From Bacteroides faecichinchillae JCM 17102 (GTDB taxonomy: Bacteria > Bacteroidota > Bacteroidia > Bacteroidales > Bacteroidaceae), in NCBI RefSeq assembly GCF_000614145.1, contig NZ_BAKK01000005.1, positions 62,001 to 126,000 of the forward strand: a stretch of DNA of 64,000 nucleotides, given 5' to 3'. The first letter of the stretch is position 1. Each line of letters starts with the position of its first letter. The notes under the pieces were generated by a model. It was not told the origin of the DNA. It saw only the letters and a list, made by a program, of their open reading frames with translations, and did not search any database. A program made the position numbers and the translations under genes. Shown in pieces: positions 1 to 64,000 of the stretch.

Positions 1-655
1 ACTGACTACAGTCATTACCGACTTTCAAACAGCCGGAAGAGGGCAGCGTGGCAATTCCTGGGAATCACAGATCGGTAAGAATCTTCTATTCAGTTTTGTC
101 CTTTTCCCGAAGTTTCTGGAAGCACGTCGGCAGTTTCTAATTTCTCAAATTATATCTTTGGCAATTAAAGATGAATTGGATATTTATACTACGGATATCT
201 CTATCAAATGGCCGAATGATATTTATTGGAAAGAGAAAAAAATATGCGGTATGCTGATTGAAAATGATTTGATGGGAAAACTGATTAATCAAAGCATTGC
301 AGGAATCGGTATCAACATTAATCAGGAAACATTTTTCAGTCAGGCTCCCAATCCTGTATCATTACTACAGATCACTCAGAAAGAATACGACATATTTACA
401 ATACTAAAAAACATTATGATCCGTATTCAGGATTATTATACTCTACTTCAACAAAATCAGGTTGAATTGATTGCCAACCGTTATAAAGAGTCTCTTTTCA
501 GAAAAAACGGTTTACATCTGTATAAAGATGCTAATGGAATATTTCTTGCACGTATTGTTCAGGTAGAACCGGAAGGAAGATTAATATTAGAAGATGAAGG
601 ACTGAAAAAGCGAGATTATATGTTTAAAGAAGTAGAATATATCTTAGAAAGATAA
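1..655 (+). CDS. birA: Biotin--[acetyl-CoA-carboxylase] ligase, 5' end cut by window edge
   Basis: The frame is open from base 2 to the stop at 655, so the N-terminus lies outside the window and the TTG at 158 is not the real start. The visible part begins with TDFQTAGRGQRGNSWES, the biotin/adenylate-binding GRGxRG loop of the BirA/LplA fold, followed by GKNLLFSFVLFP and KWPNDIYW (the conserved KWPNDI motif) and KKICGMLIEN. The protein ligates biotin to the lysine of biotin carboxyl carrier domains. The short C-terminal tail (GRLILEDEGLKK) is the SH3-like cap of this family. I see no DNA-binding domain, but the N-terminus is missing, so a bifunctional repressor form cannot be excluded. Confidence 0.93.
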   Translation, partial: LTTVITDFQTAGRGQRGNSWESQIGKNLLFSFVLFPKFLEARRQFLISQIISLAIKDELDIYTTDISIKWPNDIYWKEKKICGMLIENDLMGKLINQSIAGIGININQETFFSQAPNPVSLLQITQKEYDIFTILKNIMIRIQDYYTLLQQNQVELIANRYKESLFRKNGLHLYKDANGIFLARIVQVEPEGRLILEDEGLKKRDYMFKEVEYILER

Positions 656-715
656 CTAGTTATAAAACAAAACATTATCTTTGAGGAAAATGTTATATTA
701 ACAAAGCTCTGATTT

Positions 716-1996
716 ATGAAAACAAAATTAATTTTCTTGTTACCACTATTACTTTTATTTATTAATTGTACCGATTCTGATACAGATTCCAGTTCATTGA
801 AACTTTCCGAATCTACTTTTAAAAATGTAGATGGAAACGGTGAAACATTAAGAATAAATATTGAAAGTAATTCTGCTTGGAAAGTAAGTAGCGATCAACA
901 ATGGTGTATTCCTTTTCAGGAAAAAGGAGATAGCGACGGAGAATTAGTTCTATCTGTTGTCGCCAATCTGGATGGTAGCTCCAGAGATGCTACGGTAACA
1001 ATTATGAGTAGCAAAACCAGCAAAAAGATTCAAATAAATCAGAAAGCTTTAAACAGCACAGCCAAAGAGTATCACTACAAGCTTCCAATTATCTTTCATG
1101 TCTTTTATGAAGACAAAACAGACGCCTTGCAATATGTCAATCCAAACATTCTTTCCGAGATAATCACAGAGGTCAATAAACTCTATAAAGATGCCAATAA
1201 AAGTATAGATATGAATCTGACTTTTACACTTGCAACAATTGATCCCGAAGGGAATGAAATGACTACTCCAGGCGTGGAATATATTAAATGGCCAGAGAGT
1301 TATCCTATAGACTGTGAGAAATTTATGGAAGACGAAACCAAAGGATATGTAAATTATCTATGGGAACCTAACCTTTATATAAATGTAATGGTTTACAATT
1401 TCAAACGGACTAAATCCAATAGTATTATTTTAGGCATATCCAACCTACCGTTTTCCACTAAAGGAAATAATTTTCTGAAAGGACTTGTCGAAACAGACAA
1501 ATCTTTCCTCAGGAAAAGTAATTTGAAATTTCCGTATTGTGTATCCATCAACAGTATTTATATCAACGATCATACCATGGATGGAAATATTAATGCGACT
1601 GTAGCACACGAACTTGGACATTATTTAGGATTACATCATGTATTCAATGAAAGAAACGGTGAGACAGTAAATGCTTGTGTCGATAGTGATTATTGTGAAG
1701 ACACTCCCCCTTATAACAAGTTTGAATATGATAATTTCGCAAGAGAGAATTACGGTTCCTCTTTCTCGATACTCGCCTTGCGGGTTAATTGCAATACGGG
1801 AGAGCAATTCACTTCGCGCAATATAATGGATTATTCTTATAGTTATTTGAATCAATTTACTTCTGACCAATTTTCGCGTGTTCGCCATGTATTGATGTAT
1901 AGCCCATTAATACCAGGTCCCAAGATAGGACAATCTACAAGTGCACGTGCTGTAAGCGATGGACCACTTGATTTACCAATACGTATTGTGAAATAA
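716..1996 (+). CDS. BACON-domain zinc metalloprotease lipoprotein (metzincin type)
   Basis: 426 aa secreted lipoprotein. Residues 1-18 are a lipoprotein signal ending FINC, with Cys18 as the lipidated residue. Residues about 28-115 form a BACON domain (SAWKVSSDQQWC, then a strand-rich segment ending IQINQKA), a beta-sandwich common in Bacteroidetes surface proteins. The catalytic domain carries the metzincin zinc motif HELGHYLGLHH (His298, Glu299, His302, His308) and the Met-turn NIMDYS around Met371, as in M43/pappalysin-like peptidases. Cysteines near CVDSDYCEDTPP and RVNCNTG fit the disulfide-bonded core of that group. A weak -7 box (TATCTTTG, 676-683) lies upstream. All catalytic residues are present, so it is probably an active periplasmic or surface protease; the substrate is unknown. 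Confidence 0.88.
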   Translation: MKTKLIFLLPLLLLFINCTDSDTDSSSLKLSESTFKNVDGNGETLRINIESNSAWKVSSDQQWCIPFQEKGDSDGELVLSVVANLDGSSRDATVTIMSSKTSKKIQINQKALNSTAKEYHYKLPIIFHVFYEDKTDALQYVNPNILSEIITEVNKLYKDANKSIDMNLTFTLATIDPEGNEMTTPGVEYIKWPESYPIDCEKFMEDETKGYVNYLWEPNLYINVMVYNFKRTKSNSIILGISNLPFSTKGNNFLKGLVETDKSFLRKSNLKFPYCVSINSIYINDHTMDGNINATVAHELGHYLGLHHVFNERNGETVNACVDSDYCEDTPPYNKFEYDNFARENYGSSFSILALRVNCNTGEQFTSRNIMDYSYSYLNQFTSDQFSRVRHVLMYSPLIPGPKIGQSTSARAVSDGPLDLPIRIVK

Positions 1997-2001
1997 ATAA
2001 C

Positions 2002-2043
2002 AGAAAAAGAGGTGAACCGTATCAACGATTCACCTCTTTTTCT
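2002..2043. terminator. Bidirectional hairpin terminator between convergent genes
   Basis: A perfect 15-bp inverted repeat (2002-2016 with 2029-2043) with a 12-nt loop; the arms are A-rich on the left and T-rich on the right, so it reads as an intrinsic terminator in both directions. Its right arm overlaps the last codons and stop of the TPR gene, so both convergent genes can share it. Confidence 0.85.
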
Positions 2044-2705
2044 ATAGATAGTATCTTATCCAATGTCTTTTTAGCTTCTGTAGAAGGAAATTTCTGAACT
2101 ACCTTTTTCAAAGAAGCTCTCGCCTTCTCATATTCAGCGGAGAACAGCCGGAACAATCCATCCCGATAACGCGCATACTGCATCTTTGTAGGAGAAGAAA
2201 TCTTATTATATTCATTTTCCATTTTCTTCTTTTCCTGTTCTCCCATCAAAAAGTAATAATTACCCAGAAAGATATTTGCAGCCAGATTATCGGAATCAAT
2301 CTTCAGTAATTGCTCATAGATACGCAAAGCATCTTTTTCTTGTCCCCGGCAAACCTGCATCTCAGCACAAGCCTCGAGATAATCGACATTATCAGGACTC
2401 TTCTGCAACAATTCCTTATAAAACAAATATGCTTTATCGTAATTACGGTTCTTTTTAAAAGCCGTCGCCATTTCATTCGCCAACTTAGGACAAATGGGAC
2501 TATTCTTTTCCACAGTTGTCCAGTAATACATTTCGGATCGGTTGATTTCCAATTTGATAGCTTGACGAAAATAACTAACAGCTTGTCCCTGCTGATTTGC
2601 TTCGATAGCAGTTGATACCTTAGACAACATATCTTCTACCGTTTGAGCATTCAGCATCAACGGAATTGTCAATAAAGAGAAAAAAAGGATAGTTAAGGTT
2701 CTCAT
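2022..2705 (-). CDS. Exported tetratricopeptide-repeat protein
   Basis: 227 aa. Residues 1-20 are a signal peptide ending LNAQ. The rest is helical with TPR-like repeats: an AIKLEINRSEMYYWTTVEKNS region, then NYDKAYLFYKELLQKSPDNVDYLEACAEM, then KDALRIYEQLLKIDSDNLAANIFLGNYYFLMG, and a last helix pair KARASLKKVVQKFPS. No enzymatic motif is visible, so it is likely a periplasmic scaffold. The start was chosen for the signal peptide. A decayed copy of its N-terminal coding region lies at about 7046-7172, so it seems to have been duplicated, with an accessory segment now between the two copies. It shares a terminator with the upstream metalloprotease. Confidence 0.82.
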   Translation of the reverse strand: MRTLTILFFSLLTIPLMLNAQTVEDMLSKVSTAIEANQQGQAVSYFRQAIKLEINRSEMYYWTTVEKNSPICPKLANEMATAFKKNRNYDKAYLFYKELLQKSPDNVDYLEACAEMQVCRGQEKDALRIYEQLLKIDSDNLAANIFLGNYYFLMGEQEKKKMENEYNKISSPTKMQYARYRDGLFRLFSAEYEKARASLKKVVQKFPSTEAKKTLDKILSIEKEVNR

Positions 2706-2998
2706 AATCTGCTATATTGTTATTTAGTTTGCAACATTACAAAGATACAATAAAAAACAAATATTGTTCGAGGAATAAGCTTTTTATTTAAGTATTTGTT
2801 CAAATTCGCTTCAATAGTAAATTCATTGTTGAAGTTATGCCCCCTTCGCGTTAAAAAAAAGATTCTTCCCTTTATTCTGAATAACAGATACTTCTGTCTA
2901 TCGTTATCGAATAAACTCACTTTACCTTAATGATACCATTACAGGACAATAGAAATACAAACTAATAAATATCTTTACAACTCATAATACGTAAATCC

Positions 2999-4765
2999 TT
3001 ATTGATTATTAGTTTCAAAGTTTGAGATAAAACTATCCAAAGTTTGCCCTTCACTAGGTCTGGCATTATAGCGTCGGGCCAATCTTACAAATTCAGCCCA
3101 AGTACCATCTTCTATAGATTTCTTTTTATTACGTACACTTTGCAAATATAAAAGTTGCATACTCACTCGCTCTACCCGCTCTTTTATCGTATCGTTTTCT
3201 GCATCTTGTCTGGCAACATTGATAATCGAAAATCCTTTCTGAATAAACTCATCAGAGTATATTGGATCATTCTCTCTAATATAGATACCAAAGTGAGTTT
3301 GTGGATTAACCAACGACTGACAAAGCTGATAATATTCCATAATTTTTGGCGCTGCGTTACCGTAGTAACCATCTATGAAATCTTTTACCAATACATTAAC
3401 ATCCTGTTGTGGATTCCATAAAAGTTTGTTTGTCACCCATGCCTTCATCTCATCAAACTCGGCTCCACCGGATTGATATTGTGCTTCTTCGAAGACACCA
3501 ATGACATTGTGTTCACGAAATGCTTTAATGTTTGGTCCCAGCACCTGAAAGTTCGGCCATGGAGCTATGTATTGGGCATAATCAACAATATAATCCCAAA
3601 TAAACAAATGAGGAGCTATTTTACTCCAAGCCCTCATGTCGTCTACAAATGATTTATTCTGAGAACATTCTGCTGTAATCGGATGAGCAAAGCAACACTC
3701 TATACTACATAAGCGTACTACTACATTGTCCTTTGGACGAATACCTACAGGTGGTTTACGGGTATACTGATAAGCAAAAGTACCAATATATTTCTGTGGG
3801 AACAACAATCGGGCTTCGTCAGCAACCTGATTTACAAACCATATAATAAGCCCTGAATGACCACCATATCGCTCTTCAATGGCCTTGCAATTAGGACATT
3901 CGCAGAAAGACTGATTATCGTTTTGCGAAAGACTAAAGATTCTGTATCCCGACAGTGATTTCATTTTTTCAAATAACCGTCTCTTGCAGATGTCTAACAC
4001 ATTAGGATTCGATAAGCACAACTGCCCATTATCAATACGTTTACCATTTCTTAGTGCGAAATATTCCGGATGTTCTTTGAAGAATTCTTTAGCTGTAACT
4101 AGCTGTCCCATGGTATGTGCGTTCCAGTATGCTTCTATACTTCCATATAAATTATCTACTGGTCCCCATTTCATATTTTCTTTATTATGTGCACTCCATT
4201 GTGGCACATTTTCAGTCACATAATAATTAGAATAGCGATATTGAATAGCAGGCTCCTCGCTATGATGTAAAGTAACAAAATTCCATTTCTTTAGTTTGGG
4301 CACTTTAGTGCAATTTGGTGTGTACCATCGCACTCCAAACTGATCTTCCAGAAAACTAAATACTCCATACATGGTGCCACGCTTACTACCTCCGTATATG
4401 ATTAGATGCTTTCCCTTGTTACAGTAAGTGAAACCCTCATAGTCAGGTGTGATATCTTGTTTTCCAACAAGTTGGCTAACTCTATCATTATAACCTACAA
4501 ATATCTTTGGGCCATTAGAATTTAGCGAGTTAGTAATAGGAAGTTCTACTCCACCTATCTGCTTAATGTATGCTTGTAACTCCTCAGCAGCAGTTTGTTC
4601 GGATGAAGAGGCATCAGCAGAGATAGCTATCTGATATTTTGATTTCCCATTTTTGAACAGCACATTACTTGCCATTGTGTTCGTTGTGCAAATCAAAACG
4701 CTACATAATGTAATAACAGTAAATGATTTCCTGATTATTAATTGCATACTATTCTTGTCTTTCAT
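2999..4765 (-). CDS. DUF4838 protein with GH67-N-like domain
   Basis: 588 aa exported protein. Residues about 1-32 form a signal peptide; a second possible start, Met7, would give a tidier one. Residues about 38-170 resemble the N-terminal alpha/beta domain found in alpha-glucuronidases (EQTAAEELQAYIKQIGGVELP, then GGSKRGTMYGVFSFLEDQFGVRWYTP). Residues about 200-470 match the DUF4838 barrel-like region, with FSLSQNDNQSFCECPNCKA, IIWFVNQVADEA and FIWDYIVDYAQYIAPWPNF. The family is predicted to act on glycans, but I know of no settled reaction. It stands alone in an accessory patch with no SusCD pair beside it. No frame break. Confidence 0.8.
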   Translation of the reverse strand: MKDKNSMQLIIRKSFTVITLCSVLICTTNTMASNVLFKNGKSKYQIAISADASSSEQTAAEELQAYIKQIGGVELPITNSLNSNGPKIFVGYNDRVSQLVGKQDITPDYEGFTYCNKGKHLIIYGGSKRGTMYGVFSFLEDQFGVRWYTPNCTKVPKLKKWNFVTLHHSEEPAIQYRYSNYYVTENVPQWSAHNKENMKWGPVDNLYGSIEAYWNAHTMGQLVTAKEFFKEHPEYFALRNGKRIDNGQLCLSNPNVLDICKRRLFEKMKSLSGYRIFSLSQNDNQSFCECPNCKAIEERYGGHSGLIIWFVNQVADEARLLFPQKYIGTFAYQYTRKPPVGIRPKDNVVVRLCSIECCFAHPITAECSQNKSFVDDMRAWSKIAPHLFIWDYIVDYAQYIAPWPNFQVLGPNIKAFREHNVIGVFEEAQYQSGGAEFDEMKAWVTNKLLWNPQQDVNVLVKDFIDGYYGNAAPKIMEYYQLCQSLVNPQTHFGIYIRENDPIYSDEFIQKGFSIINVARQDAENDTIKERVERVSMQLLYLQSVRNKKKSIEDGTWAEFVRLARRYNARPSEGQTLDSFISNFETNNQ

Positions 4766-5091
4766 ATATAAAGAAGCAATTATGGTTTAACAAAGGAATC
4801 TATCAGCGAACGGTTGACATCTTTCTTCCTTCTTAAATATAACGATCCAATCGTATGTAAAGAATAGCGGAGTATTATGTATAGACCAGACTGATAAACA
4901 CTGGCAAGTTATAGAAAATCTTTCAGATAACAAAGAACATAAACCTAAACATCCTCTTCATTTTATTTTTTATGCCAATACACAGCCATTGAACTTTAAA
5001 ATCACTTGAACTATCGCAACGATTACTTCAGAATCATTTCTTCATAAAACTTGGAAAGCGAATCTATACCTTTACAATAAACAATAACACT
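4766..5091. other. Intergenic segment with a transposase fossil
   Basis: A 326-bp stretch between the DUF4838 gene and the thioredoxin-like remnant. Apart from the transposase-like fragment listed separately at 4877-4978 I see no gene, hairpin or clear promoter in it. Confidence 0.5.
4877..4978 (+). pseudogene. Degenerate IS5-type transposase N-terminal fragment
   Basis: Starts with codons for MYR-P and, after a one-base frame change, reads DQTDKHWQVIENLSDNKEHK followed by PKHPL. This resembles the start of IS5-group transposases (MYRT-LTD-QW-VIE--L-D---KRKH-L). The match is lost after about 35 codons and there is no catalytic DDE part, so this can only be a relic. No terminal inverted repeats were found. 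The call rests on memory of the family pattern. Confidence 0.42.
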
Positions 5092-5595
5092 TTATAAGTG
5101 TTTCATTTTCGCAATAAGCTCCTCCGCATAGTGTGCTAAATTTATAGTATCTCTAGGCATAAATGCATATTTAACTACATTACTTTTATCTAACAGTAAT
5201 ACAATAGGAGTCGGTACAAATTTTAATTCTCGCCTTATTAGATCTTTCTTATCATAATAAATATAATCATAGTATTCATTACGATATTGAACATTACTTG
5301 GATTCTCCATCGTTGCAATAACACAAACATTCTGACTATTATAGTCATCTATTTTTTCACTAAATTCATTCCCGCATAAATACAACTTTCACAATCAAAA
5401 CAATTAAATATCAACACGATTTTTTGTCTTTGACATCCAAAACAGAATCCATAGCATTTACGACTCTACCGGATAAATCATCAAAATAAAAAGAAGAACT
5501 TACTGATTTGACTTTACTAGGTTGATTACCACAACTGAAACTGAGTAGCAGCAAGAGTATAATAAAAAAAAAGAAGAACTATATTTAAAATTCAT
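5092..5595 (-). pseudogene. Thioredoxin-like lipoprotein, broken by three frame shifts
   Basis: No single open frame, but three one-base additions give a 168-aa protein: at the T8 run in the signal-peptide codons (about 5570-5578), at the A6 run (forward T5420-5425), and at a GGG (forward 5371-5373). The restored protein has a lipoprotein signal ending LSFSC, then IVLIFNCFDCESCIYAGNEF, where a cysteine-bearing CFDCESC segment sits after a hydrophobic strand as in thioredoxin/redoxin folds. It ends with the cis-Pro-like segment KFVPTPIVLLLDKSNVVKYAF. The only sizeable open piece is 5092-5385. Its start overlaps the end of the propeller gene by about 11 bases. Thioredoxin-like lipoproteins commonly accompany NVEALA and propeller genes. 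Confidence 0.6.
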
Positions 5596-6564
5596 AACGG
5601 AACGATTCAATTTTAGCTTCCAGTGCATTAAACGCATAAATATGAGTTTTAGACACACATATAGAATTATAAAAATCTGCAGGTAATGTATATGTTGCAA
5701 TCACTTTCATTTCTGGATATAATGAAACACGAACGATAGTTCTTGCTTTATAGTCATCGCCATAATTACTACATAGCAAAAAAACATGGCCATCAATTCC
5801 ATAAGAATCTCTTGTTAAAACATAATAAGATTTATCACTTCGAATATCCTTTTTGAGTATAAAATCAATATTATTTTTAAAAACCTCAATTCCTGACAAA
5901 TCATATTTTTGAATTATTTTTTTTGTTTTAATATCATATTTCTCTATAAAAGGAAGTGCGTCTGGAACCGAAATGAAACAATCCTTTGCAAATAGGAGAT
6001 CACGACCATTCATTGTCACTGTTCGCATTTCGTTACCTACTTTCTCTAAATCTCCATAGTATGAGCATGAATCTGAACGGTCTTTAAATTTGGTCAGAAA
6101 TAGTCCACGAGACGATTTTTGAGGTACAAAGAATTCACCCTCCCGATAAAAAAAGCGTTTATCTAATGCTCTATCAATCGGAGTACTACCTATATATGAT
6201 TCATTAAGAAACGTACTAATTCTACCCATTCCACCATCAACCACGTATACAGAGTCTGCACATATGTAAAAACTTATAGGTGCTGTTAATTCTCCTGGTC
6301 CGTTTCCCCCCTCCCTATTACACGTATTTCATTAAAACTAGTGTCAAGTACTGCAATATCCCTTCTACTAACATCCATTGTATAAATACAATTATTATAA
6401 TACTGCATACACCGTATTTCTGAAAAGAAAGATGTGTCCGGATATTCAGCAATTGATTTATCAACAAGCAAATCATAAGAAACTATTTCTTTACGAGTAT
6501 TAGTTATACAAGAAAAAAAAAGTATAATACATAGAAAGCCTATAAATAAGTAACGTATTTTCAT
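5585..6564 (-). pseudogene. 6-bladed beta-propeller lipoprotein (BF3164-like), one frame shift
   Basis: Two open pieces, 6286-6564 and 5585-6244, join into one 326-aa protein if the C6 run at 6306-6311 (G run on the coding strand) has one more base. The text then reads VIGRG-(GN)-GPGELTAPISFYICADSVYVVDGGMGRI, the conserved linker of NHL/6-bladed propeller lipoproteins. Residues 1-19 are a lipoprotein signal ending LFFSC. These proteins are typical partners of NVEALA peptides in Bacteroidetes; their function is unknown. It lies 11 bp downstream of the NVEALA gene. The break may be a sequencing error, since similar single-base losses occur across 5.4-36 kb. Confidence 0.72.
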
Positions 6565-6575
6565 AATATTTCATT

Positions 6576-6869
6576 TTAACAAGTTGTTTTATTTCCATCA
6601 TATTCAACCCATGGTTCACTACCCCAAAGGCCTGTATTTCCTCTGCTACATTTTTTCCCTGTACAACTTACCTCTCCAGTCTCTTCCCCAATTAGATTAT
6701 AACATTTCGATGAAACCGTACAAGAGTAACCAGCTTCATCCCCTGCTAAAGCCTCTATACTACTTAAAAACAAACAATAATTTGATTAATTTACATTATT
6801 CGATTTTATAAACACTAATAATGATAACAAAACAACCGAACAAAAAATAATAAGTGATTTTAATTTCAT
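6576..6869 (-). pseudogene. NVEALA-family peptide gene with an in-frame stop
   Basis: The ATG at 6869 opens MKLKSLIIFCSVVLLSLLVF, a single hydrophobic segment, then meets a TAA at 6788-6786. In the same frame reading continues SNYCLFLSSIEALAGDE (the NVEALA-type motif as SIEALAGDE) and a cysteine-rich tail with seven Cys ending NKTTC. One base change (for example CAA or AAA to TAA) explains the stop; a frame shift does not. Without the stop it would be a 97-aa exported peptide, within the usual size of the family. It leads a cassette with the propeller and thioredoxin-like genes. Internal re-initiation at the TTG of 6773 would give a form lacking the export segment. Confidence 0.7.
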
Positions 6870-7269
6870 GTTTTTCAATATTAGATTTAAATTAATATTA
6901 CCTCAACAAAGCATTGCAAATATAAAAAAATACATCTAGGCAAAAATTACACTTTTTTTCAAGAAACAATAACACATATCGAATACCATCTACAATTAAA
7001 CGAAAGTTTCATTGTGTAGACAACGAGATATTGAAGAGACATCGTTTTATCCACATTCTTCCAATAGTACATTCCCGAACAACTTATATCCAACTCAATA
7101 GCTTGACGGAAACACTAGTAGCTTGTACCTGCTGATCCGTTTTCGATAGCAGCGACTACCTTAAACAACTAAGAAGTAAAGCAAACTTGATAAAAAAGCA
7201 AGTCCGACAAAGATCTGTATAGATTCATATACATACTATGCCGGACATATGCAAACAACACTCTTATTA
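6870..7269. other. Intergenic segment upstream of the NVEALA cassette
   Basis: A 400-bp A+T-rich stretch between the NVEALA start and the glpT stop. It holds the TPR gene fossil listed at 7046-7172 and presumably the cassette promoter, but I see no convincing TAnnTTTG box on the minus strand. Confidence 0.5.
7046..7172 (-). pseudogene. Fossil of the N-terminal part of the TPR gene
   Basis: About 125 bp that align without large gaps to positions about 2507-2632 inside the TPR gene, in the same orientation. Shared blocks include AATAGCTTGACG, AGCTTGT-CCTGCTGAT and TTCGATAGCAG. Many substitutions and at least one indel are visible and no frame is open, so it is a decayed copy. It places a homologous sequence on each side of the accessory segment 2.7-7.0 kb. 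Confidence 0.72.
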
Positions 7270-8613
7270 TTATTTATTTCCCTTCACCAAATATTGCTCT
7301 TCCTTATATGTAAATGTCACAAACAGAAATGCCAGCGCACAAGCTATCAACATCATGATGAAATACCAATTCCATCCAAATTGATCAACTACAAAACCAA
7401 CACAAATATTAGCCAGCAAAGCAGTACCAAAGAAATATCCGAAGAATCCGGTCAGACCAGCTGAAGTTCCTGCTGCATTTTTAGGAGCAAGATCCAAAGC
7501 TTGAACGCCGATCAACATGACAGGACCATAAATTAAGAAACCAATCATAATCAGGCAAATAACATCAATCATGGCATGTCCCGAAGGATTAAACCAATAG
7601 ATAGCAATAAATATGGCAGTCAGCACCATATAAATCATAATCGTAATGGCACGGCGTCCTTTAAAAATCTTATCACTCAGCCAACCGCAAATAATTGTTC
7701 CCGGAATAGCAGCAAACTCATAAGCAAAATAAGCCCATCCAATATCCTTTAAATTATACCCCTTCACATTTTGCAAATATGTAGGAGCCCAATCCAGACA
7801 ACCATAACGCACCATATAAATGAAAGCATTAGCAATCGCTATAAACCAAAGAGTACGGTTATTCAAGACATATTTGAAAAAGATCTCTTTTGTAGTTAGC
7901 ACTTCCTCACTCTTAGCACTATAGTTTCTCGGATAATCATTTCGATATTTCTCAATGGAAGGCAATCCGCAGGATTGAGGAGTATCACGAATCAACAAAT
8001 AAGCAAGTATAGCAATAAATAGAGCCACAAAAGCCGGAAAACAGAATGTTCCGAAGCGCCAACTCCCCGACCAAATCAATCCATAAGCTGCCATCGGTCC
8101 TACCAATGCCCCGCCAACATTATGAGCACAATTCCAGATAGACATCTTAGTTCCCCGCTCTTTGATTGAAAACCAATGGGTCATCACCCTCCCGCAAGGA
8201 GGCCACCCCATCCCTTGAAACCAACCAATCAGAAACTGAAGAATAAACATCATAATAATGGATGATGTCCCCCATTGAGTCCCTAGAATAAAGGTTACTC
8301 CGGCTGCAAGTAACAGTCCTAAAGGAAGAAACTTCCGGGCATCACTACGGTCAGAAACACTACCCATTAAAAACTTAGACAAAGCATAAGCAATAGCATT
8401 GGCAGAAATGGCAAAACCAAGAGCGGCATGGTCATACCCCATCTGCTCTAATTCCGGCATAGCCATCGTAAAGTTTTTACGTACCAGATAATATCCAGCA
8501 TAGCCCACAAAGATTCCTATAAAGACTTGTAAACGAAGCCTTTTATACTGTTTATCAATTTTTCCTGCCGGCATTTCAGCTTTAAAAGCAGGAGGAGTTA
8601 GAAAGTGTGACAT
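7270..8613 (-). CDS. glpT: Glycerol-3-phosphate:phosphate antiporter (MFS)
   Basis: 447 aa, about 12 membrane segments. It shows the organophosphate:phosphate antiporter signature: GYAGYYLVRKNFTMAMPEL near the N-terminus (an Arg in helix 1 that contacts phosphate), GWFQGMGWPPCGRVMTHWFS, and KMSIWNCAHNVGGALVGP. This inner-membrane carrier exchanges external glycerol-3-phosphate for phosphate. It is the last gene of glpA-glpB-glpC-glpT, 40 bp after glpC, so uptake and oxidation are co-transcribed. A related hexose-phosphate antiporter is the alternative, but the operon favours glycerol-3-phosphate. Confidence 0.92.
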   Translation of the reverse strand: MSHFLTPPAFKAEMPAGKIDKQYKRLRLQVFIGIFVGYAGYYLVRKNFTMAMPELEQMGYDHAALGFAISANAIAYALSKFLMGSVSDRSDARKFLPLGLLLAAGVTFILGTQWGTSSIIMMFILQFLIGWFQGMGWPPCGRVMTHWFSIKERGTKMSIWNCAHNVGGALVGPMAAYGLIWSGSWRFGTFCFPAFVALFIAILAYLLIRDTPQSCGLPSIEKYRNDYPRNYSAKSEEVLTTKEIFFKYVLNNRTLWFIAIANAFIYMVRYGCLDWAPTYLQNVKGYNLKDIGWAYFAYEFAAIPGTIICGWLSDKIFKGRRAITIMIYMVLTAIFIAIYWFNPSGHAMIDVICLIMIGFLIYGPVMLIGVQALDLAPKNAAGTSAGLTGFFGYFFGTALLANICVGFVVDQFGWNWYFIMMLIACALAFLFVTFTYKEEQYLVKGNK

Positions 8614-8653
8614 AGTATATAGTTTTTCGTAATGTGTTTTCCGTTTTTATATT

Positions 8654-9904
8654 TTAATGCCGATTCAGTTCAATAGTTGCTTCCACATCCAATGCACCTG
8701 CCAAAATGGAAATCGGATTCATGACACGTGTCGGAGTAGACATCTCAATTTGCCATTTGCAAGTTTCGCAATCAGTAGCAACATAACTGACATGCGACTC
8801 CTGAATCTGGCGGAAAAGGGGATTACCAATTCCCTGTGAAGTTTCATAATTCTCTTTTTTAAATCCATAGGTTCCCGCAATACCGCAACATTGCGAGTTA
8901 AGCATTACAAAGTCCATCCCTGGAATCATTCGCAACAAAGAAGTGGAATAAATAGACCATCCTAACTTCTCCATATGGCAGGGAGTATGATAAGCAATCC
9001 TATTATGATAATCTTTCTTGAAAGCTAGTTTTACCTCTCCCGATTCTACCAGCCGAAATATAAAACGAGTAGCAAGCTCCGTACTCTGGCGAACATCCGC
9101 ATTATCAATATCCAATAAATGGGGATACTCATCACGCAAAGTAAACACACAAGTAGAGGAAGTGGCCAATACAGGACGATTATTCTCAATCACCGACTGA
9201 CGAATTGCCTTTATATTATGCAATGCTTGCTTCTTAGCTTGCGAAATAAGTCCATTAGAAATCAACGCTACCCCACAACACTTTTCGTATTCTAATAAAT
9301 GTACTCCATAACCGATTGCATTCATTACTTTCACCAAATCTTTTCCTAACTGTGGAAAATTATAATTCACGTAACAACCATGAAAGTAACTAACATGACG
9401 CTGATAAGAATCCTGTTTTGCTTTCGCCTGTTGATGATACCAATTCTCAAAGGTTTGCGAAGCATATTTGGGAAACATACGCCGATGATCTATCTGAAGT
9501 ACAGCATCCATCACTTTTTTTACCGGACTCAACTTAAGGGTTGCATTCACTACCGGAGCCAACTTAGTAGACATCGTTCCTACTATGTCAGTGTTAGCCA
9601 ACATAATATCACGTAGTTTCGGTTTCGAACGACTATATTTAATACGTGCCGCTTGAATAATATCGCCTATCCGTACTCCAGACGGACAAGAGACTTCGCA
9701 GCGTTTACAATTCAGACAATATTTAAGAGTCGGATCAAAAAAGTCGGGCGTTTTCAACCGGAAACGTTCTCCGTCCGGTCCTGCCTGTTTGGGACCGGGA
9801 AAATCATGATTGATAGGTACTACCGGACAGTACACCGTACAGATCGTACATTTGATGCATTGCTCAAAGTTATTGTTACTTATATTATATTGCTGTGAGT
9901 TCAT
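8654..9904 (-). CDS. glpC: Anaerobic glycerol-3-phosphate dehydrogenase subunit C
   Basis: 416 aa. Two ferredoxin-like cluster motifs lie near the N-terminus: Cys16-19-22-26 (CIKCTICTVYCP) and Cys63-66-69-73 (CLNCKRCEVSCP), each able to hold a [4Fe-4S] cluster. Two CCG-type cysteine-rich domains follow (HGCYVNYNFPQLG with YEKCCGVALISNG; and HTPCHMEKLG with SQCCGIAGTYGFK). This is the membrane-associated electron-transfer subunit that passes electrons from GlpAB to the quinone pool, eventually to fumarate in Bacteroides. It lies 7 bp after glpB and 40 bp before glpT. Confidence 0.95.
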   Translation of the reverse strand: MNSQQYNISNNNFEQCIKCTICTVYCPVVPINHDFPGPKQAGPDGERFRLKTPDFFDPTLKYCLNCKRCEVSCPSGVRIGDIIQAARIKYSRSKPKLRDIMLANTDIVGTMSTKLAPVVNATLKLSPVKKVMDAVLQIDHRRMFPKYASQTFENWYHQQAKAKQDSYQRHVSYFHGCYVNYNFPQLGKDLVKVMNAIGYGVHLLEYEKCCGVALISNGLISQAKKQALHNIKAIRQSVIENNRPVLATSSTCVFTLRDEYPHLLDIDNADVRQSTELATRFIFRLVESGEVKLAFKKDYHNRIAYHTPCHMEKLGWSIYSTSLLRMIPGMDFVMLNSQCCGIAGTYGFKKENYETSQGIGNPLFRQIQESHVSYVATDCETCKWQIEMSTPTRVMNPISILAGALDVEATIELNRH

Positions 9905-9911
9905 GATACTC

Positions 9912-11156
9912 TTATTTAACTATTTTATCGGCTACATTCATGGCAGACAGAATGGAAACACCCGCCCCACAACCTTCTTGCATCGGATTGAATCCAGACA
10001 AAATGGAGCCGATAGCATATAAATTACCTATTTTCTTACCTTGCATCATCGGATGAAAATCTACATCTGTTTTTACTCCGAAGTTCATGTATGGTTGAGA
10101 AGCAAAAACATCGGTTTGATACCAATTTGCACGATCTTCATCAAAGTAAACGTCTACATTAAACACCGGTTCATATACAGAGTCGGGACGGGCAATAATC
10201 CCCCGACTAAAGAAACTTCCGGAAGCCAGTACATAATTATCTGCCGACAATTCAATATCACCATGATTCGTCGTAACTATTCCTTTTATCTGTCCGTCTA
10301 CTATACTCCCACGTTCTACGGTATCTCCCATCATAAAAGTTCCTCCCAATTCAATAAAGCGGCGAGTTAATTGCTGTTGGGTACGTATTCCAGGCACAGA
10401 AGGGGGCATAGTGGCTACCAGACAAAGTGGTTTCGCCAATCGGTGCTTCAAATATTGCATCGGTATGGGAGATGACAAACCAAAAACGGCAGGAAGCACC
10501 AACATATCCACTTCGTCGCACATCGGATGAAGTGCCGCAACCAACTGATTAATTGATTCATACGAATCAAACACACGCGCTATATTAGCCGAACGCATTT
10601 CTGTAGGATTAGATCGCAATTTCTCTACGGAAGGCAAACTGATAGAAGAAACTGTACACATAGCCCCACGCGCCTCAAATGAATCTGCAATAAACTGTGT
10701 ATAAAAGTCCAGAAATCCTTCAAAATTAATAACGGCTACACGCGACCAAGGAAACTTATCACGATTCTCAAACGTAGTAAAATCTTCAAATGTAAGCCAA
10801 GTTTGCTTTAACATTCCCATCGGAGTCAGTCGATAATGATTTCTATCCGAATTACCTTGTACTAAAACTCCACAACGTTCCATGAACTGATTGGTATCTT
10901 CTACATATTGCTTTACTTTCTCAACTCCAATCTTTCGATAAGGATGAAACTCTTCCAATCGTCCAATCGCCTCCAACGGACGAATGACTTCGGAACCATC
11001 GGGCAACTTACCCAATAAGTCCAAAGATCCGGAAGAAAAATGCAATGCACTTTGGCCGGTAGATATAATAACGCAGTTTTGTCCTTTCTCTTGCAAACGG
11101 ATACCACAGACCAATCCGGCAAACCCTCCTCCTATTATGATTGTATCAAATTTCAT
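9912..11156 (-). CDS. glpB: Anaerobic glycerol-3-phosphate dehydrogenase subunit B
   Basis: 414 aa flavoprotein. The N-terminus is a Rossmann dinucleotide-binding fold, TIIIGGGFAGLVCGIRLQEKG (GGGFAG at about 8-13), and the C-terminus has the FAD-closing segment NLYAIGSILSGFNPMQEGCGAGVS. GlpB bridges the catalytic GlpA and the iron-sulfur GlpC. It starts 9 bp after the restored end of glpA and ends 7 bp before glpC, so translation is probably coupled. Frame intact. Confidence 0.93.
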   Translation of the reverse strand: MKFDTIIIGGGFAGLVCGIRLQEKGQNCVIISTGQSALHFSSGSLDLLGKLPDGSEVIRPLEAIGRLEEFHPYRKIGVEKVKQYVEDTNQFMERCGVLVQGNSDRNHYRLTPMGMLKQTWLTFEDFTTFENRDKFPWSRVAVINFEGFLDFYTQFIADSFEARGAMCTVSSISLPSVEKLRSNPTEMRSANIARVFDSYESINQLVAALHPMCDEVDMLVLPAVFGLSSPIPMQYLKHRLAKPLCLVATMPPSVPGIRTQQQLTRRFIELGGTFMMGDTVERGSIVDGQIKGIVTTNHGDIELSADNYVLASGSFFSRGIIARPDSVYEPVFNVDVYFDEDRANWYQTDVFASQPYMNFGVKTDVDFHPMMQGKKIGNLYAIGSILSGFNPMQEGCGAGVSILSAMNVADKIVK

Positions 11157-11165
11157 AAGTCTTTA

Positions 11166-12790
11166 TCATTTTTTGTCAGTCGAGCCTAAATCACATACAT
11201 TATCATACACCCACGCCGAAAACTGACTTTCACGCAGACATTCGCCCCAGGCAATGGGATACATACCTTTCCAACGCTCATTCAGAAAAGTAACTAAGTC
11301 CGCTTTTGCCCGACCGGAACACTGATGTGCCTTCCTAATAATCCGGCAGCTCGACAAGCACAAAGTTCTCCCTGACAGGTCCCCATTCCTAAACGAGTAC
11401 GACGGCGAAGTGCAACCAACGTATCAGCATCCAACTCATTAAAAGCATAATCTACTTCACCGACCGTTACACTTTCGCACTCACACACAAGACTGTCATC
11501 AAATTTATTATTATTGGCTATTCTACTGGCAAGTTCACCATGACGTCCTTCTTCCGCCTTTCTCACCATTGAGATAGTGACAGCTTCTTTCTTATCCTTT
11601 ACATCTACCGCCCCTCTTGATCCAGGTAACTCAACGTCAGCCGTCCGACAAATTTTATCTATACTTAGTTTCTTACAAACCAGATCGGTTGCCCATTCCG
11701 CCATCAACCGATAAGTCATCAGCTTTCCGCCCGTAATGGTTACGAATCCATCAAGTCCATCGCGTTTTTCGTGATCCAACAACACAATACCCCGGCTAAT
11801 ACTTCTACCGGAAGGATCATCATCGGCAGCCACCAAAGGACGAACTCCGGCATACGCACGAAGAATACGGGTCGTAGCCAATGAAGGTGCCAGCTTCTCT
11901 CCTTCTTCCAAAAGGATTTTCACTTCATCCGGAGTAACATGCATATGGTCAATCTCATCATATGGAATATGACTGGAGGTAGTACCAATTACACAAATGG
12001 TATCTCCCGGCACCAGAATATCCGCATCGGCAGGTTTACGGCAACGATTCAACACAACATTATTCACACGATGACCGAAAATCAACAAAGCTCCCTTAGC
12101 TGGGAACATATTTACTCTGACTCCTGCCAACTCTGCAATATGATGTCCCAATCCCCCAGCATTCACAGTGACAGGTGCATAGAAGTTTTTCTTTTCTTTC
12201 GTTTTATGATCAAGCACACAAACGCCGACTACACGATCCTGCTCTTTGATGAACTCAATCACTTCATGATAAGTTAGAGTCGTTGCCCCATGCATACGTG
12301 CATCCAATATATTGGCAATAGTCAATCGGAACGGATCAACGGAACCATCCGGGACTCTCACCGCCCCAATCAAACTAGGATTTGCCGAAGGCTCCAGAAG
12401 AAGTGCTTCCTTCGGGTCAATCGCTTCCGCTTCAATTCCCGCTTTCCGGCAGCTATTTATGAATGTTGTCTGATAATTTATATCATCTTCCGGTAAAGAA
12501 ATAAATAAACCGGAAGTTCCTTCTACACAGTGACTTGCTATACGGCGCAAGATCATATTTTCTTTAATACATTCAGCAGCCGACTCATGATCGTTAACCG
12601 CATACCGGGCACCACTATGCAGCAGTCCATGGTTACGACTAGTTGCACCATTCGTGTAATCAAAGCGTTCCAGCAGCAACACACGCAATCCACGCATCGC
12701 ACAATCGCGAGCTGTGCCGGCTCCTGTCGCACCTCCCCCAATGACAATTACATCAAATTGCTCTTTATTCGCTCTATTTCCCATTAACAT
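11166..12790 (-). CDS. glpA: Anaerobic glycerol-3-phosphate dehydrogenase subunit A, frame shift near 3' end
   Basis: FAD-dependent catalytic subunit oxidising glycerol-3-phosphate to dihydroxyacetone phosphate. N-terminal DVIVIGGGATGAGTARDCA is the FAD motif; ATSRNHGLLHSGARYA and TITGGKLMTYR are family signatures. The C-terminus has a BFD-type [2Fe-2S] region, LVCECESVTVGEVD ... GTCQGELCACRAAG. As written the frame stops at 11294 after 498 aa. The missing tail (LVTFLNERWKGMYPIAWGE, then LRESQFSAWVYDNVCDL) follows in another frame to 11166. One extra G at the GGG (forward CCC, 11309-11311) restores ISVPVGAKADLVTFL and a 541-aa protein, the usual GlpA length. Met1 or Met3 could be the start. 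Confidence 0.92.
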
Positions 12791-13129
12791 TTATGTTTTT
12801 AAGCATAAAACAGCCTTTTACACATTTCGATTTACACATCTATTATTTCGTTTCGATGCAAAAATAGATATTATTTTCGATATTACGAAACATTTATATT
12901 TTCTTTTTGCCATTAACCGCATTCTTTTCAGCCTCAAAGAAAACCTAATTTCTCAGGAAAGAACAAAAAAACTTTCTTTTACGAAAAAAGAAGAGTTATT
13001 TTTATCAAACTAATTATCTTTCTATGTATATTTGTAGCCTTCATATGAATTAATAAGCGAATGAATGAAAGTAGAAAACGAAATTTAGTTAGTCAAATGA
13101 AATGTTTAACCTGATTATATAAAGGAATT
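12791..13129. promoter_or_regulatory. Divergent promoter region of glpABCT and the G1P dehydrogenase gene
   Basis: A 339-bp A+T-rich gap between diverging genes. For glpA (minus strand) a TATTTTTG -7 box lies at 12866-12859 with TTCG at 12889-12886, 19 nt apart, close to the Bacteroides consensus. For the plus-strand gene a TATATTTG -7 box lies at 13027-13034 but the -33 element is poor. A TTCG-N6-CGAA dyad (12876-12889) overlaps the glpA -33 element and could be an operator. A Shine-Dalgarno-like AAAGGA precedes 13130. Confidence 0.5.
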
Positions 13130-14572
13130 ATGGAGAATATTGAAATCTCAATTGAATTTAACCCTGAAATCATCCAACGGATTTACTCCATCATAAAAGA
13201 AGATCCGGACTATAAACCGAAACCATATAGACGAGGCATGTTAAGAATAGAACAAGCCTTGGAAGCTACCAGTGACACCAGAGCACTCCGTCTGGGAGAT
13301 GGAATACTAGAAGAAGTCGCAGACTTGTTCACCAAACAATTCCCACGAAGAAAGGCAATTATTGTAGCCGATACAAATACATACGCTGCTGCCGGCAAAC
13401 GAGTAGAGGAAGCTCTTCACAAAGCGAACATCGAACAAGAATCTCCATTCATTTTCGAATCCTCAACCTTACATGCAGAATATAGTTGTGTGACCGAATT
13501 AGTGGAATGCTTTAAGAAATGTGAAGCAATACCTATCGCAGTCGGTTCTGGCACAATTAATGACCTGACAAAACTTGCCTCTCACCTGGTAGGAAAAAGA
13601 TATATGTGTGTAGCTACTGCTGCATCGATGGACGGATACACAGCTTACGGAGCTTCTATTCGTGCAAACGATATCAAACAATTATTTCCATGTGTCGCCC
13701 CACAAGCCGTTCTAGTAGACACAGACGTCATTTTGCAGTCACCGACAAAGATGACTACTTCAGGCTATGCCGACTTACTTGCAAAAATGACCGCAGGTGC
13801 CGATTGGATTATTGCGGACTGGCTGGGAGTAGAACCAATAGATGAAAAAGCATGGAAAATCACCCAAAGTGGTTTCCATGAAGCTTTACTACTGACCGAA
13901 AAGGCTTCTGTTCAGGATGAACACACCACGATTGCTAAATTAATGGAAGGTCTTATGCTGGGCGGATTTGCTATGCAACTAGTAAAAACTAACCGTCCCG
14001 CTTCAGGCGCCGAACATTTGCTTAGCAATTTCTGGGAATTGGAACGCCGGATCAAAAAGACAAAAGCAGTCAGTCATGGGGACCTTCTCAGTATTGGTAT
14101 TCTTGCCATTACAGCATTTTATGAATGGGTAGTAAACGCCTCGCTTGAAGATTTGGATATACAGAAATGTTGTGCCAACTGGCCGGATGCAGAAGAATAT
14201 GAACGCCAAGCCAAAGAAGCCATTTCCGAAATAGGTTTAAATGTTTGCATTCAGGAAGCAAAGGCAAAATACATCTCTCGCGAGCAACTTGGCATACAGC
14301 TTCAACAATTAAAAGAATACTGGCCAGAGATTCGTGAACGTTTGTCACAACAACTCATTCCTTACAGAGAAATGAAAGCAAAGATGAAACAAATAGGCTT
14401 ACCCACCAATCCTGAAGAAGTCGGTATTTCAAGAACCCATTTACGACAGACATTTTTATGTACTCAATATATGAACCGTCGTTTCACCGTACTCGATCTG
14501 GCACTTCGCACCGGATATATGAATACCTGGCTGAATGGTTTATTCGGCAAGGGAAAGATCTGGGAAATTTGA
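13130..14572 (+). CDS. sn-glycerol-1-phosphate dehydrogenase (AraM/EgsA family)
   Basis: 480 aa, iron/zinc-alcohol-dehydrogenase superfamily. Key motifs are LRLGDGILEEVADLF, AIPIAVGSGTINDLTK (dinucleotide-binding GSGT-ND), ATAASMDGYTAYGAS, and the metal-ligand region SGAEHLLSNFWE followed by KAVSHGDLLSIG (Asp of SGYADLLAK, His of GAEHL and His of SHG as likely ligands). The enzyme interconverts dihydroxyacetone phosphate and sn-glycerol-1-phosphate using NAD(P)H. At 480 aa it is longer than the roughly 395-aa Bacillus AraM; the extra length is C-terminal and ends TGYMNTWLNGLFGKGKIWEI. It diverges from glpABCT and precedes a second GlpT-like carrier and glpQ, so it likely recovers glycerol-1-phosphate from scavenged phospholipid headgroups. 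Confidence 0.85.
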   Translation: MENIEISIEFNPEIIQRIYSIIKEDPDYKPKPYRRGMLRIEQALEATSDTRALRLGDGILEEVADLFTKQFPRRKAIIVADTNTYAAAGKRVEEALHKANIEQESPFIFESSTLHAEYSCVTELVECFKKCEAIPIAVGSGTINDLTKLASHLVGKRYMCVATAASMDGYTAYGASIRANDIKQLFPCVAPQAVLVDTDVILQSPTKMTTSGYADLLAKMTAGADWIIADWLGVEPIDEKAWKITQSGFHEALLLTEKASVQDEHTTIAKLMEGLMLGGFAMQLVKTNRPASGAEHLLSNFWELERRIKKTKAVSHGDLLSIGILAITAFYEWVVNASLEDLDIQKCCANWPDAEEYERQAKEAISEIGLNVCIQEAKAKYISREQLGIQLQQLKEYWPEIRERLSQQLIPYREMKAKMKQIGLPTNPEEVGISRTHLRQTFLCTQYMNRRFTVLDLALRTGYMNTWLNGLFGKGKIWEI

Positions 14573-14614
14573 TTTCACACATAATTATAATAAGGTATAG
14601 ATATTGAAAACGCC

Positions 14615-14649
14615 AGCCTGAGTTTACTGATAAGAGGTAAACTCAGGCT
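14615..14649 (+). terminator. Intrinsic terminator after the G1P dehydrogenase gene
   Basis: A perfect 13-bp stem (14615-14627 with 14637-14649), 9-nt loop, followed by ATTTTATTC. It separates this gene from the glpT-like/glpQ unit, which has its own promoter. Confidence 0.88.
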
Positions 14650-14776
14650 ATTTTATTCATTAAACCCTCAATTTACTCTTGTAATCGAAAAGTAACAGAA
14701 TCGAAGCATTTACTTTCTTTTTATATTAAAAATCCACATACAAATCCATTTTATAAGAAAATAATCATCTTTTTCC

Positions 14777-14807
14777 ATTGGCAAACATTTCTTTTTCCAT
14801 ATATTTG
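14777..14807 (+). promoter_or_regulatory. Bacteroides-type promoter of the glpT-like/glpQ unit
   Basis: ATTG at 14777-14780, a 19-nt spacer, then TATATTTG at 14800-14807, matching the TTTG / TAnnTTTG pattern of Bacteroides with one mismatch in the upstream box. The predicted start of transcription is near 14815, giving a leader of about 125 nt that includes the dyad at 14826-14874. Confidence 0.72.
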
Positions 14808-14825
14808 CGACACAGAAAACAAATC

Positions 14826-14874
14826 AAACCGTTTAATCGAAAGTATTCGAAACACTAATACTTCAAAACGGTTT
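14826..14874 (+). promoter_or_regulatory. Nested dyad in the leader of the glpT-like gene
   Basis: Outer arms AAACCGTTT (14826-14834) and AAACGGTTT (14866-14874) are exact reverse complements; inside them AAGTATT and AATACTT pair again around a short loop. It sits just downstream of the predicted start of transcription and is not followed by a T run, so an operator or an RNA leader element is more likely than a terminator. Confidence 0.55.
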
Positions 14875-14940
14875 AATCTGTCAGACTAGAAACCCGCTTA
14901 TTACTATGATGAAAATACACCTTTAAAATAAAACAGGAAA

Positions 14941-16226
14941 ATGAGACAACTTACAACTACGCCTCAAGACGTTGCTAAAAAATTCCAATATTGGCAGACT
15001 CGGACGATTGTAGCTACAATGATAGGATATGCAATGTTTTATTTTGTTCGTAAGAACTTGAGTATCGCCATGCCAGCCATGCAGCTCGAACTAGGTATCA
15101 CTAAAACAGACCTAGGTTTATTTCTAACCTTACATGGATTGCTCTATGGCGTATCTCGCTTTGCAAACGGTATCTTAGGCGACCGAGTAAACTCCCGCTA
15201 TTTTATGGTTACAGGTTTGGTTCTCTGCGCATTCTGTAACATTCTTTTCGGTTTTTCTTCCACAGTATTAATATTAGGTATTATGTGGGTACTAAACGGA
15301 TGGTTCCAAGGCATGGGATTTCCTCCTTGTGTACGATTGCTAACGCATTGGATTCCCCCTAAACAACTGGCCACCAAAATGTCTATCTGGAACACATCCC
15401 ATTCCATTGGAGCTGGTTTGGTTGTTATCATCTGCGGTTATGTAGTTAATCTGGGATGCGTTGGTGCTTTTTCTTTCCTTCTATAGTTGCTTTATTAGGT
15501 GCAGTTTTTTTATGGTTCGCCCTACGGGATACTCCTAGTTCAGTAGGACTCCCCGAACTAAACATTACCAAAAAAGAAAAGAAGGATGAAGACTCGAAAG
15601 AGTTCAAGCAAATCATTCGTAAACGAGTATTTTGCAATCCTTACATCTGGATATTAGCTTTTGCCAACTTCTTTGTATATACTGTTCGTTACGCTGTACT
15701 CGACTGGGGACCGACCTTATTGGGAGAATGGAAAGGTATTTCCATTGAACACGCCAGTTGGATGGTAGCAGGTTTTGAGATATCCGGTATTATCGGAATG
15801 TTGGTAGCCGGATGGGCAACCGATCGTTTCTTTGGTGGACGCGGACCACGCGTATGTGTTATCTGTATGATTATGTCTACCGTATTTATCACTCTATTTT
15901 GGGGATTAAATCATCCGCCTATGTGGATGGCAGCTTTAATTCTAGGTTGTGCAGGTTTCTTTATTTACGGACCGCAAGCTTTAGTAGGAATTGCCGCAGC
16001 CAATATCGCAACACAAGAAGCTGCCGCAAGTGCAGCAGGATTCACTGGACTGTTTGGTTACGCAAGTACATTAATCTCTGGTTGGGGGCTGGGACTACTA
16101 GCTCAAACAATGGGTTGGAACTATGCCATCGGTGCTTTAATTATTTTCGGTTCCATTGGAGCAGTTGTCTTTATGCTCGCTTGGAAAGCTAAAGCGAATG
16201 GCTATGAAGAGGACGAAAAGAAATAG
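14941..16226 (+). CDS. GlpT-like organophosphate antiporter (MFS), one frame shift
   Basis: Two open pieces, 14941-15486 and 15456-16226, form one 428-aa carrier if one base is added near 15454-15460. A G giving LGWRWCFFFPSIVALLG fits best, because the GWRW turn is usual at this point of MFS carriers. Signatures repeat those of the GlpT at 7270-8613: GYAMFYFVRKNLSIAMPAM, GWFQGMGFPPCVRLLTHWIP, KMSIWNTSHSIGAGLV. It is thus a second organophosphate:phosphate antiporter, perhaps for glycerol-phosphate or glycerophosphodiesters, as glpQ follows 28 bp later. As written, the first piece would end after helix 5 and would not work. Confidence 0.85.
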
Positions 16227-16254
16227 AATAGTTTTATTTTTAATATCAAATAAT

Positions 16255-17016
16255 ATGATGAAAAGATTTGCTTTTTTTACAGTATTTACACTTGCAATGT
16301 GTACAATGGTATGTGCACAAGTCAAAGTGGTAGCCCACCGAGGCTATTGGACTACTCCGGGGTCTGCTCAGAATTCTATAGCCTCCATCACAAAAGCTGA
16401 TGCTATCGGTGCATTTGGTTCTGAATTTGATGTATGGATGACTACAGATGGTAAGCTGGTAGTCAATCACGACAAAAGCTTCAAAGGCGTAAACATGGAA
16501 ACGACCCCATTTGCTGAAATACGCAAGGTATATCTGGATAATGGAGAACAGTTACCGACATTAGATGAATACTTAAAACATGCAGCGGCCAACACAAAAA
16601 CTCGTCTCGTACTGGAAATGAAATCATTAACAGACATCAAAAGAGAAGATGAAGCCGCAGCTAAAATCGTAAAAGCTTTAAAGAAATATAAGGTACTGGA
16701 CCGAACGGACATTATCGCTTTCTCTATTAATGCTTGTCTGACTTTCAAAAAATTACTTCCCGACACTAAGATTTATTACTTAGAGGGAGATATGGAACCG
16801 AAAAAGATTAAAAGATTAGGCTTTGCAGGTATCGATTATTCAATGGGAGCCATAAAGCAACATCCTGAATGGGTAAAAGAATCGCATAAACTCGGTCTGG
16901 AAGTAAATGTATGGACTGTAGATAAAGAAGATGATATGAAATATTTCATTGGTTTAGGTGTAGACTATATCACCACCAATCAGCCGGAACAATTACAAAA
17001 ATTATTGGCTAAATAA
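16255..17016 (+). CDS. glpQ: Exported glycerophosphodiester phosphodiesterase
   Basis: 253 aa from the ATG at 16255; an upstream in-frame start at 16156 lies inside the transporter gene and would spoil the signal peptide (MMKRFAFFTVFTLAMCTMVC-AQ). Catalytic motifs of the GDPD TIM barrel are present: VVAHRGYW (His), FGSEFDVWMTTDGKLVVNHDKSF (Glu, Asp, second His) and LVLEMKS (Glu). The usual PENT after HRG is replaced by SAQNS. It hydrolyses glycerophosphodiesters to glycerol-phosphate and an alcohol in the periplasm, feeding the antiporter encoded just upstream. Confidence 0.9.
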   Translation: MMKRFAFFTVFTLAMCTMVCAQVKVVAHRGYWTTPGSAQNSIASITKADAIGAFGSEFDVWMTTDGKLVVNHDKSFKGVNMETTPFAEIRKVYLDNGEQLPTLDEYLKHAAANTKTRLVLEMKSLTDIKREDEAAAKIVKALKKYKVLDRTDIIAFSINACLTFKKLLPDTKIYYLEGDMEPKKIKRLGFAGIDYSMGAIKQHPEWVKESHKLGLEVNVWTVDKEDDMKYFIGLGVDYITTNQPEQLQKLLAK

Positions 17017-17085
17017 AGAGATTGCTTTAAGAATAGCTAACAAAAGAGTACTTTTGCTGTTGTTTTAACAAAGAACCAGATAAAA

Positions 17086-18398
17086 GTGATTAAGATAAAG
17101 CAAAATACCGCGAATAAACGTATTCTCCAGATAGCTATTCCGTCCATCATCTCCAATATTACCGTACCGTTATTGGGGCTTATTGACGTTACTATTGTCG
17201 GCCATTTGGGAGCACCGTCCTACATTGGCGCCATAGCAGTGGGTGGTATGCTTTTCAATATCATATATTGGATTTTTGGTTTTCTGCGTATGGGAACCAG
17301 TGGAATGACTTCTCAGGCTTTCGGTAAGCAGGACTCAAACGAGGTAACACGATTATTAATCCGATCTGTAGGGATCGGATTATTTTTAGCTTTCTGTTTA
17401 CTTTTGCTCCAATACCCTATTTGCAAGATAGCCTTTATGCTCATACATACCACTGATGAAGTGAAAGAACTGGCTATCCTCTACTTTTACATTTGTATCT
17501 GGGGAGCTCCTGCTATGTTGGGTTTATATGGTTTTGCCGGTTGGTTCATCGGCATGCAAAACTCCCGTTTTCCGATGTACATTGCCATCACTCAAAACAT
17601 TGTGAATATCATTGTAAGTCTATGTTTGGTTTACTTGCTAGATATGAAAGTAGCAGGCGTAGCACCGGAACTTTAATAGCACAGTATGCAGGCTTTTTAA
17701 TGGCAATCTTATTATACTTACGCTACTATAAGCCTTATAAACAGCACATTACTTGGAAAGAAATTCTGAAAAAGAAAGCAATGAATCGTTTCTTCCAAGT
17801 TAATAGAGACATTTTTTTCCGAACACTTTGCCTGGTAATTGTAACCATGTATTTCACCTCTGCCGGAGCAGCACAAGGGGAAATTGTATTGGCTGTAAAC
17901 ACCCTACTCATGCAATTATTTACTTTATTCTCTTACATCATGGATGGTTTTGCCTATGCCGGAGAAGCTTTAGCCGGGCGATATATAGGTGCCGGGAACC
18001 AAATCGCTCTTCACCGGATTGTACGCAAGCTTTTCCTTTGGGGATTCGGCCTTTCACTAGCATTTACATTACTTTATCTAGTAGGTGGAAAAGCATTTTT
18101 GGGCATATTAACCAATGAATCTTCAGTAATTAAGGAAGCAAACTCTTATTTTTATTGGGTGCTTGCCATTCCTCTCGCTGGTTTTTCCGCTTTCTTATGG
18201 GATGGAATCTTTATTGGTGTTACCGCCACCCGCCAAATGCTTATTTCTATGTTCATTGCATCTGCTTGCTTTTTTGGAGTTTACTATATATTTCATCATC
18301 TTCTTGGTAATCATGCACTATGGCTAGCTTTCCTTATTTATCTCTCCATGCGTGGAATTGTACAAACCTACTTGGGAAGAAAGGTCATATTTCTCTAA
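17086..18398 (+). CDS. MATE family efflux transporter (DinF-like), one frame shift
   Basis: Pieces 17086-17676 and 17493-18398 join to a 437-aa, 12-helix transporter when one base is added near 17661-17666 (GCACC to GCAACC), reading VAGVATGTLIAQYAGFL. Features include IAIPSIISNITVPLLGLIDVTIVGHLG at the N-terminus and GFLRMGTSGMTSQAFG, typical of the DinF branch of MATE exporters, which expel drugs or metabolites using an ion gradient. Translation starts at a GTG. A 69-bp gap follows glpQ. The substrate cannot be told from sequence. Confidence 0.87.
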
Positions 18399-18465
18399 TG
18401 AGATCCCATCTATCTGCTTCGTACATTTCTAAATCTATCTGCATCAAAAATAGGGACAGGACGAC

Positions 18466-18495
18466 TTTCTCTTTCAGTTTTTATCTCTATCTTTG
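18466..18495 (+). promoter_or_regulatory. Candidate promoter of pyrH
   Basis: TTTC at 18466-18469, an 18-nt spacer and TATCTTTG at 18488-18495; the -7 box is exact and the -33 box has one mismatch. It lies about 25 nt before the pyrH ATG. Confidence 0.5.
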
Positions 18496-18518
18496 TCCGA
18501 AATTAAAAGTAAATCGAT

Positions 18519-19229
18519 ATGGCAAAGTATAAAAGAATCCTGCTAAAACTGAGCGGGGAAAGTCTGATGGGCGAAAAGCAATACGGCATTGACGAAAAAA
18601 GACTGGCTGAATATGCTGCTCAGATTAAGGATATTCACGAGCAGGGAGTACAAATAGGTATTGTGATTGGCGGAGGTAATATTTTCCGCGGTTTGAGCGG
18701 AGCCAACAAAGGTTTCGATCGTGTGAAAGGTGATCAGATGGGAATGTTGGCTACCGTTATCAACAGTCTTGCATTAAGTTCCGCGCTAGTAGCAGCCGGA
18801 GTGAAAGCCCGCGTACTGACAGCCGTTCGTATGGAACCTATCGGTGAATTCTACAGCAAATGGAAAGCTATCGAATGCATGGAAAATGGTGAAATCGTTA
18901 TCATGTCCGGCGGAACAGGTAATCCTTTCTTCACTACAGATACCGGCTCTTCTTTAAGAGGTATCGAAATCGAAGCAGATGTTATGTTGAAAGGCACCCG
19001 AGTAGACGGTATCTATACTGCCGACCCAGAAAAGGATCCGACTGCTACCAAGTTCCACGATATTACATATGACGAAGTATTAAAACGTGGCCTGAAAGTA
19101 ATGGACCTGACCGCTACCTGTATGTGCAAAGAAAATAATCTGCCAATTGTAGTATTCGATATGGATACTGTTGGCAACTTAAAGAAAGTAATCAGTGGCG
19201 AAGAAATAGGAACTGTCGTTCACAACTAA
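18519..19229 (+). CDS. pyrH: UMP kinase
   Basis: 236 aa, the usual length. It opens YKRILLKLSGESLMGE (amino-acid-kinase fold, phosphate-binding GES), then GIVIGGGNIFRG, GDQMGMLATVINSLAL, and the UMP-binding GGTGNPFFTTDTGSSLRGIEIEADVMLKGT. It phosphorylates UMP to UDP in pyrimidine synthesis and is essential. Bacterial PyrH is hexameric and allosterically controlled, unlike eukaryotic UMP kinases. Frame intact, with a promoter just upstream. Confidence 0.97.
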   Translation: MAKYKRILLKLSGESLMGEKQYGIDEKRLAEYAAQIKDIHEQGVQIGIVIGGGNIFRGLSGANKGFDRVKGDQMGMLATVINSLALSSALVAAGVKARVLTAVRMEPIGEFYSKWKAIECMENGEIVIMSGGTGNPFFTTDTGSSLRGIEIEADVMLKGTRVDGIYTADPEKDPTATKFHDITYDEVLKRGLKVMDLTATCMCKENNLPIVVFDMDTVGNLKKVISGEEIGTVVHN

Positions 19230-19249
19230 TCCTCTCCATTGGTATATTA

Positions 19250-19351
19250 CCACGAATAACATGCTTTTTCACATAAACAATAAAGTAAGCGATCTTCAAC
19301 TATGGATTCGCATTCTTATTTAATCAATTGAAACTTCATAGTATTCGTGGT
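19250..19351. repeat. Long-loop inverted repeat between pyrH and the RyR gene
   Basis: ACCACGAATA (19250-19259) and TATTCGTGGT (19342-19351) are exact reverse complements about 82 nt apart, in the gap between convergent genes. The right arm is followed by CTTTTTATTT, so for pyrH transcripts it may serve as a terminator, but the long loop makes this uncertain. Confidence 0.35.
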
Positions 19352-19355
19352 CTTT

Positions 19356-19658
19356 TTATTTCTCCTTCTCTATTTTATACCCCAAATGCTTTACCAACTT
19401 TATTGTATTTAAAGCAGTATTCCGGTCATATTCTTTCTCCCCTTCCGGCAATTCTTCATAAGGAACGAGACAAGGATGTTTTTTATGTACATCATCACGT
19501 TCCGGGCCATAAGTCCATCCTTCATCCATTCGGGATTTAGACCATACCTCATGTACATTCTTTGCAATCATTTCCGACAACTCAATAAGAGATTCGGGTA
19601 ATTCTACTGATGAGAGGTCCATTGGAGAAGGAATATAAGTTTGTCTATTATCTTTCAT
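19356..19658 (-). CDS. Small RyR-domain protein
   Basis: 100 aa consisting almost wholly of one RyR domain: YIPSPMDLSSVELPESLIELSEMIAKNVHEVWSKSR is broken here into YIPSPMDLSSVELPE and LIELSEMIAKNVHEVW, followed by DEGWTYGPERDDVHKKHPCLVPYEELPEGEKEYDR and NTALNTIKLVKHLGY. This Trp/Tyr-rich helical unit occurs in tandem copies in eukaryotic ryanodine receptors and as single-domain proteins in Bacteroides. It is cytoplasmic with no signal peptide. The bacterial function is unknown; a ligand- or nucleotide-binding role is only a guess. It stands alone, convergent with pyrH. Confidence 0.9.
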   Translation of the reverse strand: MKDNRQTYIPSPMDLSSVELPESLIELSEMIAKNVHEVWSKSRMDEGWTYGPERDDVHKKHPCLVPYEELPEGEKEYDRNTALNTIKLVKHLGYKIEKEK

Positions 19659-19756
19659 ATTTACTGTTATTTATAGATTCTTTTGTCATATACGTAATGC
19701 CAACTCACAAAGATAGCATTACTTATCAGATTTAATTCAACCTAAACAGATAAATA

Positions 19757-19796
19757 ATCGGATAAGTTCAGGTTTCCCGCCCTGATCTTATCCGAT
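19757..19796 (-). terminator. Hairpin downstream of the GH32-like gene
   Basis: ATCGGATAAG (19757-19766) pairs with CTTATCCGAT (19787-19796), with CAGG/CCTG continuing inside. It lies 20 bp after the GH32-like stop and likely ends the operon running from 26611. Confidence 0.72.
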
Positions 19797-19817
19797 TCGT
19801 ATTTTCAGTAGAACTTC

Positions 19818-21879
19818 TTAATCCGCCAAAGGAGTAATACGTATATTCGTGATATTCATATTTTCTGTACGGAATTGCATACGTTCCGGAGTCAATTTTT
19901 CACGATAAGATACCATTGTACGCTCTCCGGCAATCTCCGTATCCACAAGAGAACCGTCAAATTTATCAGAGGCTTTGACAACCATACGTACCCTAAAAGG
20001 TTGGTCCGTATCAATCAAATTCTCAATGGCATAATTACGTCCTTGCTGTGGAGCACCACCTTCACGTAAAGAACGTTCACGAGTAGTCCAATCACCGGCA
20101 AAAGAGTATTGTGCTCGCTTTTCAGCACCATCCAGTTTCCATTCACAGGCATCCTGCATACCTTTATCAATAGAGGGCAACAAACAGACTGACAACTTTC
20201 CGCCAGAAGTAATCGGAGTGACATCAAAAGTTAATAAGAAAGAATTAGAAGGTAAAGTCTCTATCTTCGTCGAATTCTCCGGAATCGTTGTAACTTCCGT
20301 TGAGGTTGCAGGTAGCAATTCATCCATCCATTTCGTACCGATACGTCCTTCAGGCAATTGTACAAGTTCATGAATTACTAATGGTCCGCCCCAAGCTTTC
20401 ATCCACATCCATCCTGCCATCACAAAACGGTTGTCGAATATTTCCGTAATAGTCGGTACACACGAACCGTTATAAAAATCCGTACCTGTTGCTACCATAT
20501 CCTGATAAGCAGAATCCGGTTGCGCAGTTGGCTTAATCCATAAACGGGTAAAACCTCCGATGATGTAATCATAATCTCCCCAATGGAAGAAGAAAGTACA
20601 GTCACCTCCTAAAGGGAAGTTCTCGTCCAAACAACGCCAGCCACCACTCACAGAATCAGAAGCCCACGTACCACGAGCACCATAATTGGCCAACATCTTC
20701 AAATTCCCTTTCGGATCGACATAGATACTTGGATTTTCACAAGGGTGAAACAAAACACCTGTCTTACGGAAATGAATGCCATCATCACTTACCGAATAAG
20801 AGGATCCCGCTGCAACACCCGACATCTGATGGCGGTCAAAGTTACCTGTATGTCCATTATCCTCCAAGTACTTATACAGTTCGGGGAGTGTAGTTTCTTC
20901 ACGAGGATAGATACGAGTGGTATGATAGCCATAGCTAATACAAAGCTGGTTATTGAAAACAAAAGGAGTACCTGTGCCAAATGTTTCCCATTGTTCTTCA
21001 ATAGGCACAGCTGCCTCATGCTCTGTCCAATGCCGGAAATCCTTCGTTGAAAGATGTTCGAAATAATGTCCGCCCCGTCCGAACTTACTTTGATGTCCGC
21101 GACGATCATATAAATAGAAAAGATGATAAGTTCCGTCATGATACAGACTGACAACATCCCCTACCCACGCATTATGTCCGGTAGGTGTCCAGAATTGTAC
21201 TTGGGGCTGTAATCCCGCTTCTGCTCCGCCCATGCGTTCGGGTTGTATAGCCGGATAAAACAACTCAGCTTGTGAAACAAATGTTGTGTCTATCTTCCAA
21301 CGTTCCATTTTCTCCACCAGAGGATACCCTAAAGGGAAATCATTATCCAACAATTGCCCATCTACATACATAGTCCAACGAACACCGGAAAAGTTTAAAA
21401 CAACTTCATGTTCTCCCCACGGTTGTTCCAACATAGCCAACGGAATACCTACTGTCATTCGTTCCATATGTCCATCTACCGGAGACTTTAATTCCAGTCC
21501 GGCTTCCAAAACCGGAACAGTACCATCCTGCATTTTATATGCCGGATAATTCTGCTTATTACGGTCGAAAGGATTATATTGTTTAAGGCAAACATCCAGT
21601 ACTCCAGGTATTTCTATGAGATGACGGTCAAAAGTCGGTGTGCACAAGTTTACCTTACATTTAATCGTAAAACCTTTCTCTATATCTGAAAGAACAGGTA
21701 GCGTGCCTTCAACCGAATCTCCGTTCAATTCCGCTTGCGCTACGGCAGGCACATTTAAATTCCAATTATTATTCAGTAAATGTATTCGTGCTCCTTCCTG
21801 TTCACTACCGGTTTGTTCGCAAGAGATCATTCCTCCGTCATTAGGTACAAAGACCAATTATCCATACATATTTCTTCAT
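19818..21879 (-). CDS. Divergent GH32/clan GH-J-like lipoprotein with LamG-like N-domain
   Basis: Restored length 687 aa. The obvious open frame starts at 21857 and lacks an export signal; adding one base at each of two points (about 21833-21836 and 21844-21845) links it to the ATG at 21879 and gives a lipoprotein signal ending GGMISC. Residues about 50-205 look like a concanavalin/LamG jelly roll (TMYVDGQLLDNDFPLGYP). Residues about 225-530 are a five-bladed propeller alignable to the GH32 at 34693-36182: WVGDVVSLYHDGTYHLFYLYD keeps the putative nucleophile Asp (about 242), but RDP is replaced by ENP (about 382-384) and the EC acid/base motif by DC (about 427). A C-terminal beta-sandwich follows. 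Either a new specificity or a binding protein. Confidence 0.68.
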
Positions 21880-22007
21880 ACTTTCAATTGTGTTTCTATA
21901 TAAATAAATCAATTATCCAAATGTTAGTTCCATACGCTTATCAGCCAATTGATACAGTTTACATAGCTTTAAGAGTAGCTTTCATATTTCCTATTATTCT
22001 AATAGTA

Positions 22008-23644
22008 TCATTTGTGTTCTGTATCCGTAAAAATAGCAGGCGGAAAATCATATAATGCAGCCTGATCATCCGATGGATTTGTCATGTGCGTGTCCAAATC
22101 ACCATACCAAAACAGAGTTGAAGCATAATCTACCTTCCCCCCATCCCAACTGATCAGTTCAAATTCAAACTTCAAATGTTCATTAAACGGTACATTATCC
22201 AAATTACGGGTACGGACAAAAGTATTATATCCCGGGATGCCTCATCATCTTCTCTCGGAGCTCCTCCAAACGGATTAAAATAGACGTGAATAGGTGCGAA
22301 GGTCGTGTTATAATAATCTTCTGTACCACATCCGAAATGAGAAGGGAAAGTGTCGTTATCTATCCAAATATGCTCGTCACCTTCGCCATACCAGCGTGGA
22401 GAATGATTATAAAGAGACAACATATCGCCTTTAAAAACACCTTTTCCTTTCAACGTTCCCATATTATAGTCTATTCCGCAATTCGTAGGCAAGCCATTTT
22501 CCTGTCGCCAGTCAGCATGGAAATAGAGTGTATTATTTTCCCATTTCCAATCGGAAAGACAAGCTTTTACTTCCAAAGTAACCGGATAGCCGGAAATATT
22601 ATTGATTTCAATTTCCGCTTGTTCCTGATAAGGCATCGCAAATCGTAAAAACGCTTTACCTTTGCCATCCGCTTCCAAATAATAACTATCCACAGCAGGA
22701 GCACCCATACCGGCACCAATAAGATCACTTAATGGTACACGAACCGTTCTTTTGCCATCAAAAGAGATATTCACGATCAGTCCCCTCATCAATGAAGCAT
22801 AATGAATGGAATCAAATTCTGAAATTTGGAATAGTAGACTACGAATAGCTTTTCCTCCTTTAGGTAATTCCATAAAGATGGATGCTCCGGCAGCCATAGA
22901 CTCCTTCCGGCTGACCGGATTATCTCCATAAGTACGAGGGTGCATCAACTGATTGCTCACTTGTTGTGCTCTCGCCTGCAACTCATTCGCTTCTTCCAAA
23001 GTAAAAGTCCTGACTTCCGTATTCTTTGGATAGGTACGGCACGAAGCATGGAAGAAATAATCACGATCTACATTGTCTACCGTAATCTTGCAGCTTTTCG
23101 CATAAGGAAGCGGATAATAAAAACTGCTGCCTTGTGTCGTATCATAATGCTCGTGACGATAGAGTAATCCTTCAGGAATTGCCAGCGGGAATTTAGCAAT
23201 GTCATAAGCGGGAATTAAAATAGCAGCTTCTTCCGCTCCATCCAAGTAGATACGCAAATTCGCTCCGTTAGCACCACCCGTTGTTATCATACGGGTAATG
23301 ACTCCCGGACCTTCTTCGTCAAACAATACTTTTTCTACCCTACCGTTATTGGACTCATAACGAACAAAACCTGTGTTATCCCGATTTGCATGCCACGAAG
23401 AAGTGCCCGGAAGTACAGATCGCCTATCATAGCTAGAGACATGCTTGGTAGTAAAAGCCGGTTCCGGAAAAGCAACGTCCGCCTCTACAGATACCATTTC
23501 ATCCAGCAAATTCTCTAAAGCTATACAATTAGTCTTATCATTTCCCGAACTGCATGAACTTAATGCCATTAAGCAAGAGCATAATGTTATCCATAAGAAG
23601 CATAATACTTTCACATACAAATTTCTTATTACCACTATACTCAT
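22008..23644 (-). CDS. GH172 (DUF2961) lipoprotein, one frame shift near 3' end
   Basis: Restored length 545 aa. The frame stops at 22172 unless one G is added at the CCC 22231-22233, after which it reads ASRGYNTFVRTRNLDNVPFNEHLKFEFELISW and ends at 22008, matching its paralogue at 24992-26611. The N-terminus has a lipoprotein signal (CLMALSSC). Family features include KHVSSYDRRSVLPG, EGPGVITRMITTGGANGANLRIYLDG and WHANRDNTGFVRYE. GH172 includes alpha-D-fructofuranosidase/difructose anhydride-forming enzymes and D-arabinofuranosidases, so the substrate is probably a furanoside. It lies 11 bp downstream of the FGGY kinase. Confidence 0.85.
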
Positions 23645-23655
23645 ACTCTGACTGA

Positions 23656-24971
23656 TTATTTCTTATCTGATACCATATTGCAAACACATGCTCCCAAAGC
23701 GGCTTCTTCCTGTACATTGGATAAATACAAGGAATAACCAAAGCGTTCTTCAAGTGCTTGACGTATTAACGGATTCTTTTTTATGCCATTCCCCGATCCA
23801 ACTAATATTGTTTTATTCTGTCTGACTGAATCAGGAATTAGCCGGAAGTAATCATATAAGCTCTGACTGATTCCTTTGACAAATCCCCGTATCAAATTCT
23901 CAGGAGTAAAATTAGAAAGTGATATATGGTCTATTTTCCCTCTTTTGTCCGGTTCCACTCGTGTTCCGCTAAATAAAGTTTCCACTTCGATACCGTCATT
24001 GGTATTCGTTTGATAGGGAATAGAAATCATACGTTCATACAGTTCATGACTGCTTTTCTCTATTCCTGTAAAAAGCTTCACCGTATCAGCGAAGAAATCC
24101 TTTAGCATAGCAAATGAGGCACCACCACATAAAGGAGCACCAACCAGAATATATCCACCTCCGGGCAATGGACGGATATCCAACCCTTCAATTTCCACAT
24201 AACGGTCTGTGCAAACAGATATTTGACTGCTAGTACCTATCGTTATATGTATGGAATGCTCAATGTCTTTCACTGATCCTAAAAATGCTGCCTGATTATC
24301 ACCAATCGCAACGTATACAGGAATATTTTCACAATACCCCACCAATGAGCCGGAGGTATAACTTCCGGCAATAAGGTTCTGTCTAAATGTATTGCGTCAC
24401 AAGCCGATACATCGAACAACAAACGTCTTTTATCGAAAAGCCCTAATCCGGCAGCATTGGAATAATCGATAAGCGGTTCATTTCGACGGCATAGCTTCAT
24501 GGCCACATAATCCATAATGGTACACAGCTTATTGGCAGACGAAGGAACCAGATTGTTTTGTTCATTATAAAAGTGAGTTACCAATCCATAGCCTGTAGCC
24601 ATCGGATATCCTGTTTTCTGATTCAGAAAACTTGCATAGCTTCGCCCTTCTTTATAAATCAGATTTCCCCTGCCATCCTGCCACGTATATAACGGACTGA
24701 CAGCTTCACCGCATGTATCCACATACAACACGCCATGCATCTGTCCGGAGAATCCGATTCCTTTTATATCAGTACATTGCTGTCTGAACTCCAAAAGGAT
24801 TTCCTCTACAATATGAAAGATAGCATCCGCATCCTGTGTTTTCTCCCATTGATTGCCAGAGATAATACTTGTATTATTATCCTTTACAATCGTGATGTAG
24901 TCTTCTGTTGATAGATTATAAGCGACACCACAAACAGAACTCGTACCTATATCAATTCCTACGCAATACAT
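23656..24971 (-). CDS. FGGY carbohydrate kinase, sedoheptulokinase-like, one frame shift
   Basis: Restored length 438 aa. Pieces 24279-24971 and 23656-24345 join if one base is added near 24345-24349, giving PEVIPPA-S-LVGYCENIPVYVAIGDNQ. N-terminal CVGIDIGTSSVCGV is the ATPase phosphate-binding loop; GIGFSGQMHGVLYVD, PLYTWQDGRG and IMDYVAMKLC with NAAGLGLFD match the animal and bacterial sedoheptulokinase branch better than xylulokinase or ribulokinase. The second half has AIGDNQAAFLGS, HITIGTSSQIS and LVGSGNGIKKNPL. It phosphorylates a keto-sugar in the cytoplasm; the sugar could be sedoheptulose, fructose or ribulose. It sits between two GH172 genes with gaps of 11 and 20 bp. Confidence 0.8.
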
Positions 24972-24991
24972 ATTTATCAGTTTTGTTTCAA

Positions 24992-26611
24992 CTACATGAG
25001 ATAAGGTAAAGGACTCACTACTTCTTCTTTACCAGAACTTTCATTTATCTTGGCATCCAAATCTCCATACCAATAGTTTGTCACTGCATAATCCACCTTA
25101 CCCGGATTCCAGCTCAACATTTCAATATCAAACCGGTATAATTTCTGAAATGGAATGCCATCCAGATTTCGGGTACGTACAAAAGCATTAAAACCATGTG
25201 AAGAAGGATTGTCTGCTCGCGGTGCACCTCCATATGGAGTATGGAAAGGAACCACCGGTGCCCAAGAACAGTTGTAATGATCTTCCGTACCCGTCCCATG
25301 ATGGGAAGGGAAGACATCATTATCCACCCATATTTTCTCATCTCCTTCACCGTACCAATCGGGAGCATAGTTAAACAATGAAAGCAAATCGCCTTTAAAG
25401 ACTCCTCTACCATTGATTGTGATATAGTTCCACATATGATCCCCCTTATGGTCATCATATCGGTTTGATAATTCAATCCCTCTCTCCTGCTTCCAAGTCG
25501 TATGAAAATAAAGCGTATTCTTGTTCCACTTCCAGTCTGACACATGTGCTCTGACATTCATCCAGACAGGGAATTCAAATAAGTTCTCCACTTCTATCTT
25601 AGCATTTTCTTTATAAGGCATTACCCAGCGTGATGTGATATGTCCACGACCGTCTGCATCCATATACCAGCTATCTACCTTCGGAGCTCCCAATCCTGCT
25701 CCTGAAAAATCCCCTAACGGCGCCCAAACCGTTTCTTTTCCATCAAAAGAAATTTTGAGTATCAACTGCCGCATCATCTTTGCATAGTCTCCTTTCCGGC
25801 AATGTACATCAATAATCAATGAACGGACCGCATGACTTCCGGCAGGAAGTTCCAATGAGCTTTTTTGATTAGGAGCAATGTCCATAGCAAACTCACGACG
25901 TTCGCCACCTTTAAAAGTCTGAGGATTCCAAAGTGCCTTATTTACATCCTGTATCTTCTCTTGCATGATATGAGAATGTACCTGTCCCGGATGAAAAGTT
26001 TCGACTTCTGTTCCTGGGGCATAAGTGCGGTATTCAATTTCATGATATCGCGGTGACCAAGTGTTCCTATCTTTATTGGGCTCTTCGAAAGTAATCCGAC
26101 AGCTTTTCTGATAAGGAAGTGGAAACATAAATGTATTTCCTCCTGCACCTTCGGGGGTGTAATTGGTATGAATTAAAGAAAGTGCATCACCTACCCTGAA
26201 AGGAGCACGTGTCATATCGTAAGCGGGAATTACCAGTCGTGGATTTTCTTCGCCATCAAAATAAAAACGAAGGGTACCATTCTTTACATTTGTAGTCAGC
26301 CAGATACGTGTAACTACTCCCGGCCCTTCATAATCGAACATGACTTTTTCTACGCGACCTTGAATCGTATCCAATCTCATGCAACCGAAACCATCGTCAT
26401 TGGCATACCACCAGTCTTTATCAGGAGATACCGTCCGGCGATCATAACTGCTAATCATTTTACACGTATAATAAGGATCCGGAAACTCCGCTGCCTTTTC
26501 GAATGAAATCATTTCATCCAACAAAGTGCTTATTGTCACTTTATCGGACGCTATAGAACGCTCCCCTATAATCAGAAAAGCTGCTAAACATATTCCTTTA
26601 ATTCTATTCAT
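24992..26611 (-). CDS. GH172 (DUF2961) exported protein
   Basis: 539 aa, frame intact. Signal peptide MNRIKGICLAAFLIIGERSIA, without an obvious lipobox, unlike the paralogue. Conserved features are DEMISFEKAAEFPDPYYTCKMISSYDRR, WWYANDDGFGCMRLD, EGPGVVTRIWLTTN, YDMTRAPF, GAGLGAPKVDSWYMDADGRGHI and FPSHHGTGTEDHYNCSWAP; the acidic pair in GTEDHYN is a likely catalytic region. Probably a periplasmic furanosidase acting with its lipoprotein paralogue. It is the first gene of the unit GH172-kinase-GH172-GH32-like. A CAAAAGTA -7-like box (minus strand) lies at 26648-26655. Confidence 0.88.
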   Translation of the reverse strand: MNRIKGICLAAFLIIGERSIASDKVTISTLLDEMISFEKAAEFPDPYYTCKMISSYDRRTVSPDKDWWYANDDGFGCMRLDTIQGRVEKVMFDYEGPGVVTRIWLTTNVKNGTLRFYFDGEENPRLVIPAYDMTRAPFRVGDALSLIHTNYTPEGAGGNTFMFPLPYQKSCRITFEEPNKDRNTWSPRYHEIEYRTYAPGTEVETFHPGQVHSHIMQEKIQDVNKALWNPQTFKGGERREFAMDIAPNQKSSLELPAGSHAVRSLIIDVHCRKGDYAKMMRQLILKISFDGKETVWAPLGDFSGAGLGAPKVDSWYMDADGRGHITSRWVMPYKENAKIEVENLFEFPVWMNVRAHVSDWKWNKNTLYFHTTWKQERGIELSNRYDDHKGDHMWNYITINGRGVFKGDLLSLFNYAPDWYGEGDEKIWVDNDVFPSHHGTGTEDHYNCSWAPVVPFHTPYGGAPRADNPSSHGFNAFVRTRNLDGIPFQKLYRFDIEMLSWNPGKVDYAVTNYWYGDLDAKINESSGKEEVVSPLPYLM

Positions 26612-26753
26612 AATTTTAGTTTATTAAATATACGGAGATGAGTATCACAAAAGTACATTATTTTTCCACAAGTACATCATTACAATTAATTTATAATCGG
26701 TACTTATTGTAGATTTCATACTTCTACCTAGATAAAAACATCATTTCCTCTAT

Positions 26754-26850
26754 CAACCTATCACCAAAATGCTGTATGCCTTTATTCATCGGACTTTCAG
26801 AGGTGATAGGTTGTTCTTATCACCTATCACCCTATCTATCACCTATCACC
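26754..26850. repeat. 12-bp inverted repeat plus direct CCTATCACC copies
   Basis: CAACCTATCACC at 26754-26765 is the exact reverse complement of GGTGATAGGTTG at 26802-26813, 36 nt apart. Two more CCTATCACC copies follow between 26823 and 26850. The motif therefore occurs four times in under 100 bp. No T run follows either arm. Confidence 0.75.
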
Positions 26851-26882
26851 AGTTTACTTATGCTTCCCGGAAGCGTCTACAC

Positions 26883-27059
26883 AGTAAAGAAACTAATTTC
26901 AACCGTATAATTAAATAGTTTCAACCGCTAGAACGAAGTGTTTCATATAGGGAAACAATGTGTTTCATACCTTGAAACAAAGTGTTTCATGCTTTAGAAC
27001 AAAGTGTTTTACGCCTTAGAACAAGAACTTTCCCTATATAAAACAAAGTGCTTCACACT
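26883..27059. repeat. Degenerate tandem array, 22-bp period, GAAAC-N5-GTTTC units
   Basis: Eight units of 22 bp (one of 23) begin at 26883, 26905, 26927, 26949, 26971, 26993, 27015 and 27038. The central units share a core of GAAACAAAGTGTTTCAT, an internal dyad GAAAC-N5-GTTTC; outer units are decayed. Another dyad spans each unit junction (GTTTCA...TGAAAC). There is no coding frame. Confidence 0.85.
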
Positions 27060-27147
27060 ACGGGCTGACCCAAAGTCCTTATGATATATCTGAATGGATT
27101 GAGATAACCTATCCGACTCTTTAGTCAGCTCCGCCTTGAAAACAGTA

Positions 27148-27876
27148 CTATTCTACTATAATTCTGGTCCTTTTATTGACAGGAACCGAATCCATGGTAA
27201 CAATATCGCTTGAAATAGGATATACATAGGCTGTAAAATCAACATAATAAGTCGATCCTTTGCTCAACTGCGGAGCAGGCAGTTTCAATTCACTCACACG
27301 ATTCAAACTCGTTATATCTGCATTTTTCAGACATCCCTTTGTAACAACTTCACTTTCATCTTCCAATATTATTTTATAATCAATATAACTATACTTACAG
27401 AATGCCATACTGACAGCTGAAAGTCCGGCCCAATATACGTTTGGTACCCCATCTACTTCGACATAAGAACAAGTAGGTGGAACCAAATTATCCACCATCG
27501 TCCGAGAAATAGGTAAAGCTGTAATAGTAGCAGGTACAGAACGATTACCGGCATTATCCAAAGTATATACGGCAAAATCATATCCCGTAGCAGCATCCAA
27601 CCCGTCAATCACAACGGAATCCACCATGTGGTCAAATAATTTTTGCTGTTTATCTGCTCCGTACTCAACCAGAATTTGTTTTGACTTTTGATCTTTTGGG
27701 ACATCCCAAGCTAACGCTATACGTTCAAATCCGATGTAACTCCGCAAAGCCTCAACCTTACCGGAATAGCTGTATTCCTGCAAATACTGTTTATAGTTAT
27801 TATCCATATCCTCACAACCGATCAGACCAGCAAATAACAACAAACTTCCTACTATATAAATATATTTACGTTTCAT
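27148..27876 (-). CDS. DUF4998-type SusE-position lipoprotein
   Basis: 242 aa. Lipoprotein signal with AGLIGC (Cys21). The body is beta-rich and resembles fibronectin III-like domains: IGFERIALAWDVPKDQKSKQILVEYG, then DGLDAATGYDFAVYTLDNAGNRS. It fits the DUF4998 lipoproteins encoded at the end of SusCD operons. Probably surface exposed and glycan binding, assisting the SusCD pair. It lies 25 bp after the preceding lipoprotein gene. No catalytic residues are recognisable. Confidence 0.75.
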   Translation of the reverse strand: MKRKYIYIVGSLLLFAGLIGCEDMDNNYKQYLQEYSYSGKVEALRSYIGFERIALAWDVPKDQKSKQILVEYGADKQQKLFDHMVDSVVIDGLDAATGYDFAVYTLDNAGNRSVPATITALPISRTMVDNLVPPTCSYVEVDGVPNVYWAGLSAVSMAFCKYSYIDYKIILEDESEVVTKGCLKNADITSLNRVSELKLPAPQLSKGSTYYVDFTAYVYPISSDIVTMDSVPVNKRTRIIVE

Positions 27877-27901
27877 AATTATCCGTTTTTATTTAGATTA
27901 A

Positions 27902-29179
27902 TCATTCACCTTCCAACCCATATAACGTGATTTCAGAACCTACAGACACCATTCTTTCCGAAAATCCTTTGATAGCTTTAAATCTCAAATAACGGAATGG
28001 TTTAGTGTATTTGGTTTCTTTCGGGTATAAGATAAACTCATGTCCGGCTATTGCCTCCTGATCTGCTTCATAAGAATCCGCCGGTTTAATGATTTTATAT
28101 GTTCCTACAAACTCCCAGTCTGTTATTCCGTCCGTCGGATCTTTGTCATCACTGATATATAATTGGAAAGTTTGTACATTCTCATTACCATATTTATCGG
28201 ATAAGCGTTGCCAGTAACGCACACGACTTCCTCTGACTGTTCGTCCCAAATCAATGAAATAAGAATATGGATATCCCCATTCCCCAGTATTAAAGATGTT
28301 ATAATTTTCCGGACTCATCTTATAAGTTACATCATCCCAGAACTTCTCGATACGTCCTTCATAAGCAGCCGGTGGCGCATTTCGCAAACTGTCTTTTGTA
28401 AAGGCCTCTAAATACTCATCATAAGGTTGCTGGTTATCCGGGTTCGGATCAATATCATAATTCCAGCGATTTCCATACAACTTTTGGTTAGCAAGAAAAG
28501 TCCAACTTGATTTACTCAAAGGAGCATCAGCCAACGGTTTCAGGGTTCCACAATCCTGTACCCCGGAAACATTTCCGTACTGATCTTTCACATAGGTAGA
28601 AACCGTATAATCCTTATTCTGCAAGTTTTCTACCAAGAAGAAGCCGTCTTTTGAATTGGATGAGAGCACTTTCTCAGCAACAGCTTCCCCATCACTGAGA
28701 CGTACATATACGTCTACCGTTTGCTTTAATTCATTGGTCCATTCGGCAATCAATGCAGAGAAACCCGGACGTATCTTCAATGTGGAAGCTACCATATTCG
28801 TATTGGCCTCCATCGGAGTGATCGTTTCAACTACCGGTACAGATACGTTACCGTTACGGTCTACGGAATAAAGTTTGACTTCATATTCTTTCACCTGCCC
28901 GAATCCTTCAATAAACAAAGTATCAGTGTATGTACTGCTCGTCTTCGATATTTTCTCACCGGAATCTACCGTATAATCGGCACGCACATATAAGAAGTCC
29001 GGATCATCCGGGATATCATACAAGAAATATCCTCCACCGTAATTGGGAACAAAACGTACATTAGAGATTTGTCCCGGTGCTGCCTTGTCACCACTATCTT
29101 CGTCATCGTCTGAACAACTTGCAGTGATCATAAACATTCCGCTTAAAAGCAACATTAAGCCATAATATATCTTTTTCAT
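27902..29179 (-). CDS. DUF4959/DUF5126/DUF5000-type surface lipoprotein
   Basis: 425 aa from the ATG at 29179, which gives a lipoprotein signal (MKKIYYGLMLLLSGMF ... TASC). An upstream in-frame start at 29302 runs into susD and gives a non-signal extension, so it is rejected. Domains in order: DUF4959-like (about 28-130, APGQISNVRFVPNYGGGYFLYDIP), a middle Ig-like domain, and a C-terminal discoidin-like DUF5000 region (about 265-425, SKSSWTFLANQKLYGNRWNYDIDPNPD; FIDLGRTVRGSRVRYWQR). Such proteins act as SusE/F-like glycan-binding partners of SusCD. It lies 25 bp after susD. Confidence 0.82.
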   Translation of the reverse strand: MKKIYYGLMLLLSGMFMITASCSDDDEDSGDKAAPGQISNVRFVPNYGGGYFLYDIPDDPDFLYVRADYTVDSGEKISKTSSTYTDTLFIEGFGQVKEYEVKLYSVDRNGNVSVPVVETITPMEANTNMVASTLKIRPGFSALIAEWTNELKQTVDVYVRLSDGEAVAEKVLSSNSKDGFFLVENLQNKDYTVSTYVKDQYGNVSGVQDCGTLKPLADAPLSKSSWTFLANQKLYGNRWNYDIDPNPDNQQPYDEYLEAFTKDSLRNAPPAAYEGRIEKFWDDVTYKMSPENYNIFNTGEWGYPYSYFIDLGRTVRGSRVRYWQRLSDKYGNENVQTFQLYISDDKDPTDGITDWEFVGTYKIIKPADSYEADQEAIAGHEFILYPKETKYTKPFRYLRFKAIKGFSERMVSVGSEITLYGLEGE

Positions 29180-29204
29180 GTTCCTATTTATATTTTGTGA
29201 ATAC

Positions 29205-31187
29205 TTACTTTCCCCATCCCGGATTCTGCACCAGATTAGGATTTTTATTAATATCATCCAGCGGAATCGGGAACAAATAATTCTTAGGAGTCTCCCATAC
29301 ACGCGCTTGCAATTCAGTCACCTGATAAAAGTCTTCATAGGTACGACCGGTACGTGCGTTCCATCCTTTCACCGACGATACAAAGAACTCATTAGCACGT
29401 TTCCAACGGCAAAGGTCAAAATAACGGTGTCCTTCAAACGAAAGTTCAATCAACCTTTCTGTCTGTATGATTTCTCGCAATCCTTCTTGTGTCTGGTGTT
29501 TGTTTACATTCTTCACAATAGACGCATCGCTCCAAACAGTTTCTACTTTGGGTAGTCCGGCTCTTTTCCGCACTTCGTTCAAATAATAATAAGCGTCTTC
29601 ACCCGGTCCGTAATACTCGTTAGAAGCTTCTGCATACAGCAAGTAAAGATCCGCCAGACGGATAATCGGATTCGGATAACGAACCATACGAACAGCATAC
29701 TCATTCAATGATTCCGGATGCACTAGTTTCTTGATAGCAATACCCGACCAATAAAAGTCATCCTGTTTCGTACCGTAACGTCCACCGGGGTATTCATCGT
29801 ACTTCATATGCATTTCCAATTTGTTTTGATGATTACGCCAATAGCAATTATCAACGGCAATCCAACTGTAGAAACGTGGTTCGCGGTTCAAGTATAACTT
29901 AACAGTTTTCTCATTAGCCTGCATATAACCCAAATGATAAGTATCATCCGGAATAGTGACTATATCCAAACGGTTGTCATAATCAAAGGTCTGATCTTCA
30001 TTGATGGGTACTCCATTTTTTGTATAATACAGCTCACCCATCCGATAAGTGGCACACAGCCATTGCCAACTATATTCCGACATTCCTTGATTATCCATTC
30101 GACGGCATTGAGAAGCATGTTGGAAAGTTCCTTGGTCGAAGCCACCAACATTTGAATACCCCCATATTAATTCATCATTCCAAGGATCGACAATGGAATA
30201 ACGATTATTATAACAATATTCTATCATCTCCGATTTTCCCCAGATGTCTTTATCAAAAAACTCTATATTCGCTCCACCTTCAGCATTATATCTATACAGT
30301 TTTTTGTTTCTTGCATGAGCCGCATCGATAGCAATCTTAATGGCATCCAACGCCCTCTTCCATTTCTCGTTATCTTTTTCCATCGGGAAAAACAACTCAC
30401 CATCCACATTTCTAAAATTACTATAATACTCAGCATTCCCATTGAACAACGGACTGGCTTGAGTCACTAATATAACAGCCTTAATCGCCTTAGCGATCGT
30501 ACGGTCTACCATTCCCAAAAATTCATTGGGGCGATCGTCTTTCAGGTCTGTTTTCTCATTCCCGTTCTCATCATATAATACCTCATCAATCAAATCGGCC
30601 GCATATTTGAAACAAACATCCACAGGCTGACGTTTCAAACGCACCTCACTCGGTGAAGCGGAAGGCGTCAGGTTCTTGTCTACAATACAAATAGGACCAT
30701 ACAGGCGAGTCAGATAGAAATGGTAAAAAGCTTTCAGTACCTTTACCTGCGCAATCCAATCTTTTCTATCTTCCTCTTTAATATCTTTTACCAGATGAAT
30801 ATTTTCCAGGAAAAGATTACAATAACGGATACCCACATACAAAGATGCCGCATTTTTATTTCCGTTCCAATAACTCAAGAAAGGATCTTGAGCACTGTTC
30901 CATCCCTTCATTAATTTTTCACCGGGCATCCGGTCACGATTCCCTGATTCACCTCCGTCCAGACGAACAATAAATTCATCCCCCGCAAGGTTCATAGAAT
31001 TGTTTAACCAACCGTAATTAGGCATATACTCATAGCAAGCCGCCAATGCTCCATAAGCTTGTTTCTGCGTCTCGAACATACTTTCCAACTCAATGGTATT
31101 ATCCGGAACAATATTCAGATAATCGCAACTGCCCATCCCTAGGACGATAGCCATCGCTCCCATAATATGTTTTAATGAAAATCTCAT
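29205..31187 (-). CDS. SusD/RagB-family glycan-binding lipoprotein
   Basis: 660 aa, at the long end of the family. Lipoprotein signal ending GMGSC (Cys21). Residues about 25-320 are the TPR-rich SusD core (MFETQKQAYGALAACYEYMPNYG; RKDWIAQVKVLKAFYHFYLTRLYGPI), and the C-terminus has the RagB signature IQTERLIELSFEGHRYFDLCRWKRANE and a tail NYLFPIPLDDINKNPNLVQNPGWG. It forms the lid of the TonB-dependent SusC channel encoded 12 bp upstream. Binding specificity cannot be read from sequence; the operon suggests a furanoside-containing glycan. Confidence 0.93.
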   Translation of the reverse strand: MRFSLKHIMGAMAIVLGMGSCDYLNIVPDNTIELESMFETQKQAYGALAACYEYMPNYGWLNNSMNLAGDEFIVRLDGGESGNRDRMPGEKLMKGWNSAQDPFLSYWNGNKNAASLYVGIRYCNLFLENIHLVKDIKEEDRKDWIAQVKVLKAFYHFYLTRLYGPICIVDKNLTPSASPSEVRLKRQPVDVCFKYAADLIDEVLYDENGNEKTDLKDDRPNEFLGMVDRTIAKAIKAVILVTQASPLFNGNAEYYSNFRNVDGELFFPMEKDNEKWKRALDAIKIAIDAAHARNKKLYRYNAEGGANIEFFDKDIWGKSEMIEYCYNNRYSIVDPWNDELIWGYSNVGGFDQGTFQHASQCRRMDNQGMSEYSWQWLCATYRMGELYYTKNGVPINEDQTFDYDNRLDIVTIPDDTYHLGYMQANEKTVKLYLNREPRFYSWIAVDNCYWRNHQNKLEMHMKYDEYPGGRYGTKQDDFYWSGIAIKKLVHPESLNEYAVRMVRYPNPIIRLADLYLLYAEASNEYYGPGEDAYYYLNEVRKRAGLPKVETVWSDASIVKNVNKHQTQEGLREIIQTERLIELSFEGHRYFDLCRWKRANEFFVSSVKGWNARTGRTYEDFYQVTELQARVWETPKNYLFPIPLDDINKNPNLVQNPGWGK

Positions 31188-31199
31188 TGCTACTACTTT

Positions 31200-34100
31200 T
31201 TAAAAATCAAATTGAACACCTACATTATACACTCGCTGCAAAGGATATCCCAGCCCGTTGTCTCCCATTTCCGGATCCCATAAATCAAACGAACTGAAAC
31301 AAAGTAAATTCAAGCCTGTGAAATAAAAGCGTACATTACCCAATCCCACCTTACGCAAAGTATGTTTAGGTAAAGAATAGCCAAGTTCTACGTTTTTCAG
31401 ACGGAGATAACGCCCGTCACGCAACCACCAGGTTGATTCTTTTTTATAGTTATTCGAATTATCCTGGGTACTCAAACGAGGCCAGAATGCGTGACTGACC
31501 GGATTATTCTGGCTCCAATGATCGTCGGCAATATAAGATACCACATTCCGGTAATTCCTGAACGGAGATATTTTATAAGGATCTATAAAGAAAGAAGAAC
31601 GTCCTTGTCCCTGAAAGAAGAAAGAAATATCCCAGTTTTTATATCCTGCCGATAAACCGAAACCATAACTCAACTCAGGTACTGACGGATAACCGATAGG
31701 AACTTTATCATTATCATTGATTATTCCATCATTATTAATATCCTTGTACTTAATATCTCCCGCCTGAGCTTTTGTTCCTAAATTCTGGACCGGAGAATTA
31801 GCTACGTCATATTCATCAATAAACAAACGTTCGGCTATTAATCCCCATTGCTGTCTTACCGGCCATCCTATAGTTCTCAGATATTCATCACGATAAGCGG
31901 GTTCTTCTCTTTCCGTAACCTTATTCTTTGCATAAGTAAAATTGAAACGACCTGTAACCCAAGCATCCTTATTGATCACATAATTCAGGTCGGCTGATCC
32001 GTCCCATCCCCATGATTTTACTTCTCCGACATTTCCCCAAATATCATTTATAATTCCCATCGTTGCCGGGATATGTGCTCGTTTCTCGTACACCTTCTCA
32101 CGTTTTTCCATGAAATAATCCAGTTGAATATCCAATACTCTCCATAGATTAACTTCCATGCCCAGATTCTGTTTACGAGCGATTTCCCATGTGATTTCCG
32201 GATTAGCATAACGATTTACTTTCAATCCACTATAAGATGTCAGAAAATCTTTTCCCCATGTATATCCGCCTTCTCTTTTTATATCCGATAAGAAATAGAA
32301 ACGATCCCTCGGATCTGAAATATTATCATTTCCTACCAATCCGTACGAGTAACGTAACTTGAATTTTTCCATAACCTCTGACAAAGGTTGCCAGAAATCC
32401 TCATTCGAAATCATATAACCTACACCCATGGCAGGAAAAACACCCCAACGATGATCTGCATCAAACTTTTCAGAACCATTATAAGTCACACTGGCCTCTG
32501 CCATATATTTAGACTTATAAGCATAATTCGCACGAGCACGAATAGCTTGATTACGTTGTGGCAATGTAACCTGAATGCTTCCTTCTGCTGCCGTATTTTT
32601 ATTTTCTTCCTGTGTATACACCAAAACTGCTCCCAATTCATGATCTTCATTCAATACATTGGCATAACTCAAGCCTGTTTCAAAATAAAAATGACTGTTA
32701 GCCGTACGAGTATTAGCAGGATCGCCCAGTACCTTAGTACCTTCTGCTATTTGAGACAAAGAATAGATATTAGACAGTTCATCGTAATCTTTGATATTAT
32801 AGAAATACGGATTATATGAACGATTGCTGTCGTGTGAACTATCCGTCTTGATAGAGACTTTGGCATGAAAAGCAAGTCCATTAGTTAAAAAGTCCAACTT
32901 CTGGTTAAGGGAAAACTGCGACAAGATGTTACTTGAGAATCCATCCTTATACCCTTCACCATATCCGCATACGGATTGGCCATGCTGTTACGGGGATTCA
33001 TCCCGAAAAGTACATGCTCATCATAACGGTGCTCCTCATCCGTCAAATAATATTTAGGAAATTCGACCGGATTAGCGTCCATCACTCTGTTAAAGATATC
33101 GTTTGCCTCAACCGAGGGACCTGTATAATTCTGAAAACGAGAATTCATATTAACCTCAAAAGAAGTCGTTTTTGTCAATTGTAGATTGACTTTTGCCGTT
33201 ACATCATAAGTACCGATATTAATATTATTCTGAAAATTATTCTTTTTTTCATTCTTCAAGATACCGGTTTCATTGGTATAAGCAGCCGCCAAATAGTATT
33301 GAATATCTTTGCTACCCCCACTTACATTCAAATAATAATATTGATTGTATGTAAAGTTCTTAAACAACTCATCATACCAATCTACATTAGGATAAGCATA
33401 TGGATTGACTCCGTTAATCGTATTTTGAATCTTTTGCGCTTCATAGTAAGGAGGCAACAATGGATTATCATTGAACTGTGCCTCATTATACAATTTCATA
33501 TAAGTCACCCCATCTACCGTTTCAGGAATCTTAGTAGGTGTAGAAAAACGTGATTCATGACGGAAAGTCACCCGCGGCTTTCCTTCCTTTCCTTTCTTGG
33601 TTGTTACCATAATAACACCATTTGCACCTTTCGATCCATATAGTGCGGCAGCAGTCGCATCTTTCAATATTGAAAACTGTTCAATATTATCTGGTTGTAT
33701 GCGAGCCAAATCATTCGCTGAGATTTCAAAACCGTCCAATAAAATCAAAGGAGAAGATGAATACCCGAACGTAGTCACACCACGTACAAAAAACTCTGCA
33801 TTATCTTTACCCGGTTCTCCACTTTTTTGATAAGAGATCACTCCTGCCAATCGCCCAGCCAAAGCAGCTGTTAAGTTTCCAGTTGGCAACTTAAGTTCTT
33901 TAGGATTAATGGTTTCGATAGCCGAAGTCATACTCTCCTTTTTTTGTTTACCAAAGGCAACAACTGTTACATCCTGCAATTCATTGGCTTTCGTTTCAAG
34001 TTTTACAACTAAAGATTTCTTATCACCGATAGTTACTAACTTTGTCTCATATCCCACATAAGAAATAAGTAATTTGTCTGTCGGCAATACTTCAATTTCA

Positions 34101-34333
34101 AATTTTCCATCCAAATCAGTAATAACACCTTTAGTGGATTTGTCTACCTGAACTGTAGCTCCCGGAAGAGGAGTATCCAATTCATCAAACACAACTCCTG
34201 TTACTTTCAACGGTTCTTGATCAGCTGCCGCCAACACCTGATTAAAAACGGAAGTCCCCGCCATACATAGTAACAGTAAAAACAGTTTAAGAATACCGAC
34301 CGATTCTTTTTTCGTGTTTTTAGAATGTTCCAT
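31200..34333 (-). CDS. SusC/RagA TonB-dependent outer membrane transporter, one frame shift
   Basis: Restored length 1044 aa. Pieces 32885-34333 and 31200-32924 join if one base is added near 32952-32956, giving VKGYKDGFSSNILSQFSLNQK. In order: signal peptide, carboxypeptidase-like domain (about 42-125, GVVFDELDTPLPGATVQVD), TonB-box-like stretch and plug (about 130-250, ending ANGVIMVTTKKG), and a 22-strand barrel finishing with the aromatic signal VGVQFDF. It imports oligosaccharides captured by SusD. A Bacteroides -7 box on the minus strand and a dyad precede it. As written, the protein would stop inside the barrel. Confidence 0.92.
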
Positions 34334-34692
34334 AATTCTACATTTAATGATTAACGATAGGTTTATAAATTCAAATTTTGCAATCTATTCCTCAATAAAA
34401 AGACTATTGTACCTCGCTGTAAAATCTATTAATACCTGATTTTACAGATTAAAACAGAAATAAAAATTAAGTAGTATTCATGATAATAGTGTTTTTGTAG
34501 TTTACATATTAAGCATCATTTCGGCACAAATCTATGAATTTGACTAGCTGAGAAATATAAAATTTATTTCAAATGCTATCAAATTTGATACTTTACACTA
34601 ACATTTGCCCATTATTTATTGCATATATGTAAATATCACAAGCAAAACACATTTACAAATCAAATTATTCCCAAACAATCCTTACCTCAATC
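34334..34692. other. Intergenic leader between the GH32 and susC genes
   Basis: A 359-bp A+T-rich stretch with no open frame. It holds the dyad at 34417-34447, a TAGATTTG -7-like box on the minus strand (34527-34534) without a good -33 element, and one GCATATATGT at 34621-34630, related to the copies upstream of the GH32 gene. Confidence 0.55.
34417..34447 (-). promoter_or_regulatory. Perfect dyad in the susC leader
   Basis: CTGTAAAATC (34417-34426) and GATTTTACAG (34438-34447) are exact reverse complements separated by 11 nt. It lies 84-114 bp before the susC start, downstream of the possible -7 box, so it would be in the transcript leader. It may be an operator or an RNA hairpin. There is no T run typical of a terminator. 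Confidence 0.55.
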
Positions 34693-36182
34693 TCACCAAA
34701 TATCGTTACTCCATTGACTAATCTTTATGTCTTTAATTTCTGCACTTCCATTTTTAAGGAAAAAGAAAAGTTTATGCCCCTTTTTCTCCGGCAGACGATT
34801 GATTATTGACCTTTTACCATTAATATTCATATCAATAAATTCATCTTTCAGTATTAGATCCAAGGTAATTTCCCCCCTTAAATTTTTTACCGTATTTATT
34901 CCGGTGTTATAAATGAAAGCACTCTCTTTATTAGCGTTCAGTTCAACCTTATATCCTCTGTCTCTTGAGTCAGTAGCTCTGACAAACAAGCCGATCTCAT
35001 CATAATTAGTTAGTGGCTTTATTTTCATTGTGATCCGGTAGTTCACCGGTAGTTCGGAAAGAGAAGCGACACTGGTTCCATTGGGAGAATTTAAAGTCAG
35101 TTTACCATTCGAATATGAAACCGTTTTGCTGTCAGCAGGAATTTCAACTTCCGGCATCTGGATAAGAGTCATGGCAGGAAGAGACTCTGATAAGAACTTT
35201 GTATTCAATGTACCATCCGGCTCTTGCACTACTTCTCTCAGAAGCATATTTCCACCCCAGATAGGTCCATCAAAGTCCTTATTATTACTCCTACAAGGCA
35301 TGTACGCCACTGCTATCCTTCGATTATCTTTATATTCCGCTGTCTTATACACACTTGCCCACGATTCCACGAAAGCTTGTGTCGTAGGATATTCCCACGG
35401 TCCATAGGGTTTTCTTGATTTTACGTAATAAGTGTCTCCACCTATACTATATAATAAATAATACCAGCCATTCCAATGAAAATAGTCAGAACATTCAGGA
35501 GTAGCCACTTGTCCCGTCAAAGGCGAAGTTACTTCTTTCCAATCTTTCAGATTGGTCGATATAAGATGAACCAGATATCCTCCGAATCCTTCTAATTCAG
35601 GCTCTTTCTTATATCCCGAAATAAAAAGATGGTATGCACCTTTATCATCCTTGAAAACTTTGGGATCACGAAAATCCCGGCTTACGCATTCTTCAGGAGC
35701 ATAATAAAAAGGATTGGGTGCTTGCTTTGCAAAGGAAACTCCTCCGTCTTCACTCATCGCATAGCTCAATTGTTCATGTACTTTTCCGTCATTATCTTGT
35801 ACCCGGGTTGAATAAAAAGCATAGAATTTACCTTTGTCAGCAATTACAGAACCTGTACAAATTGATTTCTCCCAATCTTCATCGATACCAACAGCTACCG
35901 GATAATGCTTCCACTCCACAAGATCCTTGGAAGTACTCAACGCCCATTGATGTCCGCCCAAACCACCGAGACCGGCATGATGTCCTCATCCAGTAGCCAA
36001 TAAATATAAAATGTACCTTCATGATAATAGGGCATACAATCACCTGTGAATAAACGATTTTCCACAGGCTTGAAATACTGAAGATTGGTAGTTCGTTGAA
36101 TAGCAGGATTATAATCTTTCACCACTTGCGCAGATATACTCATTGCAAATAAGGTCAGTGACAACAGCAGTTTGACTCTCAT
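34693..36182 (-). CDS. GH32 family beta-fructosidase-like hydrolase, one frame shift
   Basis: Restored length 496 aa. Pieces 35937-36182 and 34693-35961 join if one G is added near 35982-35986, giving WLLDEGHHAGLGGLGGHQWALSTSKDLVEW. Signal peptide MRVKLLLSLTLFAMSISAQ. The five-bladed propeller carries the three clan GH-J residues: Asp48 (FTGDCMPYYHEG), RDP at about 172-174 (RDFRDPKVF) and Glu about 230 (ATPECSDYFHW). The last 130 residues are the GH32 beta-sandwich. It hydrolyses terminal fructofuranosyl or related linkages. Its own promoter is upstream and the GntR/LacI-type regulator diverges from it. Confidence 0.87.
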
Positions 36183-36220
36183 AATATTATTATTTTAAGC
36201 GTTTGTAAGTTTTACAGCAG

Positions 36221-36252
36221 CAAATATAAAGTATCTTTTCACAATAAGCAAA
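36221..36252 (-). promoter_or_regulatory. Promoter of the GH32 gene
   Basis: On the minus strand TTTG at 36252-36249, a 20-nt spacer and TATATTTG at 36228-36221: an exact match to the Bacteroides consensus. The leader would be about 30 nt. Confidence 0.8.
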
Positions 36253-36306
36253 CATATATGTAATATTTTAAAATAAAATCGGTATTCATATTAATAACAT
36301 ATATGA
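36252..36306. promoter_or_regulatory. Paired ACATATATG elements, candidate operator
   Basis: ACATATATGT (36252-36261, a perfect palindrome) abuts the -33 box of the GH32 promoter and ACATATATGA lies at 36297-36306, start to start 45 bp. A related CATATATA occurs at 36373-36380 near the regulator promoter and GCATATATGT at 34621-34630. The spacing suits binding by the adjacent regulator, but A+T-rich DNA makes chance occurrence possible. Confidence 0.35.
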
Positions 36307-36443
36307 AAACAATAAAATCACATACGCTCTTCTTTTATTAAATATAGATTCGATATCATTTTTGCATTTATTCATATATACGGCTCACTAATCCACAAAA
36401 TCTTATTATATTTGCAGAATATATCAAAGAAAGAATTAGAGCA

Positions 36444-37538
36444 ATGGAAACAAAATCAAGCTATAAATCAATATATAGTATAGTAAAAAAGGATATTTTA
36501 AACGGCACATTCCCAACAGGTTCTTTATTACCTACCGAACTTACATTGGCTGACCAATACTCAGTTTCAAGACCAACTATAGCAAAAGTTTACAATCAAT
36601 TGCAAACAGAAGGTTACATTACGAAAAAAAAAGGACTGGGTACTATTGTAAATTATAAACAGACTTCCCAAACATTAACTTTCGGATTATTGCTTCCCGG
36701 AGCAGGTGAGTCTGAGATATTTTCCATTATCAACGATCAATTACTGAAACAATCGGAAAAATGTAATTTCAAATGTTTATGGGAAGGTGCAACGGCAAGT
36801 AATGCAAATATCAGAAGAGAGTTAATTGACAGTTGCTGCGATAATTACATAAGCAAAAAAGTAGATGGGGTATTCTTTTCTCCTTTGGAAAGAGTAGCTG
36901 ACGCTAATGAGATAAACATGCGTATTTGTGAAAGGATGGAAGAAGCAGGAATTCCACTCATTCTAATTGATAGAGACATATTCAAATTCCCTAAAAGAAG
37001 TAATTTTGATATTGTTTGCTTGGATAATTTCAGTGCAGGTTGCATTATGGCACAACACCTTATAGACCAGGGCTGTACGAATATTCATTTTTTCCATAGA
37101 CCCGACTCGGCCTATTCCGTTGATATGCGTTTAATAGGTATCAAAGAAGTTATGCTGCAAAATAAACTGCCGTTCAATTTATCAGATGTTCATTGTGGAA
37201 ACCCCGAAGACACAAACTTTGTCAAGCAAATGCAAATAATTCCAGGGAAAACAGGTATTATTTGTGCAAATGACTCTACCGCAGCTGTTTTGATGTCTTC
37301 TTTAACAGACATCGGCTGGAAGATTTCTTCAGATCTTCTTATTTGTGCTTATGATAATATGAAATACTCCATGCATTTGAAACATTCACTAACCTCTTTT
37401 AAGCAACCTTGCGAAGAGATCGCAAATGTCAGTGTTGAGTTAATGTTCAGAAGAATCAATGATAAATCTGCATATCCCGTAACGGTAAATCTTGCTGGCG
37501 AAATTGTAATTCGCGATTCAAGTAAATTTATGGAATAA
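36444..37538 (+). CDS. GntR-type transcription factor with LacI-like sensor domain
   Basis: 364 aa. Residues about 5-75 are a GntR winged helix: IVKKDILNGTFPTGSLLPTELTLADQYSVSRPTIAKVYNQLQTEGYI. Residues about 85-360 form a periplasmic-binding-protein-like ligand domain of the LacI/AraR kind (LTFGLLLPGAGESEIFSIINDQLLKQSEKC; VDGVFFSPLE; IPLILIDRDI; IICANDSTAAVLMSSL; SLTSFKQPCEEIANVSVELMFRRI). This architecture is that of AraR-like sugar repressors. A TATATTTG -7 box at 36407-36414 precedes it. It diverges from the GH32 gene, so it most likely senses a sugar or sugar phosphate from this PUL. Confidence 0.88.
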   Translation: METKSSYKSIYSIVKKDILNGTFPTGSLLPTELTLADQYSVSRPTIAKVYNQLQTEGYITKKKGLGTIVNYKQTSQTLTFGLLLPGAGESEIFSIINDQLLKQSEKCNFKCLWEGATASNANIRRELIDSCCDNYISKKVDGVFFSPLERVADANEINMRICERMEEAGIPLILIDRDIFKFPKRSNFDIVCLDNFSAGCIMAQHLIDQGCTNIHFFHRPDSAYSVDMRLIGIKEVMLQNKLPFNLSDVHCGNPEDTNFVKQMQIIPGKTGIICANDSTAAVLMSSLTDIGWKISSDLLICAYDNMKYSMHLKHSLTSFKQPCEEIANVSVELMFRRINDKSAYPVTVNLAGEIVIRDSSKFME

Positions 37539-37565
37539 AAGAAATATTCAAAGAGAAAAAGAAAC

Positions 37566-37634
37566 AAATAAGAGAATAATGACTCATTCATATAACAATA
37601 GAATGTTTTTCCTTCGTCATAGATTCTCTTATTT
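37566..37634 (+). terminator. Long-loop hairpin after the regulator gene
   Basis: AAATAAGAGAAT (37566-37577) pairs exactly with ATTCTCTTATTT (37623-37634), and ATGAC/GTCAT extends the stem after a small bulge. It lies 28 bp after the stop codon. The T-rich right arm fits a terminator, though the loop is about 30 nt. Confidence 0.5.
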
Positions 37635-38064
37635 ACCTGTTATGTAAGCATTTGAATTGCGTCATCTTTTTCAATAATTTAGTAATATTTCTTTGTTCAA
37701 TTTTTAATATATAATAAAACACAGACATATCTAAGTTACCTCTTCCCCATTTTAGAAACAAGTGATTATCTGTTCTTCAAAGAGGAAAAAGATGCTTCAT
37801 TTTATTCTCCTGAATGACAACAAGATATAGAGAAATATGACGAAGCGAAAAGATGATTTCATTTTATCGAATAAGCTAACTCTCGGAGAAAAAGATTGAG
37901 AAGTTTGTGCTCAGACATCCCAATGATAGAAAAAAAGTATGGGGAAAAGTGAAATAAACTTCCTATAGTTTGGGGCGAACAATTAAACATTCAATTCGCT
38001 CAAAACAAGCAACCGATTTCAGTGAAGTAACAACTCAAATGCAATAACTAAATATTATTTCTAT

Positions 38065-38196
38065 TCTTCAACTCGAGTACTTCAGTTAATTAACCCTAGT
38101 ACTCCTTCCAACTAAACCTAGTACTTCTCTCGAGTAAATCTTGTGCATCATTAGATTTACTTTAGTACTTGTTTCCGATAGCTCTAGTACTTATTG
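38065..38196. repeat. Degenerate tandem array, 22-bp period, AGTACT units
   Basis: Six units of exactly 22 bp start at 38065, 38087, 38109, 38131, 38153 and 38175. Five carry (T)AGTACT or GAGTACT, a 6-bp palindrome, at the same place in the unit; the fourth is decayed (TTGTGCAT). The sequence differs from the array at 26883-27059 but the period and the palindrome-per-unit design are the same. It ends 40 bp before the EamA promoter. Confidence 0.85.
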
Positions 38197-38236
38197 TGAT
38201 CAAAAGATTAAATTATGCTATCAACAACATAAACGC

Positions 38237-38267
38237 TTGTTTCTCATCTGCAAACTCTGTACTTTTG
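38237..38267 (+). promoter_or_regulatory. Promoter of the EamA transporter gene
   Basis: TTG at 38237-38239, 20-nt spacer, TACTTTTG at 38260-38267. The -7 box is an exact TAnnTTTG and the leader is about 20 nt. Confidence 0.65.
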
Positions 38268-38292
38268 CACGCTATTTTAGAAAGTACAATTA

Positions 38293-39204
38293 ATGAATAA
38301 CAAAACCAAAGGTTTCATCTACGGAGCGATTGCAGCTGCCAGCTATGGCATGAATCCTCTTTTCACACTCCCTCTATATGGGGCGGGCATGAGTGTCGAT
38401 ACCGTATTATTCTATCGTTACCTGCTTGCAGCCATAGTCCTCGGCATTCTGATGAAGGTACAGCGACAGTCTTTTGCCCTTCAGAAAAAGGACATTCTCC
38501 CTTTGGTCATCATGGGATTATTGTTTTCTTTCTCTTCGCTACTTCTGTTTATGAGTTATAATTACATGGACGCGGGAATTGCTTCTACCATTCTATTTGT
38601 CTATCCGGTAATGGTAGCAATCATTATGGGGGCATTTTTTAAAGAGAAAATTTCCGCAATCACCATTTTTTCCATTCTGTTGGCATTATCAGGTATTGCT
38701 TTGCTTTATCAAGGTGATGGAAATAAGCCGTTATCAACAATTGGTGTTATCTTAGTATTACTTTCTTCTCTTTCCTATGCGATTTATATCGTAGGAGTAA
38801 ACCGTTCGTCTTTGAAAAACCTGCCTACCACCAAACTAACCTTTTACGCAATTCTATTTGGATTGTCAATCTATATCATACGTTTGCATTTCTGTACGGA
38901 ACTACAAATGATACCTACCGGATGGCTTTGGGCAGACGTTATAGCATTAGCTATATTGCCAACTGCGATATCATTGGTTTGCACTGCATTAGCAATTCAC
39001 TATATAGGTTCTACTCCTACTGCTATTCTTGGTGCTTTGGAGCCGGTAACAGCTTTATTCTTCGGAGTACTTTTATTCCATGAGCAACTAACTCCGCGCT
39101 TAATGGCTGGTGTTTTAATGATTATTACCGCTGTCACTTTGATTATCTTAGGAAAGACGCTTATAAAAAAGATGGGTATGCTGTTGCAGATAAATAAAAA
39201 ATAG
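38293..39204 (+). CDS. EamA/DMT family transporter
   Basis: 303 aa with ten predicted membrane helices in two EamA repeats (about 1-140 and 150-290). Helix signatures include GFIYGAIAAASYGMNPLFTLPLY, YNYMDAGIASTILFVYPVMVAIIMG (end of repeat 1) and YIGSTPTAILGALEPVTALFFGVLLFHEQLTPRLMAGVLMI, where the GALEPV-A--FG-L-F-E motif marks repeat 2. These drug/metabolite transporters move amino acids, nucleobases or similar small molecules; the substrate is unknown. The last codons overlap the frr promoter. Confidence 0.88.
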   Translation: MNNKTKGFIYGAIAAASYGMNPLFTLPLYGAGMSVDTVLFYRYLLAAIVLGILMKVQRQSFALQKKDILPLVIMGLLFSFSSLLLFMSYNYMDAGIASTILFVYPVMVAIIMGAFFKEKISAITIFSILLALSGIALLYQGDGNKPLSTIGVILVLLSSLSYAIYIVGVNRSSLKNLPTTKLTFYAILFGLSIYIIRLHFCTELQMIPTGWLWADVIALAILPTAISLVCTALAIHYIGSTPTAILGALEPVTALFFGVLLFHEQLTPRLMAGVLMIITAVTLIILGKTLIKKMGMLLQINKK

Positions 39205-39214
39205 TATACTTTTG
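39184..39214 (+). promoter_or_regulatory. Promoter of frr
   Basis: TTG at 39184-39186, 20-nt spacer, TACTTTTG at 39207-39214; leader about 35 nt. The promoter begins inside the end of the EamA gene. Confidence 0.68.
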
Positions 39215-39255
39215 CTAATCAATCAACCCAATAGCAACTTTTAATTATCAAAAAT

Positions 39256-39816
39256 ATGGTAGATGTAAAGACTTGTCTTGGCAATGCACAAGAAAAAATG
39301 GATATGGCTATAATGTATCTGGAAGAAGCGTTGGCACATATCCGCGCCGGAAAAGCGAGTACCCGATTGTTGGACGGTATCCGTGTAGATTCTTACGGAA
39401 GCATGGTGCCCATCAGTAATGTGGCTGCAGTTACTACTCCTGACGCACGTAGTATCACCATCAAGCCTTGGGACAAAAGTATGTTCCGTATCATCGAAAA
39501 AGCAATTATCGACTCCGAACTAGGTATCATGCCGGAAAATAACGGTGAAATCATTCGTATTGGCATCCCTCCTTTGACAGAGGAACGCCGTAAACAACTG
39601 GCAAAACAATGTAAAGGTGAAGGCGAAACTGCTAAGATCAGTGTTCGTAATGCTCGTCGTGATGGTATTGACGCTTTGAAGAAGGCTGTAAAAGATGGCT
39701 TGGCTGAAGACGAACAAAAGAATGCCGAAGAGAAACTGCAAAAGATACATGATAAGTATATCAAGCAGATTGACGAGATGTTGGCAGAAAAAGACAAAGA
39801 AATTATGACTGTCTAA
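39256..39816 (+). CDS. frr: Ribosome recycling factor
   Basis: 186 aa, the usual length. Two-domain coiled-coil protein: [57 protein letters not shown] contains the conserved R-GRA-like hinge (here RAGKAS) and Y---PL-Q-A region, followed by [33 protein letters not shown]. With EF-G it splits the post-termination ribosome. Essential housekeeping gene with its own promoter and a strong terminator. Confidence 0.97.
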
Positions 39817-39837
39817 TATTAATAACGGATATAAAGA

Positions 39838-39880
39838 AATGACTATGCAGAGAAATAATATCTGCATAGTCATTTTCTAT
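39838..39880 (+). terminator. Intrinsic terminator after frr
   Basis: Perfect 14-bp stem (39838-39851 with 39861-39874) with a 9-nt loop, then TTCTATTTT. It separates frr from rsgA, which starts at 39902. Confidence 0.88.
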
Positions 39881-39901
39881 TTTCCATTATCCACTAAATA
39901 A

Positions 39902-40834
39902 ATGAAAGGATTAGTAATCAAGAATACAGGTAGTTGGTATCAAGTAAAGACCGACGGCGGACAATTTATCGAATGTAAAATCAAAGGGAATTTCCGGTTA
40001 AAAGGTATCCGCAGCACTAATCCTGTAGCGGTAGGTGACCGTGTTCAAATTATATTAAACCAAGAAGGGACTGCTTTTATTAGTGAAATAGAGGATAGAA
40101 AAAACTATATTATCCGCCGTTCCTCTAACCTTTCCAAACAGTCTCATATTCTTGCCGCCAACCTTGATCAATGTATGCTGATAGTAACGGTCAATTATCC
40201 TGAAACTTCTACTATTTTCATTGACCGTTTTCTTGCATCCGCTGAAGCATATCGTGTACCTGTCAAGTTGATATTTAATAAAGTAGATGCTTACGATGAA
40301 GATGAATTACGTTATTTGGATGCACTTATCAACTTGTATACTAATATCGGATATCCTTGCTTTAAAGTTTCTGCAAAAGATGGAATCGGAATAGATGCAA
40401 TAAAAGAGGAACTGGAAGGTAAGATTACTCTTTTCTCCGGACATTCCGGAGTTGGTAAATCAACTCTTATCAATGCTATCCTACCAGGTATAGAAACAAA
40501 AACCGGTGAAATCTCAACCTATCATAATAAAGGGATGCATACTACTACCTTCTCTGAAATGTTCCCTGTTCCGGGAGATGGGTATATCATTGATACGCCG
40601 GGAATCAAAGGATTCGGAACTTTCGATATGGAAGAAGAAGAAGTGAGTCATTACTTTCCGGAAATTTTTAAGGTTTCTGCAGACTGTAAATATGGAAATT
40701 GTACACATCGGCATGAACCGGGATGTGCTGTACGTAAGGCGGTGGAGGAACATCTTATCAGTGAGTCACGATATACTTCTTATCTGAATATGTTGGAGGA
40801 TAAGGAGGAGGGAAAGTATAGGGCGGCGTACTAA
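39902..40834 (+). CDS. rsgA: Ribosome small-subunit-dependent GTPase A
   Basis: 310 aa. The order of motifs shows a circularly permuted GTPase: an OB-fold N-domain (about 1-70), then G4 ([11 protein letters not shown]), G5-like VSAKDG, G1/P-loop [16 protein letters not shown], switch KTGEIST...GMHTTT, and G3 DTPGIKGFG. The zinc knuckle [14 protein letters not shown] is near the C-terminus. It assists late maturation of the 30S subunit and is stimulated by ribosomes. The start directly follows the frr terminator with no obvious own promoter, so some readthrough or an unrecognised promoter must supply transcription. Confidence 0.96.
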
Positions 40835-40903
40835 GAAATACACATTCGTTTCACAAAGAAACTAACTGCCTAGTAAATTTTCTAAAGTTTTATAAAAAAA
40901 ATC

Positions 40904-40935
40904 ACCCTCAGTACTAATTGTAAAGAGGGTAATCT
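40904..40935. terminator. Hairpin between rsgA and the PKD-like gene
   Basis: ACCCTC (40904-40909) pairs with GAGGGT (40925-40930), with partial pairing of the flanking AAANAT/ATCTTT; T or A runs flank both sides, so it may serve both convergent genes. Confidence 0.6.
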
Positions 40936-40959
40936 TTATAAATTAAATTTCTCTATTTT

Positions 40960-42570
40960 TTAATAATAAGCAGGAGCTTGTGCTGAGGTATTATATTTGA
41001 TACATTTTATTTTACCTAAATTCTTCTGTGTCCAAAGAATGAGAGACGGATCATTCAAATAATATTTTGCATTAGTTGCTTTAATAGCATGAAATGTTCC
41101 ATCTGCAAGTCCAACTCCTAAATGAACACCAGAAATACAAGTACCATCTATAGCTACAATTGGACTATCAAATGTATATATCTCTTGCACTTTTTCTTTA
41201 GAGTCATTTATTGCAGTATAATCATAAAGATAAAGTTTATTTTCCTTTGCTATAAATAAATAAGGATGCATTGATGAATCAAATCCATTAGAATACCACA
41301 TCAATGACATAATACCATCAGCCATATTATCAGTGAAACCAGTCAGCTCTCCACGAACACAATTGTCCACATAGAAAATTCCAGTATTATAATCACTATC
41401 AACAGAAAATTGCTGATAATAATAACGATTATCTTTCTTTAAAATGGTAAAATATCGTTTAATACTCCCCCATGCATCACGATAAAATCCACAAAAGATC
41501 ATTTTATAATCTCCCAAATTATCCAATGGAACAAAATTCTCCGGCCATTCACCTGATCCAGATTCTAAAACAGATATCTGCCCAAGATTATTATCTCCAT
41601 AATAAGAATCTTTCCAATCCGAGATAGTCAGAAAGCAATTTCTTTCTTGATCAAACAACAAACAAAAATTATCCGATAAATCACCAGGAATTATCTTAAT
41701 TCCAGATAATTCTTTACCTTTATCATCTTTCATAGGAGCCGCTAAGAATTGGTTGGAATGATACAATTCATTAGTACTTTTCTTACGTCGATAAACTTTA
41801 CCCTCCTGATCTGTTACGATATCAAACCATTGCATGAACATCACATCAGAGATTTCTGGCATTCCAGCCATAAACATGTCTTTGGAACCTCTTATCACTT
41901 CCTTAAAAGTATAAGCATTCACATCTATCAATTCATGTTTACCAACAATCATGAATTGAGTATTATAAGATGGATAATTATTATCTTTACGAAAATGCTC
42001 ATGTATCTTAAAATATTCAGCTTCCGGCTTTAATGTTTCTCCATTTTCCTTCTGATAAAGTCCTAATAACGGCTCATATTCCGTATCTACATCGTTGCCA
42101 TAATAACTACCTCTTATAAAGTTGAAGTAAGAAATACCATCTTTCTCATTTAAAATTAAAAATCCACTATCTCTATAAGGATCTGTAATATTCACAGAGA
42201 AATTAAATAAGAAATGGTTCTCAGTATCTAGATCTTCAATATCCAGTCGTACATATCCACCACCAACTTCTTCAGTCAACCAATTCAACTGTTCTTCCTG
42301 ACCTATCACTTCATCTTTATAAATCCATGTATAAGCAAGATTCATCTTGCTTTTTTCCTTAGTAAACGAAAGAATCGGACGAATTTTCAAAACAGTACCT
42401 ACAGGCACCTCCCAAGAACCAGATTCTGTTTCTTCTCCATCTACATCTCTAACAAAAGTCACTCCAGAAACTTGAAGCAAATCATTATAATCATAATTTC
42501 CTTTGTCTTCATAGCAACTCGCCAAGCAACAGCCTAAAAAAGGCAACAATAATAATATTTTGTATTTCAT
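40960..42570 (-). CDS. PKD-like family lipoprotein of a SusCD system
   Basis: 536 aa. Lipoprotein signal ending LASC (Cys19), followed by YEDKGNYDYND, the usual opening of PKD-like lipoproteins. Residues about 30-135 look like a PKD/Ig-type domain (VPVGTVLKIRPILSFTKEKSK; FLFNFSVNITDPYRDSGFLILNE). The remainder (about 140-536) is a strand-rich, probably propeller-shaped domain. It is the last gene of the eight-gene unit, 23 bp after the DUF4843 gene. From memory, the equivalent position in the B. thetaiotaomicron BT2261-BT2264 peptide importer is a surface lipoprotein that packs on SusCD. Confidence 0.8.
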   Translation of the reverse strand: MKYKILLLLPFLGCCLASCYEDKGNYDYNDLLQVSGVTFVRDVDGEETESGSWEVPVGTVLKIRPILSFTKEKSKMNLAYTWIYKDEVIGQEEQLNWLTEEVGGGYVRLDIEDLDTENHFLFNFSVNITDPYRDSGFLILNEKDGISYFNFIRGSYYGNDVDTEYEPLLGLYQKENGETLKPEAEYFKIHEHFRKDNNYPSYNTQFMIVGKHELIDVNAYTFKEVIRGSKDMFMAGMPEISDVMFMQWFDIVTDQEGKVYRRKKSTNELYHSNQFLAAPMKDDKGKELSGIKIIPGDLSDNFCLLFDQERNCFLTISDWKDSYYGDNNLGQISVLESGSGEWPENFVPLDNLGDYKMIFCGFYRDAWGSIKRYFTILKKDNRYYYQQFSVDSDYNTGIFYVDNCVRGELTGFTDNMADGIMSLMWYSNGFDSSMHPYLFIAKENKLYLYDYTAINDSKEKVQEIYTFDSPIVAIDGTCISGVHLGVGLADGTFHAIKATNAKYYLNDPSLILWTQKNLGKIKCIKYNTSAQAPAYY

Positions 42571-42593
42571 AAATTCATTTTTTACAAATTCAT

Positions 42594-43310
42594 CTATTTA
42601 TCCAAAATTGGAACTTCCAATAACTCATTAGTATCAGGATCTCTCCAATCATATATTCTAATATCATCCTTAAATTTGAGTGCTAATACCGACTTTTCAT
42701 CAGCAGTCATTTCAGATAGATCAAGCACCTCACCATCACAAGATTCAATAAAACGTTGATATTTGAATTCACTCCATTCTCCTAAATAATTTTGAATAAT
42801 ATCATCATCCCACCAATCAGGCTTACTCATCTTATTACTAAAAGTAACAGTTGCAGTAATTGCCTTCTCATTCATTTTCTCTCCTAAATATTCTGCCAAT
42901 CCGAAAGTTTCATTTGGTACCAAACGCACCGTCAGATTCACTACTTCCGTATCTAAATGTGCTGTTTTATTCACAGTAACTTTCAATTGATCTGAAAACT
43001 TTCCTGCATGAAAGATTTGTTGCTTGTCTACAGTGTAATCAGCTACATCAGCAGTAGTCTCGTCTTCTACCACTTCCACTCCATAAGTTTTATCTTCTTC
43101 TAAAACCAATCCAGCCAATTTTACATCAAAAAACAAATCATAAGATTGTACATCATCCGAATGATGTTTAAATGTAAATGTTAACTGATTTACGCCATCC
43201 TCATTAGGTATATAGAGATAGCGTGCATTTGCATCATACATTTGTACCCCTTCTTTTGTGCATGCACTCAAAGAAAAAAGGATTATACTTAAATATAAAT
43301 ATTTATTCAT
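42594..43310 (-). CDS. DUF4843 lipoprotein of a SusCD system
   Basis: 238 aa. Lipoprotein signal ending LSAC (Cys17). The body contains two Calx-beta-like Ig domains: YLYIPNEDGVNQLTFTFKHHSDDVQSYDLFFDVKLAGL and HLDTEVVNLTVRLVPNETFGL, then the family's C-terminal WWDDDIIQNYLGEWSEFKYQRF segment. DUF4843 proteins are encoded right after SusD in such systems. Probably surface exposed; 20 bp after susD. Confidence 0.85.
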   Translation of the reverse strand: MNKYLYLSIILFSLSACTKEGVQMYDANARYLYIPNEDGVNQLTFTFKHHSDDVQSYDLFFDVKLAGLVLEEDKTYGVEVVEDETTADVADYTVDKQQIFHAGKFSDQLKVTVNKTAHLDTEVVNLTVRLVPNETFGLAEYLGEKMNEKAITATVTFSNKMSKPDWWDDDIIQNYLGEWSEFKYQRFIESCDGEVLDLSEMTADEKSVLALKFKDDIRIYDWRDPDTNELLEVPILDK

Positions 43311-43331
43311 TCTATTAATAATAAACTATTT

Positions 43332-44771
43332 CTATAAATCTTCACTATCTGGACGCGGGAAAACAAAGCTATCGTCCGATTGCATTTTCTTAGGCAAATG
43401 ATTAAATTTCTTATAATAAAAGAATAATTGTCCTTCAGTTAAATATTCCCGATGTACTTCTTTTATTATTTCACTTTCTATATCATCAGTTAGCATTCCA
43501 GGAGGACAACTATAGCCTGAGCGGAATTCATCCAATTCAGATTTTGCATTTTCAATATCTTTCAAACTATTATAATATTCAGCCCGAATATAGTACATTT
43601 CTCCTAAACGTATCATTGGAATCATATCTTTTACAAATGTAGCATAAGTTCCTCCAACTTCTACATTTCTAAGACAGAATAATTTACGAGACTCTAGTTT
43701 GACTAACTTAGCATTCCCTCTCATATCAATAGGTGAATCAAACAAATCGGTCGTATTTCTTTCGGCTAGAACTAATTGATCACTAGTGGAAACATAATAT
43801 GATTTGTAATTTGTCCACAAATCCCGATTAGACAAAGAAAAAATTAGTTCATCATATAATTTTATATTTCCATCACTTAATCCACTTAAAGAAGTAGGTT
43901 CAAAAATAAGAGTTCCATAACTATCACCAGTTGCCTCGATAACTATTGAAGCCTCATCAAACGCTTCTTTATGCATACCTGCATAGTTATAAACCCTAGC
44001 TAACAATGCGCAAATTGCAAAATAATTCATCCGATAACCACGATAGGCCAAAAATAGATTAGTTCGTCCTCCGCCAGCTCTAACGTCATTCTCAAAGCGA
44101 TATCGTGTAAGCATCCACTTAAGATCAGCTGTATCAAATGGTCCTACTAAATCTTTAGCTCTTTTTAAATCGGCAATTGCTTTTTTCAACACCTCATTAT
44201 TAGTTGTATAAGGCTGAAATGTGCAAGGGTAAGTATCAACATAAGGAATATACGATTTACCATCATCCTTCTTCATCGAAGGAGCGAAAAGACGAAGAAT
44301 ATCAAAATGCAAATAAGCACGTAAAGCCAAAGCCTCTCCTTCAATCAAATTCTTTTCTGTCTCCCCTTCTTCAAAAAGACTAGCAGACTCCGTTTCAATA
44401 CGTTGAATTATATTGTTACAGTTCGCTATACTATTATACGCCTTTTCCCAGATCGCTTCCACTAATGGTTTCACACGATTGTCCGTGTATTTATAATTAG
44501 CCGAAGCATAATAAGCAGTACCTAAAAAGCTAGAACTGTAAGTTTGTCCTAGAACATCCAAAAGCCCCCAAGTTAACTGCTGTCCATATAAGTCCGTTTC
44601 CGACATCTGCTGATATATACCATTCAATGCAATACGATAACCATCTCCTGTCTTGAACAAATCAGTTTCCGTCGTTGTATCTGTTGGCTCCAAGTCCAGC
44701 CAATTGCAAGAACTTAATCCTAGCAATATGCTCAAAGCTATAAAAAGTTTATATAAATTCATTCTCTTCAT
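43332..44771 (-). CDS. SusD/RagB-family lipoprotein, peptide-importer type
   Basis: 479 aa. Lipoprotein signal ending LSSC (Cys22), then NWLDLEPTDTTTETDLFKTGDGYRIALNGIYQQMS, a standard SusD opening, and TPR-like helices (LIEGEALALRAYLHFDILRLFAPS). The C-terminus has PMIRLGEMYYIRAEYYNSLKDIENAK and EVHREYLTEGQLFFYYKKFNHLP. This is the shorter SusD type found with DUF4843 and PKD-like lipoproteins. Gaps to neighbours are 6 and 20 bp. Together with SusC it forms a lidded outer-membrane importer. Confidence 0.92.
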   Translation of the reverse strand: MKRMNLYKLFIALSILLGLSSCNWLDLEPTDTTTETDLFKTGDGYRIALNGIYQQMSETDLYGQQLTWGLLDVLGQTYSSSFLGTAYYASANYKYTDNRVKPLVEAIWEKAYNSIANCNNIIQRIETESASLFEEGETEKNLIEGEALALRAYLHFDILRLFAPSMKKDDGKSYIPYVDTYPCTFQPYTTNNEVLKKAIADLKRAKDLVGPFDTADLKWMLTRYRFENDVRAGGGRTNLFLAYRGYRMNYFAICALLARVYNYAGMHKEAFDEASIVIEATGDSYGTLIFEPTSLSGLSDGNIKLYDELIFSLSNRDLWTNYKSYYVSTSDQLVLAERNTTDLFDSPIDMRGNAKLVKLESRKLFCLRNVEVGGTYATFVKDMIPMIRLGEMYYIRAEYYNSLKDIENAKSELDEFRSGYSCPPGMLTDDIESEIIKEVHREYLTEGQLFFYYKKFNHLPKKMQSDDSFVFPRPDSEDL

Positions 44772-44777
44772 AATTTT

Positions 44778-47700
44778 TTAGAAACTTGCTTTTAATGAGA
44801 AATTAATTGTTCGGGAATACGGATAACTCAATCCTCTCTCTAATTCAACTGACGACCAACGTGCCAATTCATTTGCACCAATACTAAAGCGAAGCATACT
44901 TAATCCCAGTGGTTTAACTAATTTTGAATCAAAATCATATTCCAATGTAACAGAATTGATATTCATCCAATTATAGTCTTGGACAAAACGAGATGTAGCT
45001 TTAGTAGTCGTAACACCGCCTGTACCATGCACTATCTGAATTTTTTCATATGCAGATAAATCACCTGGTTCTTTCCAACGATCAGTCAGCACACGTCTAT
45101 CTACATTATAGTTCAAGATATCCACACCTTCCACTTTGTCTGCCAAAGTTCTATTATAACGTTGCCCACCAAATTCATACATAAATGTAGTGTAAAGCGT
45201 AAAATGTTTCCATGTCAGGTTAAATCCAAACGTACCTTGCGCTTTCGGTTCTTCATTACCGACCACTACCTGATTCGCAGAATTCCAATATTTAGTAATT
45301 GTCCCATCAGGATTGCGGAAAAGTTCTTCACCTGTTGCAGGATCAATACCTATAGATTGCATAGCCCAAATAGCTGATTGTGAAACACCCTCCGCATACT
45401 TTTTATAACTTTTAGAACCAGCTTGAGAAACACTCTGCTTGTTGTCATTCAAAAAATCATCAACTTTATCATTATATGCCTTCAAACTTTCAGCTATTTT
45501 CACTATACGATTTTTATTATGTGCTAAATTACCGAACAAAGAGAGATTCCAATCACGTGTACGAAGTATATTAGCGCGTACATCCAACTCAAAACCTTTA
45601 TTCTCAATTTCACCAATATTATCAATGTATGTAGTAAACCCAGAATGGCTTGGAATAGTGACTGAATTTATACAATCTACAGTTCTTTTAATATAGTAAC
45701 TACCTTTTAAATAAATCAACTGCTGAAATAGACCTATTTCAAGTCCCATATCCAATGTATTAGTTGTTTCCCAAGTCAAAGCTTTATTACCTAAAGCATA
45801 CAACACAGCACCATACCCTGATTTATACCATTGATCAGTAAGAATGCGGTAAGTAGTTTTAGCATCATATGAAGCAAAATTCACCTTACCTACTTGTCCA
45901 TAACTTGCACGAACCTTTAATAAATCGAAAACACTCAAATCTCTAAAAAATTCGTAGTTATGAATATTCAAACCAGCACCAAAACTCCAAAATGGAGCAA
46001 ACTTGTTATCTGAACCGAATTTAGACGAACCATCAAGACGGGCACTAGCATCAAACAAATAAATATTATCATAACTATAATTCACCATTCCCAAGAAACC
46101 CATCAAACGAGAATGTTGTTCAGATTGAGATGGTTTACCCACAACCGTTTGAGCATAGTTAGGTGAGCTCAAACTACCTGATGGAAATCCCTCATATCTA
46201 GCACTAAGGCTCTTCGATTTATTTTCCATAATATTCATACCTAAAGATGTATTAATATTATGTCTACCAATAAAACGATTGTAAGCTAACGAAGCCTGCC
46301 AGTCAATCGTAAAACTATTTCCAGAGCCAGCAGTCAATTCACCAGAAGAAAGATTCGAGCTACTCAATAATTTTGAGTTTTTACGAGAATGAGGATCAAG
46401 AAATCTATCACTACTTTCAAATTGACGAGTAAGTCCTAATGTGCTTTTAAACAATAAATATTTAGAAATATTCCACTGAGCACTAAAATTATTAATCACT
46501 TGTTCATACGAACTCCTAGTATAGCTTCCTAAGGTAGCCTCATATAATGGATTATAACGATTACTTTTTTCACCCCAATATGCTAGTTCTTCCAAATATT
46601 CTCCATTTTCATTCCGATACACATCATACGGCAATTGACTAGTGTAATCAGAGAAAGATCCGTATGGAGAATCAACTGAAGAGTTTGAATTATACGTAAA
46701 ATGATTACGGAATATAAAATTCCCTACCGCATACTGAATATAAGCTCCTCCTCCCCAAACATCACGTTTAGAGCCCTTCATTACACCATTGTTCCTGTTC
46801 ATGTTCAACTCTACCCCGAAACGTAGATTGTCTGACCCCCCATCAACATAAAGACTATGTGTCATATTAAATGAAGTACGCAACGGTTTACTTAACCAGT
46901 AAGAATCTACTCCATTGTTTACATTATAAAGTTTTTTATAATAATATTCCCAATTGCTATTTGCGGACTCATATTCACCATTTGGATCTTCAAATGCCCC
47001 AGCTAGTCTTTCGGCCTCCAGCTTTTCTGATGCATTCAACAGATGGTAATCACTTAAATCAGGCATCTCGATCTCTCCAGTCAAACTGTAAGCTACATTC
47101 AGTTTACCTGGTTTTGGGGTAACGGTAGTTATGACAACCACACCATTTGCTGCACGCGAACCATATATAGCAGTTGCAGCAGCATCTTTCAGTATGGTAA
47201 CACTTTCAATACGCGAAGGGTCCATATCATATAGCTTAGTCACACTAATCTCAAAACCATCCATAATAAATGTTGGAAGATTAGGATTATTCTGCAAATT
47301 AGACTTTGAAGTCACACTTTCTGCATCCAATTCCTTCACACCAATTCCTGATTTACCACGAATATACACTTCAGGTACTGCATTCGGGTCAGATCCCCAT
47401 GTCGTATTTTCTGCAATACGGAAAGACGGATCGAAGGCTTGAAGAGCAGAAATTACATTAGTCTTGGAAACTTTCTGCAATTCGTCTCTTTTAATTGTCA
47501 CCGTATTTCCAGTAAAACTCTCTTTCTTTAAATTAGCATATCCCGTCACAACTACTTCATTGATCTCATTCGTATCTTCCTTCATACGGACCTGAAGATC
47601 TTTCTTTTGATTTGCTTTTACTGTAATTTCTTGAGGTGCCATACCGATATAAGAAAATTTCAATATAACATCCTCACGTGGAGCACTAATTTTAAAATTA

Positions 47701-47924
47701 CCATCAATATCACAGACAGTCCCACCCTGGAAACCTTTGACAACAACATTCACTCCTGGCAAAGAGTGTCCGTCTAAATCAGTAACCTTACCCTTAATGA
47801 TACGGTTACTTTCATGTTCTACCTTAACAGTCACCGTAGTTGTTTGTGCACTTACAGGACAAGTGCACACCAATAGGGAGGCTGCTAAGCAACAACCAAC
47901 AACAAAATTTCGCTTTTCTCTCAT
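44778..47924 (-). CDS. SusC/RagA TonB-dependent outer membrane transporter, peptide-importer type
   Basis: 1048 aa, frame intact. Signal peptide to about 26, a carboxypeptidase-like domain (about 42-118, IKGKVTDLDGHSLPGVNVVVKG), TonB-box-like INEVVVTGYANLKKES, plug (about 130-260, with DGFEISVTKLYDMDPSRIESVTILKDAAAT and ANGVVVITT) and a barrel ending TINFSLKASF. The closest experimentally studied relative I recall is the SusC of BT2261-BT2264, solved with bound peptides, so oligopeptide import is the best guess. It follows the ABC permease gene by 50 bp on the same strand. Confidence 0.93.
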   Translation of the reverse strand: MREKRNFVVGCCLAASLLVCTCPVSAQTTTVTVKVEHESNRIIKGKVTDLDGHSLPGVNVVVKGFQGGTVCDIDGNFKISAPREDVILKFSYIGMAPQEITVKANQKKDLQVRMKEDTNEINEVVVTGYANLKKESFTGNTVTIKRDELQKVSKTNVISALQAFDPSFRIAENTTWGSDPNAVPEVYIRGKSGIGVKELDAESVTSKSNLQNNPNLPTFIMDGFEISVTKLYDMDPSRIESVTILKDAAATAIYGSRAANGVVVITTVTPKPGKLNVAYSLTGEIEMPDLSDYHLLNASEKLEAERLAGAFEDPNGEYESANSNWEYYYKKLYNVNNGVDSYWLSKPLRTSFNMTHSLYVDGGSDNLRFGVELNMNRNNGVMKGSKRDVWGGGAYIQYAVGNFIFRNHFTYNSNSSVDSPYGSFSDYTSQLPYDVYRNENGEYLEELAYWGEKSNRYNPLYEATLGSYTRSSYEQVINNFSAQWNISKYLLFKSTLGLTRQFESSDRFLDPHSRKNSKLLSSSNLSSGELTAGSGNSFTIDWQASLAYNRFIGRHNINTSLGMNIMENKSKSLSARYEGFPSGSLSSPNYAQTVVGKPSQSEQHSRLMGFLGMVNYSYDNIYLFDASARLDGSSKFGSDNKFAPFWSFGAGLNIHNYEFFRDLSVFDLLKVRASYGQVGKVNFASYDAKTTYRILTDQWYKSGYGAVLYALGNKALTWETTNTLDMGLEIGLFQQLIYLKGSYYIKRTVDCINSVTIPSHSGFTTYIDNIGEIENKGFELDVRANILRTRDWNLSLFGNLAHNKNRIVKIAESLKAYNDKVDDFLNDNKQSVSQAGSKSYKKYAEGVSQSAIWAMQSIGIDPATGEELFRNPDGTITKYWNSANQVVVGNEEPKAQGTFGFNLTWKHFTLYTTFMYEFGGQRYNRTLADKVEGVDILNYNVDRRVLTDRWKEPGDLSAYEKIQIVHGTGGVTTTKATSRFVQDYNWMNINSVTLEYDFDSKLVKPLGLSMLRFSIGANELARWSSVELERGLSYPYSRTINFSLKASF

Positions 47925-47974
47925 AAATACAGTGTTTAGTTATATACTGTTATCCAACAAATCTTATATTCTAA

Positions 47975-50317
47975 TTATTTTTTACGACGACGCCACCAAG
48001 TAATAATATAGCCTGCTAACAAGCCTACAGGAATTAGTCCCATGAAAATGATCTGAACCCAAATCAAAGCCCCTTGTCCAATAGACATTTTATCATCAGC
48101 AGGATGTGGACGACTATCATCCACTGGAAATTCACCATGAGAAAGTTCACGGAATACCTCACTAATTAAAGTAAAATTTGATGTACTTATATCATCTCTA
48201 CTGGTAGTTAGTTCACTATTAGCCATGCAATCCGCATCTCCACAAACATAAATACGTTGTTCTTTATCACCAACTTGACGAGTCAAGCGAGTAATCAAAG
48301 GAATAGAATCATTTTTTTCACCAGTCTCCATATTAATTGTTGGATAATCATCCACAAAATCTGTAGTCTGTAGTTCATTCCATGCTTTTGAAGAAGTAGC
48401 AAACAGAACAGTTGATTTAAATCCGCAACTATCATTAACCTGAAACTCTACAGCACCTGGCATTGAAAGTTTTGATCCATATCTCGACATACGACGAAAA
48501 TCACTATTCTCTTTTATTGCTGTTTCTGTAGGATCCAAGAACAACTGATTAGGAGCATATCCTTTCGTTTCTTCTACTACCGTTCCAGGCAAAAAGGTAA
48601 TACCTAAACTCTCAACTAACGGATTCATCAATGGTTGACGGCGAGGCTCACAAGCAATTATCATATCACCTCCACGAGCTAAAAAGCGCTGCACTTTAGC
48701 TATTTCTTCTGGAGTATACGCTTCACGTACGTCTGCTATTACTAAAACATCAATATCTTTAGAAATTTCAGTAGCTGCAGTATCCGCCCTCAAATCCAAG
48801 GTACTTACCCTAAATCCCTGATTAATCAAAGAATGACGAAAAGTTCTGTTCTTAGCAAAAGCGCTATAATCACGTTCACCTCCTTTGTAAATATCACGTT
48901 CACCATGTCCCGTTACAAATGCAACCATAGGAGGAGTTACAACCATTGTCTTTAAAGCAGAAGTTATTTGAGCTTCAAAAGGATCTCGCTGATTATCATC
49001 ATAAATACGCAAGAAGGCTTTTTGCCCGTTTTCACGTTCAAACAAATATACAAAACTATTGTATTCCTCTTCCAAGTTTATTCCTTTAGAAAGTGTCTGT
49101 TTTTTTATCTCTTCTGGAGAAAGAAACATATCAAAGTCATAATCATACGTATCACATAGACGTTGTGCAATTTCCTTATCCGTCATTCCTGGATATTGAG
49201 CATAAAGTCGAGAATTATTATATGCATGATCATAATAGTAGACATATTTCATCTTCATTTCAGGCTTGAAACGAATATAGTCTTCAAACTTACGCATTTC
49301 CCAATTTCTACTACTAGGCATTCCCTTACCAAAATTATCATCCAAAAGATTCACATAAGTAGTTAAAGTCAATCCACCATCGAGTTTTTTCACTACTTCT
49401 TGACTTGGAGGAGTCAATGTATTTGCTTTTGTAGCTGTCGCATCATAATAATACATCAATTTTGGACGTGAAGTAGTATAACCTAATAATAAAGTTACAC
49501 AAATCACACCCACATACTGAGATACTTTACTAAGTCTACTTGTGCTCGTACGTTCGAATTTTAATTTTAAAATAGAAAGAGACAAGAATAATGCAATTAC
49601 AATAATAAAATAGAATAAATCCTCAGTACAAATCATTCCTTTCAAGAATTTATCCGAGCGTCCTGCTAAAGCCAACCAATAAGTTAAATCACGAACAAAA
49701 TCAATATCCTGTCCAACAGAATTCATAAAGTTTAATATAGCAAGAACAGTTAAAGTTCCCACAGCAGCTACTACTTGATAAGCTGTCAATGTAGACATAA
49801 ACAACCCAATAGCTGCATACGCACATACTAACAAGAAAATCCCCAAGACTCCAGTAAAAGCTAGCTGATAATCGAAATTCTCAATAATACATGCTGAATA
49901 AATAAAATAAGCAAATAAAATAATTACCAGAATTAACGCATAAACTAACATAGATACATATTTACCTATGATAATTTGTGTATTTGTAATAGGAGAAGAA
50001 TATAATAGTTTAATTGAACCACTACTATACTCTTTACTCATAAGCCCCATTGTAAGTAACGGAATATAGAGATATAAATTATTCTGCATATCAGAGTAAA
50101 CACCACTGTATCCTACAAGCAGTTTTGCAGTCAAATTATAAGGACGATAATTTAACGCCAAATAACGCAATTGATCCGCAATCAAATCGGAATATGTGAG
50201 TCCGGCCTGAAATGCAAAGATTATAAGAATTAACCATGCAATAGGTGAACAGAAGAGTGTATTCAATTCAGCCTTTGCTATTTTCCATATAGTTTTCATA
50301 CTTATTTCTATTTTCAA
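47975..50317 (-). CDS. Fused ABC-2 permease/GldG-type protein, copy 1
   Basis: 780 aa. Residues about 1-260 form an ABC-2 permease with six membrane helices, including MGLMSKEYSSGSIKLLYSSPITNTQIIIGKY, the coupling region of GldF-like permeases. Residues about 275-735 are an extracytoplasmic GldG/ABC_transp_aux domain (KLDGGLTLTTYVNLLDDNFGKGMP; VAFVTGHGERDIYKGGERDYSAF; YVCGDADCMANSELTTSRDD). A last helix and WWRRRKK tail anchor it. Thus GldF and GldG are one polypeptide. Its ATPase is encoded 9 bp upstream. The signature of gliding itself is absent; this is likely a general Gld-like ABC system. Confidence 0.87.
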   Translation of the reverse strand: MKIEISMKTIWKIAKAELNTLFCSPIAWLILIIFAFQAGLTYSDLIADQLRYLALNYRPYNLTAKLLVGYSGVYSDMQNNLYLYIPLLTMGLMSKEYSSGSIKLLYSSPITNTQIIIGKYVSMLVYALILVIILFAYFIYSACIIENFDYQLAFTGVLGIFLLVCAYAAIGLFMSTLTAYQVVAAVGTLTVLAILNFMNSVGQDIDFVRDLTYWLALAGRSDKFLKGMICTEDLFYFIIVIALFLSLSILKLKFERTSTSRLSKVSQYVGVICVTLLLGYTTSRPKLMYYYDATATKANTLTPPSQEVVKKLDGGLTLTTYVNLLDDNFGKGMPSSRNWEMRKFEDYIRFKPEMKMKYVYYYDHAYNNSRLYAQYPGMTDKEIAQRLCDTYDYDFDMFLSPEEIKKQTLSKGINLEEEYNSFVYLFERENGQKAFLRIYDDNQRDPFEAQITSALKTMVVTPPMVAFVTGHGERDIYKGGERDYSAFAKNRTFRHSLINQGFRVSTLDLRADTAATEISKDIDVLVIADVREAYTPEEIAKVQRFLARGGDMIIACEPRRQPLMNPLVESLGITFLPGTVVEETKGYAPNQLFLDPTETAIKENSDFRRMSRYGSKLSMPGAVEFQVNDSCGFKSTVLFATSSKAWNELQTTDFVDDYPTINMETGEKNDSIPLITRLTRQVGDKEQRIYVCGDADCMANSELTTSRDDISTSNFTLISEVFRELSHGEFPVDDSRPHPADDKMSIGQGALIWVQIIFMGLIPVGLLAGYIITWWRRRKK

Positions 50318-50326
50318 AGTTTATGA

Positions 50327-51250
50327 TTACTTCTTTCCAGAAAGACGAGCAAAAATCTCATCTAAAGAAAGACGTTCTAACTGAATCTCCTCTATTTGCC
50401 AACCTTTAGCAACACTAATAGCAATCATTTTCTCAGTAATGTCCTTCGGGTCTGTAAAATGGAAACGATAATGATGATCACCCAGATCATCTACTTTAGT
50501 AATTCCTTCTAATGTTGCCAATACATCATTAGTAGGAGCATTACCCAAAGTAGCAGTAAAAGAAGTCGGAGCCACATAATTATCAAAATCATCTATAGTT
50601 CCAGAAAACACTACCTTACCCTGCTCAATCATACGGATTTCATCACAAGTAGCCTGTACTTCAGGTAAAATATGTGTAGATAACATTACTGCATGATCGA
50701 CAGCTAACTCTTTGATCAGATTACGAATCTCAACAATCTGATTCGGATCCAAACCATTAGTAGGTTCATCTAATACCACAAACTTAGGATGATGTACAAT
50801 AGCCTGTGCAATACCAATACGTTGTTGATAACCACCTGACAAATTACCAAGCAGCCGAGAACGGAAGTGAGTGACCCCACAACGATCCATTGCACGCTCT
50901 ACAGCTTTCCCAACCTCTCCTGTTTCCATCAAATGAAGATTAGCACAATAAGTTAGATACTCTTCAACAGTCATATCAGGATATAAAGGAGGACGCTGAG
51001 GCAAAAATCCAATGAACTTTTTTGCTTCTACAGGATTTTCACGTAAGTTGATATTATTGATCCAAACATTCCCTTCTGTCTGATTCAAAACACCACATAT
51101 TATGTTCATAGTAGTAGACTTTCCGGCACCGTTAGATCCTAACAACCCAAAAACTCCTTTACTTTTTACTTCAAAATTTATATCGCGAATAGCCCAATCT
51201 ACACTATAACGATGCGACAGGTGCTCTACTCTAACAATTACTTCTTCCAT
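50327..51250 (-). CDS. ABC transporter ATPase (GldA-like), copy 1
   Basis: 307 aa. Walker A GSNGAGKST (about 38-46), Q-loop in GFLPQRPPLYPDMTVEEYL, signature LSGGYQQR, Walker B FVVLDEPTNGLDP and H-loop STH. The C-terminal 80 residues (FTATLGNAPTNDVLATLEG ...) are the accessory domain of GldA/CcmA-type exporters. It drives the fused permease encoded 9 bp downstream. It is a close paralogue of the ATPase at 53598-54536, being identical over long core stretches such as PTNGLDPNQIVEIRNLIKE. Confidence 0.93.
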   Translation of the reverse strand: MEEVIVRVEHLSHRYSVDWAIRDINFEVKSKGVFGLLGSNGAGKSTTMNIICGVLNQTEGNVWINNINLRENPVEAKKFIGFLPQRPPLYPDMTVEEYLTYCANLHLMETGEVGKAVERAMDRCGVTHFRSRLLGNLSGGYQQRIGIAQAIVHHPKFVVLDEPTNGLDPNQIVEIRNLIKELAVDHAVMLSTHILPEVQATCDEIRMIEQGKVVFSGTIDDFDNYVAPTSFTATLGNAPTNDVLATLEGITKVDDLGDHHYRFHFTDPKDITEKMIAISVAKGWQIEEIQLERLSLDEIFARLSGKK

Positions 51251-51281
51251 TATATATTTGTATTTTTAATAGAATATACAT

Positions 51282-53576
51282 TTATCTTCTCTTTCTACGA
51301 GCTAAAATAGTAATTCCGATAGCTGCCAATACGACCGGCATGATCCCATACCACCCATATCTCACCAACTTACGTGCATCACGACTAATATACACTTCAT
51401 TGTCTTTTGGATTAGGGCGCTCTGTATCCAATGGATACTCATCATAAGAAAGCCATTTAAATGTCCCAGTTACTATTGTAAAATTAGTAGATGCATATCC
51501 ATTACGACTTTTACTCATCTCGCCATTACTTACACAATCTGCATCTCCCGCAATCACAATACGTTGTTCTTTATCACCAACTTTACGATCAAGAGCAAGC
51601 ACTGTAGGAATTACTCCTTGTTTTTCTCCTGTTTCTGGGTTGTATTGAGGGATATCATCCAAAAAGTCTGTTGTTTGTAATTCGTTCCAAGATAAAGAGT
51701 CTGTCACAATAATCGGCATGACATTATAACCTTTAGAAACATCAAAAGATAATCCAGTAGCATCTGGCATTGTTACAGTATAACCAAATTCATAAGGACG
51801 TGTATATGGTTTAAAGCGTTCAGCCGCGTCTTTAGTGATATGCCCAATAATTAATGAAGGAGAATCGTTTTCTTTTATTTCAATCAATGTTCCCGGCATA
51901 AAAGTTACTCCAAATTGTTCCACAATAGGATTCATAATATCTTGCCGACGTGCATCACCTAAAATAAAGAGATTACCTCCACGAGCTATATATTTGTTCA
52001 AGCGTTCTTGCTCAACCTCAATAAAAGGAGTTTTTACTTCACTAATAACTACAATGTCAATATCTTCCGGCATATCATCTTTCGCCAAATCTAAAGTAAC
52101 AACATCAAACCCTTGAGTTAACAACGAATGACGAAAATATTGATTTTCAGCAAATCGATTATAGTCACGATCACCTGTTTTATGAATATTACGCATATCA
52201 TGACCTACGAGGAAAGCAACCTTTGGAGACTTTACCACAAAACGTTTGAACGCAGCTGAAATTTCTGTTTCTGATGGATGTTTCTCTGTATCATCGAATA
52301 AACGCAAAATGCTTTTTTGACCATTTTCGCGTTCTACTACACGTATGAAGCGATTACCTTCTGAAGCTAAATCTATTCTTTCTTTTATTTCGTCCGGAGT
52401 TAAAAACATCTTAAGATCTAAATCCAATATATTGGCCATCTTTTTAGCCCGCTCTTCTATAGTCTTACAACCTTCCAAACGGAAATCAAGCTGAGAATTC
52501 GCTTCATCATAATAATAAACATAATCCATTTCTAAATCCGGTTTGAAACGAATATACCGTTCAAATCTTTCGCGATCAGATTTTAATTGACTTGGCAAAC
52601 CAATACCATAATTGTCATCCAGTAGATTGACATAACTAGTAATCTTAAGTTTCCCATCCAACTTATTCATTATATCTTGGCTCACCTGTGTCAATGTATT
52701 ACGACCAGTAGCAGTGGCATCATAGTATAATTTCATTGAAGGTAATGTTGAGACATAACCAATCAATAAAGCCACTACAACAACTACACCATAAGTTCCC
52801 CAAGTTTTTGCATAAGATATTTTACTACGTCCTGCACGAAGTCGCAATACAGAAAGTGTTAGGAAAAACACTATAATTAATAAAAAATAGAGCAAGTCTT
52901 CACTACAAATCATCCCACCGATAAATTCATAGGCCCGACCAGAAATAGAAAGCCAATAAGTAATATCACGTACAAAAGCATAATCCTGTCCAATATCTCC
53001 AACATAATTTAGAGCAGCTAATACAGCCAATGTCCCCATTGCTGCCACTACTTGATAAGAGGTTATACTAGACATGAACAAACCAATTGCACCATAAGCA
53101 CAAATCAATAAATATATTCCTAAAATACCAGTAAATAATAATCCCAGATCAGGATTCTTTATAAATATACTACAAAAAATTCCTATTAAAAATAAAGGAA
53201 GTATCAATACCAAATTATAAATAAGAACTGATATATATTTACCCAATATAATTTGGCTATTAGTCACTGGAGATGAAAATAATAACTTAATAGAGCCACT
53301 ACTATATTCGCGACTCATCAATCCCATAGTCAATAAAGGAATATACAGATAAAGATTACGCAAAAATCCTGGAAAAATTCCCATCCAGCCGGTAAAGATT
53401 GAGGCAGTCACATCCCAAAGGCCATGGCCTAATGCCTGTCCTAATACCTGACGGTCAAAAGCATTTCCAAATGCCACACCTACCTGTACAGCAAAAATAA
53501 CTAAAATAAGCCATGCTACTGGAGAGCAAAACAAAGAACGCAGTTCGGCAATGGCTATCCGATATGTAGTTTTCAT
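51282..53576 (-). CDS. Fused ABC-2 permease/GldG-type protein, copy 2
   Basis: 764 aa, the same architecture as the 47975-50317 product: an N-terminal six-helix ABC-2 permease (MGLMSREYSSGSIKLLFSSPVTNSQIILGKY) and a long extracytoplasmic GldG-type domain (KLDGKLKITSYVNLLDDNYGIGLPS; VAFLVGHDMRNIHKTGDRDYNRF; VIAGDADCVSNGEMSKSRNGYASTNF), then a C-terminal helix and ILARRKRR. The two copies have diverged most in the middle of the GldG part, suggesting different partners or substrates. Gaps are 21 bp after its ATPase and 31 bp before the next ATPase. Confidence 0.87.
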   Translation of the reverse strand: MKTTYRIAIAELRSLFCSPVAWLILVIFAVQVGVAFGNAFDRQVLGQALGHGLWDVTASIFTGWMGIFPGFLRNLYLYIPLLTMGLMSREYSSGSIKLLFSSPVTNSQIILGKYISVLIYNLVLILPLFLIGIFCSIFIKNPDLGLLFTGILGIYLLICAYGAIGLFMSSITSYQVVAAMGTLAVLAALNYVGDIGQDYAFVRDITYWLSISGRAYEFIGGMICSEDLLYFLLIIVFFLTLSVLRLRAGRSKISYAKTWGTYGVVVVVALLIGYVSTLPSMKLYYDATATGRNTLTQVSQDIMNKLDGKLKITSYVNLLDDNYGIGLPSQLKSDRERFERYIRFKPDLEMDYVYYYDEANSQLDFRLEGCKTIEERAKKMANILDLDLKMFLTPDEIKERIDLASEGNRFIRVVERENGQKSILRLFDDTEKHPSETEISAAFKRFVVKSPKVAFLVGHDMRNIHKTGDRDYNRFAENQYFRHSLLTQGFDVVTLDLAKDDMPEDIDIVVISEVKTPFIEVEQERLNKYIARGGNLFILGDARRQDIMNPIVEQFGVTFMPGTLIEIKENDSPSLIIGHITKDAAERFKPYTRPYEFGYTVTMPDATGLSFDVSKGYNVMPIIVTDSLSWNELQTTDFLDDIPQYNPETGEKQGVIPTVLALDRKVGDKEQRIVIAGDADCVSNGEMSKSRNGYASTNFTIVTGTFKWLSYDEYPLDTERPNPKDNEVYISRDARKLVRYGWYGIMPVVLAAIGITILARRKRR

Positions 53577-53597
53577 GTAAATGTTTGAATTATATGA

Positions 53598-54536
53598 TTA
53601 ATCGATTTTGATTCCCTTGCCAGACAATTGTGCAAAAACAGTATCTAATGAATCGCGCTCGAGAATAATCTCACTGGGACGCCACCCTTTTTCTACTCCC
53701 ATTTCAGTGAAACGGCGTGTCATGAAATGGTCATTCCCATCAAAGTGGAACCGGAAACGAGTTGTTGTCAGTTTCTCGACTTTTAAAATACCTTCAATCT
53801 TCTCAAATTCTTCTACTATAGGCGGATTCTCAAATATAGCAACAAAAGTACTAGGTGCCATGTAATTATTAAAATCACGGATAGTACCAGAGAATACTAC
53901 TGTTCCATGTTCGATCATCTTTATCTCATCACAAGTGGCTTGTACTTCAGAAAGAATATGAGTAGACAACATGACTGCACGATCAACAGCAATTTCCTTA
54001 ATCAAATTGCGAATTTCTACAATCTGATTCGGGTCAAGTCCGTTAGTCGGCTCATCTAATACGACAAACAACGGATTGTGTACAATTGCCTGAGCTATAC
54101 CCACACGCTGTTGATATCCTCCGGACAAATTACTAATAAGACGTTTACTAAAGTGCATGATACCACACTTTTCTTTCGCAAAGTCTACAGCTGCTCTGAT
54201 ACTTTTTGGTTCCATCCGGCGGAGTTGCGCACAATAAACCAAATATTCGTCTACCGTAAAATCAGAATACAAAGGCGGTTTTTGAGGAAGAAAACCGATG
54301 TATTTCTTAGCTTCCACCGGATTTTCTCTCAAGCTGATGCCATTTATAAAAACTTCACCCTCTGTCTGATTCAATACTCCACACATGATGTTCATAGTAG
54401 TCGACTTCCCTGCACCATTGGAGCCCAACAGACCAAAAACACCTTTTTTCTTGATTTCAAGATTAATGTCCCGAATAGCCCATTGTACGCTGTAACGATG
54501 TGAAAGGTGTTCTACCCTCACAATAGATTCATTCAT
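53598..54536 (-). CDS. ABC transporter ATPase (GldA-like), copy 2, first gene of the eight-gene unit
   Basis: 312 aa. Walker A GSNGAGKST, Q-loop GFLPQKPPLYSDFTVDEYL, signature LSGGYQQR, Walker B VVLDEPTNGLDP, H-loop STH; C-terminal accessory domain ending SGKGIKID. Paralogue of the 50327-51250 product. All eight genes from here to 40960 run on the minus strand with gaps of 6-50 bp, so a single transcript of about 13.6 kb is likely, though no consensus promoter is visible upstream. Confidence 0.93.
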   Translation of the reverse strand: MNESIVRVEHLSHRYSVQWAIRDINLEIKKKGVFGLLGSNGAGKSTTMNIMCGVLNQTEGEVFINGISLRENPVEAKKYIGFLPQKPPLYSDFTVDEYLVYCAQLRRMEPKSIRAAVDFAKEKCGIMHFSKRLISNLSGGYQQRVGIAQAIVHNPLFVVLDEPTNGLDPNQIVEIRNLIKEIAVDRAVMLSTHILSEVQATCDEIKMIEHGTVVFSGTIRDFNNYMAPSTFVAIFENPPIVEEFEKIEGILKVEKLTTTRFRFHFDGNDHFMTRRFTEMGVEKGWRPSEIILERDSLDTVFAQLSGKGIKID

Positions 54537-55089
54537 AACACTTGTTAATAAGTTAAATATCTTATAAATACATTAAAACACAGAATTGATATATTAGGCT
54601 ATTATAAATAAAGAATGTGTATTTTAACTTTGTGTCGTTCTTGTTTATAAATCCCTAAAAAACTCCGCGAAATTATAAACCTTTATAATTATACGCAAAT
54701 TTTTCAGGTTTTAGTTTTATATGCACTTTTTTTTCAAAAACTTAATAAGTAACATATAGTCAGCAATATATATAATAAATAGACAGTTTACACCAGACAA
54801 CGCATCAAATAAACTCAATTCTCCCAATATTTAATTTCTAAAAGTCAAAAAGTTGCATTTGAAACTTTAACTTTTATTAATCCTTAAGCTAGAATTTGTC
54901 TTTTTTAGCAAATTTAACAAAAAAGGTAAACACCTAATGAACAAAAAGAGAGATACTATCTTTTAAACACATTTAGTCTGTTTCTTAAATTACTTAACTA
55001 AATTATATCTTCCTTCCCCATTAAACCTTTGGTGCCTGTTATTGTCTAACTGAAAAGAATAAAAACATATCTATTACGATACTAAAACC
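54537..55089. other. Divergent intergenic region between the ABC unit and the RND operon
   Basis: 553 bp of very A+T-rich DNA between diverging operons. I searched for TAnnTTTG in both directions and found no convincing case; ACCTTTG at 55026-55032 is a one-mismatch candidate for the RND operon. No gene, repeat array or strong hairpin seen. Confidence 0.6.
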
Positions 55090-56175
55090 ATGAATAAAAA
55101 GACAAAATGGGGCATAATTATCTTAGTAAGTGCCGGAATTATCGGTGGAGGGATCTACTCTCAATTACCAAAAACGAACGATGAATTGGCTGCTGCCGAC
55201 AAAGTGCTGAGCAACAACAAAAAGAATGGAAAAAAAATTCTGAATGTTAATGCTAAGATCATAAAACCACAACTATTAACTGACGGATTTCCAACCATTG
55301 GTTTACTCAAACCTGACGAGGAGGTAGATTTATCTTTTGAAACATCCGGAAAAGTAATTGAAATAAACTTTGAAGAAGGAACAGCTGTAAAAAAAGGGCA
55401 GCTTCTTGCTAAAGTTAATGATCGTCCATTGCAAGCACAATTACAAAGATTACTTGCTCAATTAAAGTTGGCAGAAGATCGTGTGTTTCGCCAAGATGCC
55501 TTATTAAAGCGGGATGCGGTCAGTAAAGAGGCTTATGAACAAGTAAAAACAGACTTAGCCACCCTCAATGCTGATATAGAAATAGTGAAAGCAAACATTG
55601 CATTAACAGAACTGCATGCTCCTTTCGACGGAATAATTGGTCTTCGACAAATCAGTGTCGGATCATATGCCTCGCCAACCACAGTGGTTGCTAAGCTAAC
55701 TAAAATAGCTCCACTAAAAGTTGAGTTTTCTGTACCGGAACGTTACGCTACACAAATAAAAAAAGGTACCAATCTTACTTTTAAGGTTGAAGGGAAGCTA
55801 GATGCATTCAATGCGCAAGTGTATGCGGTTGAATCCGCCATTGATCCTGATCTGCATCAGTTTACCGCCCGCGCGCTCTATCCGAACACTAATCGCGCAT
55901 TACTTCCCGGTCGTTATGCTAACATCTTATTAAAAAAGGAAGAAATACCTAATGCCATTGCTATCCCGACAGAAGCTATCCAACCGGAAATGGGTAAGGA
56001 TAAAGTGTTCTTATATAAATCCGGCAAAGTTGAACCAGTAGAAGTGACGACAGGAATCCGTAATGAATCCGAAGTACAAATTATCCGGGGATTACAAGTT
56101 GGAGACACCATCATTACTTCCGGAATCTTGCAACTTCGTCTGGGCTTGCCCGTCACTTTGGATAACATTGACTAA
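55090..56175 (+). CDS. RND efflux periplasmic adaptor (membrane fusion protein)
   Basis: 361 aa. N-terminal membrane anchor (WGIIILVSAGIIGGGIYSQL), then lipoyl half-motifs (VIEINFEEGTAVKKGQLLAKVNDRPLQAQL and ELHAPFDGIIGLRQISVGSYAS) around an alpha-hairpin with AQLKLAEDRVFRQDALLKRDAVSKEAYEQ. A beta-barrel and membrane-proximal domain (IPTEAIQPEMGKDKVFLYKSGKVEPVEV) follow. It bridges the RND pump to TolC. First gene of a three-gene operon, 12 bp before the pump gene. Confidence 0.95.
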   Translation: MNKKTKWGIIILVSAGIIGGGIYSQLPKTNDELAAADKVLSNNKKNGKKILNVNAKIIKPQLLTDGFPTIGLLKPDEEVDLSFETSGKVIEINFEEGTAVKKGQLLAKVNDRPLQAQLQRLLAQLKLAEDRVFRQDALLKRDAVSKEAYEQVKTDLATLNADIEIVKANIALTELHAPFDGIIGLRQISVGSYASPTTVVAKLTKIAPLKVEFSVPERYATQIKKGTNLTFKVEGKLDAFNAQVYAVESAIDPDLHQFTARALYPNTNRALLPGRYANILLKKEEIPNAIAIPTEAIQPEMGKDKVFLYKSGKVEPVEVTTGIRNESEVQIIRGLQVGDTIITSGILQLRLGLPVTLDNID

Positions 56176-56187
56176 AACCTTCCCAGT

Positions 56188-59100
56188 ATGAATATATCTG
56201 AATTAAGTATACGCCGTCCAGTATTAGCCACGGTACTCACGATCATTATTCTTCTCTTTGGATTCATCGGATACAACTACTTGGGTGTTCGTGAATATCC
56301 ATCGGTAGACAATCCAATTATTTCAGTCAGTTGTTCCTATCCCGGTGCTAATGCCGATGTAATCGAGAATCAAATTACCGAACCATTGGAACAAAACATT
56401 AACGGTATTCCGGGAATTCGTTCTCTATCCAGTGTCAGTCAGCAAGGACAATCCCGCATTACAGTGGAGTTTGAATTATCGGTAGACCTTGAAACTGCAG
56501 CGAATGATGTTCGCGACAAAGTGTCTCGCGCCCAACGTTATCTTCCTCGCGACTGTGACCCGCCTACTGTTTCAAAAGCTGATGCAGATGCTATGCCTAT
56601 CTTAATGGTAGCACTTCAAAGCGATAAACGTTCACTACTTGAATTAAGTGAAATTGCCGATTTGACTGTAAAAGAACAATTACAAACCATTTCTGATGTA
56701 AGTAGTGTGTCTATCTGGGGAGAGAAACGTTATTCAATGCGTCTTTGGCTGGACCCAACAAAAATGGCAGGATATGGCATTACACCTATTGACATAAAAA
56801 ATGCGGTAGATAATGAAAATGTAGAACTTCCTTCCGGTAGTATCGAGGGAAATACTACAGAATTGACGATTCGTACATTAGGACTCATGCATACGGCAGA
56901 AGAGTTCAATAATTTGATCATAAAGGAATCTAATAATCAGATTGTACGTTTCAGCGATATAGGGCGAGCGGAACTAGGTCCGGCAGATATCAAAAGCTAC
57001 ATGAAAATGAATGGAGTACCGATGGTGGGAGTTGTAGTAATTCCACAGCCCGGTGCTAACCATATCGAAATTGCCGATGCTGTTTATCAGCGTATGGAGC
57101 AGATGAAGAAAGATTTGCCAGAGGATGTACATTACAATTATGGATTCGATAATACTCAATTTATTCGTGCCTCTATCAATGAGGTTAAGTCAACGGTATA
57201 TGAGGCTTTCATATTAGTCATTATCATTATTTTTCTTTTTTTACGCGACTGGCGTGTAACATTGGTACCTTGTATTGTGATTCCAGTATCACTGATCGGT
57301 GCATTCTTTGTAATGTATCTGGCAGGATTCTCCATCAATGTACTTTCCATGCTAGCCATTGTACTCTCCGTAGGACTTGTGGTGGACGATGCAATCGTAA
57401 TGACGGAAAATATCTATATACGTATTGAACGTGGGATGAGTCCAAAAGAGGCAGGTATTGAGGGAGCTAAAGAAATCTTCTTTGCCGTCATTTCAACTAC
57501 TATTACGTTAGTAGCTGTGTTTTTCCCAATTGTTTTCATGGAAGGTACTACCGGACGTTTGTTCCGAGAATTTAGTATCGTAATCTCCGGTTCGGTAATC
57601 ATTTCATCATTTGCTGCATTGACTTTTACTCCAATGCTGGCAACCAAGCTACTCGTAAAAAGAGATCAGAAGAATTGGTTTTACCGTAAGACCGAACCAT
57701 TCTTCAATGGATTGAACAACATATATAGTCGCTCATTGGCAGCTTTCCTAAGTAAACGCTGGATTGCTATTCCTTTCACTCTCATCACGATTTGCGTAAT
57801 TGGATATTTATGGAACACAATTCCCGCAGAAATGGCGCCATTAGAGGACCGATCACAAATCACGATCAATACACGTGGTGCTGAAGGTATCACTTATGAA
57901 TATATTCGCGATTATACGGAAGATATTAACCAACTTGTGGATTCTATACTACCGGATGCAGAAGCAATTACAGCCCGAGTATCGAGTGGTAGTGGAAATG
58001 TCCGTATTACCTTGAAAGATATGAAAGATCGTGACTATACTCAGATGGAAGTTGCTGAGAAGATATCTAAAGCCGTACAAAGTAAAACAATGGCACGTTC
58101 GTTCGTGCAACAGCAGTCTTCTTTTGGAGGAAGACGAGGAAGCATGCCTGTTCAATATGTGCTACAAGCAACCAATCTGGAAAAATTGGAGGAAGTTCTA
58201 CCTAAATTTATGGCTAAGGTATATGAGAATCCGATCTTTCAGATGGCGGATGTGGACTTGAAGTTCAGTAAACCGGAAGCACGTATTCAAATAAACCGTG
58301 ATAAAGCGAGTGTTATGGGTGTAAGTACCAAAAATATAGCGCAAACATTACAATACGGTTTGAGTGGTCAGCGAATGGGATATTTCTACATGAACGGAAA
58401 GCAATATGAAATTCTTGGCGAAATTAATCGTCAGCAACGTAATAAGCCGTCCGATTTGAAAGCGATTTATATCCGAAGCAATAACGGAGAAATGATACAA
58501 TTAGATAACTTGATAGAGTTAGTCAATGGTATCGCTCCGCCGAAATTATACCGCTACAATCGTTTTGTATCTGCCACTATATCCGCCGGACTTGCTGATG
58601 GAAAAACCATTGGCCAAGGATTGGAAGAGATGGATAAGATTGCGAAAGAGACGCTGGATGATTCTTTCCGTACAGCACTGGCCGGTGACTCCAAAGAATA
58701 TCGTGAAAGTTCTTCCAGTCTTATGTTTGCTTTCATTTTGGCCATTCTGCTGATTTACTTGATTCTGGCAGCTCAATTTGAAAGTTTCAAAGATCCATTG
58801 GTAATCATGCTGACAGTGCCTTTGGCTATTGCCGGAGCTTTAGTATTTATGCACTTCAGTGGAATCACGATGAATATTTTCAGCCAGATCGGTATTATCA
58901 TGTTAATTGGTCTAGTAGCAAAGAACGGTATCTTAATTGTAGAATTTGCCAACCAGAAACAGGAAACCGGTATCGACAAGATGTCGGCTATTAAAGACGC
59001 AGCCTTACAACGTCTTCGTCCGATTTTGATGACAAGTGCTTCTACGGTATTGGGATTAATCCCACTCGCATTTGCCACCGGTGAAGGTTGTAATCAGCGT

Positions 59101-59220
59101 ATTGCTATGGGTACTGCAGTAGTTGGCGGTATGGTGGTTTCTACCTTGCTTACAATGTATATTGTTCCTGCTATTTATAGTTACATTTCAACCAACCGAA
59201 TTAAAAAGTTAAAAGAATGA
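56188..59220 (+). CDS. RND (AcrB/MexF-type) multidrug efflux pump
   Basis: 1010 aa with the AcrB layout: 12 membrane helices and two large periplasmic loops. It opens MNISELSIRRPVLATVLTII; the proton-relay pair is in SVGLVVDDAIVMTENIY (VDDAIV). Other signatures are GTTGRLFREFSIVISGSVIISSFAALTFTPML and LIYLILAAQFESFKDPLVIMLTVPLAIAGAL, plus GLVAKNGILIVEFAN. The substrate could be drugs or bile salts. The stop codon overlaps the ATG of the next gene (ATGA), indicating coupled translation. Confidence 0.96.
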   Translation: MNISELSIRRPVLATVLTIIILLFGFIGYNYLGVREYPSVDNPIISVSCSYPGANADVIENQITEPLEQNINGIPGIRSLSSVSQQGQSRITVEFELSVDLETAANDVRDKVSRAQRYLPRDCDPPTVSKADADAMPILMVALQSDKRSLLELSEIADLTVKEQLQTISDVSSVSIWGEKRYSMRLWLDPTKMAGYGITPIDIKNAVDNENVELPSGSIEGNTTELTIRTLGLMHTAEEFNNLIIKESNNQIVRFSDIGRAELGPADIKSYMKMNGVPMVGVVVIPQPGANHIEIADAVYQRMEQMKKDLPEDVHYNYGFDNTQFIRASINEVKSTVYEAFILVIIIIFLFLRDWRVTLVPCIVIPVSLIGAFFVMYLAGFSINVLSMLAIVLSVGLVVDDAIVMTENIYIRIERGMSPKEAGIEGAKEIFFAVISTTITLVAVFFPIVFMEGTTGRLFREFSIVISGSVIISSFAALTFTPMLATKLLVKRDQKNWFYRKTEPFFNGLNNIYSRSLAAFLSKRWIAIPFTLITICVIGYLWNTIPAEMAPLEDRSQITINTRGAEGITYEYIRDYTEDINQLVDSILPDAEAITARVSSGSGNVRITLKDMKDRDYTQMEVAEKISKAVQSKTMARSFVQQQSSFGGRRGSMPVQYVLQATNLEKLEEVLPKFMAKVYENPIFQMADVDLKFSKPEARIQINRDKASVMGVSTKNIAQTLQYGLSGQRMGYFYMNGKQYEILGEINRQQRNKPSDLKAIYIRSNNGEMIQLDNLIELVNGIAPPKLYRYNRFVSATISAGLADGKTIGQGLEEMDKIAKETLDDSFRTALAGDSKEYRESSSSLMFAFILAILLIYLILAAQFESFKDPLVIMLTVPLAIAGALVFMHFSGITMNIFSQIGIIMLIGLVAKNGILIVEFANQKQETGIDKMSAIKDAALQRLRPILMTSASTVLGLIPLAFATGEGCNQRIAMGTAVVGGMVVSTLLTMYIVPAIYSYISTNRIKKLKE

Positions 59221-60572
59221 ATCCAAAAGTAATTTGCATGAAACGCATTATATATATCATTACAGCATGTATCTTTCTATCGGTTTCTGATGCAAAAGCG
59301 CAACCACAGGTTCGTACATTAAAGGACTGCCTGGAAGAGGGATTACAAAACAATTATTCGCTGAGTATTATCCACAATGAAGAACAAATCAGCAAGAATA
59401 ACGCAACGTTAGGAAATGCCGGATACTTACCGACATTAGACTTCTCCGCCGGCTATAAAGGTAATTTAGACAATATTGAAACGAAATCCCGTGCGACCGG
59501 AGAGATTACCAGCAACAACGGTGTGTACGATCAGACTGTTAATGTAGGGCTTAACCTGAATTGGACCATCTTTGACGGATTCAACATCAGTACCACCTAT
59601 CAACAATTAAAAATATTAGAACGTCAAGGTGAAACCAACACTCGGATTGCCATCGAAGATTTCATAGCTACTCTGACTTCTGAATATTACAATTTTATCC
59701 AACAGAAGATTCGCCTGGAGAATTTCCGATATGCCATGTCATTATCAAAGGAGCGCCTGCGTATTGCAGAAATAAGTCATCTTGTCGGCAAGTTTTCCGG
59801 TTTGGATTATCAACAGGCAAAGGTAGACTTCAATGCAGACAGCGCACAATACATAAAGCAACAAGAGTTACTTCGTTCTTCCTGTATCCAATTAAATGAG
59901 TTAATGGCTAATAAAAATGTAGATCAGTTTATTGTAATCAAAGATTCCACAATCAATATAGACAGCAGTTTGCAATTTGAAGAATTATGGAAATCGACTC
60001 TGACTACTAATGCCTCCTTGCTGAGAGCCGATCAAAATACAACTCTCTCGCAATTGGATTATAAAAAGATAAATTCGCGCAATTATCCATATCTTAAATT
60101 AAATACCGGATATGGATATACTTTCAATAAATATGACATCAACGCAAATACCAGAAGAGGTGACTTAGGCTTTAATGCAGGAGTCACTGTCGGCTTCAAT
60201 ATATTTGACGGTAATCGACGTCGTGAAAAACGGAATGCAAGTCTTGCCATTAAGAACAGCCGTTTGGAGCGCCAGGAACTTGAACTGGCACTTCGCTCGG
60301 ATCTTAGCAATTTATGGCAAGCCTATCGCAATAATCTTCAATTATTAAACCTAGAACGGCAAAATGTTATAACTGCTAAAGACAATCATGAGATTGCCAT
60401 GGAACGTTATATACAAGGAGACATTTCCGGTTTCGAAGTTCGTGAAGCACAAAAGAGCTTACTGGATGCAGAGGAACGCATTCTTACGGCTGAATACAAC
60501 ACTAAACTTTGCGAGATTTCATTATTGCAAATCAGTGGTAAGGTCATGCACTATCTCGAATCAGGAAATTAA
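59217..60572 (+). CDS. TolC-family outer membrane efflux protein
   Basis: 451 aa from the ATG overlapping the pump stop; a second ATG at 59238 gives a cleaner signal peptide (MKRIIYIITACIFLSVSDAKA-Q) and may be the true start. Two OEP repeats: TLKDCLEEGLQNNYSLSIIHNEEQISKNNATLGNAGYLPTLDFSAGYKG and ADQNTTLSQLDYKKINSRNYPYLKLNTGYGY. Long helices EREDLS-type coiled coil LERQELELALRSDLSNLWQAYRNNLQLL close the tunnel. It completes the tripartite pump. It converges with the next gene with a gap of only 6 bp. Confidence 0.94.
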   Translation: MNPKVICMKRIIYIITACIFLSVSDAKAQPQVRTLKDCLEEGLQNNYSLSIIHNEEQISKNNATLGNAGYLPTLDFSAGYKGNLDNIETKSRATGEITSNNGVYDQTVNVGLNLNWTIFDGFNISTTYQQLKILERQGETNTRIAIEDFIATLTSEYYNFIQQKIRLENFRYAMSLSKERLRIAEISHLVGKFSGLDYQQAKVDFNADSAQYIKQQELLRSSCIQLNELMANKNVDQFIVIKDSTINIDSSLQFEELWKSTLTTNASLLRADQNTTLSQLDYKKINSRNYPYLKLNTGYGYTFNKYDINANTRRGDLGFNAGVTVGFNIFDGNRRREKRNASLAIKNSRLERQELELALRSDLSNLWQAYRNNLQLLNLERQNVITAKDNHEIAMERYIQGDISGFEVREAQKSLLDAEERILTAEYNTKLCEISLLQISGKVMHYLESGN

Positions 60573-60578
60573 GCTCTA

Positions 60579-61739
60579 CTATTTTACCAATTCAAACGGA
60601 TTTTGCGCCTCACCTGTATAACGGTAGAGGCGTATATTACTCCCCTGTCCTTCTGCAGAACGATAATTCTGAGAAATGTAGAAGTAACCTTTCCCCAATG
60701 AGCATATTCCCGTCGATCCGATAGTAAAGTTCCAGCCTCGGATACCCGTTGATTCATCCTTCAATCCTTCTGCTTTGAGAGGTACAACAAAACCTTTCTT
60801 GAGATAAGGTATACCTTTGAGAGGCTGCTTCACTGGACGTCCCACACCATCTATAGCGTAAAGAGAATAGTTTGGAAAATGCTTCTTCTTACCACTGTAT
60901 ACACACATAAACCAGTTATTAGTATGAGGGTCGTACTCCAAGTTTTGCACGCCATAAGTGGTATTACCTGTCATGACAAAATACTCTCTGTCAGGTTGGG
61001 CAGGACCATTAGTATGCATATTTTCCTGTGAAAGTGGCGCCTCATATTTGTGCCACTTACTCGTATCATATTGCAACAATACTTGATAGTCGTTGTCAGA
61101 ACGGTCCACTTCACCGTAAATACCATAAGCTACTGTGAGATATTCCTTGCCATCCTTCTTTCCGAAGCGAGGTCCGAAGCTCACACCATCTATCCCACTA
61201 CAACCAAAGCGATGTTGTTTCTCACCCTCATTCGTAGTAACTTTAGCCAGATAGTCGTTTAATACAGTAGGTAGATAAACCGTAGTCATAATACCATCCT
61301 TTTCGGCGTCCATATCCATACGCGTGATACGTTTCACATCAAAGATAGCTATATAGAAGGCATTGTCCAATTTACGGGCACTCTTCTCCATCTTCAAGAT
61401 GCCCTTGCCAATGCCATCATCTTTATATTCCAGTGAACCATATACACGACCATCTTTCGCATTAAAATCCAAACAACCAAGATGTCCCAAAAGACCTTTC
61501 ACCGATCCTACTACGTTTCCGTTAAGATCTGCCTTAATGAGCATAGTGGTATACGAAAGATAGATATATTTTCGTTCGGCATCAACCGCGATACCCTGTA
61601 TGTGGCCAGCCTTATAAGGGCCTGACTTAATGGTTTTAGGTAGGTTTTGCAACTCTGTAACTCCGTTCTGTGCTGAGACGAAAAGCACATCTGAAACAGC
61701 TAATAAAGCCGTTACTACAAAAATAAAAAAGCGTTTCAT
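60579..61739 (-). CDS. Secreted protein of unknown function, probable beta-propeller
   Basis: 386 aa from the ATG at 61739, which yields the signal peptide MKRFFIFVVTALLAVSDVLFVSAQ; a longer in-frame start at 61787 adds a non-signal stretch and is less likely. The body has repeated strand patterns with short acidic turns (GHIQGIAVDAERKYIYLSYTTMLIKADLNGNVVGSV; GHLGCLDFNAKDGRVYGSLEYKD; TYGVQNLEYDPHTNNWFMCVYSG), which suggests an NHL/YVTN-like propeller. I do not recognise the family. It lies 93 bp downstream of the acyltransferase on the same strand. Confidence 0.75.
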   Translation of the reverse strand: MKRFFIFVVTALLAVSDVLFVSAQNGVTELQNLPKTIKSGPYKAGHIQGIAVDAERKYIYLSYTTMLIKADLNGNVVGSVKGLLGHLGCLDFNAKDGRVYGSLEYKDDGIGKGILKMEKSARKLDNAFYIAIFDVKRITRMDMDAEKDGIMTTVYLPTVLNDYLAKVTTNEGEKQHRFGCSGIDGVSFGPRFGKKDGKEYLTVAYGIYGEVDRSDNDYQVLLQYDTSKWHKYEAPLSQENMHTNGPAQPDREYFVMTGNTTYGVQNLEYDPHTNNWFMCVYSGKKKHFPNYSLYAIDGVGRPVKQPLKGIPYLKKGFVVPLKAEGLKDESTGIRGWNFTIGSTGICSLGKGYFYISQNYRSAEGQGSNIRLYRYTGEAQNPFELVK

Positions 61740-61831
61740 ATTTATTGATTCTAGATTATTTCCGCAAAGATACGAAAATAAACACAAATCGCAAAATTTC
61801 TTTTTATAGCCAAAATCTTTAGATTACACTT

Positions 61832-63067
61832 TCATTTTATATTATTATAATAATGTCGCAAGACAAAGTACTCAATAAACCATTCATTTTTGAGCACAGG
61901 CCGAAGGTTATCCACAATGTACTTAGCAATCCTTCCTGTACGGTAAATGAGTCGCACCAACATCCAGGAAACGATAAAAGCGACTACAGCAGCTACAGGT
62001 ATCTGCAAAGGAACTGGCACATGAATGGCTCTTACTAATTCAACCGAAGGTCCGGTAAAGAAATAGTGAATCATATAAACTCCAAAACCGCAAACTGTAA
62101 GATTTGCCAAGGCTTTTCTCACTTTTTCCGAACGTACATTGGCTTTCTTCGCCAGCATAAAAACAGGTATAGTCATCATTACTACGTTGATAGAACAGTA
62201 AGTAAAGAATAGCTCAAGCATTTCATCCGTATACTCCGACAAAGCTGTCATATGGCGGAAACCAAAGAAAGTCACACAGTAACCAACCGCAAACATCGGA
62301 ATACCGATAAGCAGGGTTTTACGCCTACTCCATTCAATATTACGCAAATAATGTCCCAACAATAAGTATCCATTAAATCCGGCAAAAGCATAAAGCATTC
62401 CAAATGAGTTCCATGGACAGGTACCCCACAGATATCCGGAAACAAATTGATAGTAATAAGGAAGAAGTAACGTCACTCCCCAAGCCACCAGGAACATGAG
62501 TTTAGCACGCTCCGAAGCTTTTTCTACCCATGCCGAAAAAACAGGCAAATAAAGATAAAGTCCGATCAGCAGATAAATATACCACATATGTACTGCCAGA
62601 ATGGAGAAGTTAAAAGGAATCGATGCTATATATTTCATAGCGACAGAGAAAGACTGACGCATCACATCTCCACCTGCATAGGGAAAGAAATCAAGAATAA
62701 TTTGAGGACTCAATCCTAACAGTCCCGTTATCCAAGGGAAAAGATTATAGAGGATCGACCAGAGTAAGAACGGGAAAAACACACGAGGAATACGTTTCTT
62801 ATAAAAAGTAGATGCATCCCCTTTAACAGGCAACAATAGCGCTCCTGTAATCATCACAAACAGAGGTACACAAGGGCGCAATGCCGCCCCGTAAATTGCC
62901 CCCCAGAATTTTATTTCTTCAATATTGGGAGCTGTACCGGGATAAAAGTTAAAAGGATCGGTGCAATGACAACAGACTACTGTAAACATTGCAATTAAAC
63001 GTACTACATCTAGCCAAACGATATGCTGATTGTTCTGATTAGGTAGTTTTATCGTGGATTGGTTCAT
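61832..63067 (-). CDS. Membrane acyltransferase (Acyl_transf_3 family)
   Basis: 411 aa from the ATG at 63067. A longer start at 63121 lies inside the terminator hairpin of the fumarase gene, so the shorter form is preferred. About ten membrane helices; the family opening is QHIVWLDVVRLIAMFTVVCCHCTDPFNF, with the catalytic-type His after the first helix (VRL-x8-CCHC). It resembles OafA/WecH-like enzymes that add acetyl or succinyl groups to cell-surface sugars. The target is unknown. Confidence 0.87.
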   Translation of the reverse strand: MNQSTIKLPNQNNQHIVWLDVVRLIAMFTVVCCHCTDPFNFYPGTAPNIEEIKFWGAIYGAALRPCVPLFVMITGALLLPVKGDASTFYKKRIPRVFFPFLLWSILYNLFPWITGLLGLSPQIILDFFPYAGGDVMRQSFSVAMKYIASIPFNFSILAVHMWYIYLLIGLYLYLPVFSAWVEKASERAKLMFLVAWGVTLLLPYYYQFVSGYLWGTCPWNSFGMLYAFAGFNGYLLLGHYLRNIEWSRRKTLLIGIPMFAVGYCVTFFGFRHMTALSEYTDEMLELFFTYCSINVVMMTIPVFMLAKKANVRSEKVRKALANLTVCGFGVYMIHYFFTGPSVELVRAIHVPVPLQIPVAAVVAFIVSWMLVRLIYRTGRIAKYIVDNLRPVLKNEWFIEYFVLRHYYNNIK

Positions 63068-63101
63068 CAGATTACAAGTATTTGAAAAGAAAGTTAGTAA
63101 A

Positions 63102-63139
63102 AAAGGGATACCTATACGCACAATGACAGGTATCCCTTT
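63102..63139 (-). terminator. Intrinsic terminator of the fumarase gene
   Basis: Perfect 12-bp stem AAAGGGATACCT (63102-63113) with AGGTATCCCTTT (63128-63139), 14-nt loop, followed on the minus strand by a T run (TTTTTTAC). It lies 24 bp after the fumarase stop. Confidence 0.9.
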
Positions 63140-63163
63140 AATTATTTAATTAAGTGATAGTAA

Positions 63164-64000
63164 TTACTTACTACCGCTTAAAGTACAACGAGGTTTGATT
63201 TGCTTGAAGAAGTCATTACCCTTATCATCAACCAAGATAAATGCTGGGAAATCTTCTACCTCTATTTTCCAGATAGCTTCCATACCCAATTCAGGATATT
63301 CCACACATTCTATGCTCTTGATATTGTTTTGAGCAAGAATAGCAGCCGGTCCACCGATAGAGCCTAAATAGAAACCACCATGATTTTTACAAGCATCCGT
63401 CACTTGTTGGCTGCGGTTACCCTTTGCAAGCATAATCAAGCTACCGCCATGACTTTGGAACAAATCAACATACGAGTCCATACGTCCGGCTGTAGTCGGT
63501 CCCATTGAACCACAAGCCATACCTTCCGGAGTTTTTGCCGGGCCTGCATAGTAAATAGGATGATCTTTGATATATTGAGGCAAATCTTCGCCACGATCCA
63601 AACGTTCTTTCAGTTTAGCATGAGCAATGTCACGACCTACGATAATAGTTCCATTCAATGACAGACGGGTAGCTACCGGATATTTAGTAAGTTCTTTCAG
63701 AATCTCCGGCATCGGACGATTCAAGTCTATCTTGACAGCATCACCCTCGCCAGCCTGACGCAGTTCCGCAGGTATCAGGCTACCCGGATTAGAGTCTAGT
63801 TTTTCGATCCAAATACCTTCTTTATTAATCTTACATTTAATGTTACGGTCAGCAGAGCAAGATACGCCCAAACCTACCGGACAAGAAGCACCATGACGAG
63901 GTAAACGGATGATGCGAACATCGTGAGCAAGATATTTACCACCGAATTGCGCACCTAAACCAATCTTATGAGCTTCTTCCAACACCTGTTTTTCCAATTC
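63164..64000 (-). CDS. Class I fumarate hydratase, C-terminal part (cut by window edge)
   Basis: The frame is open to the window edge, so the N-terminal two thirds lie outside; the TTG at 63997 is not the start. The visible part holds the end of the iron-sulfur domain ([41 protein letters not shown]) and the C-terminal swivel domain ([75 protein letters not shown]). It interconverts malate and fumarate. In Bacteroides it serves the fumarate-respiring branch that takes electrons from donors such as glycerol-3-phosphate. Confidence 0.95.

Follow-up and report, generated by a model that had tools for sequence, protein, structure and literature searches.

The SusCD/RagAB importers of Bacteroidota include RagAB, which takes up peptides, and BT1762-1763, which takes up levan. 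To our knowledge, the inner-membrane handling of the material imported by SusCD is known for only a few systems. In Bacteroides thetaiotaomicron, the BT2261-2264 complex is composed of SusC, SusD and two further lipoproteins. Among ABC transporters, the lantibiotic-immunity exporters (LanFEG) protect the membrane. The BT2261-2264 complex is reported to bind a peptide ligand (PMC7782687), and the role of the GldA/F/G-family ABC transporter of gliding bacteria is presented as unsettled in a second study (PMC7440613).

We analyzed a 64,000-nt stretch of the Bacteroides faecichinchillae genome (the window), in which genes for both types of machinery stand side by side. Our literature search found no description of a system combining SusCD with a Gld-like ABC transporter. 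We propose that the eight genes constitute a single operon whose products function together as one two-membrane system, in which SusCD imports a proteinaceous substrate and a dedicated ABC transporter acts on this substrate or its fragments (probability of roughly 0.45).

Gene content and candidate promoter

Eight minus-strand open reading frames cover positions 40960-54536 (Table 1). Together with the domain matches, they confirm the order reported in the earlier note (ATPase, permease, ATPase, permease, SusC, SusD, DUF4843, PKD) and its gaps of 6-50 bp: in the order of transcription, these measure 21, 31, 9, 50, 6, 21 and 23 bp, SusC and SusD adjoining at 6 bp. Permease 2 is listed with a TTG start at 50317, and the start of permease 1 lines up with an ATG six codons downstream (50299), so that the gap between ATPase 2 and permease 2 is probably 27 bp rather than 9 bp. 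The hydropathy profile of permease 1 presents an N-terminal set of transmembrane segments and a single C-terminal segment, and its GldG-like domain (approximately residues 285-735) is probably periplasmic.

Table 1. Features of the eight-gene locus (positions in the window; scores in bits)
Feature	Position	Strand	Evidence
Candidate Bacteroides-type promoter	54668..54699	-	TTTG, 20 bp, TAATTTCG; one mismatch to TAnnTTTG
ATPase 1, GldA-like ABC ATPase	53598..54536	-	ABC_tran 106.5; TIGR03522 263.8 (cut-off 402.6)
Permease 1, GldF-like membrane part fused to GldG/ABC_transp_aux domain	51282..53576	-	ABC2_membrane_2 48.0; ABC_transp_aux 81.1
ATPase 2, GldA-like	50327..51250	-	Profile matches; 69% identity with ATPase 1
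Permease 2, fused ABC2_membrane_2 and ABC_transp_aux	47975..50317	-	Profile matches; 48% identity with permease 1
ABC/SusC junction	47925..47974	-	50 bp; no Bacteroides-type promoter match
SusC/RagA-type TonB-dependent transporter	44778..47924	-	TIGR04056 681.4 (cut-off 368.25); Pfam domains
SusD-like lid lipoprotein	43332..44771	-	SusD-like_3 52.2 (cut-off 27); SusD_RagB 27.5 (cut-off 23.1)
DUF4843 lipoprotein	42594..43310	-	DUF4843 107.7
PKD-like lipoprotein	40960..42570	-	PKD_2 79

The N-terminal STN domain was not matched in the window SusC using Pfam. The predicted model of the DUF4843 lipoprotein (pLDDT 89.5) contains a Calx-beta-like domain, and its whole-model fold matches have low TM-scores. 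That of the PKD-like lipoprotein (pLDDT 86.6) is largely beta, and its first fold matches are BT1487 and the cobalamin-binding lipoprotein BT2095 (TM-score of about 0.4). The Rfam search of positions 38000-57000 gave no match above the gathering score. None of the eight proteins has a Pfam match to a carbohydrate-active enzyme or glycoside hydrolase, and we therefore rejected a classification as a polysaccharide utilisation locus.

The candidate promoter precedes the first ATPase gene and was identified relative to TAnnTTTG, which we take to be the Bacteroides-type consensus. This sequence block is kept upstream of ATPase 1 in four other Bacteroides loci (L007, L008, L010 and L011), in an alignment where our ORF rule misplaced the starts of L009 and L011 and where L015 was too diverged. 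The earlier note had pointed to the ABC/SusC junction as the place where a promoter or terminator might split the transcript; besides the missing Bacteroides-type promoter, no sigma-70-like or terminator-like site was found there among the matches listed, a list that excludes 18 weaker promoter matches. Part of these 50 bp is conserved across L007-L010. The eight genes are predicted to be co-transcribed as a single operon.

Distribution and linkage to SusC

The eight-gene order recurs in five other Bacteroides loci (L007-L011), among them that of B. faecis MAJ27 (L010), and also in L015, except that the second ATPase was not called there and an 811-bp gap is left for it. This repetition indicates that the arrangement is not a chance neighbourhood. 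The fused permease is rare in Bacteroides (5 of 99 genomes, including that of the window), and two of the five genomes bearing it (G053 and G082) present other gene arrangements. ABC transporters tied to SusCD occur with several gene arrangements, in taxa that include Bacteroidales, Flavobacterium, Chitinophaga and Pedobacter, and the profile search for the permease detected them in at least 55 of the 250 genomes searched within one order. One genome (G824) contains 12 fused permease copies (PF09822); since the profile search scored at most four candidates per genome, its values for prevalence and copy number are to be read as minima.

We then measured the linkage of the fused permease to SusC across Bacteroidota. 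Of the 71 sampled loci, 68 have a co-directional SusC label no more than 8.8 kb away from the permease, and in all 68 the two are joined by an uninterrupted series of same-strand genes (the run) whose gaps do not exceed 450 bp. The SusC ORF reaches 400 aa in 66 of the 71 loci; the label corresponds to a 140-aa ORF in L113 and to a 220-aa piece in L163. Three loci (L161, L167 and L170) present ABC genes without SusC. In the named-genome set, SusC was in the locus in 70 of 75 cases and in an unbroken same-strand run in 67 of 75. A further 22 loci, which cover the fused copies still left in five genomes, are all linked by both measures (SusC ORF of at least 400 aa in 19). Counted by permease, 23 of 28 lie no more than 8.8 kb from SusC, and the five exceptions are second permeases, located further down runs in which the first permease qualifies. 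Several genes intervene in L240.

Because SusC matches per genome were scored only up to 38, SusC density was judged from arbitrary regions of the same genomes. Among 20 such places, picked by eye and not at random, SusC was within 8.8 kb in five and in the run in two. At true GldG loci, SusC was within 8.8 kb in 1 of 11 cases and never in the gene run (0/11). The linkage differs from these controls with P = 2e-10 and 1e-7 (Fisher test, relatedness ignored), and it persists through three gene orders. A SusC tree with 120 linked rows and 21 unlinked ones, the latter a small and non-random sample, requires only nine changes of linkage (SusC sequences under 850 aa were left out, except for paralogues, where the limit was 550 aa). 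The adjacency of the two halves, which the earlier note suggested searching for in other genomes, thus extends well outside Bacteroides, and the random association that the note named as a refutation fails. These comparisons of gene neighbourhoods provide good support for a functional coupling of SusCD and the ABC transporter.

Duplication of the ABC genes

Both the ATPases and the permeases of the window are duplicates, as their identities indicate (Table 1). In the permease tree (195 sequences kept, 186 distinct; permeases under 680 aa left out, and two split pieces of G437:C15 absent), the first permeases of the duplication seen in the window group in one clade of 12 rows (11 loci and the window) and the second permeases in a sister clade of the same size, neither with any single-copy member. 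Each clade has a support of 99, and their union just 60. The locus tree requires at least six changes between one and two permeases. According to these phylogenies, permeases 1 and 2 stem from a duplication and are passed on in matched pairs, which makes one heterodimeric transporter likelier than two separate machines. The earlier note had proposed two ABC machines; the permeases behave rather as partners, and many loci have two permeases and a single counted ATPase gene (22 of 38 loci with neighbouring permeases, two being counted in the other 16), although our ORF rule possibly undercounts ATPase genes. Paired permeases appeared associated with DUF4843/PKD (32/34 vs 10/97; 131 rows, all from loci with SusD in the run), but this link was rejected, as it disappeared once relatedness was allowed for (tree test with four supported pairs, median P = 0.5).

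Partner genes in related loci

Partner genes were counted in 70 of the 71 sampled loci. The run includes a gene for a protease of the M16, met-zincin, trypsin-like or M14 type in 43 of 70 loci and none in 27; these proteases are mostly M16 and probably periplasmic, and the HxxEH motif is kept in all 59 M16 proteins of at least 800 aa. MutS-like genes were found in 38 of 70 runs, FecR in 53 and sigma factors in 45, and some runs also contain TlpA-like thioredoxins. SusC is longer in loci with FecR (median of 1155 vs 1049 aa), as expected of a signalling domain, for which one tested SusC gave a weak match. The Mx1-like lipoproteins of relatives were rejected as metallohydrolases (HExxH kept in 0/22).

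The co-occurrence of proteases, ECF sigma/FecR pairs and MutS-like ATPases in relatives suggests peptides rather than glycans as the substrate. The window unit contains no protease, sigma factor or FecR gene, and a peptide substrate is suggested there through its relatives only. The loci of Butyricimonas and Sanguibacteroides with the same permease duplication present the order sigma-ABC-ABC-FecR-SusC, which suggests that an ancestral sigma factor and FecR may have been lost from the Bacteroides unit.

Proposed mechanism and alternatives

In the system that we propose, SusCD and the two lipoproteins would capture a proteinaceous substrate, which is predicted to enter the periplasm through SusCD with TonB energy. 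The dedicated ABC transporter, probably a heterodimer of permeases 1 and 2 powered by ATPases 1 and 2, would use its large GldG-like domain in the periplasm to act on the substrate, or on fragments of it, at the inner membrane. Both permease and ATPase are of exporter-type (ABC-2) families; by this analogy alone, we consider it likelier that the transporter extrudes material from the periplasmic face of the inner membrane, or hands it over there, than that it imports it into the cytoplasm. The substrate would be broken down in many relatives by M16 or other proteases, probably periplasmic, and sensed by an ECF sigma/FecR pair. The gene content, the linkage and the conserved pairing of the permeases are observed; we infer co-transcription, the substrate class, the heterodimer, the direction of transport and a contact between the two halves.

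Alternatively, the ABC transporter could carry peptides from the periplasm to the cytoplasm, forming one nutrient route through both membranes. Its large domain between transmembrane segments could serve as a receptor, and no other recurrent inner-membrane transporter was recognised in the runs; however, the exporter-type matches and the generic uptake that periplasmic proteases would permit speak against it, as does the lack of a recognised separate binding protein (most unlabelled genes of the runs lay outside both of these searches), and we consider such import unlikely. The ABC proteins could also serve SusCD itself by some mechanical or clearing activity, and not act on its substrate, given that their genes are nearly always found with SusC and that the GldG-like domain is probably periplasmic. 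However, most SusCD operons must lack ABC genes: the genome of the window has at least 38 SusC matches, and fused permeases were found solely at the window locus (one search scored four of six candidates). The same genome contains two more SusC-SusD-DUF4843-PKD operons, neither with ABC genes nearby, although one is at a contig end. This suggests a substrate-specific role rather than general upkeep. The few linkage changes on the SusC tree, for the unlinked sample used, also count against maintenance, which appears quite improbable.

It is less probable again that the system senses, imports and destroys harmful peptides, with the ABC transporter guarding the inner membrane like the lantibiotic-immunity exporters. 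The sigma/FecR and M16 genes and some TlpA-like thioredoxins of relatives are consistent with such a defence, and the lantibiotic-protection family ranks third for both window ATPases, far under its cut-off; but many ABC-2 ATPases could give the same ranking, no such peptide is known and the window unit lacks the protease, sigma and FecR genes. Finally, the two halves could be unrelated and neighbours by chance in Bacteroides, where the unit is rare and where the conserved stretch of the junction has no assigned role. We regard this as hardly credible, given the linkage found in several gene orders across Bacteroidota relative to two kinds of control.

The preferred reading, a SusCD importer working with a dedicated ABC transporter, may extend beyond the window. 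In many Bacteroidota, one cluster encodes both an outer-membrane importer and a gliding-type ABC transporter, and frequently proteases as well; this points to an unrecognised system of peptide handling that spans two membranes. More tentatively, these loci could represent a widespread and undescribed trans-envelope peptide route of Bacteroidota, formed by a SusCD importer together with an ABC transporter of Gld type, which would be a heterodimer in the lineage of the window, and in many lineages also by MutS-like ATPases and periplasmic proteases; the gliding GldA/F/G would then be related to a family that mainly partners an outer-membrane importer. A specific ABC transporter tied to SusCD would offer a concrete partner for an ABC family with a gliding member, and the linkage is a starting point for understanding how gut and soil bacteria take up peptides.

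Comparison with known systems

The window SusC and SusD score above the family cut-offs of SusCD/RagAB importers. The best PDB sequence matches of this SusC are other SusC homologues, RagA being third. The operon differs from these importers by its dedicated ABC transporter and by the absence of a glycoside hydrolase among the eight genes. The earlier note had seen a parallel with BT2261-BT2264, and both loci contain SusC, SusD and two further lipoproteins. Their equivalence found no support: BT_2264 is a weak match to the window SusC (ninth of 11 PDB matches, 89.7 vs 200.8 bits for the best), and neither lipoprotein retrieved the entries 5fq6-5fq8 of that complex, which are absent from the profile matches and from the 50 listed of 1602 and 1829 fold matches.

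The window transporter belongs to the same broad ABC families as GldA/GldF/GldG of gliding flavobacteria, with a GldF-like membrane part and a GldG-like domain, but differs by the fusion of the F and G parts and by its linkage to SusC. Membership in the gliding Gld system was rejected, as no curated cut-off is reached: the ATPases reach 279.5 and 263.8 bits for GldA (cut-off 402.6), the permeases 82.3 and 84.7 bits for GldF (cut-off 288.5), and permease 1 reaches 21.3 bits for GldG (cut-off 389.85), for which permease 2 has no match at E 0.001. The genome of the window has no match above the GldA cut-off (TIGR03522), and a separate true GldG coexists with the fused proteins in 11 of 12 genomes. 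Relative to FecI/FecR-regulated TonB receptors, FecR and sigma genes are common in the runs of relatives, whereas the window unit has neither. Finally, the ABC-2 class is common to the window transporter and LanFEG lantibiotic exporters, whose TIGR03740 cut-off (309.75) is above the 165.9 and 170.7 bits of the window ATPases; the window transporter differs from them by its large extra domain and its SusCD partner.

Association of the permease with SusC

The ABC and SusCD halves of the unit belong together, as the main idea of the earlier note held: SusC lies beside the fused GldF/GldG-like permease in 68 of 71 sampled loci (co-directional, ≤8.8 kb) and in several gene orders, although this sample is weighted to one order and shares some strains with our set of named genomes. 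The loci, mostly one per genome and excluding the window's own genome, come from separate samples, drawn because the named-genome scan, which searched with an alignment of the permease, retained best matches only. At phylum level at least 7 of 247 genomes carried the permease, at order level at least 5 of 247 and at genus level 5 of 99, each count including the window's own genome; in another order it occurred in at least 55 of 250. All 68 SusC genes stand in an unbroken same-strand run with the permease (gaps ≤450 bp), and L161, L167 and L170 are the loci without a co-directional SusC. The SusC ORF reaches 400 aa in 66 of the 71 loci; it is a 220-aa piece in L163, and in L113 the label falls on a 140-aa ORF, with a SusD that runs off the stretch.

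The named-genome scan yielded 75 loci, spanning Bacteroides, Butyricimonas, Sanguibacteroides, Dysgonomonas, Alistipes, Proteiniphilum, Chitinophaga, Pedobacter, Sphingobacterium, Pontibacter, Flavobacterium, Algibacter and others. SusC was co-directional in 70, and 67 loci have it in one unbroken run with the permease; the five without a co-directional SusC are three short contigs (L034, L043, L072), a locus with SusD at its edge (L016) and one with SusCD on the opposite strand (L081).

Around the central gene of 20 hand-chosen control regions, in 20 of these genomes, a co-directional SusC was present within 8.8 kb in 5 and in the gene's own run in 2. One true GldG over the curated cut-off was found in 11 of 12 genomes, with a co-directional SusC within 8.8 kb in 1/11 and in the gene run in 0/11 (in the single case, L221, an opposite-strand gene intervenes). 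The remaining fused copies of these genomes (PF09822 listing) form 22 loci, all with SusC by both measures. Fisher tests against the controls gave P values of 2e-10 and 1e-7, treating as independent loci that are not. The stronger argument is persistence through different arrangements: the ABC genes lie immediately 5' of SusC (window and Bacteroides loci L007-L011), between sigma and FecR (L012, L013, L060, L130, L135, L138, L143, L146, L243, L245) or, most commonly, after SusD or lipoproteins.

Gene unit and transcription

Pfam and NCBIfam concur on the eight genes and domains described earlier, including SusC and SusD as members of their respective families. The ABC half is a tandem duplication, since the ATPases are 69% and the permeases 48% identical.

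Coordinates of features in the window and in two loci of other genomes
Feature	Position	Strand	Remarks
Eight-gene unit	40960-54536	-	Eight ORFs, intergenic gaps 6-50 bp
Permease 2 start	50299	-	ATG, probable start rather than listed TTG 50317, as it aligns with the permease 1 start
Terminator-like stem	48025-48010		Within 3' end of permease 2 gene
ABC/SusC junction	47925-47974		Part conserved in L007-L010, without recognised promoter or terminator
Candidate Bacteroides-type promoter	54699-54668	-	TTTG, 20 bp, TAATTTCG; consensus match 5' of ATPase 1
Three-gene unit	55090-60572	+	Divergent from ATPase 1 (spacing 551-553 bp in window, L007, L008, L010); first gene an RND adaptor
Short MutS-like ATPase pair (domains III, V)	L046:12310-14990		In SusCD-ABC operons of many Bacteroidota (also L054, L117, L123-L125, others)
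Mx1-like lipoprotein	L026:7027-7938		With 21 similar lipoproteins; weak Peptidase_Mx1/TIGR04549 match; replaces DUF4843-PKD in some loci

The promoter candidate follows the Bacteroides-type consensus, with one mismatch to TAnnTTTG. By itself this match is weak, because the pattern has 22 minus-strand matches across the 64-kb window; its position and conservation favor it, as it sits in a block kept in L007, L008, L010 and L011 (upstream alignment). At the ABC/SusC junction, where a promoter or terminator would split the transcript according to the earlier note, there is no Bacteroides-type promoter match, and no sigma-70-like or terminator-like site is among the matches listed, which rank above 18 weaker promoter matches. 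The candidate before ATPase 1 and the lack of a listed site at the junction make co-transcription of the eight genes likely.

Paired permeases

A FastTree phylogeny of 186 permease rows groups paired permeases by position, with the first copies in one clade and the second copies in its sister. Both clades of the duplication seen in the window hold 12 rows and cover Bacteroides, Butyricimonas and Sanguibacteroides (support 99 each; 60 for their union). Other lineages show this pattern too, and the locus tree requires six or more switches between single and paired permeases. One ATPase gene was counted in 22 of the 38 loci with neighboring permeases and two in 16, with undercounting possible. 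The proposal of two ABC machines is thus not upheld. The two permeases more likely form one heterodimer: repeated origin and joint retention would be expected had a homodimer become an obligate heterodimer.

Partner genes and proposed function

Related loci also carry ECF sigma and FecR genes, met-zincins, an M16 peptidase of ~940 aa (the sampled member starts with a signal-like sequence) and paired MutS-like proteins of ~445 aa (domains III and V); a TlpA-like thioredoxin, a trypsin-like protease or an M14 carboxypeptidase is occasionally present. In 70 of the sampled loci, the labelled genes of the run included SusC (67), FecR (53), sigma (45), M16 (36), MutS-like a/b (34/32), DUF4843 (11), PKD (11), met-zincin (4) and Mx1-like (3), as well as TlpA-like (6), trypsin-like (2) and M14 (1) genes, these last three from less sensitive single-query searches; 43 of 70 runs included some protease. 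HxxEH is kept in 59/59 M16 sequences of at least 800 aa, and HExxH in 0/22 Mx1-like lipoproteins. A variant order, SusC-SusD-(~252 aa)-ATPase-permease-MutS-M16-permease, places the MutS-like and M16 genes between two permeases (L156-L159, L162, L163, L235, L236, L238, L247). In L012 and L013, which share the window's duplication, a sigma gene precedes the ABC genes and FecR follows them; both may therefore have been lost from the Bacteroides unit.

This mix of proteases, MutS-like proteins and sigma/FecR suggests a peptide or protein substrate, and the unit is probably a peptide-handling trans-envelope system built of known parts. The ABC genes seldom occur without SusC, whereas SusC usually occurs without them. 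General upkeep of the importer, also proposed earlier, fits less well than a substrate-specific role, because the own genome's two further SusC-SusD-DUF4843-PKD operons (L093 on contig C95, L094 on C141) lack ABC genes in the fetched stretches, that of L093 stopping at the contig end just before SusC. No fused permease outside this unit was found among the candidates scored in this draft assembly (144 contigs). In L094 a met-zincin gene lies two genes past PKD. The exporter-type family, a domain that is probably periplasmic and the signal-like starts of the proteases lead us to prefer that the transporter would act by extrusion from, or handover at, the inner membrane; import across that membrane would be the second choice.

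Comparison with known systems

No description of the permease-SusC linkage was found by title or abstract in a mostly open-access literature, subscription journals being largely outside its scope. Unlike GldA/F/G of gliding, the unit's ABC proteins fall below the curated cut-offs. The parallel drawn earlier with BT2261-BT2264 is not supported either: BT_2264 is a weak match to SusC, whose best PDB matches are 8aa4, 5t3r and RagA, and 5fq6-5fq8 are absent among the matches listed for the DUF4843 and PKD proteins. The first profile matches of these two are a DUF1735 protein and BT1487; their predicted models resemble, with low TM-scores, Calx-beta domains (DUF4843; pLDDT 89.5) and BT1487/BT2095 (PKD; pLDDT 86.6). 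Among the PDB matches listed for the permease profile, IFT52 proteins are the only natural relatives, aligning with about 65 positions in the second half.
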